Assembly: GCF_000003815.2 (NCBI RefSeq)
Contig: NC_049980.1
Coordinates: 32,084,267-32,148,266 of the forward strand
Direction of reading: 5' to 3'
DNA length: 64,000 bases
From: Branchiostoma floridae
Taxonomy: Eukaryota; Chordata; Leptocardii; Amphioxiformes; Branchiostomatidae
The notes under the pieces are model-generated. The model ran no database searches. It had not been told where the DNA came from and saw only the letters and a list, made by a program, of their open reading frames with translations. Position 1 is the stretch's first letter. Each line of letters begins with the position of its first letter. Shown one piece after another: positions 1 through 64,000 of this stretch. Both the position numbers and the translations under genes were made by a program.

Positions 1-813
1 TTTCCATGCGGAATAAAATGCGCGAAACCTTACCAGATAACAATGGACAAAAGTCATGTAATTTGTGTCACTTTTATGGGGTTTTGGTGACCGAAAAAGC
101 TACTGTTTGTAAAATATTTCTTGTGCTTCAGTTCCTTATATTGGTTGTATGTCATGTACATTTATATCTGTGGTAGTATAGGGCATGTGCTTATATTGAT
201 AGGGAAAGGAAGATCCTAGCTGGGAAACTTAAAAGTTAACAAAACCTTTAATTTAATCTTCACATAAAGAAAAATGGGACATTCCACATTGTGCAGCATT
301 GTCGATTCTTATCTTATCTAGAATTCCTTTAGTAAAAGTAGTAGTTAGAGAATTTTGTCAAGTAACGTTACATGTTTTTTCTACATTTAATAAATACAAC
401 ACATTGATATGCTATAATACTAGTAATGCAAGGCACTATGGTAATGATACATTATGTGTGTTACAATATATAATATAGAATAATAACTGATGTATACGTA
501 GTTATGTTATGTTATGCGTTTGAAATCGAAAAGTTAGTACCTAAATTGATACTCCGAATCTAATTAGTGAGAAACTAATTAGTGCTAAACAAATGACTCT
601 AAATACATCATCAACTGAAAGCTGAAGTTATGTTGTATCACTTTTATAGGGCGTTGGTTAACAGAACATCTGCTTGTACATACTTTTGCTTGTGCTTCGG
701 TTCTATACCACTTTGCCGTAGTGACTAGCTGTATTGGCCGTACGGCGACTGGCTTCCACCGTCCCGTGGAGAGATCAGCGGTCGTCTCACCAGAACTTGT
801 AATAATCTGAACA
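1..813. other. Non-coding left edge, probably intronic or intergenic
   Basis: AT-rich sequence with no convincing exon. A stretch near 70-142 (TCACTTTTATGGGG to CTTGTGCTTCAGTTC) recurs in degenerate form near 638-705, so the area carries an old dispersed or tandem repeat. A 100-bp assembly gap follows at 814-913. Confidence 0.5.
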
Positions 814-920
814 NNNNNNNNNNNNNNNNNNNNNNNNNNNNNNNNNNNNNNNNNNNNNNNNNNNNNNNNNNNNNNNNNNNNNNNNNNNNNNNNNNNNNNN
901 NNNNNNNNNNNNNAAATAAA

Positions 921-2732
921 ATGGTTAAAAGAGCAAAGGCTAAATACTGCCAAGAAAAACTAGAAGAAAACGTTTCAGACTCGAAGAAACTATGGGGAAC
1001 AATTGGGGAAATTTTACCCAATAAGAAAAGTATCGTGTCAAAGACACTGACCTTTGCAGGCGAACATCTTACTGGATTGACTGATATTGTAAAGGGCTTT
1101 AATAAGTTCTTCGGTATGGCAGGGCGTAAGCTAGCTGAATGCTTTGGGTCGCATAACCCTACCCCATTATGCCCAGCACAGTATAAGAACTTGGATTGCA
1201 CCTTTACTTTTACTCCACTTACTGACCAAGCTGTGCATACCCAGCTAAAGAACCTACCTATAAGAAAAGCTGCCGGGTTGGATAACATTCACCCCAGACT
1301 TCTTAAAGCCGCAGCCCCGATTGTAGCACAGCCACTTACTCACATATTGAACCTGTCCCTCAGCACTGGTATTATACCATCTGAGTGGAAATTAGCAAGA
1401 GTGACGCCCATACATAAAGGTGGAGATCAGTCCGATCCAAATAACTTTAGACCCATTTCTGTCCTGCCTATTGTGATGAAAATATTTGAGAAGGAGGTCC
1501 ACAAACAATTACTGGCTTACTTACATTCTCATGACATACTTTGTACCAACCAGTCAGGCTTCAGACCAAGCCATTCAACAACCACCACCTTACTCGATGT
1601 TACTGACTACATATTGCATAATATCAACAGTGGTAAACTAGTCGGTACTGTATTTATTGATTTGAAAAAGGCGTTTGACACTGTTGATCACAGCCTACTT
1701 TTGACTAAACTGAATTGGATTGGCCTTCGGAGTACTGAGCTGGATTGGTTCACAAACTATCTTGCAGATCGCCAACAGCGAGTCTCACTGAATGGTTGCA
1801 CATCTGATTCCATTCCTATTACTATTGGGGTACCTCAAGGGTCAATTTTAGGTCCCCTTCTTTTCAACCTGTTTATTAATGACCTACCCAAAGCTATAAC
1901 CCGCAGTAAAGTAACCTTATATGCGGATGATACAGCTATATTCTTTTCAAGTAATGACCCCAGATGTATAGAAAGCACATTAAACATGGAACTTAAACAA
2001 ATTACTTCCTGGTTTAAGTCGAATCGACTTACTCTTAACATCAAGAAGACAAAGTGGATGCTTATGGGCTCCACTAGGAAAACAAATTCTACTCCTGATT
2101 TGGAGATCAAGATTAATGGTGATACCTTGGAAAGGGTTAGCTCTTATAAATATCTGGGTGTCATACTTGATTCTAGCTTAAGTTTCACTGATCACTTGGA
2201 TGAAGTGTGCAGTAAAATGTCACAGCGCCTAGGACTATTAAGACGCCTACGGCCTTATCTCTGCACTGGTGTAGCAAATTTGTTGTATAAAACCCTTGCT
2301 CTACCACTCCTTGAATATTGTAACGTGGTATGGGACAACTGCAGTGCAGCCAACAAGCAGCGTCTCCAAATCCTCCAGAACCGGGGCGCACGAATCATCC
2401 TCCGACGTGAACCAAGGTCGAATGTTGGGGAGCTGCATCAGGCACTGGGTTGGAGTCTGCTGCAGGAGCGAAGAAATCGGCAGATCTGCATTATGGTGTA
2501 CAAATGCCTTCATGGCCTAGCACCCAACTACCTACTCAACACATTTCGTTTCAATAACCAAATCCACAGTCATAACACCAGACAAGCACAACTCCTACAT
2601 AAACCTAACTACACTTCAAGAGCAGGTCAACGCACATTTGCATACAGGGCAGCTGAAATATATAATACACTTAAACCTGAGACAAAACAAGCAACTACTC
2701 TTAAAGCCTTTAAACAGTCTCTGATATCATAA
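921..2732 (+). CDS. LINE ORF2 fragment: reverse transcriptase
   Basis: This 603-residue open frame encodes the reverse transcriptase of a non-LTR retrotransposon, which copies element RNA at the nicked target site. Visible motifs are the palm aspartate in FIDLKKAFDTVDH (D247), GVPQGS at residues 303-308 and the catalytic YADD at 334-337. Thumb-like and C-terminal regions follow, with a Cys-poor tail rich in YNTLKPETK-type sequence. No endonuclease domain is present: full-length ORF2 proteins of this kind are typically about 900-1,000 residues, so the N-terminal third is missing because of the upstream gap. The first Met at 921 is therefore probably internal. The frame has no stop or frameshift over 1.8 kb, so the copy is young or recently active. 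Confidence 0.93.
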   Translation: MVKRAKAKYCQEKLEENVSDSKKLWGTIGEILPNKKSIVSKTLTFAGEHLTGLTDIVKGFNKFFGMAGRKLAECFGSHNPTPLCPAQYKNLDCTFTFTPLTDQAVHTQLKNLPIRKAAGLDNIHPRLLKAAAPIVAQPLTHILNLSLSTGIIPSEWKLARVTPIHKGGDQSDPNNFRPISVLPIVMKIFEKEVHKQLLAYLHSHDILCTNQSGFRPSHSTTTTLLDVTDYILHNINSGKLVGTVFIDLKKAFDTVDHSLLLTKLNWIGLRSTELDWFTNYLADRQQRVSLNGCTSDSIPITIGVPQGSILGPLLFNLFINDLPKAITRSKVTLYADDTAIFFSSNDPRCIESTLNMELKQITSWFKSNRLTLNIKKTKWMLMGSTRKTNSTPDLEIKINGDTLERVSSYKYLGVILDSSLSFTDHLDEVCSKMSQRLGLLRRLRPYLCTGVANLLYKTLALPLLEYCNVVWDNCSAANKQRLQILQNRGARIILRREPRSNVGELHQALGWSLLQERRNRQICIMVYKCLHGLAPNYLLNTFRFNNQIHSHNTRQAQLLHKPNYTSRAGQRTFAYRAAEIYNTLKPETKQATTLKAFKQSLIS

Positions 2733-2733
2733 C

Positions 2734-3070
2734 ACTGACATCTGACCTCTGATCCCAATGACTTTACAATTACCTTATGATTTTTGTGATGTTGAGTTGT
2801 TATTGTGTATGAGTTGTTATTAGTAAGTTGCGTATATGATTTACTGATCCGAATTGGATTATTCTTTCTTATGTTCAGTCCGATTGATCAGGACAAATGG
2901 CACTGACATCTGACCTCTGGCCGCAATGACCGTCCAATGACCCTATGAGTTTGTGATCTTGAGTTGTTTTTGTTATTAAGTATGAGTTGTTATTCTTTTG
3001 AGTTTTCCTAAGTTGCTTGTATGATTTACAAACCCGAATTGGATTATTGCTTTGTTATGTTCAATCCTAT
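2734..3070 (+). repeat. Tandemly duplicated LINE 3' UTR segment
   Basis: The block starting CACTGACATCTGACCTCTG occurs just after the stop codon (about 2734) and again at about 2901. Each copy is about 165-170 bp and includes a conserved ATCCGAATTGGATTATT-like stretch. The copies are clearly homologous but differ by substitutions and small indels. Confidence 0.75.
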
Positions 3071-3414
3071 GTTTGTATTTATCTTTTGTACTTTGAGTTA
3101 TTATTATTGTTATAGGGCTCCCTTGGAAATCAGTTACCACGTTAACTGAAGGGACTACCCTAAAGATCAATAAATAAAATAAATAAATAAATAATCGTAT
3201 CTACCCTGTCAATACGTAATAGTATACAGTAGTACGACCTTTGTATCATGGTGAACATACTGTACAGTACTGTAATACAGTTGGTCGTATGAAAAAATTA
3301 CATGTGTGTCTTCAGTCAAGACTTCACCGTAGTAAGTATGTCAAACATTTCATTATACAGTGACAAAGACAGTAGTAGTATGTACATGGAGCGGAAAAGG
3401 GGCACCTTAGGCGG

Positions 3415-3525
3415 CGCCAGCAGACGAAATATTCGCGGTGGATTTAATTTCGCGGTGAAGCGGCCGCCGCGAAAACCGCGAATATTAATCCACCGCGAAT
3501 ATTTCTGCATTTACAGTATTTAGTT
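3415..3525. repeat. Palindromic CCGCGAA repeat (MITE-like)
   Basis: GCGGTGGATTTAATTTCGCGG is followed by its near inverse around 3478-3505 (CCGCGAATATTAATCCACCGC). A related arrangement of GCGAACTCAAACCACC / AAATTAAATCC units lies at 32208-32370. It looks like a short dispersed palindromic element; no transposase is present. Confidence 0.5.
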
Positions 3526-3667
3526 GGGGGGGGCAACTTTTAAAAAAAAGTCCAGTTAGGAGTGGGATGATGGTGTGCGACAGGTCAATTCCTGCAAAAG
3601 GTTAATATGGAACAGTACATTTTTGCACTGGGATGAAGATGGATTGAAATATGCTGTATTTGCTCGC

Positions 3668-3960
3668 GAGCACAGGTCCCGGGTTCAAAACCTGCCACGT
3701 CACCGACCTTGTGCCCGTGGGAAAGGCACTTGACACGACGTTACTCACGTCAATAAGGTGAAAATGAGTACCTAGCTTCTTCTATGGACGTTCCTCGGAT
3801 AGGCGTTAAATGGAGGTCCTTTATTTGGGGAGAGACACACCCCACGTACGTTAAGGAACCCACCACACCATTCCAAAAAGAGTAGTCTGGAGTTGGTGAT
3901 TCACTACAAATCACACGGATGAAAGCCTGGTGAACCTCCGACGCGTATCAGCCAAGCAAT
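3668..3960 (+). mobile_element. SINE remnant, 5'-truncated tRNA-derived family
   Basis: A box-B-like GGGTTCAAAACC at about 3679 is followed by ACCTTGTGCCC, TAAATGGAGGTC, a GGGGAGAGACACACCCCA stretch and GGAGTTGGTGATTCACTACAAATCAC. The same ordered blocks occur in the better preserved copy at 63521-63930. Box A is missing or eroded here, so this copy is dead and old. Confidence 0.75.
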
Positions 3961-4043
3961 GATAAACTGAAAAAAACATTTCCCCTCAACTGTCGACCTT
4001 TGGTTATTACCTAATTTTAAGTTTCAAGTTTTCGCCCTTCCAG

Positions 4044-5454
4044 TCTGCACTGCACTTGGAATGGAATCTGGTGCCATACCTGATGACAGCATCACTGCAT
4101 CTTCGTACTGGGACACTGATCACGAGCCCTACCGCGGACGACTAAACGGAGTCGATGGTGTAGGCGCTTGGTCAGTTCGAACTAACACTATCGGCGAATG
4201 GTTGCAGGTAGGCATATATTTTGGTACATTAAATGATCACGGTTCTGCCTCTCCGTAATATAGCTATTTTTTGTTAACTTCATCGGTGGCGATGTCGTCT
4301 ATGTTGATGGAAGGTAATCTTTCGTTTATCCTATGCTGATGACCACTGGGGTGCGTTTGGTACGGACTTCAATATATTTGCTTCACTGAGAATACTTTAC
4401 TCTGCACAATGGGGTTTCAGCTAACAGTATACGTCATCAAGGTTTATTTGGGTCTGCCTTTCTTACATTTCACATTGTATTCTTTAACGAAAAACATGTA
4501 TGCACTCGCTGACAGGTGGATTTAGGAGAAATACATCGCGTCACAGGCACCATCATTCAGGGTCGCCTCCGTAACCTTGACCAGTGGGTGACCTCCTACA
4601 AATTACAGTACAGTTTAGATGGCATTAGTTGGACGACATATGCAGGCAACGATGGTCCTGAAAAGGTATCATACTTAACTTACAAAGATGTTTTCTCATT
4701 ACTTTTCACTTCTAAGTCAACCAACTAATGAACATTTGATACAAACGTTACGAGGCAGAACAGTTATCTGTTAGGAATCATGTTGAACTTGCCATTGATA
4801 CTGGTTGCCTCTGTCGCAAAATCACAGGCAGACATTCTGATTCTGACTAATTATTTCACCCACTTGATGTCATATCTACTTGATAGGAGTAGATATGACT
4901 ATAAACAAGATCCAGACAGAGGCTAAACAAAGTCAAAGTACGGCCAGATGATGACTCTGATTACATCACTCAATTTGAAATTACGCTACATCTATGAAAG
5001 AAAACATAAAAACTGTGGCTACAAATTTAACTACATGTATTGAAATTGGTGGTGATCAGGAGGGTGGTGTTGGGTTGAGAAAACGACAGAGCGGACTAGC
5101 GAAGAATACCGCCCGGTCGTGCTTTGAGCGGGAATAACCGTGGGAGGCGCAGGCCTGGTGAACATGTGCTGTCCAGCCTGGAACCCCCGGGGAGGGGCGG
5201 GGCTTGTGAGGCAGGCCAATTAACAAAAAAGAGCTGAATCCATTGTGTAAAAGAGTAGAAAAATAACAATTATCAATGTCAAATGTCAATTATCTTTTTT
5301 ACCGTTTAGGTGTTTCCAGGCAACAATGACAGGAGCACCACTGTAAAAAACATACTGGATAATCCCGCTAATGCTCGTTATGTGCGTTTTCTGCCACAGT
5401 CCTGGCACAACTGGATGAGTATGAGAGTGGATATTTTAGGCTGTGGCATTCACA
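4044..5454 (+). CDS. Gene 1 exons: F5/8 type C (discoidin) domain
   Basis: Three exons (4044-4207, 4516-4665, 5310-5454) encode one F5/8 type C domain of about 150 residues, a beta-barrel that binds lipids or glycans on cell surfaces. The family pattern is clear: a first Cys followed by LGMESGAIPDDSITASSYW, then an RLN..GAW segment, WLQVDLGE..RVTGTIIQGR across the first splice junction, YKLQYSLDGISWTTY, and finally NPANARYVRFLPQSWH ending with VDILGCG. Both boundary cysteines are present. The introns within the domain are phase 0 and the exit is phase 1. The introns hold old 130-bp repeats downstream (about 5640-6560). The combination of this domain with a polycystin core is uncommon. Confidence 0.93.
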
Positions 5455-8400
5455 GTAAGTTTCTATTGAACATCTTAGAGTTGTTACATTGACAAAGCCT
5501 AACATATTGAGTTTTATCATATTTCAATCCAAACATAGTATTGATTGTAATATATTGTCTTTTGTCATGTTTCTTCTTCTCCTGATAAATCTTCAAATGG
5601 ATTCAACATTGTCATTTTTGGGCCAAATGAGCTGAAATCTGACAGGAAGGTAGAGATCGCAAATACCCTCAGACGTTTTTTTCTTCACTTTTTTATAGAG
5701 GCCTTAGAAGTTATCATATTAAGGTTTTTTGGGGGTCATTTTTAACATATATTTTTGGCCCCAGTCCCCTGGTATGACAACATAATGACCTGAAATTTGG
5801 TACAGAGGTGCATTCAACATATGCCCCCGGGACCCCATGAATCCTTTTTGCACCCATCACTTCAAAAGTATATTTTTGGCTCCTATGCCCTTGTATTGAA
5901 TAAAAATGACCTGAAATTTGGTATAAAGGTGTGCAGAGTATATGCTGACAGTGCTCCATTTTTCTGGCCACATTACTTTGAAATTGTTGAATTTGTGAAT
6001 TTTTTTGGCCATTTTTAGACTAAAAATTTTTACCTTTGGCTCCTATGCCTTATGAGGCCAAATTTTCAGAGGGAGTATTTCTGGACTGTTCTGTTTTTAA
6101 AATTTAGATAGGTTGTGCTGGAAGAGTCCATTCTTCCACGGAAGAGAGCATTTATTTTAAATCCATTTAATGACTTTGGTGACGACATCAAACTCTTTTA
6201 GTGGGAGTATTTTTGGACTGGTATATTTTACAATTATACATTGGGTGTGCTGGAAGAGTCCATTCTTGCATGGAGGGGGATTTTTTCCAAATTCAGTTTT
6301 TGATGGGTGATGATCCAAAATTACATTTTTAGTGGAAGTGTGTTTGGACTGGTCTATTTTACCTTTTACATGAGGTGCACTGGAAGAGTCCATTCTTGCA
6401 CGGAGTGATTTGTTAAGATTCATTTTTGGGCTTTAGTGTGATTAGCAGAAGTCATATTTACGCAGAAGTGTTCCAATTTCGCACATGGGTGATTTTCGAA
6501 CAGTCTATTGTTGCATGGGAAGGGAGATGGCTGATATATGCTGTATTTGCTCTCAAGCAAATGTTGGCCTTTTTAGTTTATTGATTGATTCAGTGATTCA
6601 TTGACTGAAAGACTGGTTGATTCATTCATGGTTGATTAATTGATTGATAGACCCGACAACAGAGGTGATCTTGATAGATGGAGTTGGGCCTGGCGCTGTG
6701 TTGGTACATTGGGACGTATCAGAGTACGCCTGTAAATCAAGGTATGTTCTGTACCTCACTACACGTCGTATAGATGTCACAGTCATCCATGTTGCCAACA
6801 AAATATGTTTACTCTTGATTTATGGGCGCCACTGCAGCCATATTGACTTGTTACCCCATTCATGTACATGTATTAAAGTTGACCGTCTTGAAACCTACCA
6901 GTTGACTCATCTCAACCATAGATAGAGTACCTCAGGAACACAATGTCCGAATTGTGTGGATGTGTTCAAAACGACTGAACGAGAAGGGGCTCATGACAAA
7001 ACACATCAATTGGCAACTCTTTCCTGTGTTTTCCGCAGTACCGTGCTAGTTGCTCAGACAAACCTTAGGACCAGTTTGACGACGAGCTGGAATGTTTATT
7101 GGGACACGGATTTCTTCAACTTCACCAATCTTGAGCTGGAAATCCTGTACCTGTTGGAGGTATACCACATGACACCAAGAAGCCACATCTACCTGTCTTA
7201 CTCAAGGATGATCATGCTACGAGGTACGACCATTTTCCAGGGCGATCATGTAACAGTTATTTTATTCACTTATGTACTGGTCTGGTTGTTCAGCATGCAC
7301 AGCCAGGGTTGCCCAACTAGTCTGTGGTTGACAGACAAGGACAGTTACAAAAAAGGAGGCATAATCATTCTCGGTGCGTTTGTCTGTTTTTGTTTCTGGA
7401 TATTTTTGCTCTGAATGGTAATGGTATTTGAACATTCCAGGAAACTACGAGATTCGCAATCTGATGGTCTCCCTGGTGACAGATGAAGGCTTTTACGTCA
7501 CCTGGAACGTCCCGTCGTCTGTAGTGATCGGGTATCAGGTTACATACCATCTGATGGGCAGCGAGAACATTGACCAGCTGTACGTGCAGTACCCAAAAGT
7601 GCATCTGAGAGGGCTTCTGTCAGGAGCTGAATACAACGTGTCCGTAAGAGCCATCACTACAGCATTTCAGGGTAGCGTCAGCAGTCTCAAACAATACACT
7701 GGTAAGTAAAGAAAACGTATGTCAAGCAAGTTAGAAGACGTAGTAGAAATAGGTTTTGAACATGTTGACGAAGGTTATCAGAATCCAGTTAAAAAGATAC
7801 GCAACATACATTTCATAGACGGTGGGTAGTGGATTCTTCCTGAAACGTCTGACCGATTCCAAAATCTGTCAAGGTGCTTGGGTAACTGTCATCTGACTAA
7901 CATTTTAAATACTTTTTTTCTATATGTTGACTTATTGATGAATCTCATTTTTCTACCTTCTCATACAATTTTAATGTGCTGTTTTCATTTAGCCCTCGGG
8001 CACGGAATTGCCATATACTTATTACTGTTACTCAAACCAGGTGTTCTCTGTGGTAGTAAAGACATAACATAATTGGGATATGATTTCTTACCAACTGAAT
8101 GACAGGTTGAAGAAACATCAACGTTGTTTGCTAGGACGTTTCAGGCTCAGACACAAGTCAACGAATGAATCAACGCTATGCTTCAGTCGTGTTTTCGTAA
8201 TGATTTAAGGAATAATGCGATCGCGAACCGTTTAAGTGTAATCTCTAAGTATTTCAAATTCTCATCACAGTCGTGGACTCCCCTCGTGATTTCCGTGCCG
8301 TGACCGTGACGGACCGATCCGCTACTCTGGTCTGGGCGGCGCCTGAAGGCGAGGCTGTGGCGTACCTGCTGGAGCTCATCCCGGTCCTTTCTCCATCAGA

Positions 8401-11400
8401 GGCAGAAAAAATTTCCCTGAGCAACAGCCTAACAACAGCGGATCTAACAGGGCTAGCCCCGCTTCAGCCTTACGTCGCCAGGCTCTACGCCGTCGGTCAT
8501 GCGGGCGTTAGCAGTGGTGTGTCTGTTCCGTGGATAACAGGTTAGAACCCTAATGATAAGAATAAGCTGTTCTCCAACCCCAAGTCAGTACCGCCCCGTA
8601 CCGGTTTACCATCTCTTGAATTTGAGAACAGTTTCAGAACAGGAGGCCCTGACAGCGAGAGACGGGGTCCGGCCGGGATGTTTGCGGACACGAGTGTCTA
8701 ACATGCAAATCATGCTCATGACTAATTCAATTTGACTAATGTTTTTGTACTTTTCGTTCCCGAAAGCTGCCCGACCGGGCCCCGGTTTGGAAATGTGTTT
8801 GAAGCATAACTTAAGAAGAACCTGACAAAATTGCCTCCTTCATGATTTTCCAGTATGCACGAGCCACCATGAACCATAATGACCATCGCCGTTTTAAAAC
8901 AAATCTTTGGTCGCTCACATCGCCAAACTCAAGATCGGCTTACATTGTTTTGTGATAGAAAAAATGTCGTTAAAATAATCTACCACTCTACCAATCTGAC
9001 ACGCTGCTCTATGTGCCACAAAATTGTGAGGTTAATAGAGTAGCGTAGATATGAGTCTTCTTGCGTAGGACTGTTTAGTAATTCACCACGCAGTGCATCC
9101 GTTTCTGAAGTAAAGTCCGACTGTGTAATCTCAAACAATGGCATTGTAGCTCAAGAGACATCAACACAGATGTCAATGTATAGCGAGACAATCTATTTTT
9201 CATCTGCCCCAGAAACGGCTACCGTGCAGCAAACATCAATGTCTACGGGCGTTTCATCTACAGAATCTACTAGTAAGTGTGTCCAATGGTTTGTATTCCT
9301 GTCCTCTTACAACAGTCTTGACAATTTCAAAAGGGCGCTTCGAGAGCATTTTTTTCTGTAAAGTCGTCGTTTTAATAGGCAGTCATTTCGCATGTTGTTT
9401 TATAAGGCAAAATGTTGCAAACTCAAGGAAGTACCCAGACTCATACCTTCGCCAACCATAATTTTCACAATAACTACGGCAAATATACCCCAACTTGCAT
9501 TATTTCTGTGTGATGGAGTTAACCTCCATATAAGTTAAATTCTACAGCTCTTGCAGTGTAAGATATAGTTATCGTGAGTCACCTGCGTCAATATGTGAAA
9601 ACTGACAATTTCAAAAATGCTTTTCTAGCTACTACGCCGTTAACCACACAAGCACGATCTACGACAGAGAACTTCGTGCCAGATACAACAGAAGGTAAGA
9701 TCGACTTTCTTGGTACGTATACTTTACTATCGCTATAAGGTATAGTTGAGTCAATATCAATACAAGACAATATAGGGTTGTAATATCGTTTCGCCAACCT
9801 ATCGTTTCACTAACCTCCAAAATGATGAATGCATTGACTTTCATTCCTACCTAGGCCGCCAAGAGGCAATTCAAGAAAGTACCGAATCGGATGTGCTAAG
9901 CGACGATGGGTTTGGAGACTTTGGACCACCATCGAGTTATGAATCGTTGGAATACGAAAACCCCAATCAAGAATCCGAAGTCAGTAGCAGTTCGAGTGAC
10001 GAAACTAAAGGTTGGTTGACAGGTTTATTGATTGTTGTCCAAATAAGGTCAGCATGCCACGGAGCAAACTGTAACACCAGTGGAAATCATCTCTGTTCAT
10101 CACTTTCCAAATACAAGAAAGTTACAAAGAATTAGCACACTCAAATGAGGCTGTAATGAAGTTAATTGAGACATATCTTTTTCAGGTCTGTCAGACCAGA
10201 GTCTTTCCGACGCGTTCGTTGCCGACGACGTGGACACAAGCGAGGTAATATCGTTATCATGCTCTAAACTGTCGAATGGATCGGATGGTCGGAATTGCTT
10301 GGAGTTGACACACTTTATTCTTTTTTATGAATTCTTTTTATTTATTAAGGTTCTCCAACACAGTTTAAGCTATGGCGGAACAGGTGTTTCTTGTTAGAAG
10401 GCACCTTTTCAAGGCCGCCATACCGAAATACTAACAGAAATCAACTTTGATCTTTCTCTGTATCAACGTAAGAATATTCCCGAGAGAAAGTGGCATTTAC
10501 CAGTCCTACTCCTCTAGAATTGATAAGTCCAAAGAACGACGGTCGAACGACTCACTTTAGTTTTATATATATATGTATATGATCTATAAAATATAAACAT
10601 GACTATACATGTATTTACCAGTTCTACGTATACGTGCAGGGACAGCCTCGTGTTTTGCTTGCTTATGGACAGCCCAATGTGGCGCAGCACGTAACAGTGA
10701 CACACACACATTGAAGGAGTTTTTATGTTCTGCGGTTTCCAGACGTTCCCACCGTCGATGGTCGAAGGTCTCGCCATCCCCGCCATTGATGTCGTGGATG
10801 TCAATAACATCACGGCATCGGAGCCAGTGGCACTTGTAGAGGCACTAGCAAGGGTAATGCAGCCGGTAAGCATCAAGTTTGCTACAAATGGTTGTTTCAT
10901 TATTGTTGTAGTTACTATGTGAATACGAAGAATGTGTCTTCACTAAAAGCGTCTGCCTTAAAGGCAACCTAAGCAATATTAGAGCATTGAATGTGGAAAT
11001 GTTCTGGAGAAGGCGAACTTTTCTCTACCGTGCCATCAGTCTTTGGAATGACCTACCACCATACATCAAATCTCTGCCCAACATCTCACGCTTTAAAAAG
11101 GCAATGTATCAAGTCTTCTCAAGCCAATAGTTTTTTTAATGATTGTGTATCTATTATTACCTGTTTGTATATATACATGTATGTTTGTGTATATATTTGC
11201 GTTTGTTTATGTATGTTTCATTGTTTCATACGAACCCTGGTAGACTAGCCCTAAAGGGTATCGGAATAAAGGAATAAAGGAAGAAGGCAGTCTGTATAAT
11301 ATTGACATCTACCTCACCATATTCCCGCATTTATATCATTATTTCATACTTTGAGCGGATAAAAATGGCACAGACACAAGCCTCACGAGAATTCCACGAA

Positions 11401-14400
11401 ATAGTGGAAGCTATAAACTTAGACTGTGATCAGGAATCCTCGTGCGGCTTGTTTCTGTGCCGTTTTTAACGGCTCAAAGTATAAAATGATGGTATAAATG
11501 TGCAAATATAGTGCACATTTTATCCAGAATATTTCCAATTTTAACTCTCCAATATTCCTTTAATACTAACAAAAAGCAACCATGGCACAAATCATGTTGA
11601 TCCACGAGTAATATGTACGTTTGCCGCAATAGGACTTGGATGACCGCCCTGTTACTCCTGGGACTGCTGACAGAACGTTGACCAATAACGCGAGAACGCT
11701 GACCGACAACGTGAGTGAATAGCCAGGTTGTTTTCTGATCTGTGTTGCTTTTGGTGATGATCGGTTAACATTTTATTTTATCGACTTTGGGTAGCTTGCA
11801 CAGTTCTATGGAATTACACAAAAGCATGTAATAGTACGTCTACTTTCCAAGTGTAATTCAAGCTGGTCACTGAATGAATGTTGGTTGCCTTGTACATATT
11901 CTTTGTTTATTCACATATCCGTTTGATAAATTACTCCTATCTATCTGCATCCTTCATGACTATGCTTATATGCACCAGACCTGCAATTTAGCCTTGGAAA
12001 CACTGAAATCTGCATCAGAGCGTTTGAGGACCACAGACGCTGTCGGTGTCCTCGCTCAGTTAACTGAAGCTGTCATCAAAGCGTGTAGCTACAAGACATT
12101 GGAAGAACAGGTCCGTTTTTGTCGTTCAATCAATAACTTTGACTTTGACTTTATTAAGATCTAGAATCTTACAAGTTCTTAGCGTTGGCTTTTAAGTTCG
12201 TCACATTACGCAAGGCGACGAAGTTTCGAAAATTCCAGAACTATTTCAATACATCCGGGAAAAGTATGTCTAGCTGATGTATATGTAAGACACAGCAAAT
12301 TCTTCTCCGGGCGTTATATATGAATATCGTTTTCCTCAACGCTGCTGTTTGCATCTATAGCTTTCCTACGTCACCGTTTTGGACAACCTGAACTATGACC
12401 TTGCGAGAAAAATAATGACGACGGAAGACGTGAGGCGCATCAGTACAGGTAAGATTTTATCCAGGTCCAAGATTGTAGCAGTTTTTATTTCATTTTATTT
12501 ATTTTTATTTTGAACCAACCCAACAACAAAAGTTCAATCTAAACAAAATGAAACTTACTACTGGTAGTAACGAATGTGTCAACACAAAGCATAACTTGAT
12601 TGAAACATAAATGACACGTGAAATAATGAAACAAAAATCATCCATGAGCCATTGACGTGCACATCCACTTTCCTCTGATTCCCCCTCCTTGTAGCAATTA
12701 GAAATACTGCTTATTGAAAAAATGGATGCATTTTGAAAAGGACAGAAAGCTCAAGTGTCTGGTCTTTCTTCTTTTGTAAATATCTAAGCTGACAAAATTA
12801 TAAGGTTATCTATCAGACTAGAAAGGCCGACATTTGCTTAAGAGCAAATACAGCATATTTCAGCCATACCCCTTCCCACGCAACATTGGACTGTTCCAAA
12901 TCACCCCTGCGCAAAAATGGAACATCCTCTTAACAGTACATTATCCCCCAAAGTGGACTGGTATTGTGAATTGATTCCAGGTAAAAACAGAGCTTGCTTC
13001 TATTTTTCAGAAAATGACAATAATCACACCTTCCATTCAGAAAATTTTCATCATGACTGAAAATTGTTGAATGACTTCATGTAATGTCATTAACAATTTT
13101 CAGTACGATAACTAGGTGTAAGTTTAAAAAAGTATAAGCTCCTTGTGATGTGGGTACATTTATTATTGCAGTGAACTTTTTTTATTCAAGTAGGGCATAC
13201 GATTTAATAATTATCAAGCAGGTGCAGGTACTGTAGGAGCGTTTGTTTTCTTCAAGCTGTAAAACTGTTAAACTGTTTTACTTTGTATGCAATCAGCCAT
13301 CGAGCCTATTCTTATTTTAGTTTAACAACTTCCTGCCAGACCCGGAAGATACGATTGAACCTTGTTCGAGGATTTATTTTCGTCTGTCTGGTCAGTCTGT
13401 TCATACCCTGGCGCTGAGAGTGTTTTATTGGGCTGAAACTCTGGCAGTTTAAAGTTACTTACAATTTAAATGTTCAAAGTTTATGTCAAACAACAACAGC
13501 ACTAGGAAATGTGGCCACTATAGACAGGTGGTCACTATAGAGAAAATGCTGATCTATTGACTAGGAGCCATACGTTACACATGATTTCAGTACACTGATC
13601 ATTAATCATATAAACATTGCACAGGTAAGCCAATTGTTTAGATGTACAATTAAGTTCAAATAATTCTGAAGAGAAATATTGATGAGAAAATAATCATTCT
13701 CGCCACTGTCTAACTTATAATTACGTATCAAAACTAAACGCAGATTTTCTAACTAACGCACCTTTCGCCGACTTCATCAAAGGACCGCCGGCTATCAATC
13801 AAACACGGCTGTTGATTAGACTTAGAGTTTCAAACAGTCATGTGCTGTGTGCCAGTTGACAGCGAACTTCATGCTACGTGATGTTTTACATTGCTTGGAC
13901 CTTCTTTCCTACAGCGGTGCTTCTACAAAATATTTAGACTGTAACACTGAGTCCCACATGTTTTATAGAATAGAATTTGACGCAGAACAGCGTTTTTTTG
14001 CTGGGTATTTTTCTTGAAACATGTCCGTGGGAATATCAGCGAGGCGGCGACGTAGGGATATCAGACCGTCAACAAAAGTCGTACGGCGGCTAACGGCGCA
14101 GCGAAGATACTAGCGCTATAAATAAGCGCTTCAACTAAGGATGGCAACCCGTACAATATTTTTGTATACTGTTGAGCTAAGTAAAGTTTGTTGTTTATGA
14201 GGTTTTAGTTGTCTTTGAAGCTTTGACCCGAAATATTTTAAAGTCAAACTGCTGAAGAGAAGTAAGTGACTGCTACGATTATCGTAGATATGGCCCTAAA
14301 AAAACTGATAAAAGAAGCCTTCTCAATAGTCTAAAATGCAAGAGCTTCCGGGGGGGCTTCGCCCACCTGGGTCCCCCCCACAGTGGCCCTGCCCCTGGAC

Positions 14401-17400
14401 CCCGCCAGGGACATTCGGCGGCCCCCGGACCCCTGTCCGACGCTTTGAAAAAATCCTGGCGAGAAGTCTGTACGGCCTGAGTCTTCAAGTTAACGTATTG
14501 TGTGGTCCCGCTTATGAATATTAATTAGCCTTCGCTTTCCTCTTCGCTGATTGGCTGAACCATTAATTGAATTAACTCTTCCTGCCGGCTAGACGCAGGT
14601 GCAGATGTCGGCTCTGTGGGGTGAACGTCCGAAAGGTCATGGCATGGAGAACGAAAGAAAACCAATTTCCCCTAAAAAAAGTGCTGTAATTAAGCCTTTT
14701 ACAGTACTTTATGCCAAAAATTTTACTTGGATCATTTTACCAACTATCTTATGCCTATCTATACCAAATGTTACTCATACCAGGGTACAGGGGTGCAAAA
14801 TATACCGTTATAAGACCGTCAACAACAGTCGCACGGAGCTAACAGCGCAGCGAAAATACCATCGCTAGCGTTTCAACTTCGGATAACAAGTTATAAGTAC
14901 TGTTGAAATTAGTAACGTTAAAGTTTGTTTTTAGTTGCCTTTGACGGTTTGACCTGAAATAGTGTTACGCTAAACTCCTGAAGAGAAGTTAAGTGACTGC
15001 TGCGATTATCATAGATATGCCCCAAAGAACTGATAACATGGATTGGCATAATACCGGTCATAAGCCTTATACCGGTCGATTAAAAATAGTGGAACTTAAA
15101 GAGATCTACACATGCAACAATAGTTATTTCTGAGGTATGCACACTTCAGACATCTAGGTGTCCAATACATAATTTACAAAGCATCGATAACAATGCATTC
15201 GAAGACAACAAGGCCAAAAGTTTTCAGGTCATTTTCGGGGCAGGCGAGCTCGTCGTGGGACAAACACACTGTCACGTTCATCGCCAGATTTGTAGATAAT
15301 AATCACATGTGCTCACGGCACATGACGAGCATGACAAAACAGGTTGTTATGTACCTGAGTGTTACTGCTGGTAAAATAAATAAACTGAAACTGATTCAAC
15401 AGCAATCTTGAATTTCTTTTGGTGACCTACAACTCGTGCAAAAGTGTGAGGAACCGTTGCATTATAGCCCGGATCTACGACTGAATGGGTCAAATTGAAC
15501 GTACGCCGCCATTTTCCCGCCATTTTTAATGCTACGGCCAGCAGTAAAGTTTTACGTCATAGCGGTTATGACGGACCAAAATTAAATGAAAATTCTTGTC
15601 AGTATACGCCCATTTTCTCATGACTTTTTGTATGCTCATGCAGATTTTTGTTTTGTGCAACTACTAACAGGAAAGAAAGGAACAACAGAGGATGTATAAA
15701 GGTACACAGCGGCAGTTAATTGTGCCGTGTTTCGTTCGGCCGGTATAGTGCACCCCCTTCCAACCACGCGCCCGTTCTCCGTGCAATTCCGCGGTGTGTT
15801 CCAATTACGATATTATGTTTTTAGCAGGACCAGAGAGACAAAATAATTTACACAGAAGAAGTGGCAAAGGTAAGCTGTAACAGCAACATGTAACTGGAGA
15901 AGATGGTGCGTTGATCATTTGCCAACTTCCTCTTCGCTGATTGGCTAGGTCTTTGATTCAATTAACTCTCCGGCTGACGCGCACAGGTGTGGCTCTGTGC
16001 GGGGTCACGGAAGGTCACGTCAGGAGGCCAAAAGAAAACAAATTTCCCCTCAGAAAAGTGCAAAAATTAATCATTTTAAAGTTGTTTATGTCAAAAATTT
16101 TACTTGAATCTTGTTACTAAGTATCTAATGCCTATCTATACCAAATTTCAGGTCATTTAATTGTAATACCAGGGTACAGGAGCCAAAAGTGTCCTTTTTT
16201 TGGTCAAAAATTGGCCAAAAATCGCAAAAATAAGCATTTTGTTGCACTGTACACCAAAAGTGTTATTGAATTCATATGAAGGGATTATCAAGGCACATCT
16301 GTGTCAAATTTCAGCTCATTCGGTTGCAATACCAAGGTACAGGAGCCAAAAGTGTCCTTTTTTGGTCAAAAATTGGTCAAAAAATCGCAAAAATAAGCAT
16401 TTTGTTGTATTGTACACCAAAAGTGTTATTGAATTTATATGGGGGCATTATCAAGGCACATCTCTGTCAAATTTCAGCTCATTTGGTTGTAATACCAGGG
16501 TACAGGGGCCAAAAGTGTCCTTTTTTGGTCAAAAATTGGTCAAAAAATCGCAAAAATAAGCATTTTGTTGTACTGTACACCAAAAGTGTTATTGAATTTA
16601 TATGGGGGCATTATCAAGGCACATCTCTGTCAAATTTCAGCTCATTTGGTTGTAATACCAGGGTACAGGGGCCAAAAGTGTCCTTTTTTGGTCAAAAATT
16701 GGTCAAAAAATCGCAAAAATAAGCATTTTGTTGTACTGTACACCAAAAGTGTTATCGAATTTATATGGGGGCATTATCAAGGCACATCTCTGTCAAATTT
16801 CAGCTCATTTGGTTGTAATACCAGGGTACAGGGGCCAAAATATACAGTTTTGGTCTAAAATTGACCAAAAAATCTCAATAAAATCATTTTAGAGGCAGAT
16901 ATGAAAAAACTGAGAAAACAGCATCAAGGTATTGGCCCATTCTACCCCTGTGCCAAATTTCAGGTCATTCGGTCCAGGAACGGCGGAGATGAATCACTTT
17001 GAAGATTTGACAGGAGAAAGAAAGAAAGAAAGAAGAAAGAAAGAAACATTACGAATACAATATATTTCACCATACTATGTATGGCTGAAATATAATTACC
17101 CGGTCCTGTAGTGTTGGATGTACGTCATTGTTTCAATGGCAGAGATATGGCCAGTCCATTTTGACAGTAATCCACTCTTTCCACTTTCGCCACCCCTGTA
17201 CCCGGTCCTGTAACTACGGCCCTAACAAGGTTTGGTTGTGATTCAGACATGGTACGCTCGGCTGGGCACCTCTTCTATGAAGCACAGAGCAGAGGAAGTC
17301 AGGCAGAGGACGATCCTACAACGTATGATGACGTTTTGTCACCTGAAGAGAGAGAAGATGGTGAGCGACAAATGAAGGAAGAACGTGACGAAATGGTATG

Positions 17401-20400
17401 ATTTCCTATTTGTTTTCTGTGAGGTTGTACCTTCAGCCATGCCGTTTTCGTTTTCAGTGTATTTCCTCTTTTATGCATTTAAAAAAATGTGAAACTGAAC
17501 TGTCAAAACGATCAAATTGCTATTTATTATGATCTACATCATCTATGCCAAAATGCTGATTATAATTGGCAGAAACGAGCCGTTGTTGCACGCGGAAGGA
17601 GGATACTAAACGATATGGCGGACCGTCTGAGAAGAGAGCTGACCCCAGGTGGCCCAGCAATACGCATCGACACCGACAGCCTCTGTCTGCAAGTCCAGAA
17701 AATCCGTGGAAAGGATCTGGCAGATGATCGATTAAACGACACAGGCGTGAACATTGCCTTTCCCCCTGCTGAAAAACTGTTCAAAGGCTTTGAGCCCATG
17801 TATATTGACGTTAAGGTACGTGACACGTTCTTCTTACACCCTCTTACAACACTCAGCATATTCAACACTTGACGACTGTCGTGTGTTGACAAATAGGTAA
17901 CAAATCTTATCATTATGTGTTTCAAAATATCAATATCAATATGGATTCCGTGAACCTTCTTCTGGCATTGAGCACATTCCTCGCATGTCGTATTTCGTCC
18001 AAATAGACGATACGACATGTAACAAATAGTATAATGTTTGTCAAAATTGCTGCTATATCATTTACATCGTTGACACTAAGTAAACGGTTTCCTGATATGT
18101 TCACATCATATCAACCTTTCTTTGTCTCCAGGTCATCTGTTACCATGACAACCCTTTCACGTGGGGAAACAACTCAAACATCATCAACTCTGGTGTCTAC
18201 GACATCTCTCTGATTCCATTGACCATGTCCCCCGGGGAAATAACAGACACAGAAGAGGATATCCTGATCTCTATCGCCACCAATGGCACCAGTGGAGACT
18301 ACTCTTCCAGTGGACTGGTTCATGAAGTAGATTCCACCGGCAATGGGAGCGTGGTGCACCATGCGTTCAACATCTCAGACGTAGATGATGCTTTCGTCGT
18401 CCAAGTCACTGCGCTGAACAGGAGTTCCAGAATATCCGTGTTCGGGAGAGGAGGAGGCTTGGCCCATAGTAAAAACTGTGAAGTATGTTTGATCTGGCAG
18501 GACTGGAAACCGACTGCCTCCCATCTTGGCGCTCCTGAGTCTCGGTCTGTCATGTTTTTCGTGTCGGGAAAGAATCATACCGGAAAGTATTCTGTTGGAG
18601 TAGAGGTTGCTGGTAAGAATAACTCATATTTGGTACAACATTAATCAAAATAAGCTGAGCTGGTAGATCGGCTGTTGTAGTAAGATCAACTGAAAAAATC
18701 GGAGTGATTAATAGGGTGGCAGAGCTAGTAGGAATAGGTCTGCGGGTGAAACACATTCATCTATAAAAAGTGGGAACGATGGCAGTTACATGACCTGTGT
18801 ATCGTAGAATTGGTATTGTATTATTGTATGCAGAGTAACAATAGGAAGAGGAGACTTCAGCATGTAGAGTGCCCATGACGAACACCCAGAGGACTGAAAC
18901 AACCTGGTCTATGTGGACAATTGGTTACTTTGACAGGATTCTTAATGCTTGTGCCAATGAAAACAATTCTCTAAGGGATCACCACAAAGTGGTTACATTG
19001 GCCAGGTGGTCCTTATGTAGAGGTACTTGTACAGGTTTCACTGTATACATAATTATGTTTTATGGCATTCACATTTCAACGTCTATCTAGGTGTGGACGA
19101 TGTCTACCAAGATGCAGTCGATGACGGCGTACTTCTTGTGGACCCCGATGATCAATCCGGTTTAAGCCTGAATGGGACCCAGTTCTACAGCCTGAAGGTG
19201 CTGCGTCTGAGCTGTCGTTATTGGGCGGAGGACACAGAGAGCTGGCTGTCCAACGGATGCACGGTAAGATTTGATGTAGAGTAAGATCTTTTGGCCATGG
19301 TCATTTGTGTCAATGTTGTCGTTACTTGCACATTCATCGGTTCTGTTGCTTTCGCAACCTAGTAGCCAAACTGTCAGACGTTTCAGATAACATCCACTAT
19401 CTTTCGTCAGTAACACTAAAGAGATTTTGTAGAAACAGGCTTTATACCCTAACTAATATATATGATAGAATGTACAATCCCATCCTCATCAGGAAACGGG
19501 GCATACGCATTGAACTCTCTGGTACTTGTGATTTAGCGCTCAACCAAAAAACTGTCTTAAGCTCATTTGCATATCAATTCATAGTAAGGTATAAAACCCG
19601 TTTCTACCAGATCTTTTCAGCGTCACTGACGAAATATAGTGGATACTATATAAAACGTCCGACTGTTTCCAAAATTATATCCAGCTGCTTGAGTAATCGC
19701 TTTTTGGGGTATCTTTTTACCTGGATGTCTAACCTTCATCGGCGTATGAAGGAATACGTTTCTGATCTTTGCCGCGCTAACCTATACTTTGTTACAGCCT
19801 CTGGGCAACTGGTCATCCGCACTTATAGCCTATAACCGTTAATCCGTAATAGAAATGGTGAAAAAGATCGGGACGCAGGCACTCGTATCAGAAAGAAAGC
19901 GTTTTATTTCATACGAAGGTGACGTTTTCTGAGCAATGGGGTCCTCAGTCATCAGGACACGAGGAGAACCAGAGAAGCGGTCAAAAATTCGAGTCGAGAA
20001 GTCAAACTTTTCATTAACATCTATGTCGTCTCACCAGGTACATCCTTCCTCCACAATAACCAAGACTGTCTGCGCCTGTAATCACATGACAGCATTCGGG
20101 GCTGGCTTTGTCACCGCGCCAAACACGATTGACCTGACCACCGTGTTTGCCAAGTTCGCGGACATAGGGAACAACGCAGGGGTCCTCGCTACCGTGCTGA
20201 CGACATTAGCTCTGTACTTTGTCGGGGTCATCTTTCTAAGGAGAGTGGACAAAGCCGGGATGAAGAAGGTAGGATTATAAAGAAACGCATTGTAAACTCT
20301 CCTCTTAATGAGAAGAGAATGAGACACTAGTATTTTAATTTCATCCAACAGATCAACAGATCTTTCGTAACCATCTAAGACGAAACGAGACAAAATGTAA

Positions 20401-23400
20401 TACACAATTTGAAATACTAGCCAATCATCTAAGTGTCATGATCGGATCTTGCCTGGTGTAATCTGTTGCACCAATAGACGTGTGTCAACGAAGGGCTTTA
20501 TCGTGCTAAATAGTTACCTTTTCTTTGGCAGTTGATTGTCCATAGTCTACCGGACAACCGCTCCACGGACACGTACTATTACAAGATGACAGTATACACC
20601 AGTTACGGCAGAGGGTCTGGAACTAAGTCTAACGTGGCCTATGGTTTAATATTCCAGTCAAAAGCCAAATACAATGTATTTGGGCCTAATACAATGTATT
20701 CCAGGGCCTAATACAATGTATTCCTCAAATACAATGTATTACATCCACTGTATTACTCAAATACAATGTATTACGATTTTCAAATACAATGTATTTCACA
20801 AATACAATGTATTACAGAGGCAAAATACATTGTAGTGAGCCCAATACATTGTAGTGAGCCCAGTACAATGTAGTGAGCCTAATACATTGTAGTGAGCCCA
20901 ATACACTGTAATACACTGTATTGAGTCCAATACACTGTATTGAGTCAAATACATTGTACTGAGTCAATTACATTGTAGTGAGTCAAATACATCGTAGTTA
21001 GTCAAATACACTGTACTGAGTCCTACACAGTGTACTGAGTCCAATACACTGTACAGAGTCGTATACAATGTATTTCAAAGTAAACTACATTACATGCAGT
21101 ACCACTTCCCTCCGCCAGGGATGTAGCACTCCACTTACAAGGGTATCATAGGGGATCTGGGTATCAGTAGACGAACTTGTACTGGCGAAATTCAAAGAAT
21201 GCCACGTGCGACGCCTGCATGCAGATACGACTTTTTTTCTAATTTCATTTTGCATTGCTGAACATTCATAATATACATGAATAACAAATACTTATTTTTC
21301 CCCCATTGACATGGATTTTTGTGTTAGAAAATTTACCAAATGTCTGCTAAGGTACATTGCTGTGGACTTGAATTCGTGTTAAGAGATGATGATTTTAAGA
21401 TAAATCTATCAAAAAACGGAGCAGAATAGTACCATGGCGCATGTGGCATGTCAAAAGAATATAAGCGTGAAATTTGTATCATGATATGGAACAGGAAAAA
21501 GAAGATCCCATCATACTCCAAAATTGCTGTAAGTTGCATGTTCTGCACGTCAAGGAATCATCCAATGATGGCATTATTATGAAAAGGAAAGTCACTTCGG
21601 ATCCTCATTTTATATGACCTATCATTTGTCTGTGCGAAAATATGCTACGTAAATTACGTCATGGGACGTCATGGGTCAGAAACGGAGGAAGACCCCCTAA
21701 ATTTCTGAAAATTAGGACGGCATTTCGCCAAATGATGTCACCTGAGATAATAAGTGATTGGTGAAAAACTGACTTTAAAACTTAAGAAAATCAATTCGTG
21801 AAGTGACCGAGGACACGTCACTCATCTTCCTGGATTTCTCGGCAGACAATTGTTACAAACCACAGTGTACATAAAGTACATATAATCGGCACGTATTCAG
21901 AAATCATTAGTGACCAAAGTAGTATATTACTGAACAAATCCCAGTGGCATACAACATATCCCGCAAACGCAAAATGTACATTGTTCCCCGGTTGTTAAGT
22001 GAGCCTGTTTATGACCAGAAGTTTGACGCTAAACTTTAGAACAATCGCTGTGAACCGAAGTTTTGACATACAGAACATTCGCTGTGAAAGTCAGTAAATA
22101 AGTAGATGTGACCTTTCCGTTGAACAACAAAGGTCTTGCTATGATAACAACGTGCTCGCTATGAATGTAACTTGACAGAAAAGCATCGCCGTAGAAAATA
22201 GTCTTATCTTTCTCGCACCTTCATGCACAGAAATCCGTGTTTCTTGTACCCCTTTCGTATTATATACGATCTTCGGACGTACTTCGCTATCGCAGGAAGG
22301 GCCTTGCGTATTTGACGCCAAAAAACTATCCCTGTTGACGTCACGTTTAAGCGAGGCTCGTGCTATCGACGGTGAATAGATCTATGATGATGTTCCATGA
22401 CCTCATACACGCGGACAAGGTAACACAAAACGTCCCTCAAAAAAGGCAAGAGATCAACAAATGTTGCTTATTTTGTTGTCGAAATCTTTTTAACCAGTGA
22501 ATGGAATGCGCGGGCATAATAGAAATGACACAATACCCAAGGGACCGACAAAAAGTGGCCACTATATACAGGTGGCCCCTCTGTAGAGGTGGCCCCTAAT
22601 ACAGGTTTGACTGTATTTGTAAACAAACGGAAGTCGGGCGAACGTCGCGCGAACGTCTCCCGACGTTTCGTGTAATGTGACAGGGGTATTAACGAGAATA
22701 GGGGAACTTTTATGTGTAAGTTGGGGAATGTCTAAGTCGTTCATCAGTTTCACCCGACAGCTTTCTCCATATCCCCTATCTTGCAATTAGCCTACGGGCA
22801 TGAACTTGCAGATAAACTTATTCATCGTATTAATCTTTCGCAACGTAACATAATCGTATCCGGTTCCCTCCATAAATACTCTTGAATGCGCCATTTTCCT
22901 GAGATTTCATGACCAGGGTACATTATGCACGTAGTCTTATTTCCTTATTTTTCTAATATCGCAGAGTTCTCACGTTTATTTTTACCCGACTTCAAGTGGA
23001 AGCCCGTGAAACAGCGACCATGCCAAGTACCTACCGCTCAGTGTAAACCCTAAGCTTACTACTCTCTTAATGCCAGGGAGACTGCAGAATGCTCCATTCT
23101 TGTTAGGCTGCGCCCTGTATACATGTACCTTTTTACATTTACCTTTTTGACAGATGACTGGATCGAGTCAATTGTGTTCAAGGAATGAAAAGAAGAACGG
23201 TGTGATCTTCTGCGATTTGTCCAGAGAAATTCACACACAAAATCATATCACAACATTGTGTTTAGTAAACTCAAAGTTTCGATAATGTACCTTGTAGATT
23301 GGTCAAATTATATCTGACTGGGAGATTGCAGCGTACCTGCCTAATTCAGTCTAACAAAAAAAAAATAGCGCATGTGACTTGTGGAAAACTCAAGTATCCC

Positions 23401-26400
23401 ATTTCTTTTAATGATTATGCCTAACTGTATACAGTCATTCGCAAAATTACTCAGGATTTTGGGAAAATCATATCCAATCGCTTGCGTCATTGCCATTTAG
23501 CATGTATGTAGTCATTTGAGCTGTCTATATATGCCGACGTCGCTACTATATATCGTACACTTTTCACACCGTAGCACAGATAAAGTCCAAAATGACCCTA
23601 TATATCGGACTAGTGTAGTGTGTTTTGTTCACGCGCAAGAGGAATCGAATAATAGGTCGCCCGAAAAGCTAGAAAAGGACGAAACCTCTTAAGATCTAAT
23701 CTCAAAGCAGATCCTACAATGGCATAAGATAGTACCAAACTGGCCAAAGAGTGTAGTCAGCCAAGAGGTGTACATTTGCCACACCGGTAGCGAAACACAC
23801 TCCTAAGCCGGCTTCACTCCTCTGCCGGCTTTTGATACTATCTAATGCTACCGTAGGATCTGCTTGGAGATTACTGAAGACCTTGAATATAAAGACAGAA
23901 TAGTTTCGTGCAAATAAAACATGAGTGGGAACGGACAAATATTGTAAAACAATTTTCGAAGAGGGCTCTGCGGGACTGATGATAGTATTTTTGTCTTAAT
24001 TGTCATCCGAGACAAGGCACATTTTAAGCCCGAAATAGCTTCACTCGTAGGGCCGATTAAAGGGGCTAACATCCTATACGTCTACTTGATTTGAACCTTT
24101 GTAAGGGTCTTAGTACGTTTTTTTCAGATAATTTTGTTAACATTTTTCCAGGAAAGATTTGATTTTAAAGGCACTCAGGCGGCTTTTCAAAAGACACTAG
24201 AAAATGTTTGAACGTCGCAGGATTCTCCCGTTGGCTGATTTTTCCCATGATGTACAGCACCTGGGAAATACTGTGATTATCGTGCGATATATATACTGGA
24301 TAAGCTATCACAGTACGATTTACGCGACCGGGGCTTAAGGGCATCAACATACAAAAACTTACCATTTAAAAATCTTTATAGTGTCAAAGTTTCCTTATGT
24401 GATGACAAATCAGAAAAAGTGCACATATATTTCTAGCTCACGTTACCTTGTCTTTTAAGTGCAGCTGATGTCAAAAGCTTTCTTGGATATCCAAACTACC
24501 TGCGAATCAAGATTTTAAACCCCTAATAGTTGTAGTCTAGTGAGGCTTGATATAACAGCAACGCCCTTCACTTAAACGCCGTTTCTAACAGAGCCAAGCG
24601 TACTGAAGGTGTTCAGAGCCAGGTTTACTAGTGTATGAAAAGTGTTCAGTGCCAAGGACAGGTATGCTCACCTGGTGGAACGATAGGCATACTTAACTGT
24701 ATCTGGACAGAATGTGCACCAGGGTCAGATGCCTTAACCTTTTTGAATGGTGTTCCGCATCAAGCAGATGTACGTTTAGCTGTGGGTGGATGGTGTTCAG
24801 CACCACATATTTACCTGTGTGGGAGGTGTTCAGCACCAGGGACAGGTTTGTTTACCTGTGTGGATGGGTTTCAGCACCACATATTTACAGGAATGTTAAA
24901 CTGTGCGCGGTGGACAGCACCAGGGGCAGGTGTGTTCACCTGTGTGTGTAGGGTGTTCAGCACCAGGGGCAGGTGTGTTCACCTGTGTGTGGATGGTGTT
25001 CAGCACCAGGGGCAGGTGTGTTCACCTGTCTGTGTGGATGGTGTTCAGCTCCAGGAACACATGTTTACCTGTGTGTGTGGTGTTCAGCACCAGGTGTGTT
25101 AACCTCTGTGTGTGTATGGTGTTCAGCACCAGGGACAGGTATGTTTACCTGTGTGTGAATGGTGTTCACCACCAGGGACAGGTGTGTTTACCTGTGTGAC
25201 CAGGGACAGGTGTGTTTACCTGAGTGGATGGTGTTCAGCACCGGGAAATGTGTCGTTACACCCTTTCTTATGTCAGCCTGAAGACAGATGTGTTAACATT
25301 CTATGCACGGATGGTGTTCAGCACCATTCAGTGCATTTACCTGTGTGGATAATGCGCCAGGGACAGGTGTTCCCTTGTACGGTACAGTACATGAGACAGT
25401 GTCTGTCTGGATGATGTTCAGTACCAGGCAGGGACATTTACTTGTGTGTGGTGTTGACCACCAGGGATAGGTGCATTTACCTGTTGGGATGGAATTTGGC
25501 ACCAGGGATAGGTGTGTTTACCTGTTTTGATGGAATTTAGGACCAGGGATAGGTGTGTTTACCTGTTTTGATGGAATTTGGGACCAGGGATAGGTGTGTT
25601 TACCTGTCTGGATGTTCTTATGTACCAAGGACAGGTATGTTTATTGGTGTGTTGATTACCAAGGAGAGGTACATTTACCTGTGTATACCTGTGTATGAGA
25701 GGTGTTCAGTACCAATGTGTGTTCCAGATACATGTAACCTTGATCATAATGAGTATTGTGGGAATCAAATATCAGTGCAACCAACAAGTACAGTCCGGTA
25801 TCGCTGACAAAAATGGGGTTCTTTATTATGATACAGTTATCTTGCCATCTTCCCTATTTAATGAGGATCATGCTTTACGTCAGCTACCTCAAAATTATGC
25901 ATTGTATTTGAGGGCCAAACTCGTCAGTCTGTTGACACCGTTTTATGTGCACTCCGCATACCCAATACAACACTGTGAGCTGTAAACACTGTATATATCT
26001 TGTCATGCATGCTACAAAATGTAAAACGATATTTACATGTCAAAGCTAACCACAGTGGCTATGCGGGTAAAGAAAACAAACAATATACACTGCTTTGTAC
26101 TTATATTCCTGAAACTTTAGTGAAAGATCTCTGCTTGATAGTGCAATGTTAACACCACCCCTCGCGTCGTTTTGCCGGCCAGCTGAAGCCGTTGCCCGGG
26201 AGTTGGCACGAGGAGCCAGACGCGAGAGGATTTAGGGGATGGGTGGAACCAGTATGCTTACCACCCTACATTTAAGAGTGTAGCAGGTGGAACCTGTGTG
26301 CCTAGCCACTCAAGAGTGCAGCTGCTAAGCTATCACTACCCAGAGCCCCCTAACCCCCACCTCCGTTACCTGAACAGAAAGAAAAATAAAACAGTCAGTT

Positions 26401-29400
26401 TTCAGTATGAGAAGATTCAAATCATCTCTGAACAGACATGAAACTCTGAGTCAGTTAGTCGGTACTACCAGCTTTACAAATGTATCTGCTCCACACACCC
26501 TTATCTTTTCCATAAAGCTGCATATATTGCGATAAAACATTTCAGTACAAGAACCTCAACACCTTTACAGCAACAAAGGCTACAGGAACAGACAAGTATG
26601 TTATTACAAGATTATCATTTTAAGCTGTAAACATGCTTCTATTGGGGGAAAAACATTTACAGCCCTAGTTCTTCAACTATTGGGAAAAAGGTGTTATTGT
26701 AGGATACTTCACAGTCCTAAATTTACTGGGGAAAAAAGAATTCTGTTATTCTTCACTGTACTGAACCTGCATGTATTGGTAAAACAAATAGTATGTTATT
26801 ATAAGAAGCTTCACTGTCCTAACCCTCCATCTATTGGTGGAAAAAAACAAGCCTGTTATTTATAAGAAGCTTTACTTTCTTAAACCTGCATCTATTGGTG
26901 GAAAAACAAGCCTGTTATCATAAGAAGCTTTACTTTCTTAAACCTACATCTATTGGTGGAAAAACAAGCCTGTTATTATAAGAAGCTTCAATGTCTTAAA
27001 CCTGCATCTATTCGTAGAAAAAAAACAAGCCTGTTATCATAAGAAGCTTCTCTGTCCTAAACCTGCATCTATTGGTGGAAAAAAACAAGCCTGTTATCAT
27101 AAGAAGCTTCTCTGTCCTAAACCTGCATCTATTGGTGGAAAAAAACAAGACTGTTATCATAAGAAGCTTCACTGTCCTAACCCTCCAATCTATTGGTAAA
27201 AAAACAAGTCTGTTATTATAAAAAGCTTCACTGTCCTAAACCTGCATCTANNNNNNNNNNNNNNNNNNNNNNNNNNNNNNNNNNNNNNNNNNNNNNNNNN
27301 NNNNNNNNNNNNNNNNNNNNNNNNNNNNNNNNNNNNNNNNNNNNNNNNNNNNNNNNNNNNNNNNNNNNNNNNNNNNNNNNNNNNNNNNNNNNNNNNNNNN
27401 NNNNNNNNNNNNNNNNNNNNNNNNNNNNNNNNNNNNNNNNNNNNNNNNNNNNNNNNNNNNNNNNNNNNNNNNNNNNNNNNNNNNNNNNNNNNNNNNNNNN
27501 NNNNNNNNNNNNNNNNNNNNNNNNNNNNNNNNNNNNNNNNNNNNNNNNNNNNNNNNNNNNNNNNNNNNNNNNNNNNNNNNNNNNNNNNNNNNNNNNNNNN
27601 NNNNNNNNNNNNNNNNNNNNNNNNNNNNNNNNNNNNNNNNNNNNNNNNNNNNNNNNNNNNNNNNNNNNNNNNNNNNNNNNNNNNNNNNNGGGGAAAAATC
27701 ATTACAAGTTTCCCTAAGCAAGCCTTAAAAATCTATCACATACAAATGATACCATTACCTATAGCTAAATGGCAGTCTAGAGACAGACTGGCAATGCAGT
27801 AAAAACATGTCATACACCCTGACTGAAAAATCAATGGCACATGCATTACCTATAGCTAAATGGCACAGTCTAGAGACAGACTGGCAATGCAGTAAAAACA
27901 TGTCATACACCCTGACTGAAAAATCAATGGCACATGCATTACCTATAGCTAAATGGCACAGTCTAGAGACAGACTGGCAATGCAATATAAACATGTCATA
28001 CACCCTGACTGAAAATCAATGGCACATCATTACCTATAGCTAAATGGCACAGTCTAGAGACAGACTGGCATTGCAATATAAACATGTCATACACCCTGAC
28101 TGAAAATCAATGGCACATGCATTACACCTATAGCTAAATGGCACAGTCTAGAGACAGACTGGCAATGCTAATAAAAACATGTCATACACCCTGACTGAAA
28201 ATCAATGGCACATGCATTACCTATAGCTAAATGGCACAGTCTAGAGACAGACTGGCAATGCAGTAAAAACATGTCATACACCCTGACTGAAAATCAATGG
28301 CACATGCATTACCTATAGCTAAATGGCACAGTCTAGAGACAGACTGGCAATGCAGTAAAAACATGTCATACACCCTGACTGAAAATCAATGGCACATGCA
28401 TTACCTATAGCTAAATGGCACAGTCTAGAGACAGACTGGCAATGCAGTAAAAACATGTCATACACCCTGACTGAAAATCAATGGCACATCATTACCTATA
28501 GCTAAATGGCACAGTCTAGAGACAGACTGGCAATGCAATAAAAACATGTCATACACCCTGACTGAAAATCAATGGCACATGCATTACCTATAGCTAAATG
28601 GCACAGTCTAGAGACAGACTGGCAATGCAGTAAAAACATGTCATACACCCTGACTGAAAATCAATGGCACATGCATTACCTATAGCTAAATGGCACAGTC
28701 TAGAGACAGACTGGCAATGCAATAAAAACATGTCATACACCCTGACTGAAAATCAATGGCACATGCATTACCTATAGCTAAATGGCACAGTCTAGAGACA
28801 GACTGGCAATGCAGTAAAAACATGTCATACACCCTGACTGAAAATCAATGGCACATGCATTACCTATAGCTAAATGGCACAGTCTAGAGACAGACTGGCA
28901 ATGCAGTAAAAACATGAAATACACCCTGACTGAAAAATCAATGGCACATGCATTACCTATAGCTAAATGGCACAGTCTAGAGACAGACTATCCTCCCACG
29001 GAAAATTTAGCTGTAATTTGGTTGTATTACAGGGCAAGTAACAAACGTTACCGTTAACGTTTGTTACAACAGTAAACTTTATGCTTTTTCTGAAATGATT
29101 AACATTATTTGTTACAATAATTTGATATAAGTGGACATGCCTGGGGACATTAAAAAAGTTGGCAGCATGTTTACACCAGGTCTGATAGAAAGCTTAGAAA
29201 GCATTGAACATTGGTAACGTTTTTTAGTCATTTCTATACGACATTTTATTAAGCAATATCAGATACAAATGGCAATGAGTGAATGACCCATTCTTGTTCT
29301 TTAGAAAGCCAGAAAAACTGTAAAGCGTCACAAAAACCTCAATTTCTAGTCTTATAGTGGATAATATAACGGTGAAACATGGCATAAACCACCTCACACA

Positions 29401-32400
29401 GCCAAGATCAGTGACGGGAGTGATCTGACATGATCAGTCAGAGGGCTTGGGTAGCTGGTTTCAACTGCCGAACAATCATTCTGGGAACTGAATTGTTACA
29501 TTTATGGCTACTATTTGAATTATTCGTTTCTTCTCAGACTGAATACTTTTTAGCTGGGTTTGGAAAATGTGGATGATTTGTTGACTACAGAATGGTGATG
29601 GATGATGAATCATTGATTTCCAGAATTTTGTTTCCTTTCCAAAATCATCAGAAACCAGATATTGGGGGTGTGATCACATCCATGTAGTCACCCTGGGGCT
29701 TGTGGTGTAATCTTCACTTCCAAGTTTCATTCCATTTGCTCCTCCACCTTGGGGCCTCATTGGCCGCTGGCTGTGGATAAAGAAATTGATATTTCAGTAA
29801 TAAAGTAATTAATACCATTCCTTCACATTAGAAGATCAATTAACATTAGAAGATCAATCCTGAAGTGGTAAGCCTTTCTTTTACTATTGCAGCATTTAGG
29901 GCCAATTTACAAAAGGCACTGTGCACCACAGTGGCCTAGGACAGTTTTCATGTTACTAAAAATTTTACACCGACCAATTGGGACTCTGGCTGAGCGCCAC
30001 AGCACAGAGAACAAGTGCTGTTTTCCACCAAACAAATGATGACTTTCTCCTCTTCTTAGTCAGTGAGTCACACATACTCATGATACTGGTGATAACACCC
30101 ATATTTAATACATAGAAATTAGAAAAGTCATGCAAAACAATCACTTAAAATTAAATACACATTTACCTACATTTCAAACCTCAAGTACCACCACTTTTGG
30201 TTAAAAAGCTGGAGTTCAACTCCAACATTTTAACTACCTACAGCCAAACGAATGTCATGATACTAGGATTTTACCCCGTCCTAATGGATTATCCACTCTG
30301 TCAAGGTAGCACAACACAGTATTTATGCACGACCCACGGGGGTCCATGACGTGGGTACATAAACTTTTAAAAGTAGTACAGATAAACTTGTTGAAGGAGA
30401 GTTTAAACAAGCCTTATTTGAGGTGCAGACAGATATAACCTGTGCTGTGTGGTCACTGAAGGTGTTGACTCTGAGACTGTATGGTTTGAAATAGATGCAT
30501 GTGCACCCAGGTGCACCAAAAATTGGAGCTTTATAGTACNNNNNNNNNNNNNNNNNNNNNNNNNNNNNNNNNNNNNNNNNNNNNNNNNNNNNNNNNNNNN
30601 NNNNNNNNNNNNNNNNNNNNNNNNNNNNNNNNNNNNNNNACATACTAGAGCATGCTGACTTTTCAGATGAACTTACCCATATAGCATAACTGGCAATCTT
30701 TAGCCAAGATATATAGAAATAGAGTTGCATAAATTACTTTTGCACTTACTTCTTATACTATTTCTGTGCCTTATGAAAACACCCCACTTTGCTTTATTCA
30801 ATATAATTACAATACATGTACACACCCAAAATCCTTGCACCCCATCTTGTACTCTGTGAGCCTACTACTAAAGGAAAAAAAGGTAGGGTAAGACCCAGGG
30901 TGACCTACTTAACGTAGACAACCTACGTAGTGACACAAGTCTGCATGATACAAGCTACAAAGGGCCAAAGAGCTACAAAGGGCCATGGTGGACCAAGTGC
31001 ATTGGAGGAGCCTTTACGGATTGGTTCGAGCGGGAGTAAGTACATGTTCATTGTTTGAATACATAGGGAAACATCATAGACTTTGTTGTAAGAAAATTCG
31101 AACACTATCACATTTTGAAATTTCCCTAGACTACCTTTGTAGGATTAATTGGAAGGAGTTGAAATCAACTTTTTCAGACATGACCTGGTCCCTTTTCAGT
31201 GTGACACTGATAAAATTTATGCATCTGAAGTTTCTGGACAAATTATGCAACACAATCACTATGTTTCAAGAGCAGCAGCTATGTTTCTCCAAGATTAAAT
31301 GATTTGAGTCTTTCCTTCCAGCTAGGAGATTGCTTGGGCATTCTCACCCTGCTACAATTCTACCTGACACCACTCTTAACTTACAGAGCACAAAATGGGA
31401 ATACGGTTTGGGTGTGACCTAAAATCCTTGAAAACCTTCTTTTCCATGAAAATTTTTGCCCGATCTGGAGACTTTTTGAGTTAGAAGGGACAGGTAGGGT
31501 CTAACTCTAAGCTTTCTAAGCTTGGGTCAAAATTTGTTCAGTTCAGCACTTTAGCTGGTGTCAGGACAGGTTTTAGTCATAGGGTGCTACGGGTCATATC
31601 AGGAGGGAACAGGGGTCAAAGGCAAGGTTTCTTTCATAGAACATGCTTTTCTAGACCAAAGTAACTTTCTGGTGGAGAAGAATTTTTAAGACTGAATTTG
31701 AAAAATGGGTCAGTGCTTTTTTAAGCCTTCATTCAGTATATCATAAGTTATAACATGCTTTCCAATGGGCAGCCCTAACTGACCTGCACCTTGAACAGCT
31801 GCTTGGCATGTCATTATATCTCACAATCAGCTGTAAGTTGCTAGATAAACATCTGCTTGCAGAAATTTCAGGCACCACAGATCTACAAAAGTCAACGACT
31901 GTTCCACATTCCTAAAAAAGTAGGGGTGTTTACGGAAATATTACAGACAGCAGAAAAGTTTGCTGTTTTGGCGAGGCAGTCTTACAATGGGCAGCCCTAA
32001 CTGACCTGCACCTTGAACAGCTGCTTGGCATGTCATTATATCTCACAATCAGCTGTAAGTTGCTAGATAAACATCTGCTTGCAGAAATTTCAGGCACCAC
32101 AGATCTACAAAAGTCAACGACTGTTCCACATTCCTAAAAAAGTAGGGGTGTTTACGGAAATATTACAGACAGCAGAAAAGTTTGCTGCTTTGGCGAGGCA
32201 GTCTTACCACGAACTCAAACCCACCGCGAACATTTTTCATTACAGTATTTGACGGTTTTGTGACCAGAATGTATGGCACTATCGCGAACTCAAAACCACC
32301 AAGAACACTCCACTTTCCGGCTAACATGAAATTAAATCCCAGCGAACTTACATGCATTTACAGTAAATTTCGGTGAAAACAAAATAACATGCAATACCAC

Positions 32401-35400
32401 GCAGGTCCAGAATAATCATGGGCCAAAGTACATAATGATTCGACAAACTCCTGCTTAAACTTCAATTCCATTCCAAAAANNNNNNNNNNNNNNNNNNNNN
32501 NNNNNNNNNNNNNNNNNNNNNNNNNNNNNNNNNNNNNNNNNNNNNNNNNNNNNNNNNNNNNNNNNNNNNNNNNNNNNNNNNNNNNNNCACTTTACCCCTA
32601 ACTTTGAACCCCCGCTGCAGTACTGGAATTTGCTGCCAGGATGTCTGCATGTTATCAAACCTGACCTTAATTTTTCCGACTCCTACCCATCAATTATCAT
32701 GCGGGATCAGCCAAAGCTTCTTGAGTTATGTTGTCTGCAAACAAACACACAAACATACACGGCCTACAGAAAGTTTTTAATGACCTTTCATTCCATCAGG
32801 AAGGTCCATTTACAGCATCTCAAGTTATGTTCTGGACCTACATATACACACAAACACACACATAACCCACATACATGGCACAACCAAAAACATTATCTTC
32901 TTGGTGAAGATAAAAATATCATGTTATGCTGTTTACAGACAGACACACACAGACATACAACCTTCTTGGCAAATGTAAAGAGACCTGCAACATTCACATA
33001 ACCAACATTTCGTTAACTTATAGAGGTACAGCAGCCAGTCTTTCTTGAATTATTTGGACATCTATGTTACATGTTTCAATACTTTCGTGTACTCCAACTA
33101 AAGCTTCCACATCCAAACAACAACAATTAGTGATTCTCCCCCCGACTCCCACCACTAGCATGCGATAATCGCAAGCAGATGTCACCGATGGCGGGAAGTT
33201 GTTTGCGTGGCCACAGAGGGGAGTCTAACGGAGTCTTCTCTCTTCTGCTACAATAATCTATGCAAATCTCATTTTAAAAGAAACATTATGACGTACAAGG
33301 GATTCCTTAAACCGTCCACAATTTCTGGTATCAAGTTCAACTACTTGAAGGCCTTGAAGTGGTAACATGTTGACGTTGTCGTTACACATTGTAGACCATT
33401 TTCTGCTTACCACTATCATTTTTCCCCACTCTCAGAACGCATACAACTTTACAAGCAATCAAATGATCTCAAATATGACGAAAAAACATACGTAAGCGAT
33501 GCAATGTTGTTCAGTATTCACATCTAGACACGGGGACTCACTTGAAGGGCCCACAACACAACGATACACACCGCATGGGTACGGGATATTTATTTTCTTC
33601 TTCTTTCACGTCATGGAAATATTGACACGATAAGTTGAGTTTCTAGGTAAAAATAATTTTGGATAACTTGCCGGGATCAATACCTTCCATGGCCTGATTC
33701 TAAAGTATCGTATATGGAAAGTGTTTCTTCTGTTTGTTCAGCATAGTGACGCCATCTTGGAGTTGGACCATCATCGTTCCGATAAAATAACCTTGCCTAG
33801 GAAACAAACAGGATAATCGTCGTGTGAAGTATCTATTATAAATAAAGAGCAACTTACCCCCTGATATTACACGTTCCCTTTGGTCTCAGCCCTGGTGTCT
33901 TCCGATCAAAGCCGCATTCGTCAGCCACCAAAGTAACTTTCTGGACGGTTTGTACCTACCGTTTGCCTCCTTGAAAAGTTGTGTGGTATTTTGATGTGGG
34001 GGCAGTGGTTGGCCACGAGTCACGTGATAGTCCCTTGGAGAGTGACGTTTCATGGAGTCATGGAGCCTGTGACTGATTAGTGTCACCAGTCTAATCTCCA
34101 AGCAGATACGGTGGCCATAAGATAGTATCATAACTTGGTATCATAACTGGCTAAGGAGTGTAGCCAGACAATGGGTGCACATTTACCACGTAGGTGTGCA
34201 TGTGGCAAATGTTAGCCTCCACCAGGCCTTCTTATCCTATGGCGGTACGGGCTACACTCCTCGGTTATCACCAGTCAGCGAGAATAGTGAAAATAGATAG
34301 TCTCAACTAGGCCCTATGACTATACATGAGTCCCCATATGGGGACACGGGCAAGCCATGGGTAGACGCCTCAACAGTTGACTTGGCACTTCTGGGTCAAA
34401 GCATCTGNNNNNNNNNNNNNNNNNNNNNNNNNNNNNNNNNNNNNNNNNNNNNNNNNNNNNNNNNNNNNNNNNNNNNNNNNNNNNNNNNNNNNNNNNNNNN
34501 NNNNNNNNNNNNNNNNNNNNNNNNNNNNNNNNNNNNNNNNNNNNNNNNNNNNNNNNNNNNNNNNNNNNNNNCATTTATAAGCTGGGGAGTTTCATTGGCC
34601 CCGCGGTCTCCAATTTTTTATTTATTTATTGAGGTTCTCCACATACATAGACAATGGAGGGTATGGCGGAAAAGGCGTCGGCAATGAAACTCCTCTGCCG
34701 GCTAAACTGCTTCCCCAGATTATGATACTATCTTATGCCACCGCAAGGTCTGCTTGGAGATTAGCCTTCCTATGGGGGTGGGGGATGGTAGAATTCGCGA
34801 TCGGCCAACAACAAAAGTCGGGAGATTTGCCAGGGGGATACCTGTTCCCCATCTGCGCATCCGACCCACTCCTCTGGTAGCAAAACTCCCCTGGCAAATC
34901 ATTCTCCCTCTCCTTCCATGTTATTGTAGTCAGTTTGGTAGAGACTAAACGCTGCAAGACTGACTACACTGTTTTACTCTATCTGTTTGCAATTTGCCCT
35001 CGGAAATGAACTTGCAATTAAGATTATTATCATAGGGAGAATAATTTGCCAGGGGAGTTTTGCTACCAGGGAGGTTGGCCGGCCACGGATGCTAAACCTT
35101 AGCGCAGACTGATTCCCCGGGCCAATGATCTATTCTTCATCTTATAGATATAGATCTTTAGAGGTTTCGTCCTTTTCTGGGATCTTGCAAGTTCCCCAGC
35201 TGGTGACCTATATTCTTCGACGATTCCTCGTGTAACTGAACAGAACACACTACAGTAAACGGACCGGGATTTCTCCTGTTTAGTTTGTGTGCTACTGTAT
35301 GAAAAGTAAACGATAGCATCGTCGGCATACATACACCTTACATTGTTATATACTAGTCCCTACCAGACTGACTACTAGCTTTTACTATTGGGAGAATAAT

Positions 35401-38400
35401 TCACCAGGGGAGTTTTGCTACCAGAGGAGCTGGTCGACCGCGCAGCTCCAGAGGGGAAGTAACTCCCCGGCCAATTTCACGATTTTTGCCGAATTCTACG
35501 TTCCCTTTATCCCCGTAGGAAGGCCTGGTGGAGGCTAGCTATGTGCAGTGATGAATGTAAGGGTAGTGAATAGGACACATCAAATAGCAATAGCGCAAGC
35601 AACTGGATATAATTTTCTCCACTTTGGCGTATAACTGTGTACTTTTTTATTGCAACATGAAGATATACTAAAACGGCACCACTGGACAAAACATGGTACA
35701 TATAACAGAAAACACATAGACGGGAACGTCAAATGTACAGGAACGGAGGTGGACAGTTAAAATATAGCAAAAGAACAAAAAAGTGACATTGGTTTTGAGA
35801 AAAAAAATGGTAGAAAAATACAATATAGAAATGACATCCTAGATAGTCCGTTTTAAAAGTCTAGTTTCAAGTAAGTATTCCTCAGTTATGGCAAGAATTT
35901 GAGTGTTAATTTTTTACGACATTAACAGTGAACATTTGAGTAAAACGTACACAATAGCGCTGTCAGATAAGGTTTTAACATCTAACACATGAAATGTTCA
36001 AACTTCCAAGTCTGTTGAGGAGGCATGTGCGTTGAATGGGCAGTTTGGGCAGTGAAGCAAATAATGATCATGAATGCTTTCGCATCGGCACCCGCGCAGC
36101 TGCAAGAAGGACTCGTATTAAAACCGTATTGTATTATACGTTACGACTATGGTTTAAGCTGCAGGAGCCGATGCGAAAACGAGTATCAAACAAGAGTTCG
36201 TAGCCCTCAGGCCTGCATGAAATGTATTGGGTGTCTGTAGACCTATTGTGTATTTTTTTTCTTTTTCGTCCCTGGTTTCGAAAGTGAGATTTTTACCGTG
36301 TTGGTTGTGCACCATGCAAAAGTCTGAAATTCCATTATCGGAATGTGTAAGTTTGGGCATGGATGAACATTATCTATTTTGGATTTCTTAAGCATGTAAC
36401 CAACCACAGTACCTTAAATCATTGAGACGACTTTTCCTACCTTTTTTTGTCTCAGATGGCCCATGTAGTTATTCTGTCACATATGATATATTCAGTACTG
36501 ATATCTTCCTATTTCAATGTACTGACCTGATGCAGCTGCTAAATCTCCTTATTGTACCAATGATATTCATTAAAGATTTATTTCTGGAGTGTTATATCAC
36601 TTGACACTCGAAGGTTATTTGCATAATTTGACAAATTATATTTTCGCAGTAGTTCCATAGACAATATGAATAGTGGTAGCCCCATCCAGCAGCATTAGGG
36701 TGGTATGATATTTTATTCAATCCGTCCAACTAAAACCTAAATCTCTTGAAGTACCTACCGTAAGCCAAATTTTACAGCAGAATTTACTATTCGAAATGTC
36801 CTTGTCAGTCCCATTCATAGATGGCAAGCTGCTGGCAACATTAAAAAGTTCAGAAAGCTGTTGTAGTCAGAGTGAACACCCAGCAAACATCCCCCAAAAT
36901 CAATGAGCAGTTGCTTACAGGGGGAAATTTCATCATATTTTTGCAGTGACAAAATGCAACAAAAGATACCAAATTTAAAACAGAACAAGGCCTCTACCAC
37001 TTAACCCTGCCCTTAACGGCATGTCGTGATGGTTTTAGTTTTCCCTGATATTGTCGATGTTGACGAAAAGGGAAACTACATCAGTCGCAATTGCCACAGT
37101 AGCAACCAGAAAACAGCGCTCCCTCAGAGGAGCCTGCCTTCAAGGCAATATTTTGCACGTGGCAGATTTAGTATCACGCACAGGTGATGCAGACGATTGC
37201 TTGATCGCTACATGCACGTGAGTTCATAATTAGATGAAATCTCAGCTCTTGTCGGCCCCGGGTCAGTTTACCATAATCATAATAACCATAGGGACAAGTC
37301 GAACAGAAAGGCAGGCTCTAAATATATGTGATATAATGCTTATGATATGATTTTTGTTGACAGCATATCATAATACGATCTTCGAAAAAGCCTGACTCAT
37401 AGAGCCGGCAAGCAGACCGAGATAACCATACCAGTTATGCTTCATTTGAACCTTTGCTTGTACATGTAATACTCATGTTGTCACGGTCTCTTTTGATATA
37501 TTTTTACAGTGAAAAATATCATAGAAAAGTATTCAACAGCTACGTCCACGTTTGGTTGGATAAAGAAACGCAAAAGCGGTCATGCGGCTATTCAGAAGAG
37601 ACACAAGTGAAAAATCGTACGACGCTGGAAAAATTTTGAACATCATCCGATACGTTGCGATGGCTGATTTTGCTTACGATTTTGCTGCGATTTACTGCGC
37701 TCATCGTACGATATGCGGAATACTCCATCGCAAGGAATCGTACGCGCTTTGTGACCGGGGCTTAAGCTTGAGTCTCCGACGGAGAGGTACTGTTGGCTCG
37801 GACAGGGCAGATCTAAGAGAGAATAAAAGTCACTAAAGCTAGGGGCACAACCCGCCGCACTTGCAAATACGTGCTGTCTACGTGCCAAAACGTGGGCAAT
37901 CTTTTGGTGTCCGTAAGTGGTAAGTACCGTCTCCGTACGAGCTCGTAGGGAATTCGACGGATTTGGGAGCACGCAGACACTCCGTAGAAATTTAAGTGCA
38001 TGCAGAACTTTCTCTGCGTTCGGGCTGCGGATTCGCCCGCCGTACGTGCCAGTACGGGCGACGCGCCTGCCCTGTACAGCCAATGAGCGCACAACGCACT
38101 GGCTCCGTGAGTGTATTAAAGTTTTCTCACAGTCAATTGCTGTACGGACGGCGCACCTAGCACGTGTGTGATGCGCACGTGGTGATTGCGTGTTGGGTGC
38201 TTACTCCGCGCTTCACTTGTTCACCTGTGAAGGCCGACGCACAACACACCTGCACTGTAACGAGGGAGCAGGTGCTCCGCACGTACAACGTACTTGGCAA
38301 GCACATGGTTTCTGCAGTATATAAAGCCGAGTCGACGAAGGACTGCCAACCCGTCTCCAAGATGCGTAAGAAGACGCAGAAGGTAGTTGCATCTGTAGCA

Positions 38401-41400
38401 GCTTCGACCAGAGCCGCCCAAAAGAAAGACCAAGCTTGAAAGGTCGTCCTATATATATACATCCCCCAAAAACTTATGTTCATCGTACTTGAACGCACTT
38501 ACACCATGCGAGTGAGTAAGGAAACCGTACGTAAGCAGCACGCGTAAGTAGGGACTACATACGTTAACGTGGCAATCGCACAGAGACCGTACGTTGTAAG
38601 CACGTGCAACTCACCTACCACTTGCTCAACGAACGATGAATGCAACCGCTCTCAGCCAGGCGTGGCGTGCAGATCACGTACATACACCTTGCGCAACCGT
38701 GCGAGTGACGTGCGTTGACTTACTCCCTCCCTGCTCTTGCCAGTCGTTCCCCACGTTTTCAGGAATACGTGGCGGACGTGGCCTCCACAAAAAACGTACG
38801 GACAAATTGCACGTACGGCGGGTTGTGCCCCAGGCTTAACAACGTATGGACGACTCGAGTCATTCTTAACAGCTCGTCAGATTTCGCGCGAATGTACGCT
38901 TTCCTTTTGTTTTTTTGTTCTGTTTGGGTGCCAAGTAAAGCCCCGGTCACAAGAATCGTACGACGTCCTTGCGATGGCATATTCCGCATATCGCACGATG
39001 ATCGCCGCGAATCGCAGCTAAATCGCAAGCAAAATCAGCCATCGCAGAGCATGGTGTTCAAAATTTTTCCAGCGTTGTACGATTTTTCACTCGTGTCCCT
39101 CCTGAATAGCCGCCTGACCGCTTTTGTGCTTCTTTAACCAACCAAATGTGGACCTAGCTCTTGAATACCTTCCTATAATGTCTTTCACGGTAAAAACAAA
39201 TCAAAAGAAACCATAACAACATGATTCTTACAAACAAAGGTTCAAATCTTGCCTTCTTGCCGGCTCTACGAGTCAGACTTTTTCGAAAATCATATTTCGC
39301 TTTTTTGTTATGATATGCTATCAAGAAAACATTCCTTCAGACAAAAATAAGGGTGTGGTCACAAAGGTGCAAAAATCGGTCGGACGACGAGTTTGCGAGC
39401 TCTAAATGACATTTTCGGCAGTAATTCGTCCAGTGTTTTCTCGATCCGCGCGATTTTTAGGAGTCGTCCGATGCTCGCTGTGCACCAAAACTTGTTCTAA
39501 CATCAGCTACTAGTCGCCGGTGATGTTTGAGGTCGCAGAGCTTTGAAAGTTTGAGGTGTCGGGCGAGTAGAGACCGACTTATTGATCGTTGGTCGCAAAT
39601 CGGATGACATACTCCCGTTGGTCGGAAGACTTTCGCCTGACTCCCGGTTGTTTGCAAATGCAGACTTTGTTTTATCTAGCAAGTAATTCTGTCATTGTGG
39701 CTCCTGTCTTATTAGTATGAGGGCTGTGTTTATCACACAATTCTTGTGGTTATGGTTAAAAACATCTCCACAACTTAAGCCTCGGTCACAAAGCGCGTAC
39801 GATTTGCTGCGATGGAGGTTTTATGCGCGGTATATAAGCGCAGTACGTCGTAAGTCGGGAAAGAATCGGAAGCAATGGTTTAAATGTATAAAACCGTGGT
39901 CACAAAGATCGTAGGACATCGTACGATAAGGTCTTAAGTGCGTAACGATTGAAGACCGATTTCACCTCCAAAAATCAGGCGATTCTCGCTAAAACTGAGA
40001 CGGTCCGCAGGATCTAGGAGTATCGCACAAAACTGGCAACCTTCCTCCACATTTTGCTCTTGTGCAAAGTCAGTGAAGTCGGGCGTGTTTCCTACGAGCA
40101 TCCTGCTTGTGTCGGGGAATGTTCTACGAGCTTGGGTCGAGGTCCTGTCAATTGGTCCTGTCATTAATTTTGTACCTGACTGAAACATGACCCATGCTTT
40201 CTGAATTATTCTTTCCATGAGGACCTTCTTCTTTTCCTTGCCCTTGTAGTCAGGTTGACCCGTAGTACAGAGGGTTCGCCTCAAAGAAATCTGCTATGGC
40301 GTTTTCCACTTTGTACGCTTGTCCGTCATGTTTTTCCTCATCTTTCTTCTCACCATCATCATATTCTCGGGCTTCTTAGTCTCCGGAGCCACGCTCTCCT
40401 GACACTTTTGTCTTGGTAACTTTTTTGTCCTTCTTTCTCGGCGTCATCTTTCACTCTATACACACATGCGTAGGGGCTTCAGAGGTGTGGTATTCAGGGC
40501 ATCTGTCCAAGTGCAACTATGCTCAATCATTTCCCAGGTGATAGGCGAGCACAGACCTACTTATTGATCATCGACCGCAAATCGGATGGCGAACGCTCAT
40601 CAGTCGGGTGACGTTCGCCCGACTTCCGCTTGTTTGCAAGTATTGGCTTTTATGAAACGTGAGGGTAATTCTGACATTGTGGCCCCTGTGGTAGTATGTA
40701 GGCTTGCTTTTGACACATTTCTTTTCTTTCATCGTTTCTATTATGCCCGCGCACCCCATTTATGGCTTTAAAATATTCCTACGACAAAAGAATCAACATC
40801 TAGTGATCTTTTGTCTTTTTGCGAGGAACGTTTTGTGTTACCTTGTCCGCGTGCAAGAGGTAATGGGAGGTTCAAATAATTATTCACAGGCGATCGCACG
40901 AGCCTCTCTTATATGTGACAGGGACAGTTATGGGGTGAAAAATACGCACGGCCATGTGAAGATGTTCAAATTGACCGACCTTCAAGCGATGAAGTGAAGT
41001 ATGTCCAAAGCTCGTACATCATGTGGCAGGGGTATTAAGAAGCACAAAGAGTTCAGGTGACTATTCAGGAAGAGGCACGAGTGGAAAATCGTACGACGCT
41101 GGAAATCTTTTAACATCATCCGATGCTCAGCTGCGATGGCTGATTTTGATTACGATTTTGTTTCGATTCACTGCGCTCATCGTGCGATATGCGGAATCGC
41201 AAGGACGTAGCATGCGCTTTGTGACCAGGGCTTATACCCCCGTTACATTACGTGAAAATCATTCGGACGACGATTCTGCGAGCTTTAAGTTAAACGACAT
41301 TTTCGCGAGTAAGACGTCTGATGTTCTCACGATCATCCTGCGATTTTTCGGGATCGCCGGCGATTTTCAGGGGTCGTACGATGGTCGCGATGCAGCGAAA

Positions 41401-44400
41401 CATGTTCTTAATATAAGCGACAAATCGCAGGAGAGCTCTGAGATCGCATAGCTCGTTACCGAGTCGCAGATCGTGCGTGCAAATCGTGCGACCTCGCAAG
41501 GGTATCGGTCGACATTCGATTAATAGTCGTGAGTCAATCCAGCACAGATCTAGTTATTAATCATCGAGCGCAAATCGAATGGCGAACGCCCGTCAGTCGG
41601 GCGACGTTCGCCCGACTTCCGTTTGTTTACAAATATTGAATTTCTGGGAATGTGAGGGTATTGTGGCCCCTGTGGTAGTATGTAGGTTGGCTTTGTGACG
41701 CACTTTCCTTTCTTGTGTCATTTCTATTATGCCCGCGCATTCCATTCACTGGTTAAAACGATTACGACAACAAAAGATTTATTCACAGACGATCGCACGA
41801 GCCTCGCTTAAATGTGACGTCAACAGGGATATTTTGGCGTCAAATACGCAAGGCCCTTCCTGCGATCACGAAGTACGCCCGAAGATCGTATATAATATGA
41901 CAGGGGTAAAAGACACACGGATTTCTGTGCATGAAGGTGCGAGGAAGATAACACTATTTTCTACGGCGATGTTTTTCTGTCAAGTTACAACGTTTTCATA
42001 GCGAGCACGTTGTTATCATAGGGAGACCTTTGTTGTTCAACGGAAATGTCACATCTACTTATTTACTGACTTTCACAGCGAATGTTCTGTATGTCATAAC
42101 TTCTGTTCACAGCGATTGTTCTAAAGTTTAGCGTCAAACTTCTGGTCATAAACAGGCTCACTTAACAACCTGGGAACCCTGTACATTTTGCGTTTGCGGG
42201 ATATGTTGTCTGCCACTGGGATTTGGTCACTGTAATGATTTCTGAATACGTGACGATTATATGTTCATTGTGTACACTGTGGTTTGTAACAATTGTCTGC
42301 CGACAAATCCAGGAAGATGAGTGACGTGTCCTCGAGCGGCCTCGGTCACTTCACAAATGGATTTTCTTTAGTTTTAAAGTCAGTTTTTCATCAATCAGGT
42401 GACATCATTGGGCGAAATGCCGTCCGATCATATTTTCAGAAATTTAGGGGGTCCTCCTCCGATTCTGGCCCATGACGTCCCATGACGTAATTTACGTAGC
42501 ATATTTACGCACAGGCACATGATAGGTCATATAAAATGAGGATCCGAAGTGACTTCCCTTTTCATAACAATGCATAATTCCTTGACGTGTAGAATATGCA
42601 ACGTATAGCAATTCTGCAGTATAATGCGATCTTATTTTTCCTGTTTCATGTCATGATACAAATTTCACGATAATACACTTTTGAGACATGCCACATGCGC
42701 CATGGTACTATTCTGCTCCGTTTTTTAATAGATTTATTTTCGCAAAATCTTCACACGAATTCAGGTCCACGGCAATGTACCTTAGCAGACATTTTGTACA
42801 TTTTCTAACACAAAAATCCATGTCAATGGGGCGAAATAAGCATTTGTTGGTCCCTGTATTTTATGGATGTTCAGCAATACAACATGAAATTAGAAAAAAA
42901 ACTCGAAACGTATCTGCGTGCAGGCGTCGAACGTGGCATTCTTCGAATTTCGCCAAGTTCGTCTACTGATACCAAGATCCCCTATGATACCCTTGTAATA
43001 TTGAGTAAGCGGAGTGCTACATCCCTGGCGGAGGGAAGTGGTACTGCATGTAATGTAGTTTACTTTGAAGTACATTGTATACGACTCTGTACAGTGTATT
43101 GGACTCAGTACACTGTGTAGGACTCAGTACAGTGTATTGGACATACTACAATGTATTTGACTAACTACGATGTATTTGACTCACTACAATGTAATTGACC
43201 CAGTACAATGTATTTGACTCAATACAATGTATTGGACTCAGTACAGTGTATTGGACTCACTACATTGTATTGGGCTCACTACAATGTATTGGCCTCACTA
43301 CAATGTATTGGCCTCACTACAATGTATTTTGCCGCTGTATGTAATACATTGTATTTGTGAAATACATTGTAGTTGAACGTGTAATACATTGTATTTGAGT
43401 AATACAGTGGATGTAATACATTGTATTTGAGGAATACATTGTATTAGGCCCTGGAATACATTGTATTAGGCCCAAATACATTGTATTTGGCTTTTGACTG
43501 GAATATTAAACCATACGTGGCCTTCTCATTGTTTGGAGACAAAGGGAGTACTGGAGTTAGGGTGTTCAAGCAAGGCCCGGAGGTAAGGCTTCAACATAAC
43601 GTACACATTGCTATGTTGTTTGTTGATTATATTGTTTGACCCTAGCTAGACGTGGTTGCTAAGACATTTTTCTTGATTTACATCACATGGAACGGTCTTT
43701 TTTATCAGTTTTTTCCTTGTTATTGACCACGGAGCGAATGAGGTACTAAGGTCAGAATATGTCAAGATGACGAAGGAATATGTTGAAGAATTACACAGTA
43801 GTGACGACATCTCTAAGCTTTGTGTGTACCCTGACATTCTGCGTATCATTCGATAGTTGAGCATATTTAAGCTGGCCCTTAACTAAATTATATTACAGTA
43901 AATTCAAAGCCATCAACTATTTATACGCTTAAGCGTTTACCATTATCTACCTTAGACCTTCCAGGCTGGTGGCGTGGATATCTTCTTGATGGCTGTAGAA
44001 GAAAGTCTGGGTGATCTTCATCGACTTCAGATCTGGCACGACAACCAGGGCGGCGACGACAGGGCCTGGAAGCTAGATAAAGTCATCGTGCGGGATCTGC
44101 AGTCAGGAGACACGTGAGTACAATTGAGATATGATTTATGTTTTCGAGAGCAGTTTTCAATAACGTTTACGGAATGCATTATTTGCACGTACAAATTAGA
44201 AATAATGAAAATAACATTTTTACCTGTTCAGTCCATGTAATCTTCAAGTACAGGTCAAAACTGTACAAGTGATCACCTCAACACTCAATGTGATCATGTT
44301 CGGTGGTCCCTTAGTTAATATTTTCCATTGATGACACAAGCATTATTAAGAATCCCGCCCTAGGTGACCACCTGTCCGTATGGACCAGATTTTGTCGGTC

Positions 44401-47400
44401 CCTGGGTGGTCGTTTACTACAGCCTTGGCGTACATTGAATTCAAAGCTTTTTGTTTTGTTTTTAATATACAGAAACAGCTTTCTCTGTAACCATTGGCTG
44501 TCATTGGACCGCGGGGACGGTAGAACCAACCGGATTCTTCCTGCTTCAACAGAGCACGATCTGTCGTCCTTCCATCTTTTCACTACAAAGGCAGCCCGCG
44601 ATTTTAGAAATGAGCACATCTGGCTCTCCACCTTATTCTGCCCCAGTGGAAGCCATTTCAGTAAGGTCCAACGTCTCTCATGTGGACTGTGTATCATTTA
44701 CACCACCATGATTGCCAACGCCATGTGGTACAAAACGGAAGACAATGTGGATCAGACGACAGTGGTGAATCTTGGGATAGTTTCCTTTACCCTTCATGAG
44801 TTATACGTCAGCACGATGACGTCACTGTGTGTCCTCCCAGTAAACGTGCTCCTCATCCAGCTCTTCAACCGGTGCAAAGAAAAGAAACAAACAGGCAAGA
44901 ATTCAGTGTATGTTGCAGAGAAAGGAGACGCAAAATCTTTGCTTTCAAAAACACGGTCATCTTCCCAATTTCTTCCCCATGGGTTTGTGTACGTGGCCTG
45001 GTCAGTCCTGGTCCTTGTCTGCTGCGTATCGGCGTTCTTCACCATTCTCTACAGCCTGGAGTGGGGACCTGAGAAGGCAAACGCGTGGCTGAAGACATTC
45101 TTGATGTCCTTCGTGCAAGATGTCTTTGTAGTTGAGCCAGTCAAGGTAAGAGCTGCCCGTTCATGTGTCATCGTTCATGTGGTGCCCTAGAGGAAACTTT
45201 TGTAATGGGATTTTGAAGGGGATCTCAAAGAAACGAAACTAAGAGGAGGAAGTCATGCATTTTTATCTGTCCAACTGTCTAGAACATTCTTTTGGCACCA
45301 CACACTTCATTTGTTACTATTTAGTCAGTGAATTGTGTTCACGGCAGGCTTCACCACATTTACGCCACCATTGTCTTTGCTCCTCCTGCAGATACTGGCT
45401 TTCTCTGCCCTGGTGTCGTTTATCTGTAAGAAAGCCGCGGTGGTATCGACGCAGGATGACCACGTCAGACAAAACATTGACGTGGATGATTCCAGTCCGT
45501 CAGAAGGCGGCCTGTTTGCCTGGATATCTCACCGTGCGACCATGAGAGGTTTGTAACACTTTGTAGTATCAGAATCTGTGGGTGCCAAGTCCTAGCAGCT
45601 CAGAGGCTGTTAATTGACGTTGAATATCATTATCTTCTTCAAAGCTGGTGTATTACGCCGAACGGCGGTTATACAGGCTATATAGATACAGATAGATACA
45701 GATAGATTATATTCAAAACAGAATCTAGTAGAATTACTTTTTACTCTATTAGACTCATGTTTTTACCCGATTAGTCTGTCAATGTACTTGTAAACCTGTC
45801 AACGTTGTGTAAACGCCATGGAAGTATGTGCACTTCGGCCATCATCGATTTGTGTTCTGGCATTTGTTTTAATCTTTTATTAATGCCCTGAATTTTGATA
45901 CACGAGCTAAACAGTTAGTAAAAGATGAGCTTTTTGTATACATAATGAAATCATCTGACAACATTGTACTGCAAAAACTCTGTGAATTCATATACACTTG
46001 TTTCAAGAAGAGAAAAGAGACATGTAAATTGTAGAATAGTATAGCATTACATATTTGACTATTTTGTAAACGATAGATGTGCTTATAGTGTAGCATAGCC
46101 TTAGTTGTTCTGTCTCTCCCACTGCCACTGTAAAGATTCTTTACAGCAAAGTTTTATGTAACTACTGCATTTAGCCCATATGGGCAAGGTCATGCAAATA
46201 AAGATCATCATCATTTAATCTAGCAATGAGATAGATGCTGAAAGCATGGCATCAGAACTACCTGCAATTTTGTTTTGTTCATATCTGTGTCGAGTTATTC
46301 AATATCAACTCCGAATATGGGGGTGACTCTGGCTAAAATCTGTGTACATCTTCATTTTCACTAGTGGCTAAACAGCAGCTACATATGGCTCTCTCGAAGC
46401 ATCACAAGTCGGATGCACAATCACAGAAAGAGCGAAAGAAGAAGGAAGAGACAAGAAAACAAACAGACAATGTTATACAAGAGGTTGTCGGCTTCTTCCT
46501 GATCGTGATGATTCTGCTCGTGGTGGCTAATGGCGGTACAAACGTCTACTCTCACCACGCCTACAACACTTTAGGTGGCATCTTCCAAACGGACTTTGAT
46601 CAGGTCAGATTCTGTGATTCCCTTATTTCTATCATAAGGCACATAACAGTTATATATATATATACATATATATGTAATACGCACTTGCTTGCATAAGTAA
46701 ACCCCCCCCCCCCCACCCACACACACATGCACACACACATAATTCTACTATGTGTCTGCGTGGATACTTTTTCCAAGATAAAACTCTTACAGTAGCTATT
46801 TGTTCACAGATCCAAACGGCGGATGACTATTGGTCGTGGGCGCGCGATGTCCTTGTTCCGGGTCTGTTCCAGGAACAACATTACAACGGTGATAAAGTCG
46901 GTTGGAGACGTAAGCTTTTCGTCAGTGACGGCGTTTCTTACAGGATCGGAGCCGCACGCTTCAAGCAGATACGAGTTGAATCCAGTAAGCATTCATCTTT
47001 AGTACAGCGTAGTGTTGTATTCTGTCAGTGTAAAGGTACATTCATCACGTCAGCGTGGGCTAATGACTGCTCTGTAAAGTGATATTTCAGAAACCAAAGT
47101 TAAATATTGAAAAAGAAAAAATTACGCTGAATAGGTACAAAGCCCTTTTATCTTTTTTCATTGATTTTTTTCTGAAACCATATTTTTTTGCATAGAACGT
47201 ATATTAATACATGAATATAAAACCTGCTATCTTCTTCCGCCCACTTCAAGGATCCTGTGGTTTTCACCAGCGCTACACCAGCCTGTTCTTGAACCAGGAA
47301 TGCAACAGCGGGAACTCCTTCTCAGACGGGGAAAAGCGAGACTTTTTACCCGGATGGAGACTCCTTTCCTCCTCCAATTTGTCCGAAGATTTCCATGAGC

Positions 47401-49759
47401 AATCCCCCTGGACCTACCAGATTCCCGAGTCTGGTGGCGAGCTGCCCGTGATGGCAGACATTGCCACGTACGGCTCGGGAGGTTATGTTGCCGGAGTAGG
47501 CAGAAACAAAGATGCCGCCCTCGCTGTCATCGCTGACCTGAAGGAAGCCGACTGGATTGACCGCTATACACGCACTGTCGTCGTGGAGTTCACGGTTTAT
47601 AACGCCAACATCAACTTCTTCAGCACGATGTCGTACACGGTGGAGTTCCTCAACATGGGAGGGGCGGTGCCGTCCCGTTCTATCCGGACCTACCGCTTAC
47701 ATCGGTTCGTGGGCCCAGCTGGGTATATAATCCTGGTTCTGCACATCCTTTACGTGGCGTGTTTCCTGTACACGCTGTACAGGGAAGTAAAACTGATGAA
47801 GGAACAAGGGAAAAGGTACTGCCGACAACCGTGGAACCTTCTCGAGATTGTCAACATCCTGGTTTCTTTCAGCGCCTTTGCCGTGTTTGCCGTAGACTAC
47901 ATTACATCAAGGCGTACCCTCAACAAGCTACTGCTTCATCATCATGGTAATAACTTTTAGTTTGTACAATTAATTTGCTTTAGTGATGAATCAAATGACA
48001 TTGGACATCAAAATATATGACATGAGACAGCTTTAAGAAATCCTCGCAAATAGTTGGCAAAATAATTGAAATTAGTATTCTTTTGTTCACAACCCATCTC
48101 TAATGACAAATTTACACAAACTTAGAACCGATAAAAACTGTTCATTATGCGCCGATGAAGACGACATCGTTGAAACGTCTGCTCAAGAATAAAGGAGGGT
48201 TGTGTAAAGAAGACGATGTTCAGCTTTCAATAACGTTGATTAGATTATTTCATGATGCAATTCTTACCTTTTCTTGCCCCCTTTCTTTAGAGTCGTCGAA
48301 GTTCATCAGCTCCGATCTTGCTTCCTTCTGGAACCAGGTGTTTGTTTAGACAGTGGCTGTGTAGAGAAGACTATGTTCAACTTTTAAAAAGTTGATTACA
48401 AACATTGTACATTTCATGATGCAATTCTTATCTTTTCTTACTCCCTTTCTTATAGAGTCGTCGAAGTACATCAGCTTCGATATTGCTTCCTTCTGGAACC
48501 AGGTGTTTGTTTGGACAGTGGCCACCGTCGCCTTCATCAACATCTTAAAGTTTCTTCGCCTCCTTCGCTTCAACCCGCTCATGTCCGTCTTGATGACGTC
48601 ATTACGGCACATGTTACCAGAGGTCGCGGGCTTTGCCGTCTACTTCACCTTCCTGTTTCTGTCATTCGTGCAGCTGGGACACTTGGTGTTCGGACTGAAA
48701 ATACAGGTGTGGACAGGTTATTACCGTTTTTTGTTTCCGTTTTCTTGGGAACGGTATTTTTATCATCAGTGACACTTGGCATATGTCTACATCCTTTAAC
48801 GTTCTAAAGTTAGGACCAAAATTAGGGCAGTACAGCGTGCCCGGTAACTTACTAATATATATCATTTCCCCTGTATTGTATTTATTAGGTAGACAAAGCA
48901 AATAAATAAGATAGTGCATGAAGCACAAAGATAAAAGAGTGTCGATGTCAAAAGAAGTCAACCATTAGTCTGATCATGGACGGTAGGAAGAGCAATCGCA
49001 AGACTCTTGATGAGTGAAATGCCTTTTACAGGAATACTCCACGATTGTCGCCTCAGGAAAGAGTCTCTTCCTCTGTTCACTGGGGAGTTTCAATTTTGAT
49101 GAAATTCTAAGCACCAGTAGAATCATCGGGCCCTTGTTCCTGTACGCCTATCTGTGCATCGTCTTCATCATCATCACCAACATCCTGGTGGCCATCATCA
49201 ATGATGCACTTGTGGTCATGAGAGGGTTCACGCCGCCTCCGGAACATAGGGAGATTCTGGACGAGTTGTGGAGGAGGCTTGCCAACTTCCTTGGTCTGGC
49301 TAACACTGCAAGTCAGGGTAAGTCAAGCCTCCACTCAGAAGTAGAAGTCAGCATTTAGACTATTGAAATGTTATATTGTTGTTCATTTTCTGTTTGGCTT
49401 TTTATTGTTACTGGCAATCGACCTTAGGGTAGGAATTTGCAATAAACTTTGATAACCTAATACAACACCAAGATGGTTAAGACGCTCATCCTAGTGTGTC
49501 CATATTAGCTCATATTTGGATGCAGATAAAGTCGTCTTCACCATGTATAATTCCTACTTGTGATGTAACTGCGTAGGTGTTTATTTGTCTCCCCCTGACG
49601 CGATGACGATGTTTTACAGAGGATGACATGCTGGCATCGGAGAAATTGAATGATCGTTTGACTCGACTGGACCTTCTTACACGGGCCATGAAGGAGAGAC
49701 AAGTCGCAGAGAATGTGATGCGAAGCTACTATCAGGCTTTTGAATTACCTAGAAAATGA
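4044..49759 (+). CDS. Polycystin-1-like protein (gene 1), 30 exons, 5' incomplete
   Basis: This is a large membrane receptor-channel of the polycystin-1 family, whose members sense extracellular ligands or force and assemble with TRPP channels. Exons: 4044-4207, 4516-4665, 5310-5454, 6651-6741, 7039-7223, 7441-7701, 8271-8540, 9150-9272, 9629-9694, 9855-10010, 10186-10244, 10743-10865, 11633-11710, 11979-12110, 12361-12448, 17247-17395, 17573-17815, 18132-18612, 19091-19263, 20038-20268, 20532-20640 plus 43524-43582 (one exon split by a transposon), 43965-44113, 44473-45145, 45392-45548, 46365-46603, 46810-46984, 47251-47946, 48456-48706, 49032-49317, 49620-49759. Every exon has AG/GT borders and all phases agree, giving about 2,099 codons before the TGA at 49757. 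The first exon needs two bases to finish a codon begun upstream, so earlier exons lie outside. Exon edges are manual predictions. The allele shown is interrupted by a 22.9-kb element. Confidence 0.9.
5640..6560 (+). repeat. Degenerate ~130-bp tandem repeat in an intron
   Basis: Units carry GCTGGAAGAGTCCATTCTT at about 6118, 6249 and 6379, with TTTTTGGACTGGT about 40 bp before and ATTTTACA between. Upstream (5750-5990) are related CCTGAAATTTGGTA blocks resembling those in the 163-bp array at 16183-16860. An inverted relative sits at 12815-12960, including GAGCAAATACAGCATAT. Confidence 0.65.
6651..7223 (+). CDS. Gene 1 exons: divergent FN3-type domain 1
   Basis: Exons 6651-6741 and 7039-7223 encode about 92 residues linking the discoidin domain to the clear FN3 repeats. 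The start PTTEVILIDGVGPGAVLVHW fits a first FN3 sheet, with the typical Val-x-Trp, and NFTNLELEILYLLEVYHMT resembles the L-x-P-x-T-x-Y region. The fit is weaker than for the next two exons, so it could instead be another beta-sandwich. The exit is phase 1, as for the FN3 exons that follow. The exon contains an N-glycosylation sequon (NFT). Confidence 0.7.
7441..7701 (+). CDS. Gene 1 exon: FN3 domain 2
   Basis: This single phase 1-1 exon of 261 bp encodes one fibronectin type III module (87 codons). Diagnostic positions are FYVTWNVPSSVVIGYQVTYHL (B-C strands with the conserved Trp and Tyr), HLRGLLSGAEYNVSVRAIT (the L..L..G.EY.V.V.A signature) and SSLKQYTG at the end. Phase 1-1 exons are the classic unit of FN3 domain shuffling. 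It has one NVS sequon. The neighbouring exons have the same phase, so modules could be added or lost without frameshift. Confidence 0.93.
8271..8540 (+). CDS. Gene 1 exon: FN3 domain 3
   Basis: A second clear FN3 module in one phase 1-1 exon (270 bp, 90 codons). It opens with VDSPRDFRAVTVTDRSATLVW (canonical P..l.v....sl.l.W). It has YLLELIPV for the C strand, LTGLAPLQPYVARLYAVGHAGVS for the L.PL..Y.v...a signature, and ends in WITG. It is more GC-rich than the flanking intron DNA, as expected for coding sequence. No Cys is present, consistent with FN3. Confidence 0.94.
9150..10244 (+). CDS. Gene 1 exons: Ser/Thr-rich then acidic linker
   Basis: Four small exons (9150-9272, 9629-9694, 9855-10010, 10186-10244) join in frame. 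The first two are Ser/Thr-rich (TSTQMSMYSET, TATVQQTSMSTG, TTPLTTQARSTT), like a mucin-type O-glycosylated stalk. The third is strongly acidic, with Ser/Glu/Asp runs (SDVLSDDGFGDFG, EVSSSSSDETKG). No known fold is recognised. The stalk separates the FN3 modules from the GAIN-like region, as in many adhesion receptors. The first three exons are phase 1-1, and the fourth exits in phase 0. With low complexity and no homology anchor, these exons rest on splice phase and open frame only. Confidence 0.72.
10743..12448 (+). CDS. Gene 1 exons: helical N-terminal part of GAIN-like region
   Basis: Exons 10743-10865, 11633-11710, 11979-12110 and 12361-12448 encode about 140 residues of mostly amphipathic helix: VEALARVMQP, NLALETLKSASERLRTTDAV, LAQLTEAVIKACSYKTLEEQ and LDNLNYDLARKIMTTEDV. 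This fits the helical subdomain A that precedes the GPS-bearing subdomain B in GAIN domains of polycystin-1 and adhesion GPCRs. The assignment follows from position and helical character, not from a signature motif. All junctions are phase 0 until the last, which is phase 1. A LINE fragment and a hairpin element occupy the first intron. Confidence 0.78.
10985..11285 (+). mobile_element. 5'-truncated LINE fragment (ORF2 C-terminus and tail)
   Basis: An open stretch (about 11014-11130) reads YRAISLWNDLPPYIKSLP...FKKAMYQVF and then stops, matching the usual C-terminal end of CR1/jockey-like ORF2 proteins (R.i..WN.LP..I.....i..FK). It ends with a GGAATAAAGGAATAAAGGAAG tail. It lies in an intron of gene 1 and differs from the LINE at 914-3195 in 3' UTR sequence, so it belongs to another subfamily. 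Confidence 0.85.
11327..11503. mobile_element. Hairpin MITE in intron
   Basis: Two arms of about 70 bp pair imperfectly: 11327-11405 (ATTTCATACTTTGAGC, ATGGCACAGACACAAGCC) and 11433-11501 (GGCTTGTTTCTGTGCC, GGCTCAAAGTATAAAATGAT). The loop is short and non-coding. Superfamily unknown; target duplication not resolved. Confidence 0.75.
14058..15040 (+). repeat. Direct repeat pair, ~250 bp, spacing ~750 bp
   Basis: Both copies run from GACCGTCAACAA, through GCGCAGCGAA and TGCTGAAGAGAAGT / CTCCTGAAGAGAAGT, to GTGACTGCT.CGATTATC.TAGATATG. The first is 14076-14310, the second 14813-15040. Differences are scattered substitutions and small indels, so the duplication is old. Confidence 0.65.
16183..16860 (+). 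repeat. 163-bp tandem repeat, about four copies
   Basis: CCAAAAGTGTCCTTTTTT recurs at 16183, 16347, 16510 and 16673, that is about every 163 bp. A partial unit follows to about 16860. Inner copies are nearly identical. Two frames stay open through the array, giving apparent repeat proteins that I consider artefacts. Confidence 0.9.
17247..18612 (+). CDS. Gene 1 exons: GAIN-like region, beta-rich part
   Basis: Exons 17247-17395, 17573-17815 and 18132-18612 encode about 291 residues. The first is acidic and helical (EDDPTTYDDVLSPEER). The second runs from KRAVVARGRRILNDMADRLRRELTPGG to IAFPPAEKLFKGFEPMYIDVK and resembles the segment that precedes the NPF/TW region in polycystin-1 proteins. The third contains the family-like YHDNPFTWGNNSNIINSGVYD stretch, several N-glycosylation sequons (NGT, NGS, NIS, NRS, NHT) and two close cysteines (NCEVCLIW). 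It leads into the GPS exon. The placement as the polycystin GAIN-type domain is firm by position; finer boundaries are inference. Confidence 0.87.
19091..20268 (+). CDS. Gene 1 exons: GPS autocleavage motif and TM1
   Basis: Exons 19091-19263 and 20038-20268. The GPS motif is split by the intron: CRYWAEDTESWLSNGCT at the end of the first, then VCACNHMTAFGAGF in the second. All four cysteines and both tryptophans are in place. The scissile site would be His-Met / Thr, where most family members have His-Leu / Thr or Ser; the catalytic His and Thr are kept, so autoproteolysis is plausible. TM1 follows about 30 residues later (GVLATVLTTLALYFVGVIFL) and ends with basic residues RRVDKAGMKK, the expected cytoplasmic side. 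PLAT comes next. Confidence 0.94.
19366..19665. mobile_element. Inverted-repeat element in GPS intron
   Basis: The left arm 19366-19455 (AAACTGTCAGACGTTTC, ATCCACTATCTTTCGTCAG, TAGAAACAGGCTTTATACC) pairs with the right arm 19590-19665 (GGTATAAAACCCGTTTCTA, CTGACGAAATATAGTGGAT, AAACGTCCGACTGTTTCC). Related right-arm sequence followed by TGCTTGAGTAA occurs at 7820-7890 and 56650-56710, marking a dispersed family. Confidence 0.65.
20532..20640 (+). CDS. Gene 1 PLAT exon, left piece (interrupted by the foldback element)
   Basis: This piece begins after the acceptor at 20530-20531 in phase 0 and encodes the first PLAT/LH2 strands: DTYYYKMTVYTSYGRGSGTKSNVA, matching the family start Y.v.VyTg...gAGT.anV. 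PLAT is the cytosolic beta-sandwich that binds lipids and regulators between TM1 and TM2 of polycystin-1. No donor site closes the exon here: coding sequence runs straight into the transposon at 20641 and hits a TAA at 20709-20711, adding about 23 foreign residues. The last nine bases are the target duplication shared with 43515-43523. Confidence 0.95.
20632..20640 (+). repeat. Left target-site duplication, ACGTGGCCT
   Basis: These nine bases are identical to 43515-43523 and directly abut the first base of the inverted arm. In the PLAT exon they encode part of the NVA(F) strand. Confidence 0.95.
20667..21075. repeat. Subterminal semi-palindromic repeats (left arm)
   Basis: Dozens of short units of the type AATACAATGTATT, themselves near palindromes, are packed into 400 bp. 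The outer half is spaced by CTC/GGCC-type linkers; the inner half is in the form CAATACATTGTAGTGAGCC. The mirrored array sits at 43060-43490. Such arrays are typical transposase-binding subterminal repeats in several DNA transposon groups. Confidence 0.9.
22532..22614. mobile_element. Partial CAAACCTG-type MITE inside the left arm
   Basis: ATACCCAAGGGACCGACAAAA to ACAGGTTTGACTG, followed by TA, matches the right part of the elements at 57737-57935 and 57938-58115. It is absent from the matching place of the right arm, so it arrived after the arms formed. Confidence 0.85.
22690..24630. other. Interior of the foldback element, mostly unassigned
   Basis: No gene recognised. Besides the TA-flanked MITE at 23699-23871, a stretch at 24190-24335 (TTGGCTGATTTT, ATCGTGCGATATAT, CGACCGGGGCTTAAG) resembles the GGCTGATTTT...GACCGGGGCTTAAG modules at 37650-37765 and 41130-41230. 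Confidence 0.5.
23699..23871. mobile_element. TA-flanked palindromic MITE, copy 1 (173 bp)
   Basis: It begins ATCTCAAAGCAGATCCTAC and ends GTAGGATCTGCTTGGAGAT, with TA on each side. The interior has GGCATAAGATAGTA and the inverse TACTATCTAATGC. Same family as 34094-34761 and 62372-62538. TA duplication and inverted ends suggest a Tc1/mariner-type mobiliser (inference). Confidence 0.88.
24630..25700 (+). repeat. ~45-bp GC-rich minisatellite, degenerate
   Basis: Units of the kind GGTGTTCAGCACCAGGGACAGG + TGTGTTTACCTGTGTG(TGGAT) run about 20 times, best conserved at 24900-25150 and more decayed to the right. Several frames remain open and give Cys/Gly-rich pseudo-proteins. Confidence 0.88.
25700..26660. 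other. Spacer between satellites in the foldback element
   Basis: No gene recognised. A GC-rich imperfect hairpin at 26158-26232 (CCCCTCGCGTC...GACGCGAGAGG) encloses GCCGGCCAGCTGAAG. The rest is unassigned. Confidence 0.4.
26660..27250 (+). repeat. 60-bp tandem repeat running into an assembly gap
   Basis: Units contain CTAAACCTGCATCTATTGGTGG, AAAAACAAGCCTGTTAT and ATAAGAAGCTTC, repeating about every 60 bp from about 26660. The array is cut by the gap 27251-27689, so its full length is unknown. Confidence 0.9.
27757..28990 (+). repeat. 92-93-bp tandem repeat, about 13 copies
   Basis: Each unit carries ACCTATAGCTAAATGGCAC, AGTCTAGAGACAGACTGGC and ACATGTCATACACCCTGACTG. Starts at 27848 and 27941 give a 93-bp period; later units lose one base. 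Copies are nearly identical, and TCTAGAGACAGACT is a partial palindrome. Confidence 0.93.
28990..31762. other. Unassigned interior of the foldback element
   Basis: Nothing recognisable as a gene; AT-rich, with one 100-bp gap at 30540-30639. A short local palindrome ACAAACGTTACCGTTAACGTTTGT lies at about 29040-29066. No transposase-like motif was seen in any frame. Confidence 0.45.
31763..32208 (+). repeat. Recent 223-bp tandem duplication
   Basis: Copy 1 (31763-31985) and copy 2 (31986-32208) differ at only one visible base (TTTGCTGTTTTGG versus TTTGCTGCTTTGG). Each runs from AATGGGCAGCCCTAACTG to GCGAGGCAGTCTTAC. Copy 2 leads into a CCGCGAAC-type palindromic repeat at 32208-32370. Confidence 0.93.
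32588..34090. other. Unassigned interior with CA-rich stretch
   Basis: Repeated ACACACA/ACATACA motifs and TTATGTTGTCTGCA-type phrases at 32728-32960 suggest decayed repeats. No gene is supported. A gap of 108 bp (32480-32587) precedes it. Confidence 0.4.
34094..34761. mobile_element. TA-flanked palindromic element, copy 2 (668 bp, with gap)
   Basis: It starts ATCTCCAAGCAGATACGGTGG and ends CCACCGCAAGGTCTGCTTGGAGAT, flanked by TA at 34092-34093 and 34762-34763. Inner arms ATAAGATAGTATCATAA and TTATGATACTATCTTAT also pair. The 164-bp gap 34408-34571 lies inside. Longer than copies 1 and 3, so it may contain more of the parent element or a nested insertion. Confidence 0.85.
34870..35430. repeat. 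Dispersed GGGAGTTTTGCTACCAG repeats
   Basis: TTGCCAGGGGAGTTTTGCTACCAG occurs at about 35047 and again, slightly changed, at 35402, both preceded by GGGAGAATAATT. The reverse complement is at about 34876-34905. They outline at least one inverted-repeat unit between 34870 and 35080. Confidence 0.65.
35430..37330. other. Unassigned interior of the foldback element
   Basis: No gene recognised. A small imperfect hairpin at about 36077-36182 pairs TTTCGCATCGGCACC with GGAGCCGATGCGAAA. A piece at 35595-35645 (CGCAAGCAACTGGATA) matches the arm of the hairpin element at 56601-56685. Confidence 0.4.
37330..39330. mobile_element. Nested ~2-kb inverted-repeat element
   Basis: Left arm about 37350-37770 and right arm about 38940-39325 are inverted copies: AGCATATCATAA, CTTCGAAAAAGCCTGACTC and GAGCCGGCAAG on the left answer the right arm between 39250 and 39325, and GTGACCGGGGCTTAAG (37750) answers 38937-38952. 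The GC-rich core is also inverted: GGGGCACAACCCGCCG (37841) against CGGCGGGTTGTGCCCC (38817). No coding capacity is recognised. Exact ends are unclear. Confidence 0.78.
39340..41232. repeat. Head-to-tail degenerate modules leading to the right arm
   Basis: A module with GCAAATCGGATGRC, GTCGGGCGACGTTCGCCCGACTTCCG and GTGGCCCCTGTGGTAGTATG appears at 39585-39740 (weak), 40570-40710 and, as part of the right arm, 41570-41700. Another module (CATCCGATG, GATGGCTGATTTT, GTGACC.GGGCTTA) is at 41100-41235. Together they show stepwise duplication of inner arm sequence. Confidence 0.7.
41232..43514 (-). repeat. Right inverted arm of the foldback element
   Basis: Reverse complement of 20641-22690 with indels; the outermost 134 bp are identical to the left end. 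The TACATTGTATT array is at 43060-43490. It has a 72-bp segment around 41630-41700 that is absent from the left arm and lacks the 83-bp MITE insertion of the left arm. Confidence 0.9.
43515..43523 (+). repeat. Right target-site duplication, ACGTGGCCT
   Basis: Identical to 20632-20640; the arm ends at 43514 and coding sequence resumes immediately after. Confidence 0.95.
43524..44113 (+). CDS. Gene 1 PLAT exon right piece and next PLAT exon
   Basis: The right piece 43524-43582 continues the PLAT exon begun at 20532: SLFGDKGSTGVRVFKQGPE, matching the family L.G..G.S....... region. With the left piece it totals 168 bp, exactly 56 codons, phase 0 at both ends. Exon 43965-44113 supplies the second half: GVDIFLMAVEESLGDLHRLQIWHDN, then WKLDKVIVRD, where the LG.L..l.iWHDN.G......W.L..V.V.D signature is unmistakable. 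It ends in phase 2. PLAT in polycystin-1 lies in the cytosol between TM1 and TM2. In the allele shown this part can only be translated if the element is removed or spliced out precisely. Confidence 0.95.
44473..45548 (+). CDS. Gene 1 exons: end of PLAT, TM2-TM5
   Basis: Exon 44473-45145 opens with NSFLCNHWLSLDRGDGRTNR, the usual end of PLAT (F.C..WL....gDG...R) in polycystin-1. It then carries HIWLSTLFCPSGSHFSKVQRLSC before three hydrophobic segments: IIYTTMIANAMWY (TM2), TSLCVLPVNVLLIQLF (TM3) and VYVAWSVLVLVCCVSAFFTILY (TM4). The basic loop RCKEKKQTGK follows TM3. Exon 45392-45548 completes TM5 (VQDVFVVEPVKILAFSALVSFI across the junction) and a polar cytosolic loop with QDDHVRQNIDVDDSSPSEGG. 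The order and spacing match the non-TRP part of polycystin-1 membrane regions. Confidence 0.93.
45650..46218 (+). mobile_element. LINE 3'-end fragment in intron
   Basis: A coherent short reading stretch (about 45881-46034: TRAKQLVKDELFVYIMK, LCEFIYTCFKKRKET) ends in a stop and is followed by GCCCATATGGGCAAGGTCATGCAAATAAAGATCATCATCA, the type of 3' end with short-repeat tail seen in L2/CR1-like elements. No catalytic motif remains. Confidence 0.7.
46365..47946 (+). CDS. Gene 1 exons: TM6, polycystin extracellular domain, TM7-TM8
   Basis: Exons 46365-46603, 46810-46984 and 47251-47946 start the PKD-channel (TRPP-like) module. A basic cytosolic stretch (KERKKKEETRKQ) precedes TM6 (VVGFFLIVMILLVVANG). 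The large extracellular TOP-type domain follows: DDYWSWARDVLVPGLF, RIGAARFKQIRV, then SCGFHQRYTSLFLNQECN and YGSGGYVAGVGRNKDAALAV, DWIDRYTRTVVVEFTVYNAN. These are standard landmarks of polycystin channels (W.W....l.p.l..; R.g..R.rq.R; YG.ggy...l; WiD..TRav.vef..yN). TM7 (GYIILVLHILYVACFLYTLY) and TM8 (IVNILVSFSAFAVFAVDYI) close the block. Confidence 0.95.
48291..48349 (+). pseudogene. Decayed duplicate of the TM9 exon start
   Basis: These bases repeat the first 60 bases of the true exon at 48456, 165 bp further on, including the acceptor and upstream intron (ATTTCATGATGCAATTCTTA). The copy reads SSKFISSDLASFWNQVFV and then hits an in-frame TAG at 48347-48349, and similarity fades after GACAGTGGC. 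It is a tandem partial exon duplication that would truncate the protein if used. Confidence 0.88.
48456..49759 (+). CDS. Gene 1 exons: TM9-TM11, pore loop and C-terminus
   Basis: Exon 48456-48706 encodes TM9, with an S4-like end (FINILKFLRLLRFNP), and TM10 (GFAVYFTFLFLSFVQLGHLVFG). Exon 49032-49317 carries the pore-helix region (YSTIVASGKSLFLCSLGSFNFDEI) and TM11 (PLFLYAYLCIVFIIITNILVAIIND), which correspond to S5, pore and S6 of TRPP channels. The acidic selectivity residue of polycystin-2 type pores is not obvious in SLGSFNF, so conduction is uncertain. Exon 49620-49759 gives a short charged tail that may form a coiled coil (SEKLNDRLTRLDLLTRAMKER) and stops at TGA 49757. A variant polyadenylation signal AATATA lies at 49855-49860. 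Confidence 0.94.
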
Positions 49760-50379
49760 CGTTGTCATTGGTCAAATGATGCCATGTTAATTTAGAAATC
49801 ATGCGATCTCCAAGAATGGTGTAGTAGGCTGAGGTCATTTTATGAACCATTCTAAATATAAAGTCTGGTAGTGATCAAGGTTGAGCGTTGTTATGACGTA
49901 GCAAGCTTTAGCACGCGTAATGCCGACCTTTGCTTGTGGCAGATCTGACGTTAACAATACTGCAGGTGTTGTCTGGCACGATGAGACTATACAATGTCAA
50001 GTAATGAGAGTAATATCTACGTGTATATATTGTAGCGGCCTTTAGTTGCGTATCGACTGAACAGGTTTATTATAATAGCAGGAATAATATGAAATATGAA
50101 AGATATATTAACGCTATACCAAGACGTTTAGACTGAATGAGTAGATTTTGTAACAAATGTCTAAGTCATAGTAACAAGCGTTTAACTTGTAGATATACAG
50201 TCAAGTAAGAATGGAAAGTTATGAACAATACTCTACTCTAATACTAGTGTTGGCTATTTCTAAACAGGTTGGGTTTGACTTCTTTTTTGGAAGCAGAGGG
50301 AGAGGAAAAGCCCCACTTTTTCTAAAATTTTTGGGTTCTACGATTTCAAGAGAAAAATGGCTTTTTGTTTGTCTGTCAA

Positions 50380-50945
50380 TGTCAATGTCCAAACTGTGGC
50401 CGTGACTGCCATGCCAGGATCGGCCTACAGAGCCACAGTAGATGCTGTCAACCACCGTGACCTGATACAGAGCGCTACCACCATCTGCAAAGATGGAAGG
50501 ATGCCTACTACTACAATGTGGGGAAGTTGGGATGACCAAACCCTACGTCAATGTACCCCCCCCCCCCAAGTGTTGTAACTCAGAAAGCATTCGTCCGCAG
50601 AGCCATCCGACTGTGGAATTGATTCTCTTCCACCCGACACACGTAATGCAGCTTCTCTGTCTTCATTCAGAACCAAAGCACGGACCTCCCTTGGGGACTC
50701 GTTCTCTGTATAACACCACGGTGTCAGTATTTACCATGTCACTAGTTAATATAGTTTGTACATACTTTGTAATGTACTGTGTGAACTTTGTTGTATCATA
50801 ACTTACCCAGCGTGTTAGCAATAAGCTATTGCTCTATGTAATAACATTGTATTTTTCTGCCCAGGTTAGCCCTTAAAAATAGCCAATACTTACTAGTAGT
50901 TGGGTAACCTTGGATGATAGTACAGCCAGACAAATAAGTAAAGAC
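50380..50945 (+). mobile_element. LINE 3' fragment with zinc-knuckle-like C-terminus
   Basis: In one frame, 50380-50450 reads CQCPNCGRDCHARIGLQSHSR, a Cys/His motif that I associate with the C-terminus of some endonuclease/reverse transcriptase retroelements. Downstream, 50588-50625 reads KAFVRRAIRLWN, the terminal ORF2 pattern, followed by a stop and a tail ending ACAAATAAGTAAAG. Two fragments may be fused. Confidence 0.68.
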
Positions 50946-50967
50946 CCATTTATCACCATGTCGTTAA

Positions 50968-51440
50968 GGTCTCATTGATGAGTTTCTTCTTCCCATAGAC
51001 TTCTATGTTATAATTCGTGGTTTAAATGGGCGAGTTCATAATGAAGCTACGTGAAATGTAAGCAGATTTTTCATTCTATGTCGAGCACATTTACCCTATA
51101 TCGTGGGGGAAAATTGCCAACGTCAACTATACGTAGGAACTTTTTTTATAGCAATTACAAACTACGATTAGTCAATCCCCACAAAAGGCACTTTTTCGCT
51201 GCTAGTGTACAACCGCACCACTCAGAACCCTGGACTGTGTACCTCTTAGCGCGCGGCTGCAAAACTTTACCTGCTAATTTCTTCAGTTACAAACGAGCTT
51301 TCACCAATCTAACTTTTGAGATCAGTTCCGCTGGCTAAAAGGGAATTTCTCACCGCTAAAAACACGCGTCCATGCAGCTGTTTATTTTTCAGCTCGGATC
51401 TCTTTTAGGTACCCACTCGGAGTAATACATCAATGAGACC
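50968..51440. mobile_element. TTAA-flanked inverted-repeat element (473 bp)
   Basis: The ends are GGTCTCATTGATG and CATCAATGAGACC, perfect 13-bp inverted repeats, each directly flanked by TTAA (50964-50967 and 51441-51444). A TTAA duplication is typical of piggyBac and some Kolobok elements; no transposase is encoded, so this would be a non-autonomous copy. Confidence 0.85.
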
Positions 51441-52297
51441 TTAAGTACAAACACCACTCTCACGATGTCTCAAGGGAATGTACTACTTGGAAAAGGAATA
51501 TTACAGCCAAGGTCGCCCAACTAGCCGTCAATATTTACAAAGGGCTGGCCTATGGGAGAGAAATACAACATACATCTAATAACATATCAAGTACAGTAGT
51601 ACAGGAAATTTACACAAAGTAAAAAAAGATATATACATACTGTAAAAATAAATCAGCATAACTTGAGTAATAATTCTGTAAATAACATCAAACTTACTGA
51701 AAGTCAAAATCGACAGGAGACTTTTCTCTTTGATCCCTGTTTCTATGGCAACCGTTGCTAAGGAGAAGATATTTCATTTTTCGGACCTGAAATATGATAT
51801 GACAATTATTTGGACATCTTGCACAGACGTATTAGCCTCATGGGAACATTACACAGGTACATAAGCATTAAAATATATATCACATTCGAATGAGCACTAC
51901 TTATTCTATCGTCGTCCTGTTTTATCCATTACTTACACTTTTCTCCACATCACGGGCAGAACTGCAACATTTTGCATTTTCGCCGGGTTTATTGTTTAAA
52001 TTTATAGGAGAAAATCGACGAGAAGAAGTTTTTTTATACAGAAATCATCGTAAAGTTTGTTTCTTGGAGCTAGGGCGTGGAACTGTATGCATCATCGAAC
52101 ATCATCGGTCCATTGTACGTTTGCACATCGTCAACATTTCTGCCTACCAATATCTCACGGCTCACGCAATAGCTGAGGTGGGTCCCTATCAAGCAGAGTG
52201 TTTTTTTCATCAATTTCCCAATCTATCAATCTTTTCACACTGATACTGGGTTTGCTGCAGTCGGGTAGACGACACCTTCGGAGAAACATCTTCCACG

Positions 52298-52385
52298 ATG
52301 CGGTTTTCCCGATCCGTGGGCATCTTGGTTCTGTTGGTCTGTTTTGGACATCCTTCTGAAGGGCGGACGTTGCTTCCCTCTACCA
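52298..52385 (+). CDS. Gene 2 exon 1: start codon and signal peptide
   Basis: ATG at 52298 is followed by a classic signal peptide: basic MRFSRS, a hydrophobic core VGILVLLVCFG, then a polar end HPSEG with likely cleavage near SEG/RT. The donor site is CCA|GTAAGT at 52386 and exit is phase 1. An upstream CATCTTCCACG precedes the ATG with no closer ATG in frame. This placement gives the right phase for the next exon. Confidence 0.85.
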
Positions 52386-54792
52386 GTAAGTAGTCTCTGG
52401 CAGAAACTAGAATAAGAGCAATGTGGGTGATAATGGTGTGTCGGGGTGGTCTCCCATTTCCTACGTTATGAGTTTCAAGTCAATTCAGTTGAAATGTCCT
52501 GACTGTCTTTGCAGTAAATATCCAAATGCACAAACTGCGATTTTGATCTCCACAAACAGAATCACCTACTCTACAAGATTAGAATCTCTGACCCTGACAC
52601 ACATAAAGCCACAATCTACCTTTGTTGGATCTTCAGTGTATGTGTTGTAATATAGGTCCTGATGTACGGTGGAATTGGCCAAACAAGTTTTGCGTTCATG
52701 ATGCATGTTTTACGCACAGAAAACTAAAGGCTGTGCAACAGATGAATATGTGTTTGTTCTATGACGTCTTCTCCTTTGTCCTGTTGTCAATGATTGCCAG
52801 ATCAAATATACCACGAATACGAGTTTTTAAAAATCTCTTAATATTCCATCGGCACAACTATATTTTATATTGATATGTTATAGTTTAGCGTTATTTTCCT
52901 TTTCCAGTCTTCCCAATGCAACCAATGTAAAAAGTATTCCTTCTTGTTTACACCATGTTTCTCAATATCAAATTCGGGAGAGTATTTACACAGTATACCA
53001 AGTATTTTTCTCTGTGTTTAGACACCATATTCAAAATTCAACCATCCAAGTCCTAATGTTACACAATACCTGAGGGCGTTACCCATGTTCCTTTGTGTTT
53101 GCCCAGTTCTTCTTGGAAATTCTGGCTAAGCTGAATCTATTATTGTCTGGCACACAAAGCGTGTTCTTTTGTGTGGAGAAACATCATCACCATTTATTCC
53201 AACCTTTTTGTCAAATTGGGCTTCGAAAAAATACGCGAATAAGTCTATAATTCGAAGTTAAACGTAAGTTCACATGTGGCAGTAACCAACATAATGTTGC
53301 AATTTTAGACTTTCTATCCTTTCTACACAAAATAAGCACTTACCAATAAGCTTTCGATCAGTCCTCTGATCCTTATCTAGTTGAAATGACCCAAAGCGTT
53401 TTATTTTGTGTACGGATATAAAGTATAAAATTGTGATGATATGAGCCGAATGAGACTTAGCTTGTATTACCTGTTGCCTCCAGTTGGGAACCTTGCACTT
53501 TGAACACCGCTATTTTAGCTTTTATTAAGATTGTTATAGGTTTCCTGTATGTAGACCCGGAAGGTTTTATTCAGACCAAAACAAAATTACGTCGACTTTT
53601 GTATTGTGTACATTCTGTCTGTCAGAGGGACAGGAGTGGATGTGAATTTGCAAAATAAAAATTATTTTTCTTCGCTTGGCTGAATTAATTTTGGAATACT
53701 CGTCTTTTGCACTTGAATAATATATGTTGGGATGGTCCATTTTTGCACAGTGGTTCTTTTGAAAATAATGTACGACCAAATAGATTTTACCAGGTTCTTT
53801 TATATTCTATTCCAGTGATATAAGATTGTGATGTCTTACTACATATACATTTACGCGTACAATGCCTAATGCGTACTAGCATGTACTGGTTCAATTTCAT
53901 CTCGATTCTTAGACAGCTGTAAATGTACGAAAATCAAATAGTCTAAGCAGTCCCCTGTATGCGTCCTTACAGACCCTACTCAAGGATACATACGGAGAAA
54001 AGACCACGCCTGTCCCGGCGGGCTGTTCAACATAAGTTCCCACGGGAACACGAACCTGGCGACCTGTGCGCACCTCTGCACGGTGTCGGGATCGTGCGGG
54101 GCGTTTGTGCACGTGCCAGGCGACTCCGTCAGCTTATGTACGCTCAAACAAGCATGTCCGGCACCCGCCAACGTCACCGGGGCCGACCTGTACTTCAAGA
54201 GGCGTGAGTTTTGTTATGTCAAACACACCGTTCTGGACAATGAATCCATTAAAATTGCATTTCATCCATCATTTATGTCATTATCTTTTACTGCCATAAT
54301 GCATTCATGGCCGTTCTTATTCTACTGATATTGATAACAATCTATTGTTTTGTATTGATGACGATATATTGTTTTGATATTGATGATTTGTTCTGATACT
54401 GATTACAATCTATTCTGATATTGATGATCAACAACTCATTCTTCCGACATTGAAAACAATCTATTCTCATGATATAGATAACAATCTACATAATCCGACA
54501 TTGATAACAATATTTTGAAGTAATACCAATAACAATCTAAGATAACTAAGATTTCTTCTATTTCAAGCTCACCCCTGGCCGTATAGCGGCGACGAAGGTA
54601 AAGATGAATCTTTTGTCTTTAGCTTCTTGAGATCAATCCAATTACAGAAGTCCTCTAATTACGTCAAGGTAGCTGTTGCAAACTTGCAGAACCCCAGATT
54701 CTACCGGTAGGGAAACCAATCGGAGTCTTTGTCAAAAGAGATCGCGATCAAGATTTCCATTACGATATCGGCGATTCTAACAGTATATTCTT

Positions 54793-54823
<31 letters not shown>

Positions 54824-57800
54824 TCTATTCCACTTCACAGATTGGGTACAATCTGAGGGGAGTCGGTAACAGAAATCTAGTTCCTCTACGAGGCCGACTC
54901 CCCAGAAGATAAAAACAATAAATGAAAGACAAGCCTGACATCAAATATTAAAACTAATACATTCAATAAAAAAATTGAGAAAATAACAAACGGTAAAGCT
55001 ATGTCACTAAGCATAATGAGCATGTGCATGTGGTTATCCAGGTACATAAGTTATCAACAGTAAATGTGTCACTTAATCGGGATCTATAATAAAGGGTTAA
55101 TGCCCCGGCCCGAGGTGAATATGGTGAGATAATCCCTGGTCAGGTGCGATAACCACCGAATAAACCACCGAGTGAGCGTAGCGAACGAGGTGGTTTATGA
55201 GGTGGGGGATAAGGCGGGGCATTAACGTTATTATCATATAGCCTACACAAACTGACCCATGTAAGCAACAAATTCCTTTATAATACATACATTCTTTATT
55301 CAAGACTTCCAAGGCTTGACATAATGACAAATTCCCTTCTGCTGGGACAAGTGTCTTGCTATTCAATCCTAACTTATAGTTGTACATATTCAATAAATTT
55401 GAAGGAATGTGAATAGTAATAATGTTTGGATTAACTCTAACATGGACTGCACACTGTACAAAGCATTCCTTCTGCTGACGCATGACGCCGTAACACGTAG
55501 ATTCAGNNNNNNNNNNNNNNNNNNNNNNNNNNNNNNNNNNNNNNNNNNNNNNNNNNNNNNNNNNNNNNNNNNNNNNNNNNNNNNNNNNNNNNNNNNNNNN
55601 NNNNNNNNNNNNNNNNNNNNNNNNNNNNNNNNNNNNNNNNNNNNNNNNNNNNNNNNNNNNNNNNNNNNNNNNNNNNNNNNNNNNNNNNNNNNNNNNNNNN
55701 NNNNNNNNNNNNNNNNNNNNNNNNNNNNNNNNNNNNNNNNNNNNNNNNNNNNNNNNNNNNNNNNNNNNNNNNNNNNNNNNNNNNNNNNNNNNNNNNNNNN
55801 NNNNNNNNNNNNNNNNNNNNNNNNNNNNNNNNNNNNNNNNNNNNNNNNNNNNNNNNNNNNNNNNNNNNNNNNNNNNNNNNNNNNNNNNNNNNNNNNNNNN
55901 NNNNNNNNNNNNNNNNNNNNNNNNNNNNNNNNNNNNNNNNNNNNNNNNNNNNNNNNNNNNNNNNNNNNNNNNNNNNNNNNNNNNNNNNNNNNNNNNNNNN
56001 NNNNNNNNNNNNNNNNNNNNNNNNNNNNNNNNNNNNNNNNNNNNNNNNNNNNNNNNNNNNNNNNNNNNNNNNNNNNNNNNNNNNNNNNNNNNNNNNNNNN
56101 NNNNNNNNNNNNNNNNNNNNNNNNNNNNNNNNNNNNNNNNNNNNNNNNNNNNNNNNNNNNNNNNNNNNNNNNNNNNNNNNNNNNNNNNNNNNNATCTACG
56201 TGTTACGGCGTCATAACGAACGTGGAACGGGGCCCTCTGATTGGTCCGCGGCGCCTGGCTATATGATAATATGAAATCAAGAATTTTTTACATTCTGACA
56301 CCTGTTACAGATTCTTTCTAAATACATGTACTCTGATCGCAATGGATGGTGGATTCCGCCAGATGGGAATCTCTACTCTGTTGACACATATGGCTGTTGT
56401 TCTCTGTTGCGACAGAATCTACAGAGGCATTGTCAAGTGTAATATGTTTGTAGAGCAGTCCAGTGACCATTTGGTCATTAAATGATGCATCCCTAGTACA
56501 TGTAGGTGTGCATTCTAGCAGAGGCTGACGACTTCAATAAATTTTTCAATCTATTTACATATAATGATGTCTCTGTGTTATAAAGCGAACAGTTTAAACG
56601 CCAAACAGCAGTTACGCAAGCAACTGGATATGGTTTGGGACCGTTTCCAAAACCATATCCAGTTGCTTGAGTAACTGCTGTTTGGAGTATCTTATTACCT
56701 GGATGTCTAACCTTCAAAAACGATAACAGTGTAAAAACAGCGTGAATGAAGTGGAGTTATTTTGGCATGATGTTCTTCATTTGCTTTTTCATTGACAGTC
56801 TGCAACGCCACCGCTCCCCTTTCATGGAACCGCACAGAGTCTGTGTTCACGTGAGTATGCTGGTATTCTATGTACATGTAGATATTCTAAAAGGCCAACA
56901 GAGTGTACAATTGGCCAAATTGGTACTGTTTTTCACCGGTAAATCTGTTTGAAGATTAATGTAGAGGACAATTCATGGCGAAATTAGTGGCTGACACCCC
57001 TGCATTAGTCTACATTAGCGTGCCCAGTGCACCGAAAACAATCGACCGCAAGTAAGAGTTGAGGCAGATGAAAAAATGTGACCTGATTTCCTTGTTTTAC
57101 TGTATGCAACGTTAGCTTTGTAGATACATGCATATGCTTGATTTTAGCAGTAAAACAGTCATCACAGTTTCATAAATGATCAAAACCGAAACCACGGATA
57201 AGATTTAAGATTTAAGATTTAAGATTTAAGATTTAAGATTTAAGATTTAAGATTTAAGATTTAAGATTTAAGATTTAAGATTTAAGATTTAAGATTTAAG
57301 ATTTAAGATTTAAGATTTAAGATTTAAGATTTAAGATTTAAGATTTAAGATTTAAGATTTAAGATTTAAGATTTAAGATTTAAGATTTAAGATTTAAGAT
57401 TTAAGATTTAAGATTTAAGATTTAAGATTTAAGATTTAAGATTTAAGATTTAGAATCTTACATTTTAGATATTTCTTAATCTTAATTTTCGACTTTTTAA
57501 CTATCATTTCTAATTTTCAGCTTTCAGGCATGCTATATCTTCAATGTTTAATTTCAGTAGTTTATGTTCAAGGTTTATGCTTTATTCTATATTCATTTTT
57601 CAAGGAAATGAATTGGTGTTTTTCAGTATCGTCTGTCCTCCCGGCTGTGCGTCTGTCGCAGGACCAATCTATGGTGACGGGATGTACAGCGCGGTAAGTA
57701 CATGATCTCCGACATAGTTTTCCACTGGAAGGAAAACAGTCAAACCTGTCTATAGCGGCCACTCAAGGGACCGGACAAATGTGGCCACTATAGACAGGTG

Positions 57801-58814
57801 GCCTCTGTATAGAGGTGGCAACTTGTAGATGAAATACCCAAGGGACCGACAAAAATACCCAAGGGACCGACAAAAAGTGGCCACTATGGACAGATGGCCC
57901 CTCTGTAGAGGTGGCCCCTAATACAGGTTTGACTGTACAGTCAAACCTGTCTATAGCGGCCACTCAAGGGACCGGACAAATATGGCCACTATAGACAGGT
58001 GGCCTCTGTATAGAGGTGGCAACTTGTAGATAAAATACCCAAGGGACCGACAAAAAGTGGCCACTATGGACAGGTGGCCCCTCTGTAGAGGTGGCCCCTA
58101 ATACAGGTTTGACTGTACATATTATGTCATACCTTGGTCGCGACATCGTTCGATTCGGGTGTTCTGGACCAGGTGATATCTTGGGTCAACCTTCTTGTGT
58201 TATCACAGGGGCTTCTACTGTTGTCACGCGGGCTTTCATAGAATGAATCTAGGCTCATGATTAAACCCACTCATGTTGAATACGCTCCTGTCGTCCTGTC
58301 CATGGTGCTGAACCTGTTGTTGTAGTAACGCCCCCTTTCCACTAGAGGCCGTGACAGCTGAGATTTGACAAATAACAAATCATTTTTTTACGTTTTGTGT
58401 GTTTTGCTGCTTTTTAAATCATACGTTTACATCGAGCATCATATTTCAGCTATGAAATCGTGTCACACGTAAAACCAATCCTGTCGGCTGTGATCGCCGT
58501 CTTGTGTAATGGTGGAGTTGACCTCTACAGTGAAGTGATTGTTTTCATGGCTTCACCATGCACGTGGTCGATGGGAAAGTTAATTTACTGGTGCCTCCAC
58601 GTATGGAGTGTTCAGCTATTTCTCCCACACGGTGTAGAACTCGCCCGTCTGTAAAGCGGCTGTTCATCACGGCTGGATCAGAGACGAGCTGGGAGGAGCC
58701 GTGACCGTCAGGAAGTACACTCCTAACCTGGACAGGACCACTTACACGACCACACGCAACGGGGTCACGGCACTGTGGTGAGTTAGGCTACTGTTATGCA
58801 CAAAATACATGCGA

Positions 58815-58863
<49 letters not shown>

Positions 58864-61800
58864 CAGTGACAGAGACAGGAAGAGAAAGATAAAATGATAT
58901 AGCCTTCATGTATGCCGCATCTTGCTATTATCAGACTTTGCCAACGGATAGTTTAGGGAGTCTGTGCATGTAGCCTGCTGAGTTTATAGTTTCAAAGTAG
59001 TTGACATTGGACTTCAGACTAAAATAGAAAGATCCTTACGATGTTATATTTGGTTTACAAAGGTACGACGGAGTTGGCNNNNNNNNNNNNNNNNNNNNNN
59101 NNNNNNNNNNNNNNNNNNNNNNNNNNNNNNNNNNNNNNNNNNNNNNNNNNNNNNNNNNNNNNNNNNNNNNNNNNNNNNNNNNNNNNNNNNNNNNNNNNNN
59201 NNNNNNNNNNNNNNNNNNNNNNNNNNNNNNNNNNNNNNNNNNNNNNNNNNNNNNNNNNNNNNNNNNNNNNNNNNNNNNNNNNNNNNNNNNNNNNNNNNNN
59301 NNNNNNNNNNNNNNNNNNNNNNNNNNNNNNNNNNNNNNNNNNNNNNNNNNNNNNNNNNNNNNNNNNNNNNNNNNNNNNNNNNNNNNNNNNNNNNNNNNNN
59401 NNNNNNNNNNNNNNNNNNNNNNNNNNNNNNNNNNNNNNNNNNNNNNNNNNNNNNNNNNNNNNNNNNNNNNNNNNNNNNNNNNNNNNNNNNNNNNNNNNNN
59501 NNNNNNNNNNNNNNNNNNNNNNNNNNNNNNNNNNNNNNNNNNNNNNNNNNNNNNNNNNNNNNNNNNNNNNNNNNNNNNNNNNNNNNNNNNNNNNNNNNNN
59601 NNNNNNNNNNNNNNNNNNNNNNNNNNNNNNNNNNNNNNNNNNNNNNNNNNNNNNNNNNNNNNNNNNNNNNNNNNNNNNNNNNNNNNNNNNNNNNNNNNNN
59701 NNNNNNNNNNNNNNNNNNNNNNNNNNNNNNNNNNNNNNNNNNNNNNNNNNNNNNNNNNNNNNNNNNNNNNNNNNNNNNNNNNNNNNNNNNNNNNNNNNNN
59801 NNNNNNNNNNNNNNNNNNNNNNNNNNNNNGGGGCGTTGGATGGCGATCCCCCCCCCCCAAAAAAAACAGCCCGTTCGAAGACTGCAACGGAGGCTAGTTT
59901 GTTGTGAGCAAGTCTTTCTTTGTTATTCGGGTGGGCCTACAACTCTTTCTTCGCATCCAGGGGCTGAATTGCGAGGAGTGTACGATAGGTGGGGCTAGAT
60001 CGCAAGCCTCTGGAGCGGCTGCTATTGCATTGGGTGGTACCTCAGGTGAACTCGCACGACAGTAATTGCCCCAGGTGCAGCCATATGACTGTAGGTTTTG
60101 AATCACTCACATCGGGAAGGACCCCTACTTTTTCGATAAGTGTGGCGGGTTCTTTAACGTGTCAGCTAGAGGCGTGGCTGTCCTCAAATATGGGATTTGA
60201 CGAGAGATTTCTCTAACGCATTTGTTGTATGCAGGACATGTTGGTTAATTGTGGCCGTTTTAAGTTTGAAAGAAACTTCATCAGGTGGTAGCCCGATCAG
60301 CTTTAACGGTTACTGTAGAAGGACTGTGTTAGGATTCTTTGCCCTGACATGCGCAGTGTGTCCCGTTTTCAGGATGTGATTCAGTGATCACAGCGTCCAG
60401 CCGATCGCGGGAGTTTTACCCCAACAGCCCGTTCGACAAGAGCAGTGAGTGTAAACTCCACATCATCGGCAATCCAGGCGGCGAGATTGCCCCGGAGTTC
60501 GGCTTTAGCCTCTCGGGCGGGGACGAGTTAGAGGTCAGTAGCATGGACGCTCTCTTATCTTTGTATTTGTACCTTCGCCAAGAAGGATATGTTTTAGGTG
60601 CAATTTGTGTGCAAGTGTGTCTGTTTGTGGACAACATTCTTCTGATATTTCATCATCATCATCATCATAGATACCCCCAGATGACCCTGCGAGATATTTA
60701 GGGGATGGGTGGTGGTCGGGAGAACGAAGGTCAAGTTTCATAATGGTCCCCTAGCGGATTTCTAAAGTACCGCAGCAGAACGTCCGGCTTTGATATCTCT
60801 TTTGATCAATCTTACATGCATATGGATAGTCTCTTTAGCCGTATATATTAGGACTGATTTCCGTAACAGGTGAACAGAGTACAACCTTTCTTTCACTTTA
60901 GAGCTCATGGAAAATACAAGTGAAATACAATTGTTCTATCTCGATGTCTAGATTTAATCTTCTTCACCTTCTTCGACGTGTCATGAATCTTATATGAAAT
61001 GTTTCTGTAAGGTCAACTGCGGTCCGAACAAGGGGTACTTTGTGGGTAAATATACCAACATCAGTGTGACTAGCTCGGAATTCGGAATACCAGACGTTCA
61101 CGAGGCGTTCTTTGATCTGACCACTGGAACCCCAGGACACTGGACAGGTACCTTANNNNNNNNNNNNNNNNNNNNNNNNNNNNNNNNNNNNNNNNNNNNN
61201 NNNNNNNNNNNNNNNNNNNNNNNNNNNNNNNNNNNNNNNNNNNNNNNNNNNNNNNCTTGTCAGTGACACCTCGGGACGGGGCATTAACCCTTTATTATTA
61301 AGTTGAAATCTCATCATTCCTGAAAGTGTGTATTAATTGCTGATCCTTGGCTTTCTTTTTCATCAATAAATGCCTGTATGATCTTACATATGGGATTTGA
61401 NNNNNNNNNNNNNNNNNNNNNNNNNNNNNNNNNNNNNNNNNNNNNNNNNNNNNNNNNNNNNNNNNNNNNNNNNNNNNNNNNNNNNNNNNNNNNNNNNNNN
61501 AATGATTAGTCAACATTGTCTATGGGCAATATTACAACATAGATGTATGACGAAATCGGGCAACTCTTTATTTTTGATTTGATTGTTGTTTGACGTTGTG
61601 TATAAGGTATGTTACTTGCTGAGGTATAGTTTCCACATGAATAAATGTTCGCACGAGTGAAGGAATGGGTCGGAATGCCGTCTCAATGGAAACTCTTGAA
61701 TATATAGAAAGAAGTTTGTTCAGACGGCATTCCGGCTCATTCCGATTCTCGTGTGAAGGGGGTTTCACATATAAATACTTGGCGAATCCGTCATAAATTG

Positions 61801-63331
61801 TGGATTTTGTGTACAATGTAATGTTTCACTGATTTCTGCAGCGCACTGTCCGTTCGGATGGCGGGCATGGGGAGACTCCTGCTACTATTTTGGAAGGTCT
61901 GATGTTCCGTACGAAACAGCAGTTTCAGTGTGTCACAACATGGCAGGTTAGTGGAGAGCGGCTATGTAGTATTCGTTTGTTCCAGCGACTGCAATGTAGA
62001 GAACCATTCATCTAAAATCTTGACACACTGTCCAAAGTGCAAAACGTCTATTACAGCTGATATTGATCTGGGAAATATGAAAGTCTGGGATGTCCACCGT
62101 CTGCATTTCAAGCAACGACCCTGTCGTACCGGCTTGCAGTTCGTCCTTTTTTCTGCGTCAGCAAATCAGTAGCCCTCTCTTGTAGTTGGAGGGGAAGTCG
62201 CCAGCCAATCACATTGCCTCTTATCCTTACGGGGCGACGTGATTGGCTAGCAACATTCTTCCAACAACAGGGGGATTATCCGATTACGCAGCGAGAAAGA
62301 CGAATCAGGGGTCGGTGAACACGGCACGTTGCTTGAGATATACAGTGGCGGGCCTTGCATGTAAAAACGTAGTCTCCAAGCAGACCCAACGGTGCCTTAG
62401 AGATAGTATCAAAGCTGGCAAAGGAGTATAGCCGGCCAAAGGGAGATAGCCGGCTAAGGGAGTCAAACGGGCCGCTATACTAAGTCCCTGGCCAGCTTTG
62501 ATACTATTTCTAAGGCACCGTAGGGTCTGCTTGGAGACTAGTAAAAACGGGCTTTGGCGGAACCGTTTCCCGTAATTATTAGGGCTGTTTCAGCCCAAAG
62601 TCTGAAAAGCTTCTGTAACCTTTGATTTTTCATCAGCCAATTTGATATACAAAGTCCGCAACGGGAGGTCATGAACACACACCAGTCTCTCATTACCGTG
62701 TTTTCTGATTTTCCAGCTCACGTGGTTGAGATCAACAGCGAAGCTGAACAGGAGATTCTCCGCGTCATCACATCAGCCAAAGATGGAGACAAATACTGGG
62801 TCGGACTGCGCTTCTCTCAGGTGACTCTCAAACAACAGCCGCATATACATATTATTCTTAATTCCTTAAGCTGTTGGAAACAATGGTCGTAGAACTACAT
62901 CTTTATTCTATATCCCAGTCGTCCACACTACAACTTCGCTCTTTGGGAATCAGAATCAATGCATAAACGCGAAAATAAACAAACACCTTTCCTTTGACTC
63001 AGGTGAATGCTACCTACTTGTATCGAGTATTCAATCGACAATGTGAATTCTGTCAATGAAGCTAAGACCATGTCGTTGGCTGGGACTTATACCGTCTTTG
63101 ATTGATGTGTAATTTGATTCTTTTGTTAACGTTCCTCCATCCAGTCTAACTCCTGGTACAACTGGTGGCACCAAGTTCCGCTGGCCGCGCAGTCGTCCTG
63201 GTGGTCTGCCGGCACCAACAGAACGGCCGCGTTCGGCAGCGACACCTGTGTGATCATGGGCAGAACTGCAGGGTTCAACTGGACAACTCAGCACTGTGGT
63301 CTCGGGGCCAGGGTCGTTTGTGAAACCGATG
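52298..63331 (+). CDS. Gene 2: PAN-LCCL-CUB-lectin surface protein, 3' incomplete
   Basis: Predicted exons are 52298-52385, 53973-54203, 56799-56850, 57627-57693, 58638-58777, [missing], 60373-60533, 61012-61147, 61842-61946, 62717-62820 and 63145-63331. Phases agree from the start through 58777. The next exon does not fit that phase, and an exon is presumably lost in the gap 59079-59829; phases agree again from 60373 on. The product is a secreted or membrane-anchored multidomain protein; extracellular modules in order are PAN/apple-like, LCCL, CUB-like and C-type lectin. The final exon leaves in phase 1, so the gene continues past 64000. It lies 2.5 kb downstream of the polycystin-1-like gene in the same orientation and may encode a second polycystin-1-like protein. 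Confidence 0.85.
52386..53972. other. First intron of gene 2
   Basis: AT-rich intron with GT at 52386 and AG at 53971-53972. Around 53700-53770 a phrase GGATGGTCCATTTTTGCACAGTGG resembles the 130-bp repeat family at 5640-6560. No other feature recognised. Confidence 0.55.
53973..54203 (+). CDS. Gene 2 exon 2: PAN/apple-like domain
   Basis: A single phase 1-1 exon encodes 77 residues with six cysteines. The spacing runs DHACPGGLF, LATCAHLCTVSGSCGAFVHV, SLCTLKQACP and ends DLYFKRR. The C...C......C.AF.........C.L....C pattern and the terminal Tyr/Phe strand resemble PAN/apple modules, which bind proteins or carbohydrates. Two NxS/T sites (NIS, NVT) are present. A WSC-type domain was considered, but the cysteine number and spacing fit PAN better. 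Confidence 0.72.
54790..54827 (+). repeat. (TTTA)n microsatellite
   Basis: About eight uninterrupted TTTA units. Confidence 0.95.
55230..56270. mobile_element. Inverted-repeat element containing an assembly gap
   Basis: Outer ends ATTATCATATAGCC (55230-55243) and GGCTATATGATAAT (56257-56270) are inverted copies. The bases immediately flanking the gap are as well: TGACGCCGTAACACGTAGAT (55483-55502) and its exact reverse complement at 56194-56213. The gap thus sits inside a palindrome, probably because the arms could not be assembled. Sequence just outside (GGGTTAATGCCCCGGCCCGAGG, 55094) recurs inverted at 61269-61292. Confidence 0.72.
56601..56685. mobile_element. Near-perfect hairpin MITE
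   Basis: Arms of about 36 bp (CAGCAGTTACGCAAGCAACTGGATATGG and its inverse) surround a 12-bp loop GACCGTTTCC. Relatives: 35597-35645, 19675-19740, 7850-7905. Confidence 0.85.
56799..56850 (+). CDS. Gene 2 exon 3: short linker
   Basis: A 52-bp exon reading CNATAPLSWNRTESVFT, entering in phase 1 and leaving in phase 2. It joins the PAN-like exon to the LCCL start and contains two potential N-glycosylation sites. Supported by splice sites and phase only. Confidence 0.68.
57198..57452 (+). repeat. (TTAAGAT)n heptamer microsatellite
   Basis: About 36 perfect copies of a 7-bp unit, without visible interruptions, in the intron before the LCCL exons. Confidence 0.97.
57627..58777 (+). CDS. Gene 2 exons 4-5: LCCL domain
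   Basis: Exons 57627-57693 and 58638-58777 encode one LCCL module, an extracellular fold named from Limulus factor C, cochlin and Lgl1. The first exon gives VCPPGCASVAGPIYGDGMYS, the family start CP.gC......vyG...Y. The second gives SPVCKAAVHHGWIRDELGG then AVTVRKYT, the hallmark S.iC.AAiHaGvi....GG.v.v. The central pair of cysteines is present. The acceptor at 58636-58637 (GTGTAG) is chosen because it keeps phase 0 and places an Asn before SPVC. Exon 5 leaves in phase 2. Confidence 0.92.
57737..57935. mobile_element. CAAACCTG-type MITE, copy 1
   Basis: It begins CAGTCAAACCTGTCTATAGCGG and ends CCCCTAATACAGGTTTGACTG, with short terminal inverted repeats CAGTCAAACCTG. An internal 21-bp phrase (AATACCCAAGGGACCGACAAA) is doubled. 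It sits directly next to copy 2, separated by TA. Confidence 0.9.
57938..58115. mobile_element. CAAACCTG-type MITE, copy 2
   Basis: Same family and orientation as copy 1 with TA on both sides (57936-57937 and 58116-58117). Nearly identical to copy 1 except that the doubled inner phrase occurs once. Confidence 0.9.
58816..58862 (+). repeat. (GA)n microsatellite
   Basis: About 23 uninterrupted AG units in the intron after the LCCL exons. Confidence 0.97.
58863..60372. other. Intron of gene 2 with 751-bp gap; an exon is probably missing
   Basis: The exon before ends in phase 2, and the exon at 60373 needs phase 1, so at least one exon is expected here. The gap 59079-59829 is the best place. 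The readable flanks show nothing coding. Confidence 0.6.
60373..61147 (+). CDS. Gene 2 exons: CUB-like domain
   Basis: Exons 60373-60533 and 61012-61147 read CDSVITASSRSREFYPNSPFDKSSECKLHI and FGFSLSGGDELE, then VNCGPNKGYFVGKYTNISVTSS. This follows the CUB pattern C....i........sP..p.......C.w.I, f.f.l, d.l.v, although residues are lost at the splice junctions and the final Cys is not seen before the gap at 61156. CUB modules mediate protein binding. An LDL-type or other beta-sandwich cannot be excluded. The donor at 61148 (GTACCT) gives phase 1, which fits the lectin exon. Confidence 0.68.
61265..61300. repeat. Inverted copy of the 55094 repeat next to a gap
   Basis: ACCTCGGGACGGGGCATTAACCC between two 100-bp gaps mirrors GGGTTAATGCCCCGGCCCGAGGT at 55094-55116. 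Confidence 0.7.
61650..61756. mobile_element. Hairpin MITE in gene 2 intron
   Basis: CGCACGAGTGAAGGAATGGGTCGG / CGGAATGCCGTCT on the left pairs with AGACGGCATTCCGG / CTCATTCCGATTCTCGTGTG on the right; about 40 bp per arm. Confidence 0.82.
61842..63331 (+). CDS. Gene 2 exons: C-type lectin domain
   Basis: Exons 61842-61946, 62717-62820 and 63145-63331 encode one complete C-type lectin-like domain. The start is CPFGWRAWGDSCYYF, then AVSVCHNM, AHVVEINSEAEQEIL and YWVGLRF, matching C..gW...g.sCY.f....~W..A...C..~.ahLv.i.s..E...i....W.GL. The last exon ends with CVIMGRTAGFNWTTQHCGLGARVVCE. All four canonical cysteines (plus an N-terminal pair) are present. The calcium-binding EPN/QPD and WND motifs are not obvious: the region reads AGTNRTAAFGSD and NWTTQHC, so calcium-dependent sugar binding is doubtful. 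The exit is phase 1 and the gene continues. Confidence 0.95.
62176..62270. mobile_element. Small inverted repeat in lectin intron
   Basis: GTTGGAGGGGAAGTCGCCAGCCAATCACAT pairs imperfectly with ACGTGATTGGCTAGCAACATTCTTCCAAC; short loop TATCCTTACGGGG. Confidence 0.65.
62372..62538. mobile_element. TA-flanked palindromic MITE, copy 3 (167 bp)
   Basis: Begins GTCTCCAAGCAGACCCAACGGTGCC and ends GGCACCGTAGGGTCTGCTTGGAGAC, flanked by TA (62370-62371, 62539-62540). Inner arms AGATAGTATCAAAGCTGGC and GCCAGCTTTGATACTAT also pair. Same family as 23699-23871 and 34094-34761. Confidence 0.92.
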
Positions 63332-63520
63332 GTTAGTTGTTGAAAAATTTGTATTATTTCAAAGCTGGATGCATCTTAGATATTTTCTTCGTGCTATCCA
63401 TGCATGGTAGCATCCCCTTTTCACTAATGTCCAAACCTACCGTGGCATAAGATTATAAGCCGTCTGGATCCCAAGCACGTTTTGTACCACATTATACACA
63501 GTGTAGCAGCAACAGTGGGA

Positions 63521-63930
63521 CCGCGTGGCGCAGTGGTAGCATGTGCGGATCTGCACTGAGAGGTGGCGGGTTCGAATCCGCCTGCCGTGCCACCGATCTT
63601 GTGCCCTTAAGAAAGGCAAGGGGCCGTCCCTCGGATAGGACGTTAAATGGAGGTACCGTGTATGGGGAGAGCCACACCCCATGCAAGTTAAAGAACCCCC
63701 ACACGTGCGATGGTGCGGTGTGGATGGAGCAAACCATTCTGTCTGGAGTTGGTGATTCACTACAAATCACCCGGACGGAGGCCTGGCGAACCTTCGTGTC
63801 GTATCAGCCACACGGTGATTACATCATTCACCATGCCCCGGAGAGGAGATAGGCGCCGCCAGGGGACTAAAATGCCTATTGATACCTACGGCTGATTAAA
63901 AGGCTATGGGACGAATGAAAATGAAAATGA
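63521..63930 (+). mobile_element. tRNA-derived SINE
   Basis: The head resembles a tRNA gene: box A TGGCGCAGTGG at 63526-63536 and box B GGTTCGAATCC at 63569-63579. The body has TTAAATGGAGGTACC, GGGGAGAGCCACACCCCATG and GGAGTTGGTGATTCACTACAAATCAC, followed by a tail of ATGAAA units (63914-63930). AGCAGCAACA before and AGCAGCGACA after may be a target duplication with one mismatch. It is in an intron after the lectin exons. Confidence 0.9.
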
Positions 63931-64000
63931 GCAGCGACACCTAGCTGCAGTGAGAAGTAAAACCGGTCAGTACTGCCCTGAAGAAGGTGACAGACGGATA

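Follow-up and report, generated by a model that had tools for sequence, protein, structure and literature searches.

DNA transposons are told apart largely by their ends and by the target-site duplications that they leave. Mutator duplications measure 8-11 bp, those of Drosophila FB 9 bp and those of Galileo 7 bp. Polinton/Maverick elements, on the 15-20-kb scale, have long terminal inverted repeats (TIRs), AG ends and genes for PolB, an integrase, an ATPase, a protease and a capsid protein. IS3EU elements are described as having TA..TA ends and usually 6-bp duplications, with 17 of 45 Repbase families quoted as autonomous (PMC10045372); the ends of fungal IS3EU families are given as TAYGG..CCRTA (PMC12730594). 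The foldback-like Tetris is described with TIRs of up to 1,735 bp and 8-10-bp duplications (PMC4079207). Dada elements are reported to target small-RNA genes, Dada-U6 and Dada-U1 being without TIRs (PMC3706591).

Here we analyze an insertion within a 64-kb stretch of Branchiostoma floridae DNA (hereafter the window). We consider it probable (roughly 80%) that it is a giant non-autonomous transposon of the IS3EU type (integrase-like DDE), recently inserted into a polycystin-1-like gene, in its first PLAT exon. Our best reading is that the element has foldback-like arms and was recently active, presumably moving in trans.

An exact insertion with a 7-bp target-site duplication

The gene and the borders of the insertion are as follows:
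17573..20271, + strand, exons upstream of the insertion, with the extracellular region and a GPS match below threshold
20532..20639, + strand, 5′ part of the PLAT exon, including the left target duplication (open frame, acceptor AG/TTG, tblastn with P0001/P0002/P0005)
20633..20639, left copy of the target-site duplication (CGTGGCC)
20640..43515, the element itself, TATGG...CCATA, with a length of 22,876 bp, 811 of them N
43516..43522, right copy of the duplication (CGTGGCC)
43523..43582, + strand, 3′ part of the PLAT exon, followed by the donor GTAAGG
43956..49756, + strand, exons downstream of the insertion, with the second PLAT exon, the polycystin domain and the channel

An earlier note on this DNA had proposed that a transposon interrupts the PLAT exon, and the arms, the direct repeat and the split exon are indeed all present. 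The 134 identical inverted terminal bases that it described, counted from 20641 and 43514, can be seen directly. With up to 3 mismatches allowed, the window contains the 24-base tip twice, against 0 occurrences in 100 shuffles. The note had also claimed a 9-bp duplication. A 9-base direct repeat, ACGTGGCCT, can be read at the raw borders (20632-20640 and 43515-43523), but it consists of the 7-bp CGTGGCC plus one matching base per side. In the 513-Mb B. floridae genome, a T lies directly outside ATGG at 16/16 exact-motif loci (drawn from 20 loci, L001-L020, two of the 16 being the window's own ends); the 67-base fragment L020 has a C at this position. We therefore assign T20640 and A43515 to the element, which thus runs from 20640 to 43515, starts with TATGG, has 135 identical bases per end and is flanked by a duplication of 7 rather than 9 bp. 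The insertion is exact, as proposed, with the borders moved by one base, and the disruption of the gene is known to the base. The assembled size of 22,876 bp is approximate because four assembly gaps lie inside (811 N in total, one of exactly 100 N at 30540-30639). Gap-free sequence adjoins the ends over 6.6 kb on the left and 8.9 kb on the right.

The two exon halves rejoin in a single open frame of 168 bp, phase 0 at both ends, between an acceptor AG/TTG at 20532 and a donor GAG/GTAAGG at 43583. Together with the next exon, the rejoined exon matches PLAT in Pfam (E=2.1e-12), and read-through from the exon into the element yields no domain score. The alignment with human polycystin-1 is gapless at the junction, and all 7 lancelet homologues are uninterrupted across the site. 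The empty site is accordingly seen at the level of homologous proteins (7/7 lancelet). Stop codons were absent from the 14 exon stretches examined (the left part of the interrupted exon and 13 others). The window allele would be expected to encode a truncated polycystin, with a stop at 20709; alternatively, the 168-bp phase-0 exon might be skipped, giving a polycystin lacking 56 PLAT residues. The insertion may be young enough to be segregating.

Foldback-like arms around a protein-less interior

Within the element, we distinguish:
20640..22383, + strand, left arm (TIR)
20668..21074, + strand, left-arm array in which the 13-bp dyad AATACAWTGTATT occurs 19 times (up to 2 mismatches)
24716..25684, + strand, minisatellite array of 41-43-bp units, with three Rfam mir-2060 matches above the gathering score
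26751..27250, 58-bp tandem array with an assembly gap at its end
27753..28989, tandem array with a 92-bp unit, repeated 13.4 times with 97% matches
37352..39329, nested inverted repeat (halves 37352-37770 and 38932-39329)
40536..41925, inner-arm sequence in iterated and diverged copies
41775..43515, - strand, right arm (TIR)
43069..43487, - strand, right-arm array of 19 dyads (up to 2 mismatches)

The alignment of the arms (20641-22383 and 41775-43514) spans about 1,797 columns, with 88% identity, or 93.4% (1574/1686) if only substitutions are counted, and 18 gap events. Left-arm dyads are mostly spaced by 18-23 bp, some runs by exactly 19 bp, and 6 dyads (up to 2 mismatches) occur in the rest of the 64 kb outside the arm arrays. 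The phased dyads of the arms are candidate transposase sites. Parts of the nested repeat match the subterminal region of a transposase-bearing relative (C10, see below), and also a stretch, probably intronic, in a transposase gene model from B. belcheri.

As the earlier note had stated, there is no recognizable transposase inside: a Pfam scan of 20641-43514 in six frames detected no family at E<=0.5, and neither a transposase domain nor a match to a transposase exon was found in the window copy. The same six-frame method recovered the PLAT, polycystin and channel domains plus the sub-threshold GPS in the flanks, long X-laden translations being less sensitive than single ORFs. Scanned alone, the frame 30949-31299 gave a weak MOM1-like match (E=0.005, 17.1 bits vs. 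a cut-off of 27) that was absent from the long six-frame scans, and ORF 37646-38200 gave no Pfam match. No relative was found for the two right-hand ORFs joined. Codon scores ranged from 0.09 to -0.22 per codon for interior ORFs of at least 80 codons, whereas the exons of the gene, which were scored on the training set that they themselves formed, gave 0.26 to -0.02. We rejected the idea of hidden genes on these results, on the empty six-frame Pfam scan and on ORF numbers, which did not exceed those in 200 first-order resamples of the sequence (P 0.08 to 0.47). Two further candidates were discarded: captured polycystin gene pieces inside the element (no tblastn match of P0001-P0007) and derivation of the ends from a virus (viral contigs gave 0 exact matches).

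Other copies define the ends and the duplication length

Further copies, which the earlier note had suggested looking for, were found with both ends (C5a, C5b and C19), plus a diverged relative, C10. Their duplications are all 6 bp: CGAACT in C5a, GTCACG in C5b, AAACCG in C19, whose right end is degenerate, and GATAGC in C10. C5b taken alone would permit 8 bp (AGTCACGT). The search for further loci with 9-bp flanks, set by the earlier note as its own test, thus went against its class.

C19 differs from the window interior at 58 positions in 12,371 aligned of 19,391 bases, and C5a at 565 in 12,394 aligned. Both lie on other contigs and are collinear with the window copy in their aligned parts, and parts of the C199 and C11 copies share the interior collinearly as well, C11 ending at window position 42894. 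For the central segment 33000-34200, 7 of 40 scored matches (268 candidates) exceeded 400 bases, one being the window itself; all 7 lay within 19 kb of a listed end, and, of the 40, those outside such elements were no longer than about 105 bases. Eight of nine single-ended copies were read in part, the ninth (C6a) being N beyond its end. Mates were absent from the C199 and C7 stretches, the C15 stretch (L040) gave no match and C6b matched over only about 270 bases; reading was limited by the contig end in C301 and by a gap just inside the end in C8. In the parts scanned of copies with the window's own ends, no transposase was seen, L054-L057 lying outside the scan.

The C10 relative measures 47,473 bp, ends in TATGGCGG...CCGCCATA and has related ends and subterminal DNA in common with the window copy. 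It encodes a transposase that is assigned to the integrase type by its Pfam match (integrase core PF24764, E=4.7e-52). A transposase of this kind might bind the phased dyad arrays in the arms, then pair the ends and move the 23-kb unit in trans.

Class assignment and alternative explanations

The element resembles IS3EU (with GingerRoot) in its TA..TA ends, TATGG...CCATA fitting TAYGG..CCRTA, in its 6-bp duplications in 4/5 pairs (C5a, C5b, C19 and C10), putatively in the integrase-like DDE transposase of C10 and in belonging to a group where non-autonomous families are common. It differs in its length of about 22-24 kb without recognizable protein, in its arms of 1.7 kb, which are foldback-like and carry phased dyad arrays, in the 7-bp duplication of the window copy and in the 47.5-kb size of its transposase-bearing relative. 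With foldback elements (FB, Tetris, Galileo) it shares kilobase inverted arms, here 1.74 kb, with internal tandem repeats, and a variable middle without proteins; it differs in its 6-7-bp duplications, its integrase-type relative and its far greater length. Foldback, the term used in the earlier note, is apt for the shape, but is not supported as a class. Polintons are similar in scale, have long TIRs and also make 6-bp duplications, but no polymerase, integrase, ATPase, protease or capsid domain was found in six frames of the window copy, whose ends are TATGG, not AG. Dada shares the 6-7-bp duplications; here, however, the target is a protein-coding exon and kilobase inverted repeats are present.

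The Mutator/foldback class suggested earlier loses its support with the 9-bp duplication. In its favor are the 9-base direct repeat at the raw borders and the long arms with tandem repeats, as described for Tetris (PMC4079207), and Mutator-like elements and Pack-MULEs also have long TIRs and can carry non-transposon DNA. However, the terminal T is invariant at the 16 exact-motif ends, four other end-pairs (one that of the diverged C10) have 6-bp duplications, six frames of 20641-43514 contain no MULE domain, and the C10 transposase is an integrase-core protein; the duplications of 8-11 bp and the MULE transposase are both missing here. A survey of MULEs was likewise unable to confirm such a transposase in B. 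floridae (PMC6446971). We reject this class on the ends and duplications and consider it very improbable. The lesson is that a direct repeat read at the raw borders may give a transposon the wrong name, and that it takes other copies to decide. A composite (macrotransposon), in which two shorter foldback elements captured and moved the host DNA between them, would account for the minisatellite-rich, protein-less interior and the inner-arm blocks iterated at the right. The collinear interior in C19, C5a and parts of C199 and C11 argues against it, as do the matches of the central segment (40 scored of 268 candidates). An old capture preceding amplification would be compatible with these data, but we rate a composite origin as improbable.

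Joining of ends from different elements or haplotypes across the four gaps would be suggested by the 811 N and the gap of exactly 100 N. The flanks nevertheless share a duplication and rebuild one exon matching seven homologues, and C19, though gapped itself, repeats the window order end to end in its aligned parts, making an assembly artefact highly implausible. A long conventional intron would explain why a coding exon is interrupted and the other exons examined are open. This explanation, to which we accord a negligible chance, is rejected on the lack of GT..AG in 11/11 registers examined and on the recurrence of the sequence elsewhere with its own duplications; the uninterrupted lancelet homologues and human polycystin-1 are by themselves no argument against an intron. 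In this chordate, a unit of about 23 kb with no recognizable protein thus seems to have been mobilized in one piece, on at least one occasion very recently, so that the cargo limit of an integrase-type transposase acting in trans becomes testable.

Repeats matching mir-2060 within the element

All three window matches to mir-2060 (RF03662) above the gathering cut-off lie in the minisatellite array of the element. Of 11 loci scanned, C5a (L031) has three further matches and C19 (L038) has two; the other 9, among them the C5b and C10 pieces, have none. The hairpin fold z-scores are -2.41, -1.53 and -0.60. It is conceivable, if rather unlikely, that the protein-less interior of about 19 kb is kept for a function, the transposon carrying a payload of small-RNA-forming repeats that would spread mir-2060 and tune its copy number, with the arms as multivalent transposase traps. 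From the position of the matches, a microRNA family annotated in lancelets would seem to reside, in part if not wholly, within a mobile element.

An insertion within the first PLAT exon of a polycystin-1-like gene

The insertion interrupts this PLAT exon, with other parts of the gene recognisable on either side.

Upstream of the insertion: GPS match, sub-threshold (E=0.0049)
20640-43515: the insertion, 22,876 bp including 811 N, with arms at 20640-22383 and 41775-43515
Downstream of the insertion: rest of PLAT, polycystin domain and channel

No stop codon occurs in 14 exon stretches (13 and the 5' portion of the interrupted exon). Joining the halves gives a 168-bp exon, phase 0 at either end, which together with the next exon yields a PLAT match (E=2.1e-12) and to which human polycystin-1 aligns ungapped over the junction. 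This bears out the earlier note, which had placed both halves in one frame. The hand-joined gene model returned 13 database hits, and the seven lancelet ones were aligned (P0001-P0007, from records of B. floridae, B. floridae x japonicum, B. floridae x belcheri and B. lanceolatum; P0001, P0003 and P0006 are B. floridae proteins). The site was uninterrupted in all seven. Judged from these alignments, the homologues are the empty site that the earlier note had expected, known from protein rather than from DNA.

Translation reading into the element ends at a stop at 20709, and GT-AG intron removal was possible in none of the 11 registers printed. Skipping of the whole exon would preserve the frame, with loss of 56 residues.

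Ends, true border and target duplications

The sequence facts first described for this insertion are all present: ACGTGGCCT lies at both the left and right borders, 134 inverted bases are identical, and the 1.74-kb arms match at 88% overall (93.4% by substitutions). A genome search with the 134-base end (513-Mb assembly, 431 contigs, in which the window is G000:C2:32084267-32148266; 20 candidates scored) returned at least 17 ends with identities of 96-100%, together with weaker matches. Among the ends listed were four inward-facing pairs, namely the window element (22.9 kb) and copies C5a (23.9 kb), C5b (16.8 kb) and C19 (22.5 kb), and nine unpaired ends. A diverged pair on contig C10 lies 47.5 kb apart (79% over end positions 11-107).

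The exact end motif was found in 16 of the 20 printed loci (L001-L020), two of them the window's own ends. The base directly outside ATGG was T in all 16, while the next base outward was variable; we therefore assign this T to the element, whose ends become TATGG...CCATA. Both C10 ends, among the four loci lacking the exact motif, also start TATGG; the right end of C19, though degenerate, keeps the matching A, and L020, a fragment of 67 bases, has C where other ends have T. With the T counted as element, the window duplication is CGTGGCC, 7 bp and exact, and the 9-base repeat consists of this duplication plus one matching base on each side. The 9-bp flanks anticipated at other copies gave way to exact 6-bp duplications (C5a, CGAACT; C5b, GTCACG; C19, AAACCG; C10, GATAGC). 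An 8-bp reading is also possible for C5b, but not for C5a, C19 or C10.

Class assignment

The Mutator-like or foldback class originally suggested is replaced here by IS3EU as the probable class, which the short duplications and TATGG...CCATA ends fit instead. Duplications are 8-11 bp for MULEs (PMC6446971) and 8-9 bp for Muta1 (PMC5225508), as against 7 bp for the window element. IS3EU families have TA..TA ends and duplications usually of 6 bp (PMC10045372), fungal members ending in TAYGG..CCRTA (PMC12730594), a set with which the window element's ends and duplications are consistent. Dada elements make 6-7-bp duplications; however, they are located in small-RNA genes, the U6 and U1 families having no terminal inverted repeats (PMC3706591), whereas the window element has inverted repeats and lies in a coding exon. 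From its ends and duplication we rate the element as IS3EU-type, and from its arms as foldback-like; it is giant and protein-less. No description of such an element was found among the titles, abstract openings and passages searched on IS3EU, Branchiostoma and amphioxus foldback transposons, and the term IS3EU is absent from the main text of a giant-transposon review (PMC6431247); the family may already be named in Repbase.

Movement of the element and divergence of its arms

The C19 copy parallels the window element end to end, in inverted orientation. Counting aligned bases only, the remainder being gap or unaligned, the interior has 58 differences in 12,371, the left arm 38 in 1,720 and the right arm 30 in 1,734. 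The arms of these two copies diverge about 4-fold more than the interior (2.2% and 1.7% vs. 0.47%), as though arms exchanged sequence with other copies. C5a is also collinear with the window (565 of 12,394 interior bases differ); parts of it, for example 36187-38934, did not align. Over window 22166-27204 the C199 copy is 94.4% identical, and the C11 copy, collinear in the parts read, ends at window 42894. A search with segment 33000-34200 (40 of 268 candidates scored) gave seven matches of more than 400 bases, including the window, each lying no more than 19 kb from a listed end; the remaining 33 were short and of one sub-repeat. These comparisons suggest that a window-type unit of about 23 kb moves as a whole. 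Lancelet heterozygosity is given as 3.2-4.2% in PMC12500494; since the interior difference of 0.47% is several-fold lower, the latest move is probably young.

Left and right arms of the window element differ by 6.6%, compared to 2.2% between its left arm and that of C19, so that divergence between the two arms predates the last moves. Each arm holds 19 copies (≤2 mismatches) of a 13-bp dyad, AATACAWTGTATT, vs. six elsewhere in the 64 kb, spaced mostly at 18-23 bp with runs at exactly 19. Because Galileo arms are reported to contain additional transposase sites (PMC4079207), we propose the dyads as candidate transposase sites.

Transposase traces and a relative on C10

G000:C10:3777429-3824901 (L018, L019, L042-L045): relative of 47.5 kb with a perfect 6-bp duplication

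The C10 relative has dyad-bearing ends of the same kind, and its subterminal DNA is about 77% identical to that of the window element over 784 aligned positions. One frame matches the integrase core PF24764 (E=4.7e-52), with rve sub-threshold (0.0087). Further ORFs lie alongside the transposase, some of them built from tandem repeats; the sequence read covers the element apart from roughly 5 kb towards its right end. Three segments of the B. belcheri transposase gene model P0029 (Bbelb_330740), residues 1-93, 169-186 and 177-251, match C10. The part of P0029 that separates the first two has matches in the window, at 38743-38633 (E=2.8e-9) and 38110-37862 (1.7e-4). We read this window DNA as a transposase-gene intron remnant in an exon-less copy; the annotated P0029 protein itself resembles a fusion of transposase exons with intron DNA from an element of this kind.

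Twenty transposase queries against the window and L001-L041 gave no other match apart from that part of P0029, which recurred in L036 and L039. Eight 5-kb stretches inside single-ended copies (one all N) gave a sole match, a 24-residue P0029 piece from that stretch, in C6b. The 16.8-kb C5b copy (G000:C5:9536663-9553484; L034, L035) has ORFs of 278-462 aa that by eye resemble a nested LINE reverse transcriptase, and G000:C8:1926000-1931000 (L046), beside an unpaired element end, has LINE-like ORFs, again judged by eye, of 667, 511 and 248 aa.

Interior content and mir-2060

Six-frame Pfam searches over the interior gave no match, in agreement, like the transposase queries, with the initial view that a recognisable transposase is absent. 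Interior ORF numbers resemble those of resampled sequence, codon scores are mostly lower than in the gene's exons, and two joined interior ORFs had no relative. Scanned alone, a 117-aa frame at 30949-31299 (+) has a sub-threshold MOM1-like Pfam match (E=0.005).

The interior is rich in tandem arrays. One, a 41-43-bp minisatellite (24716-25684), contains three above-cut-off Rfam mir-2060 matches (24774-25193). In a scan of 11 further loci, C5a (L031) had three and C19 (L038) two; the remaining nine, which include pieces of C5b and C10, had none (L032, L033 and L036 lay outside the scan). Mature bbe-miR-2060c-3p is reported from B. belcheri small-RNA libraries (PMC5650284), and with two mismatches it occurs twice in the window array and once outside the element, at 58294-58313 (-). 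Given the modest hairpin stability (z -2.41, -1.53 and -0.60), a real gene and a tandem repeat that either feeds a microRNA locus or has been mistaken for one are equally likely; from the matches in the element and its C5a and C19 copies, the family may be in part transposon-borne. An 84-bp piece of a 17-bp minisatellite (22532-22615) is 96-98% identical to 57854-57937 and 58034-58117 outside the element, and at window 57199-57452 the 7-bp unit TAAGATT is repeated perfectly 36 times.
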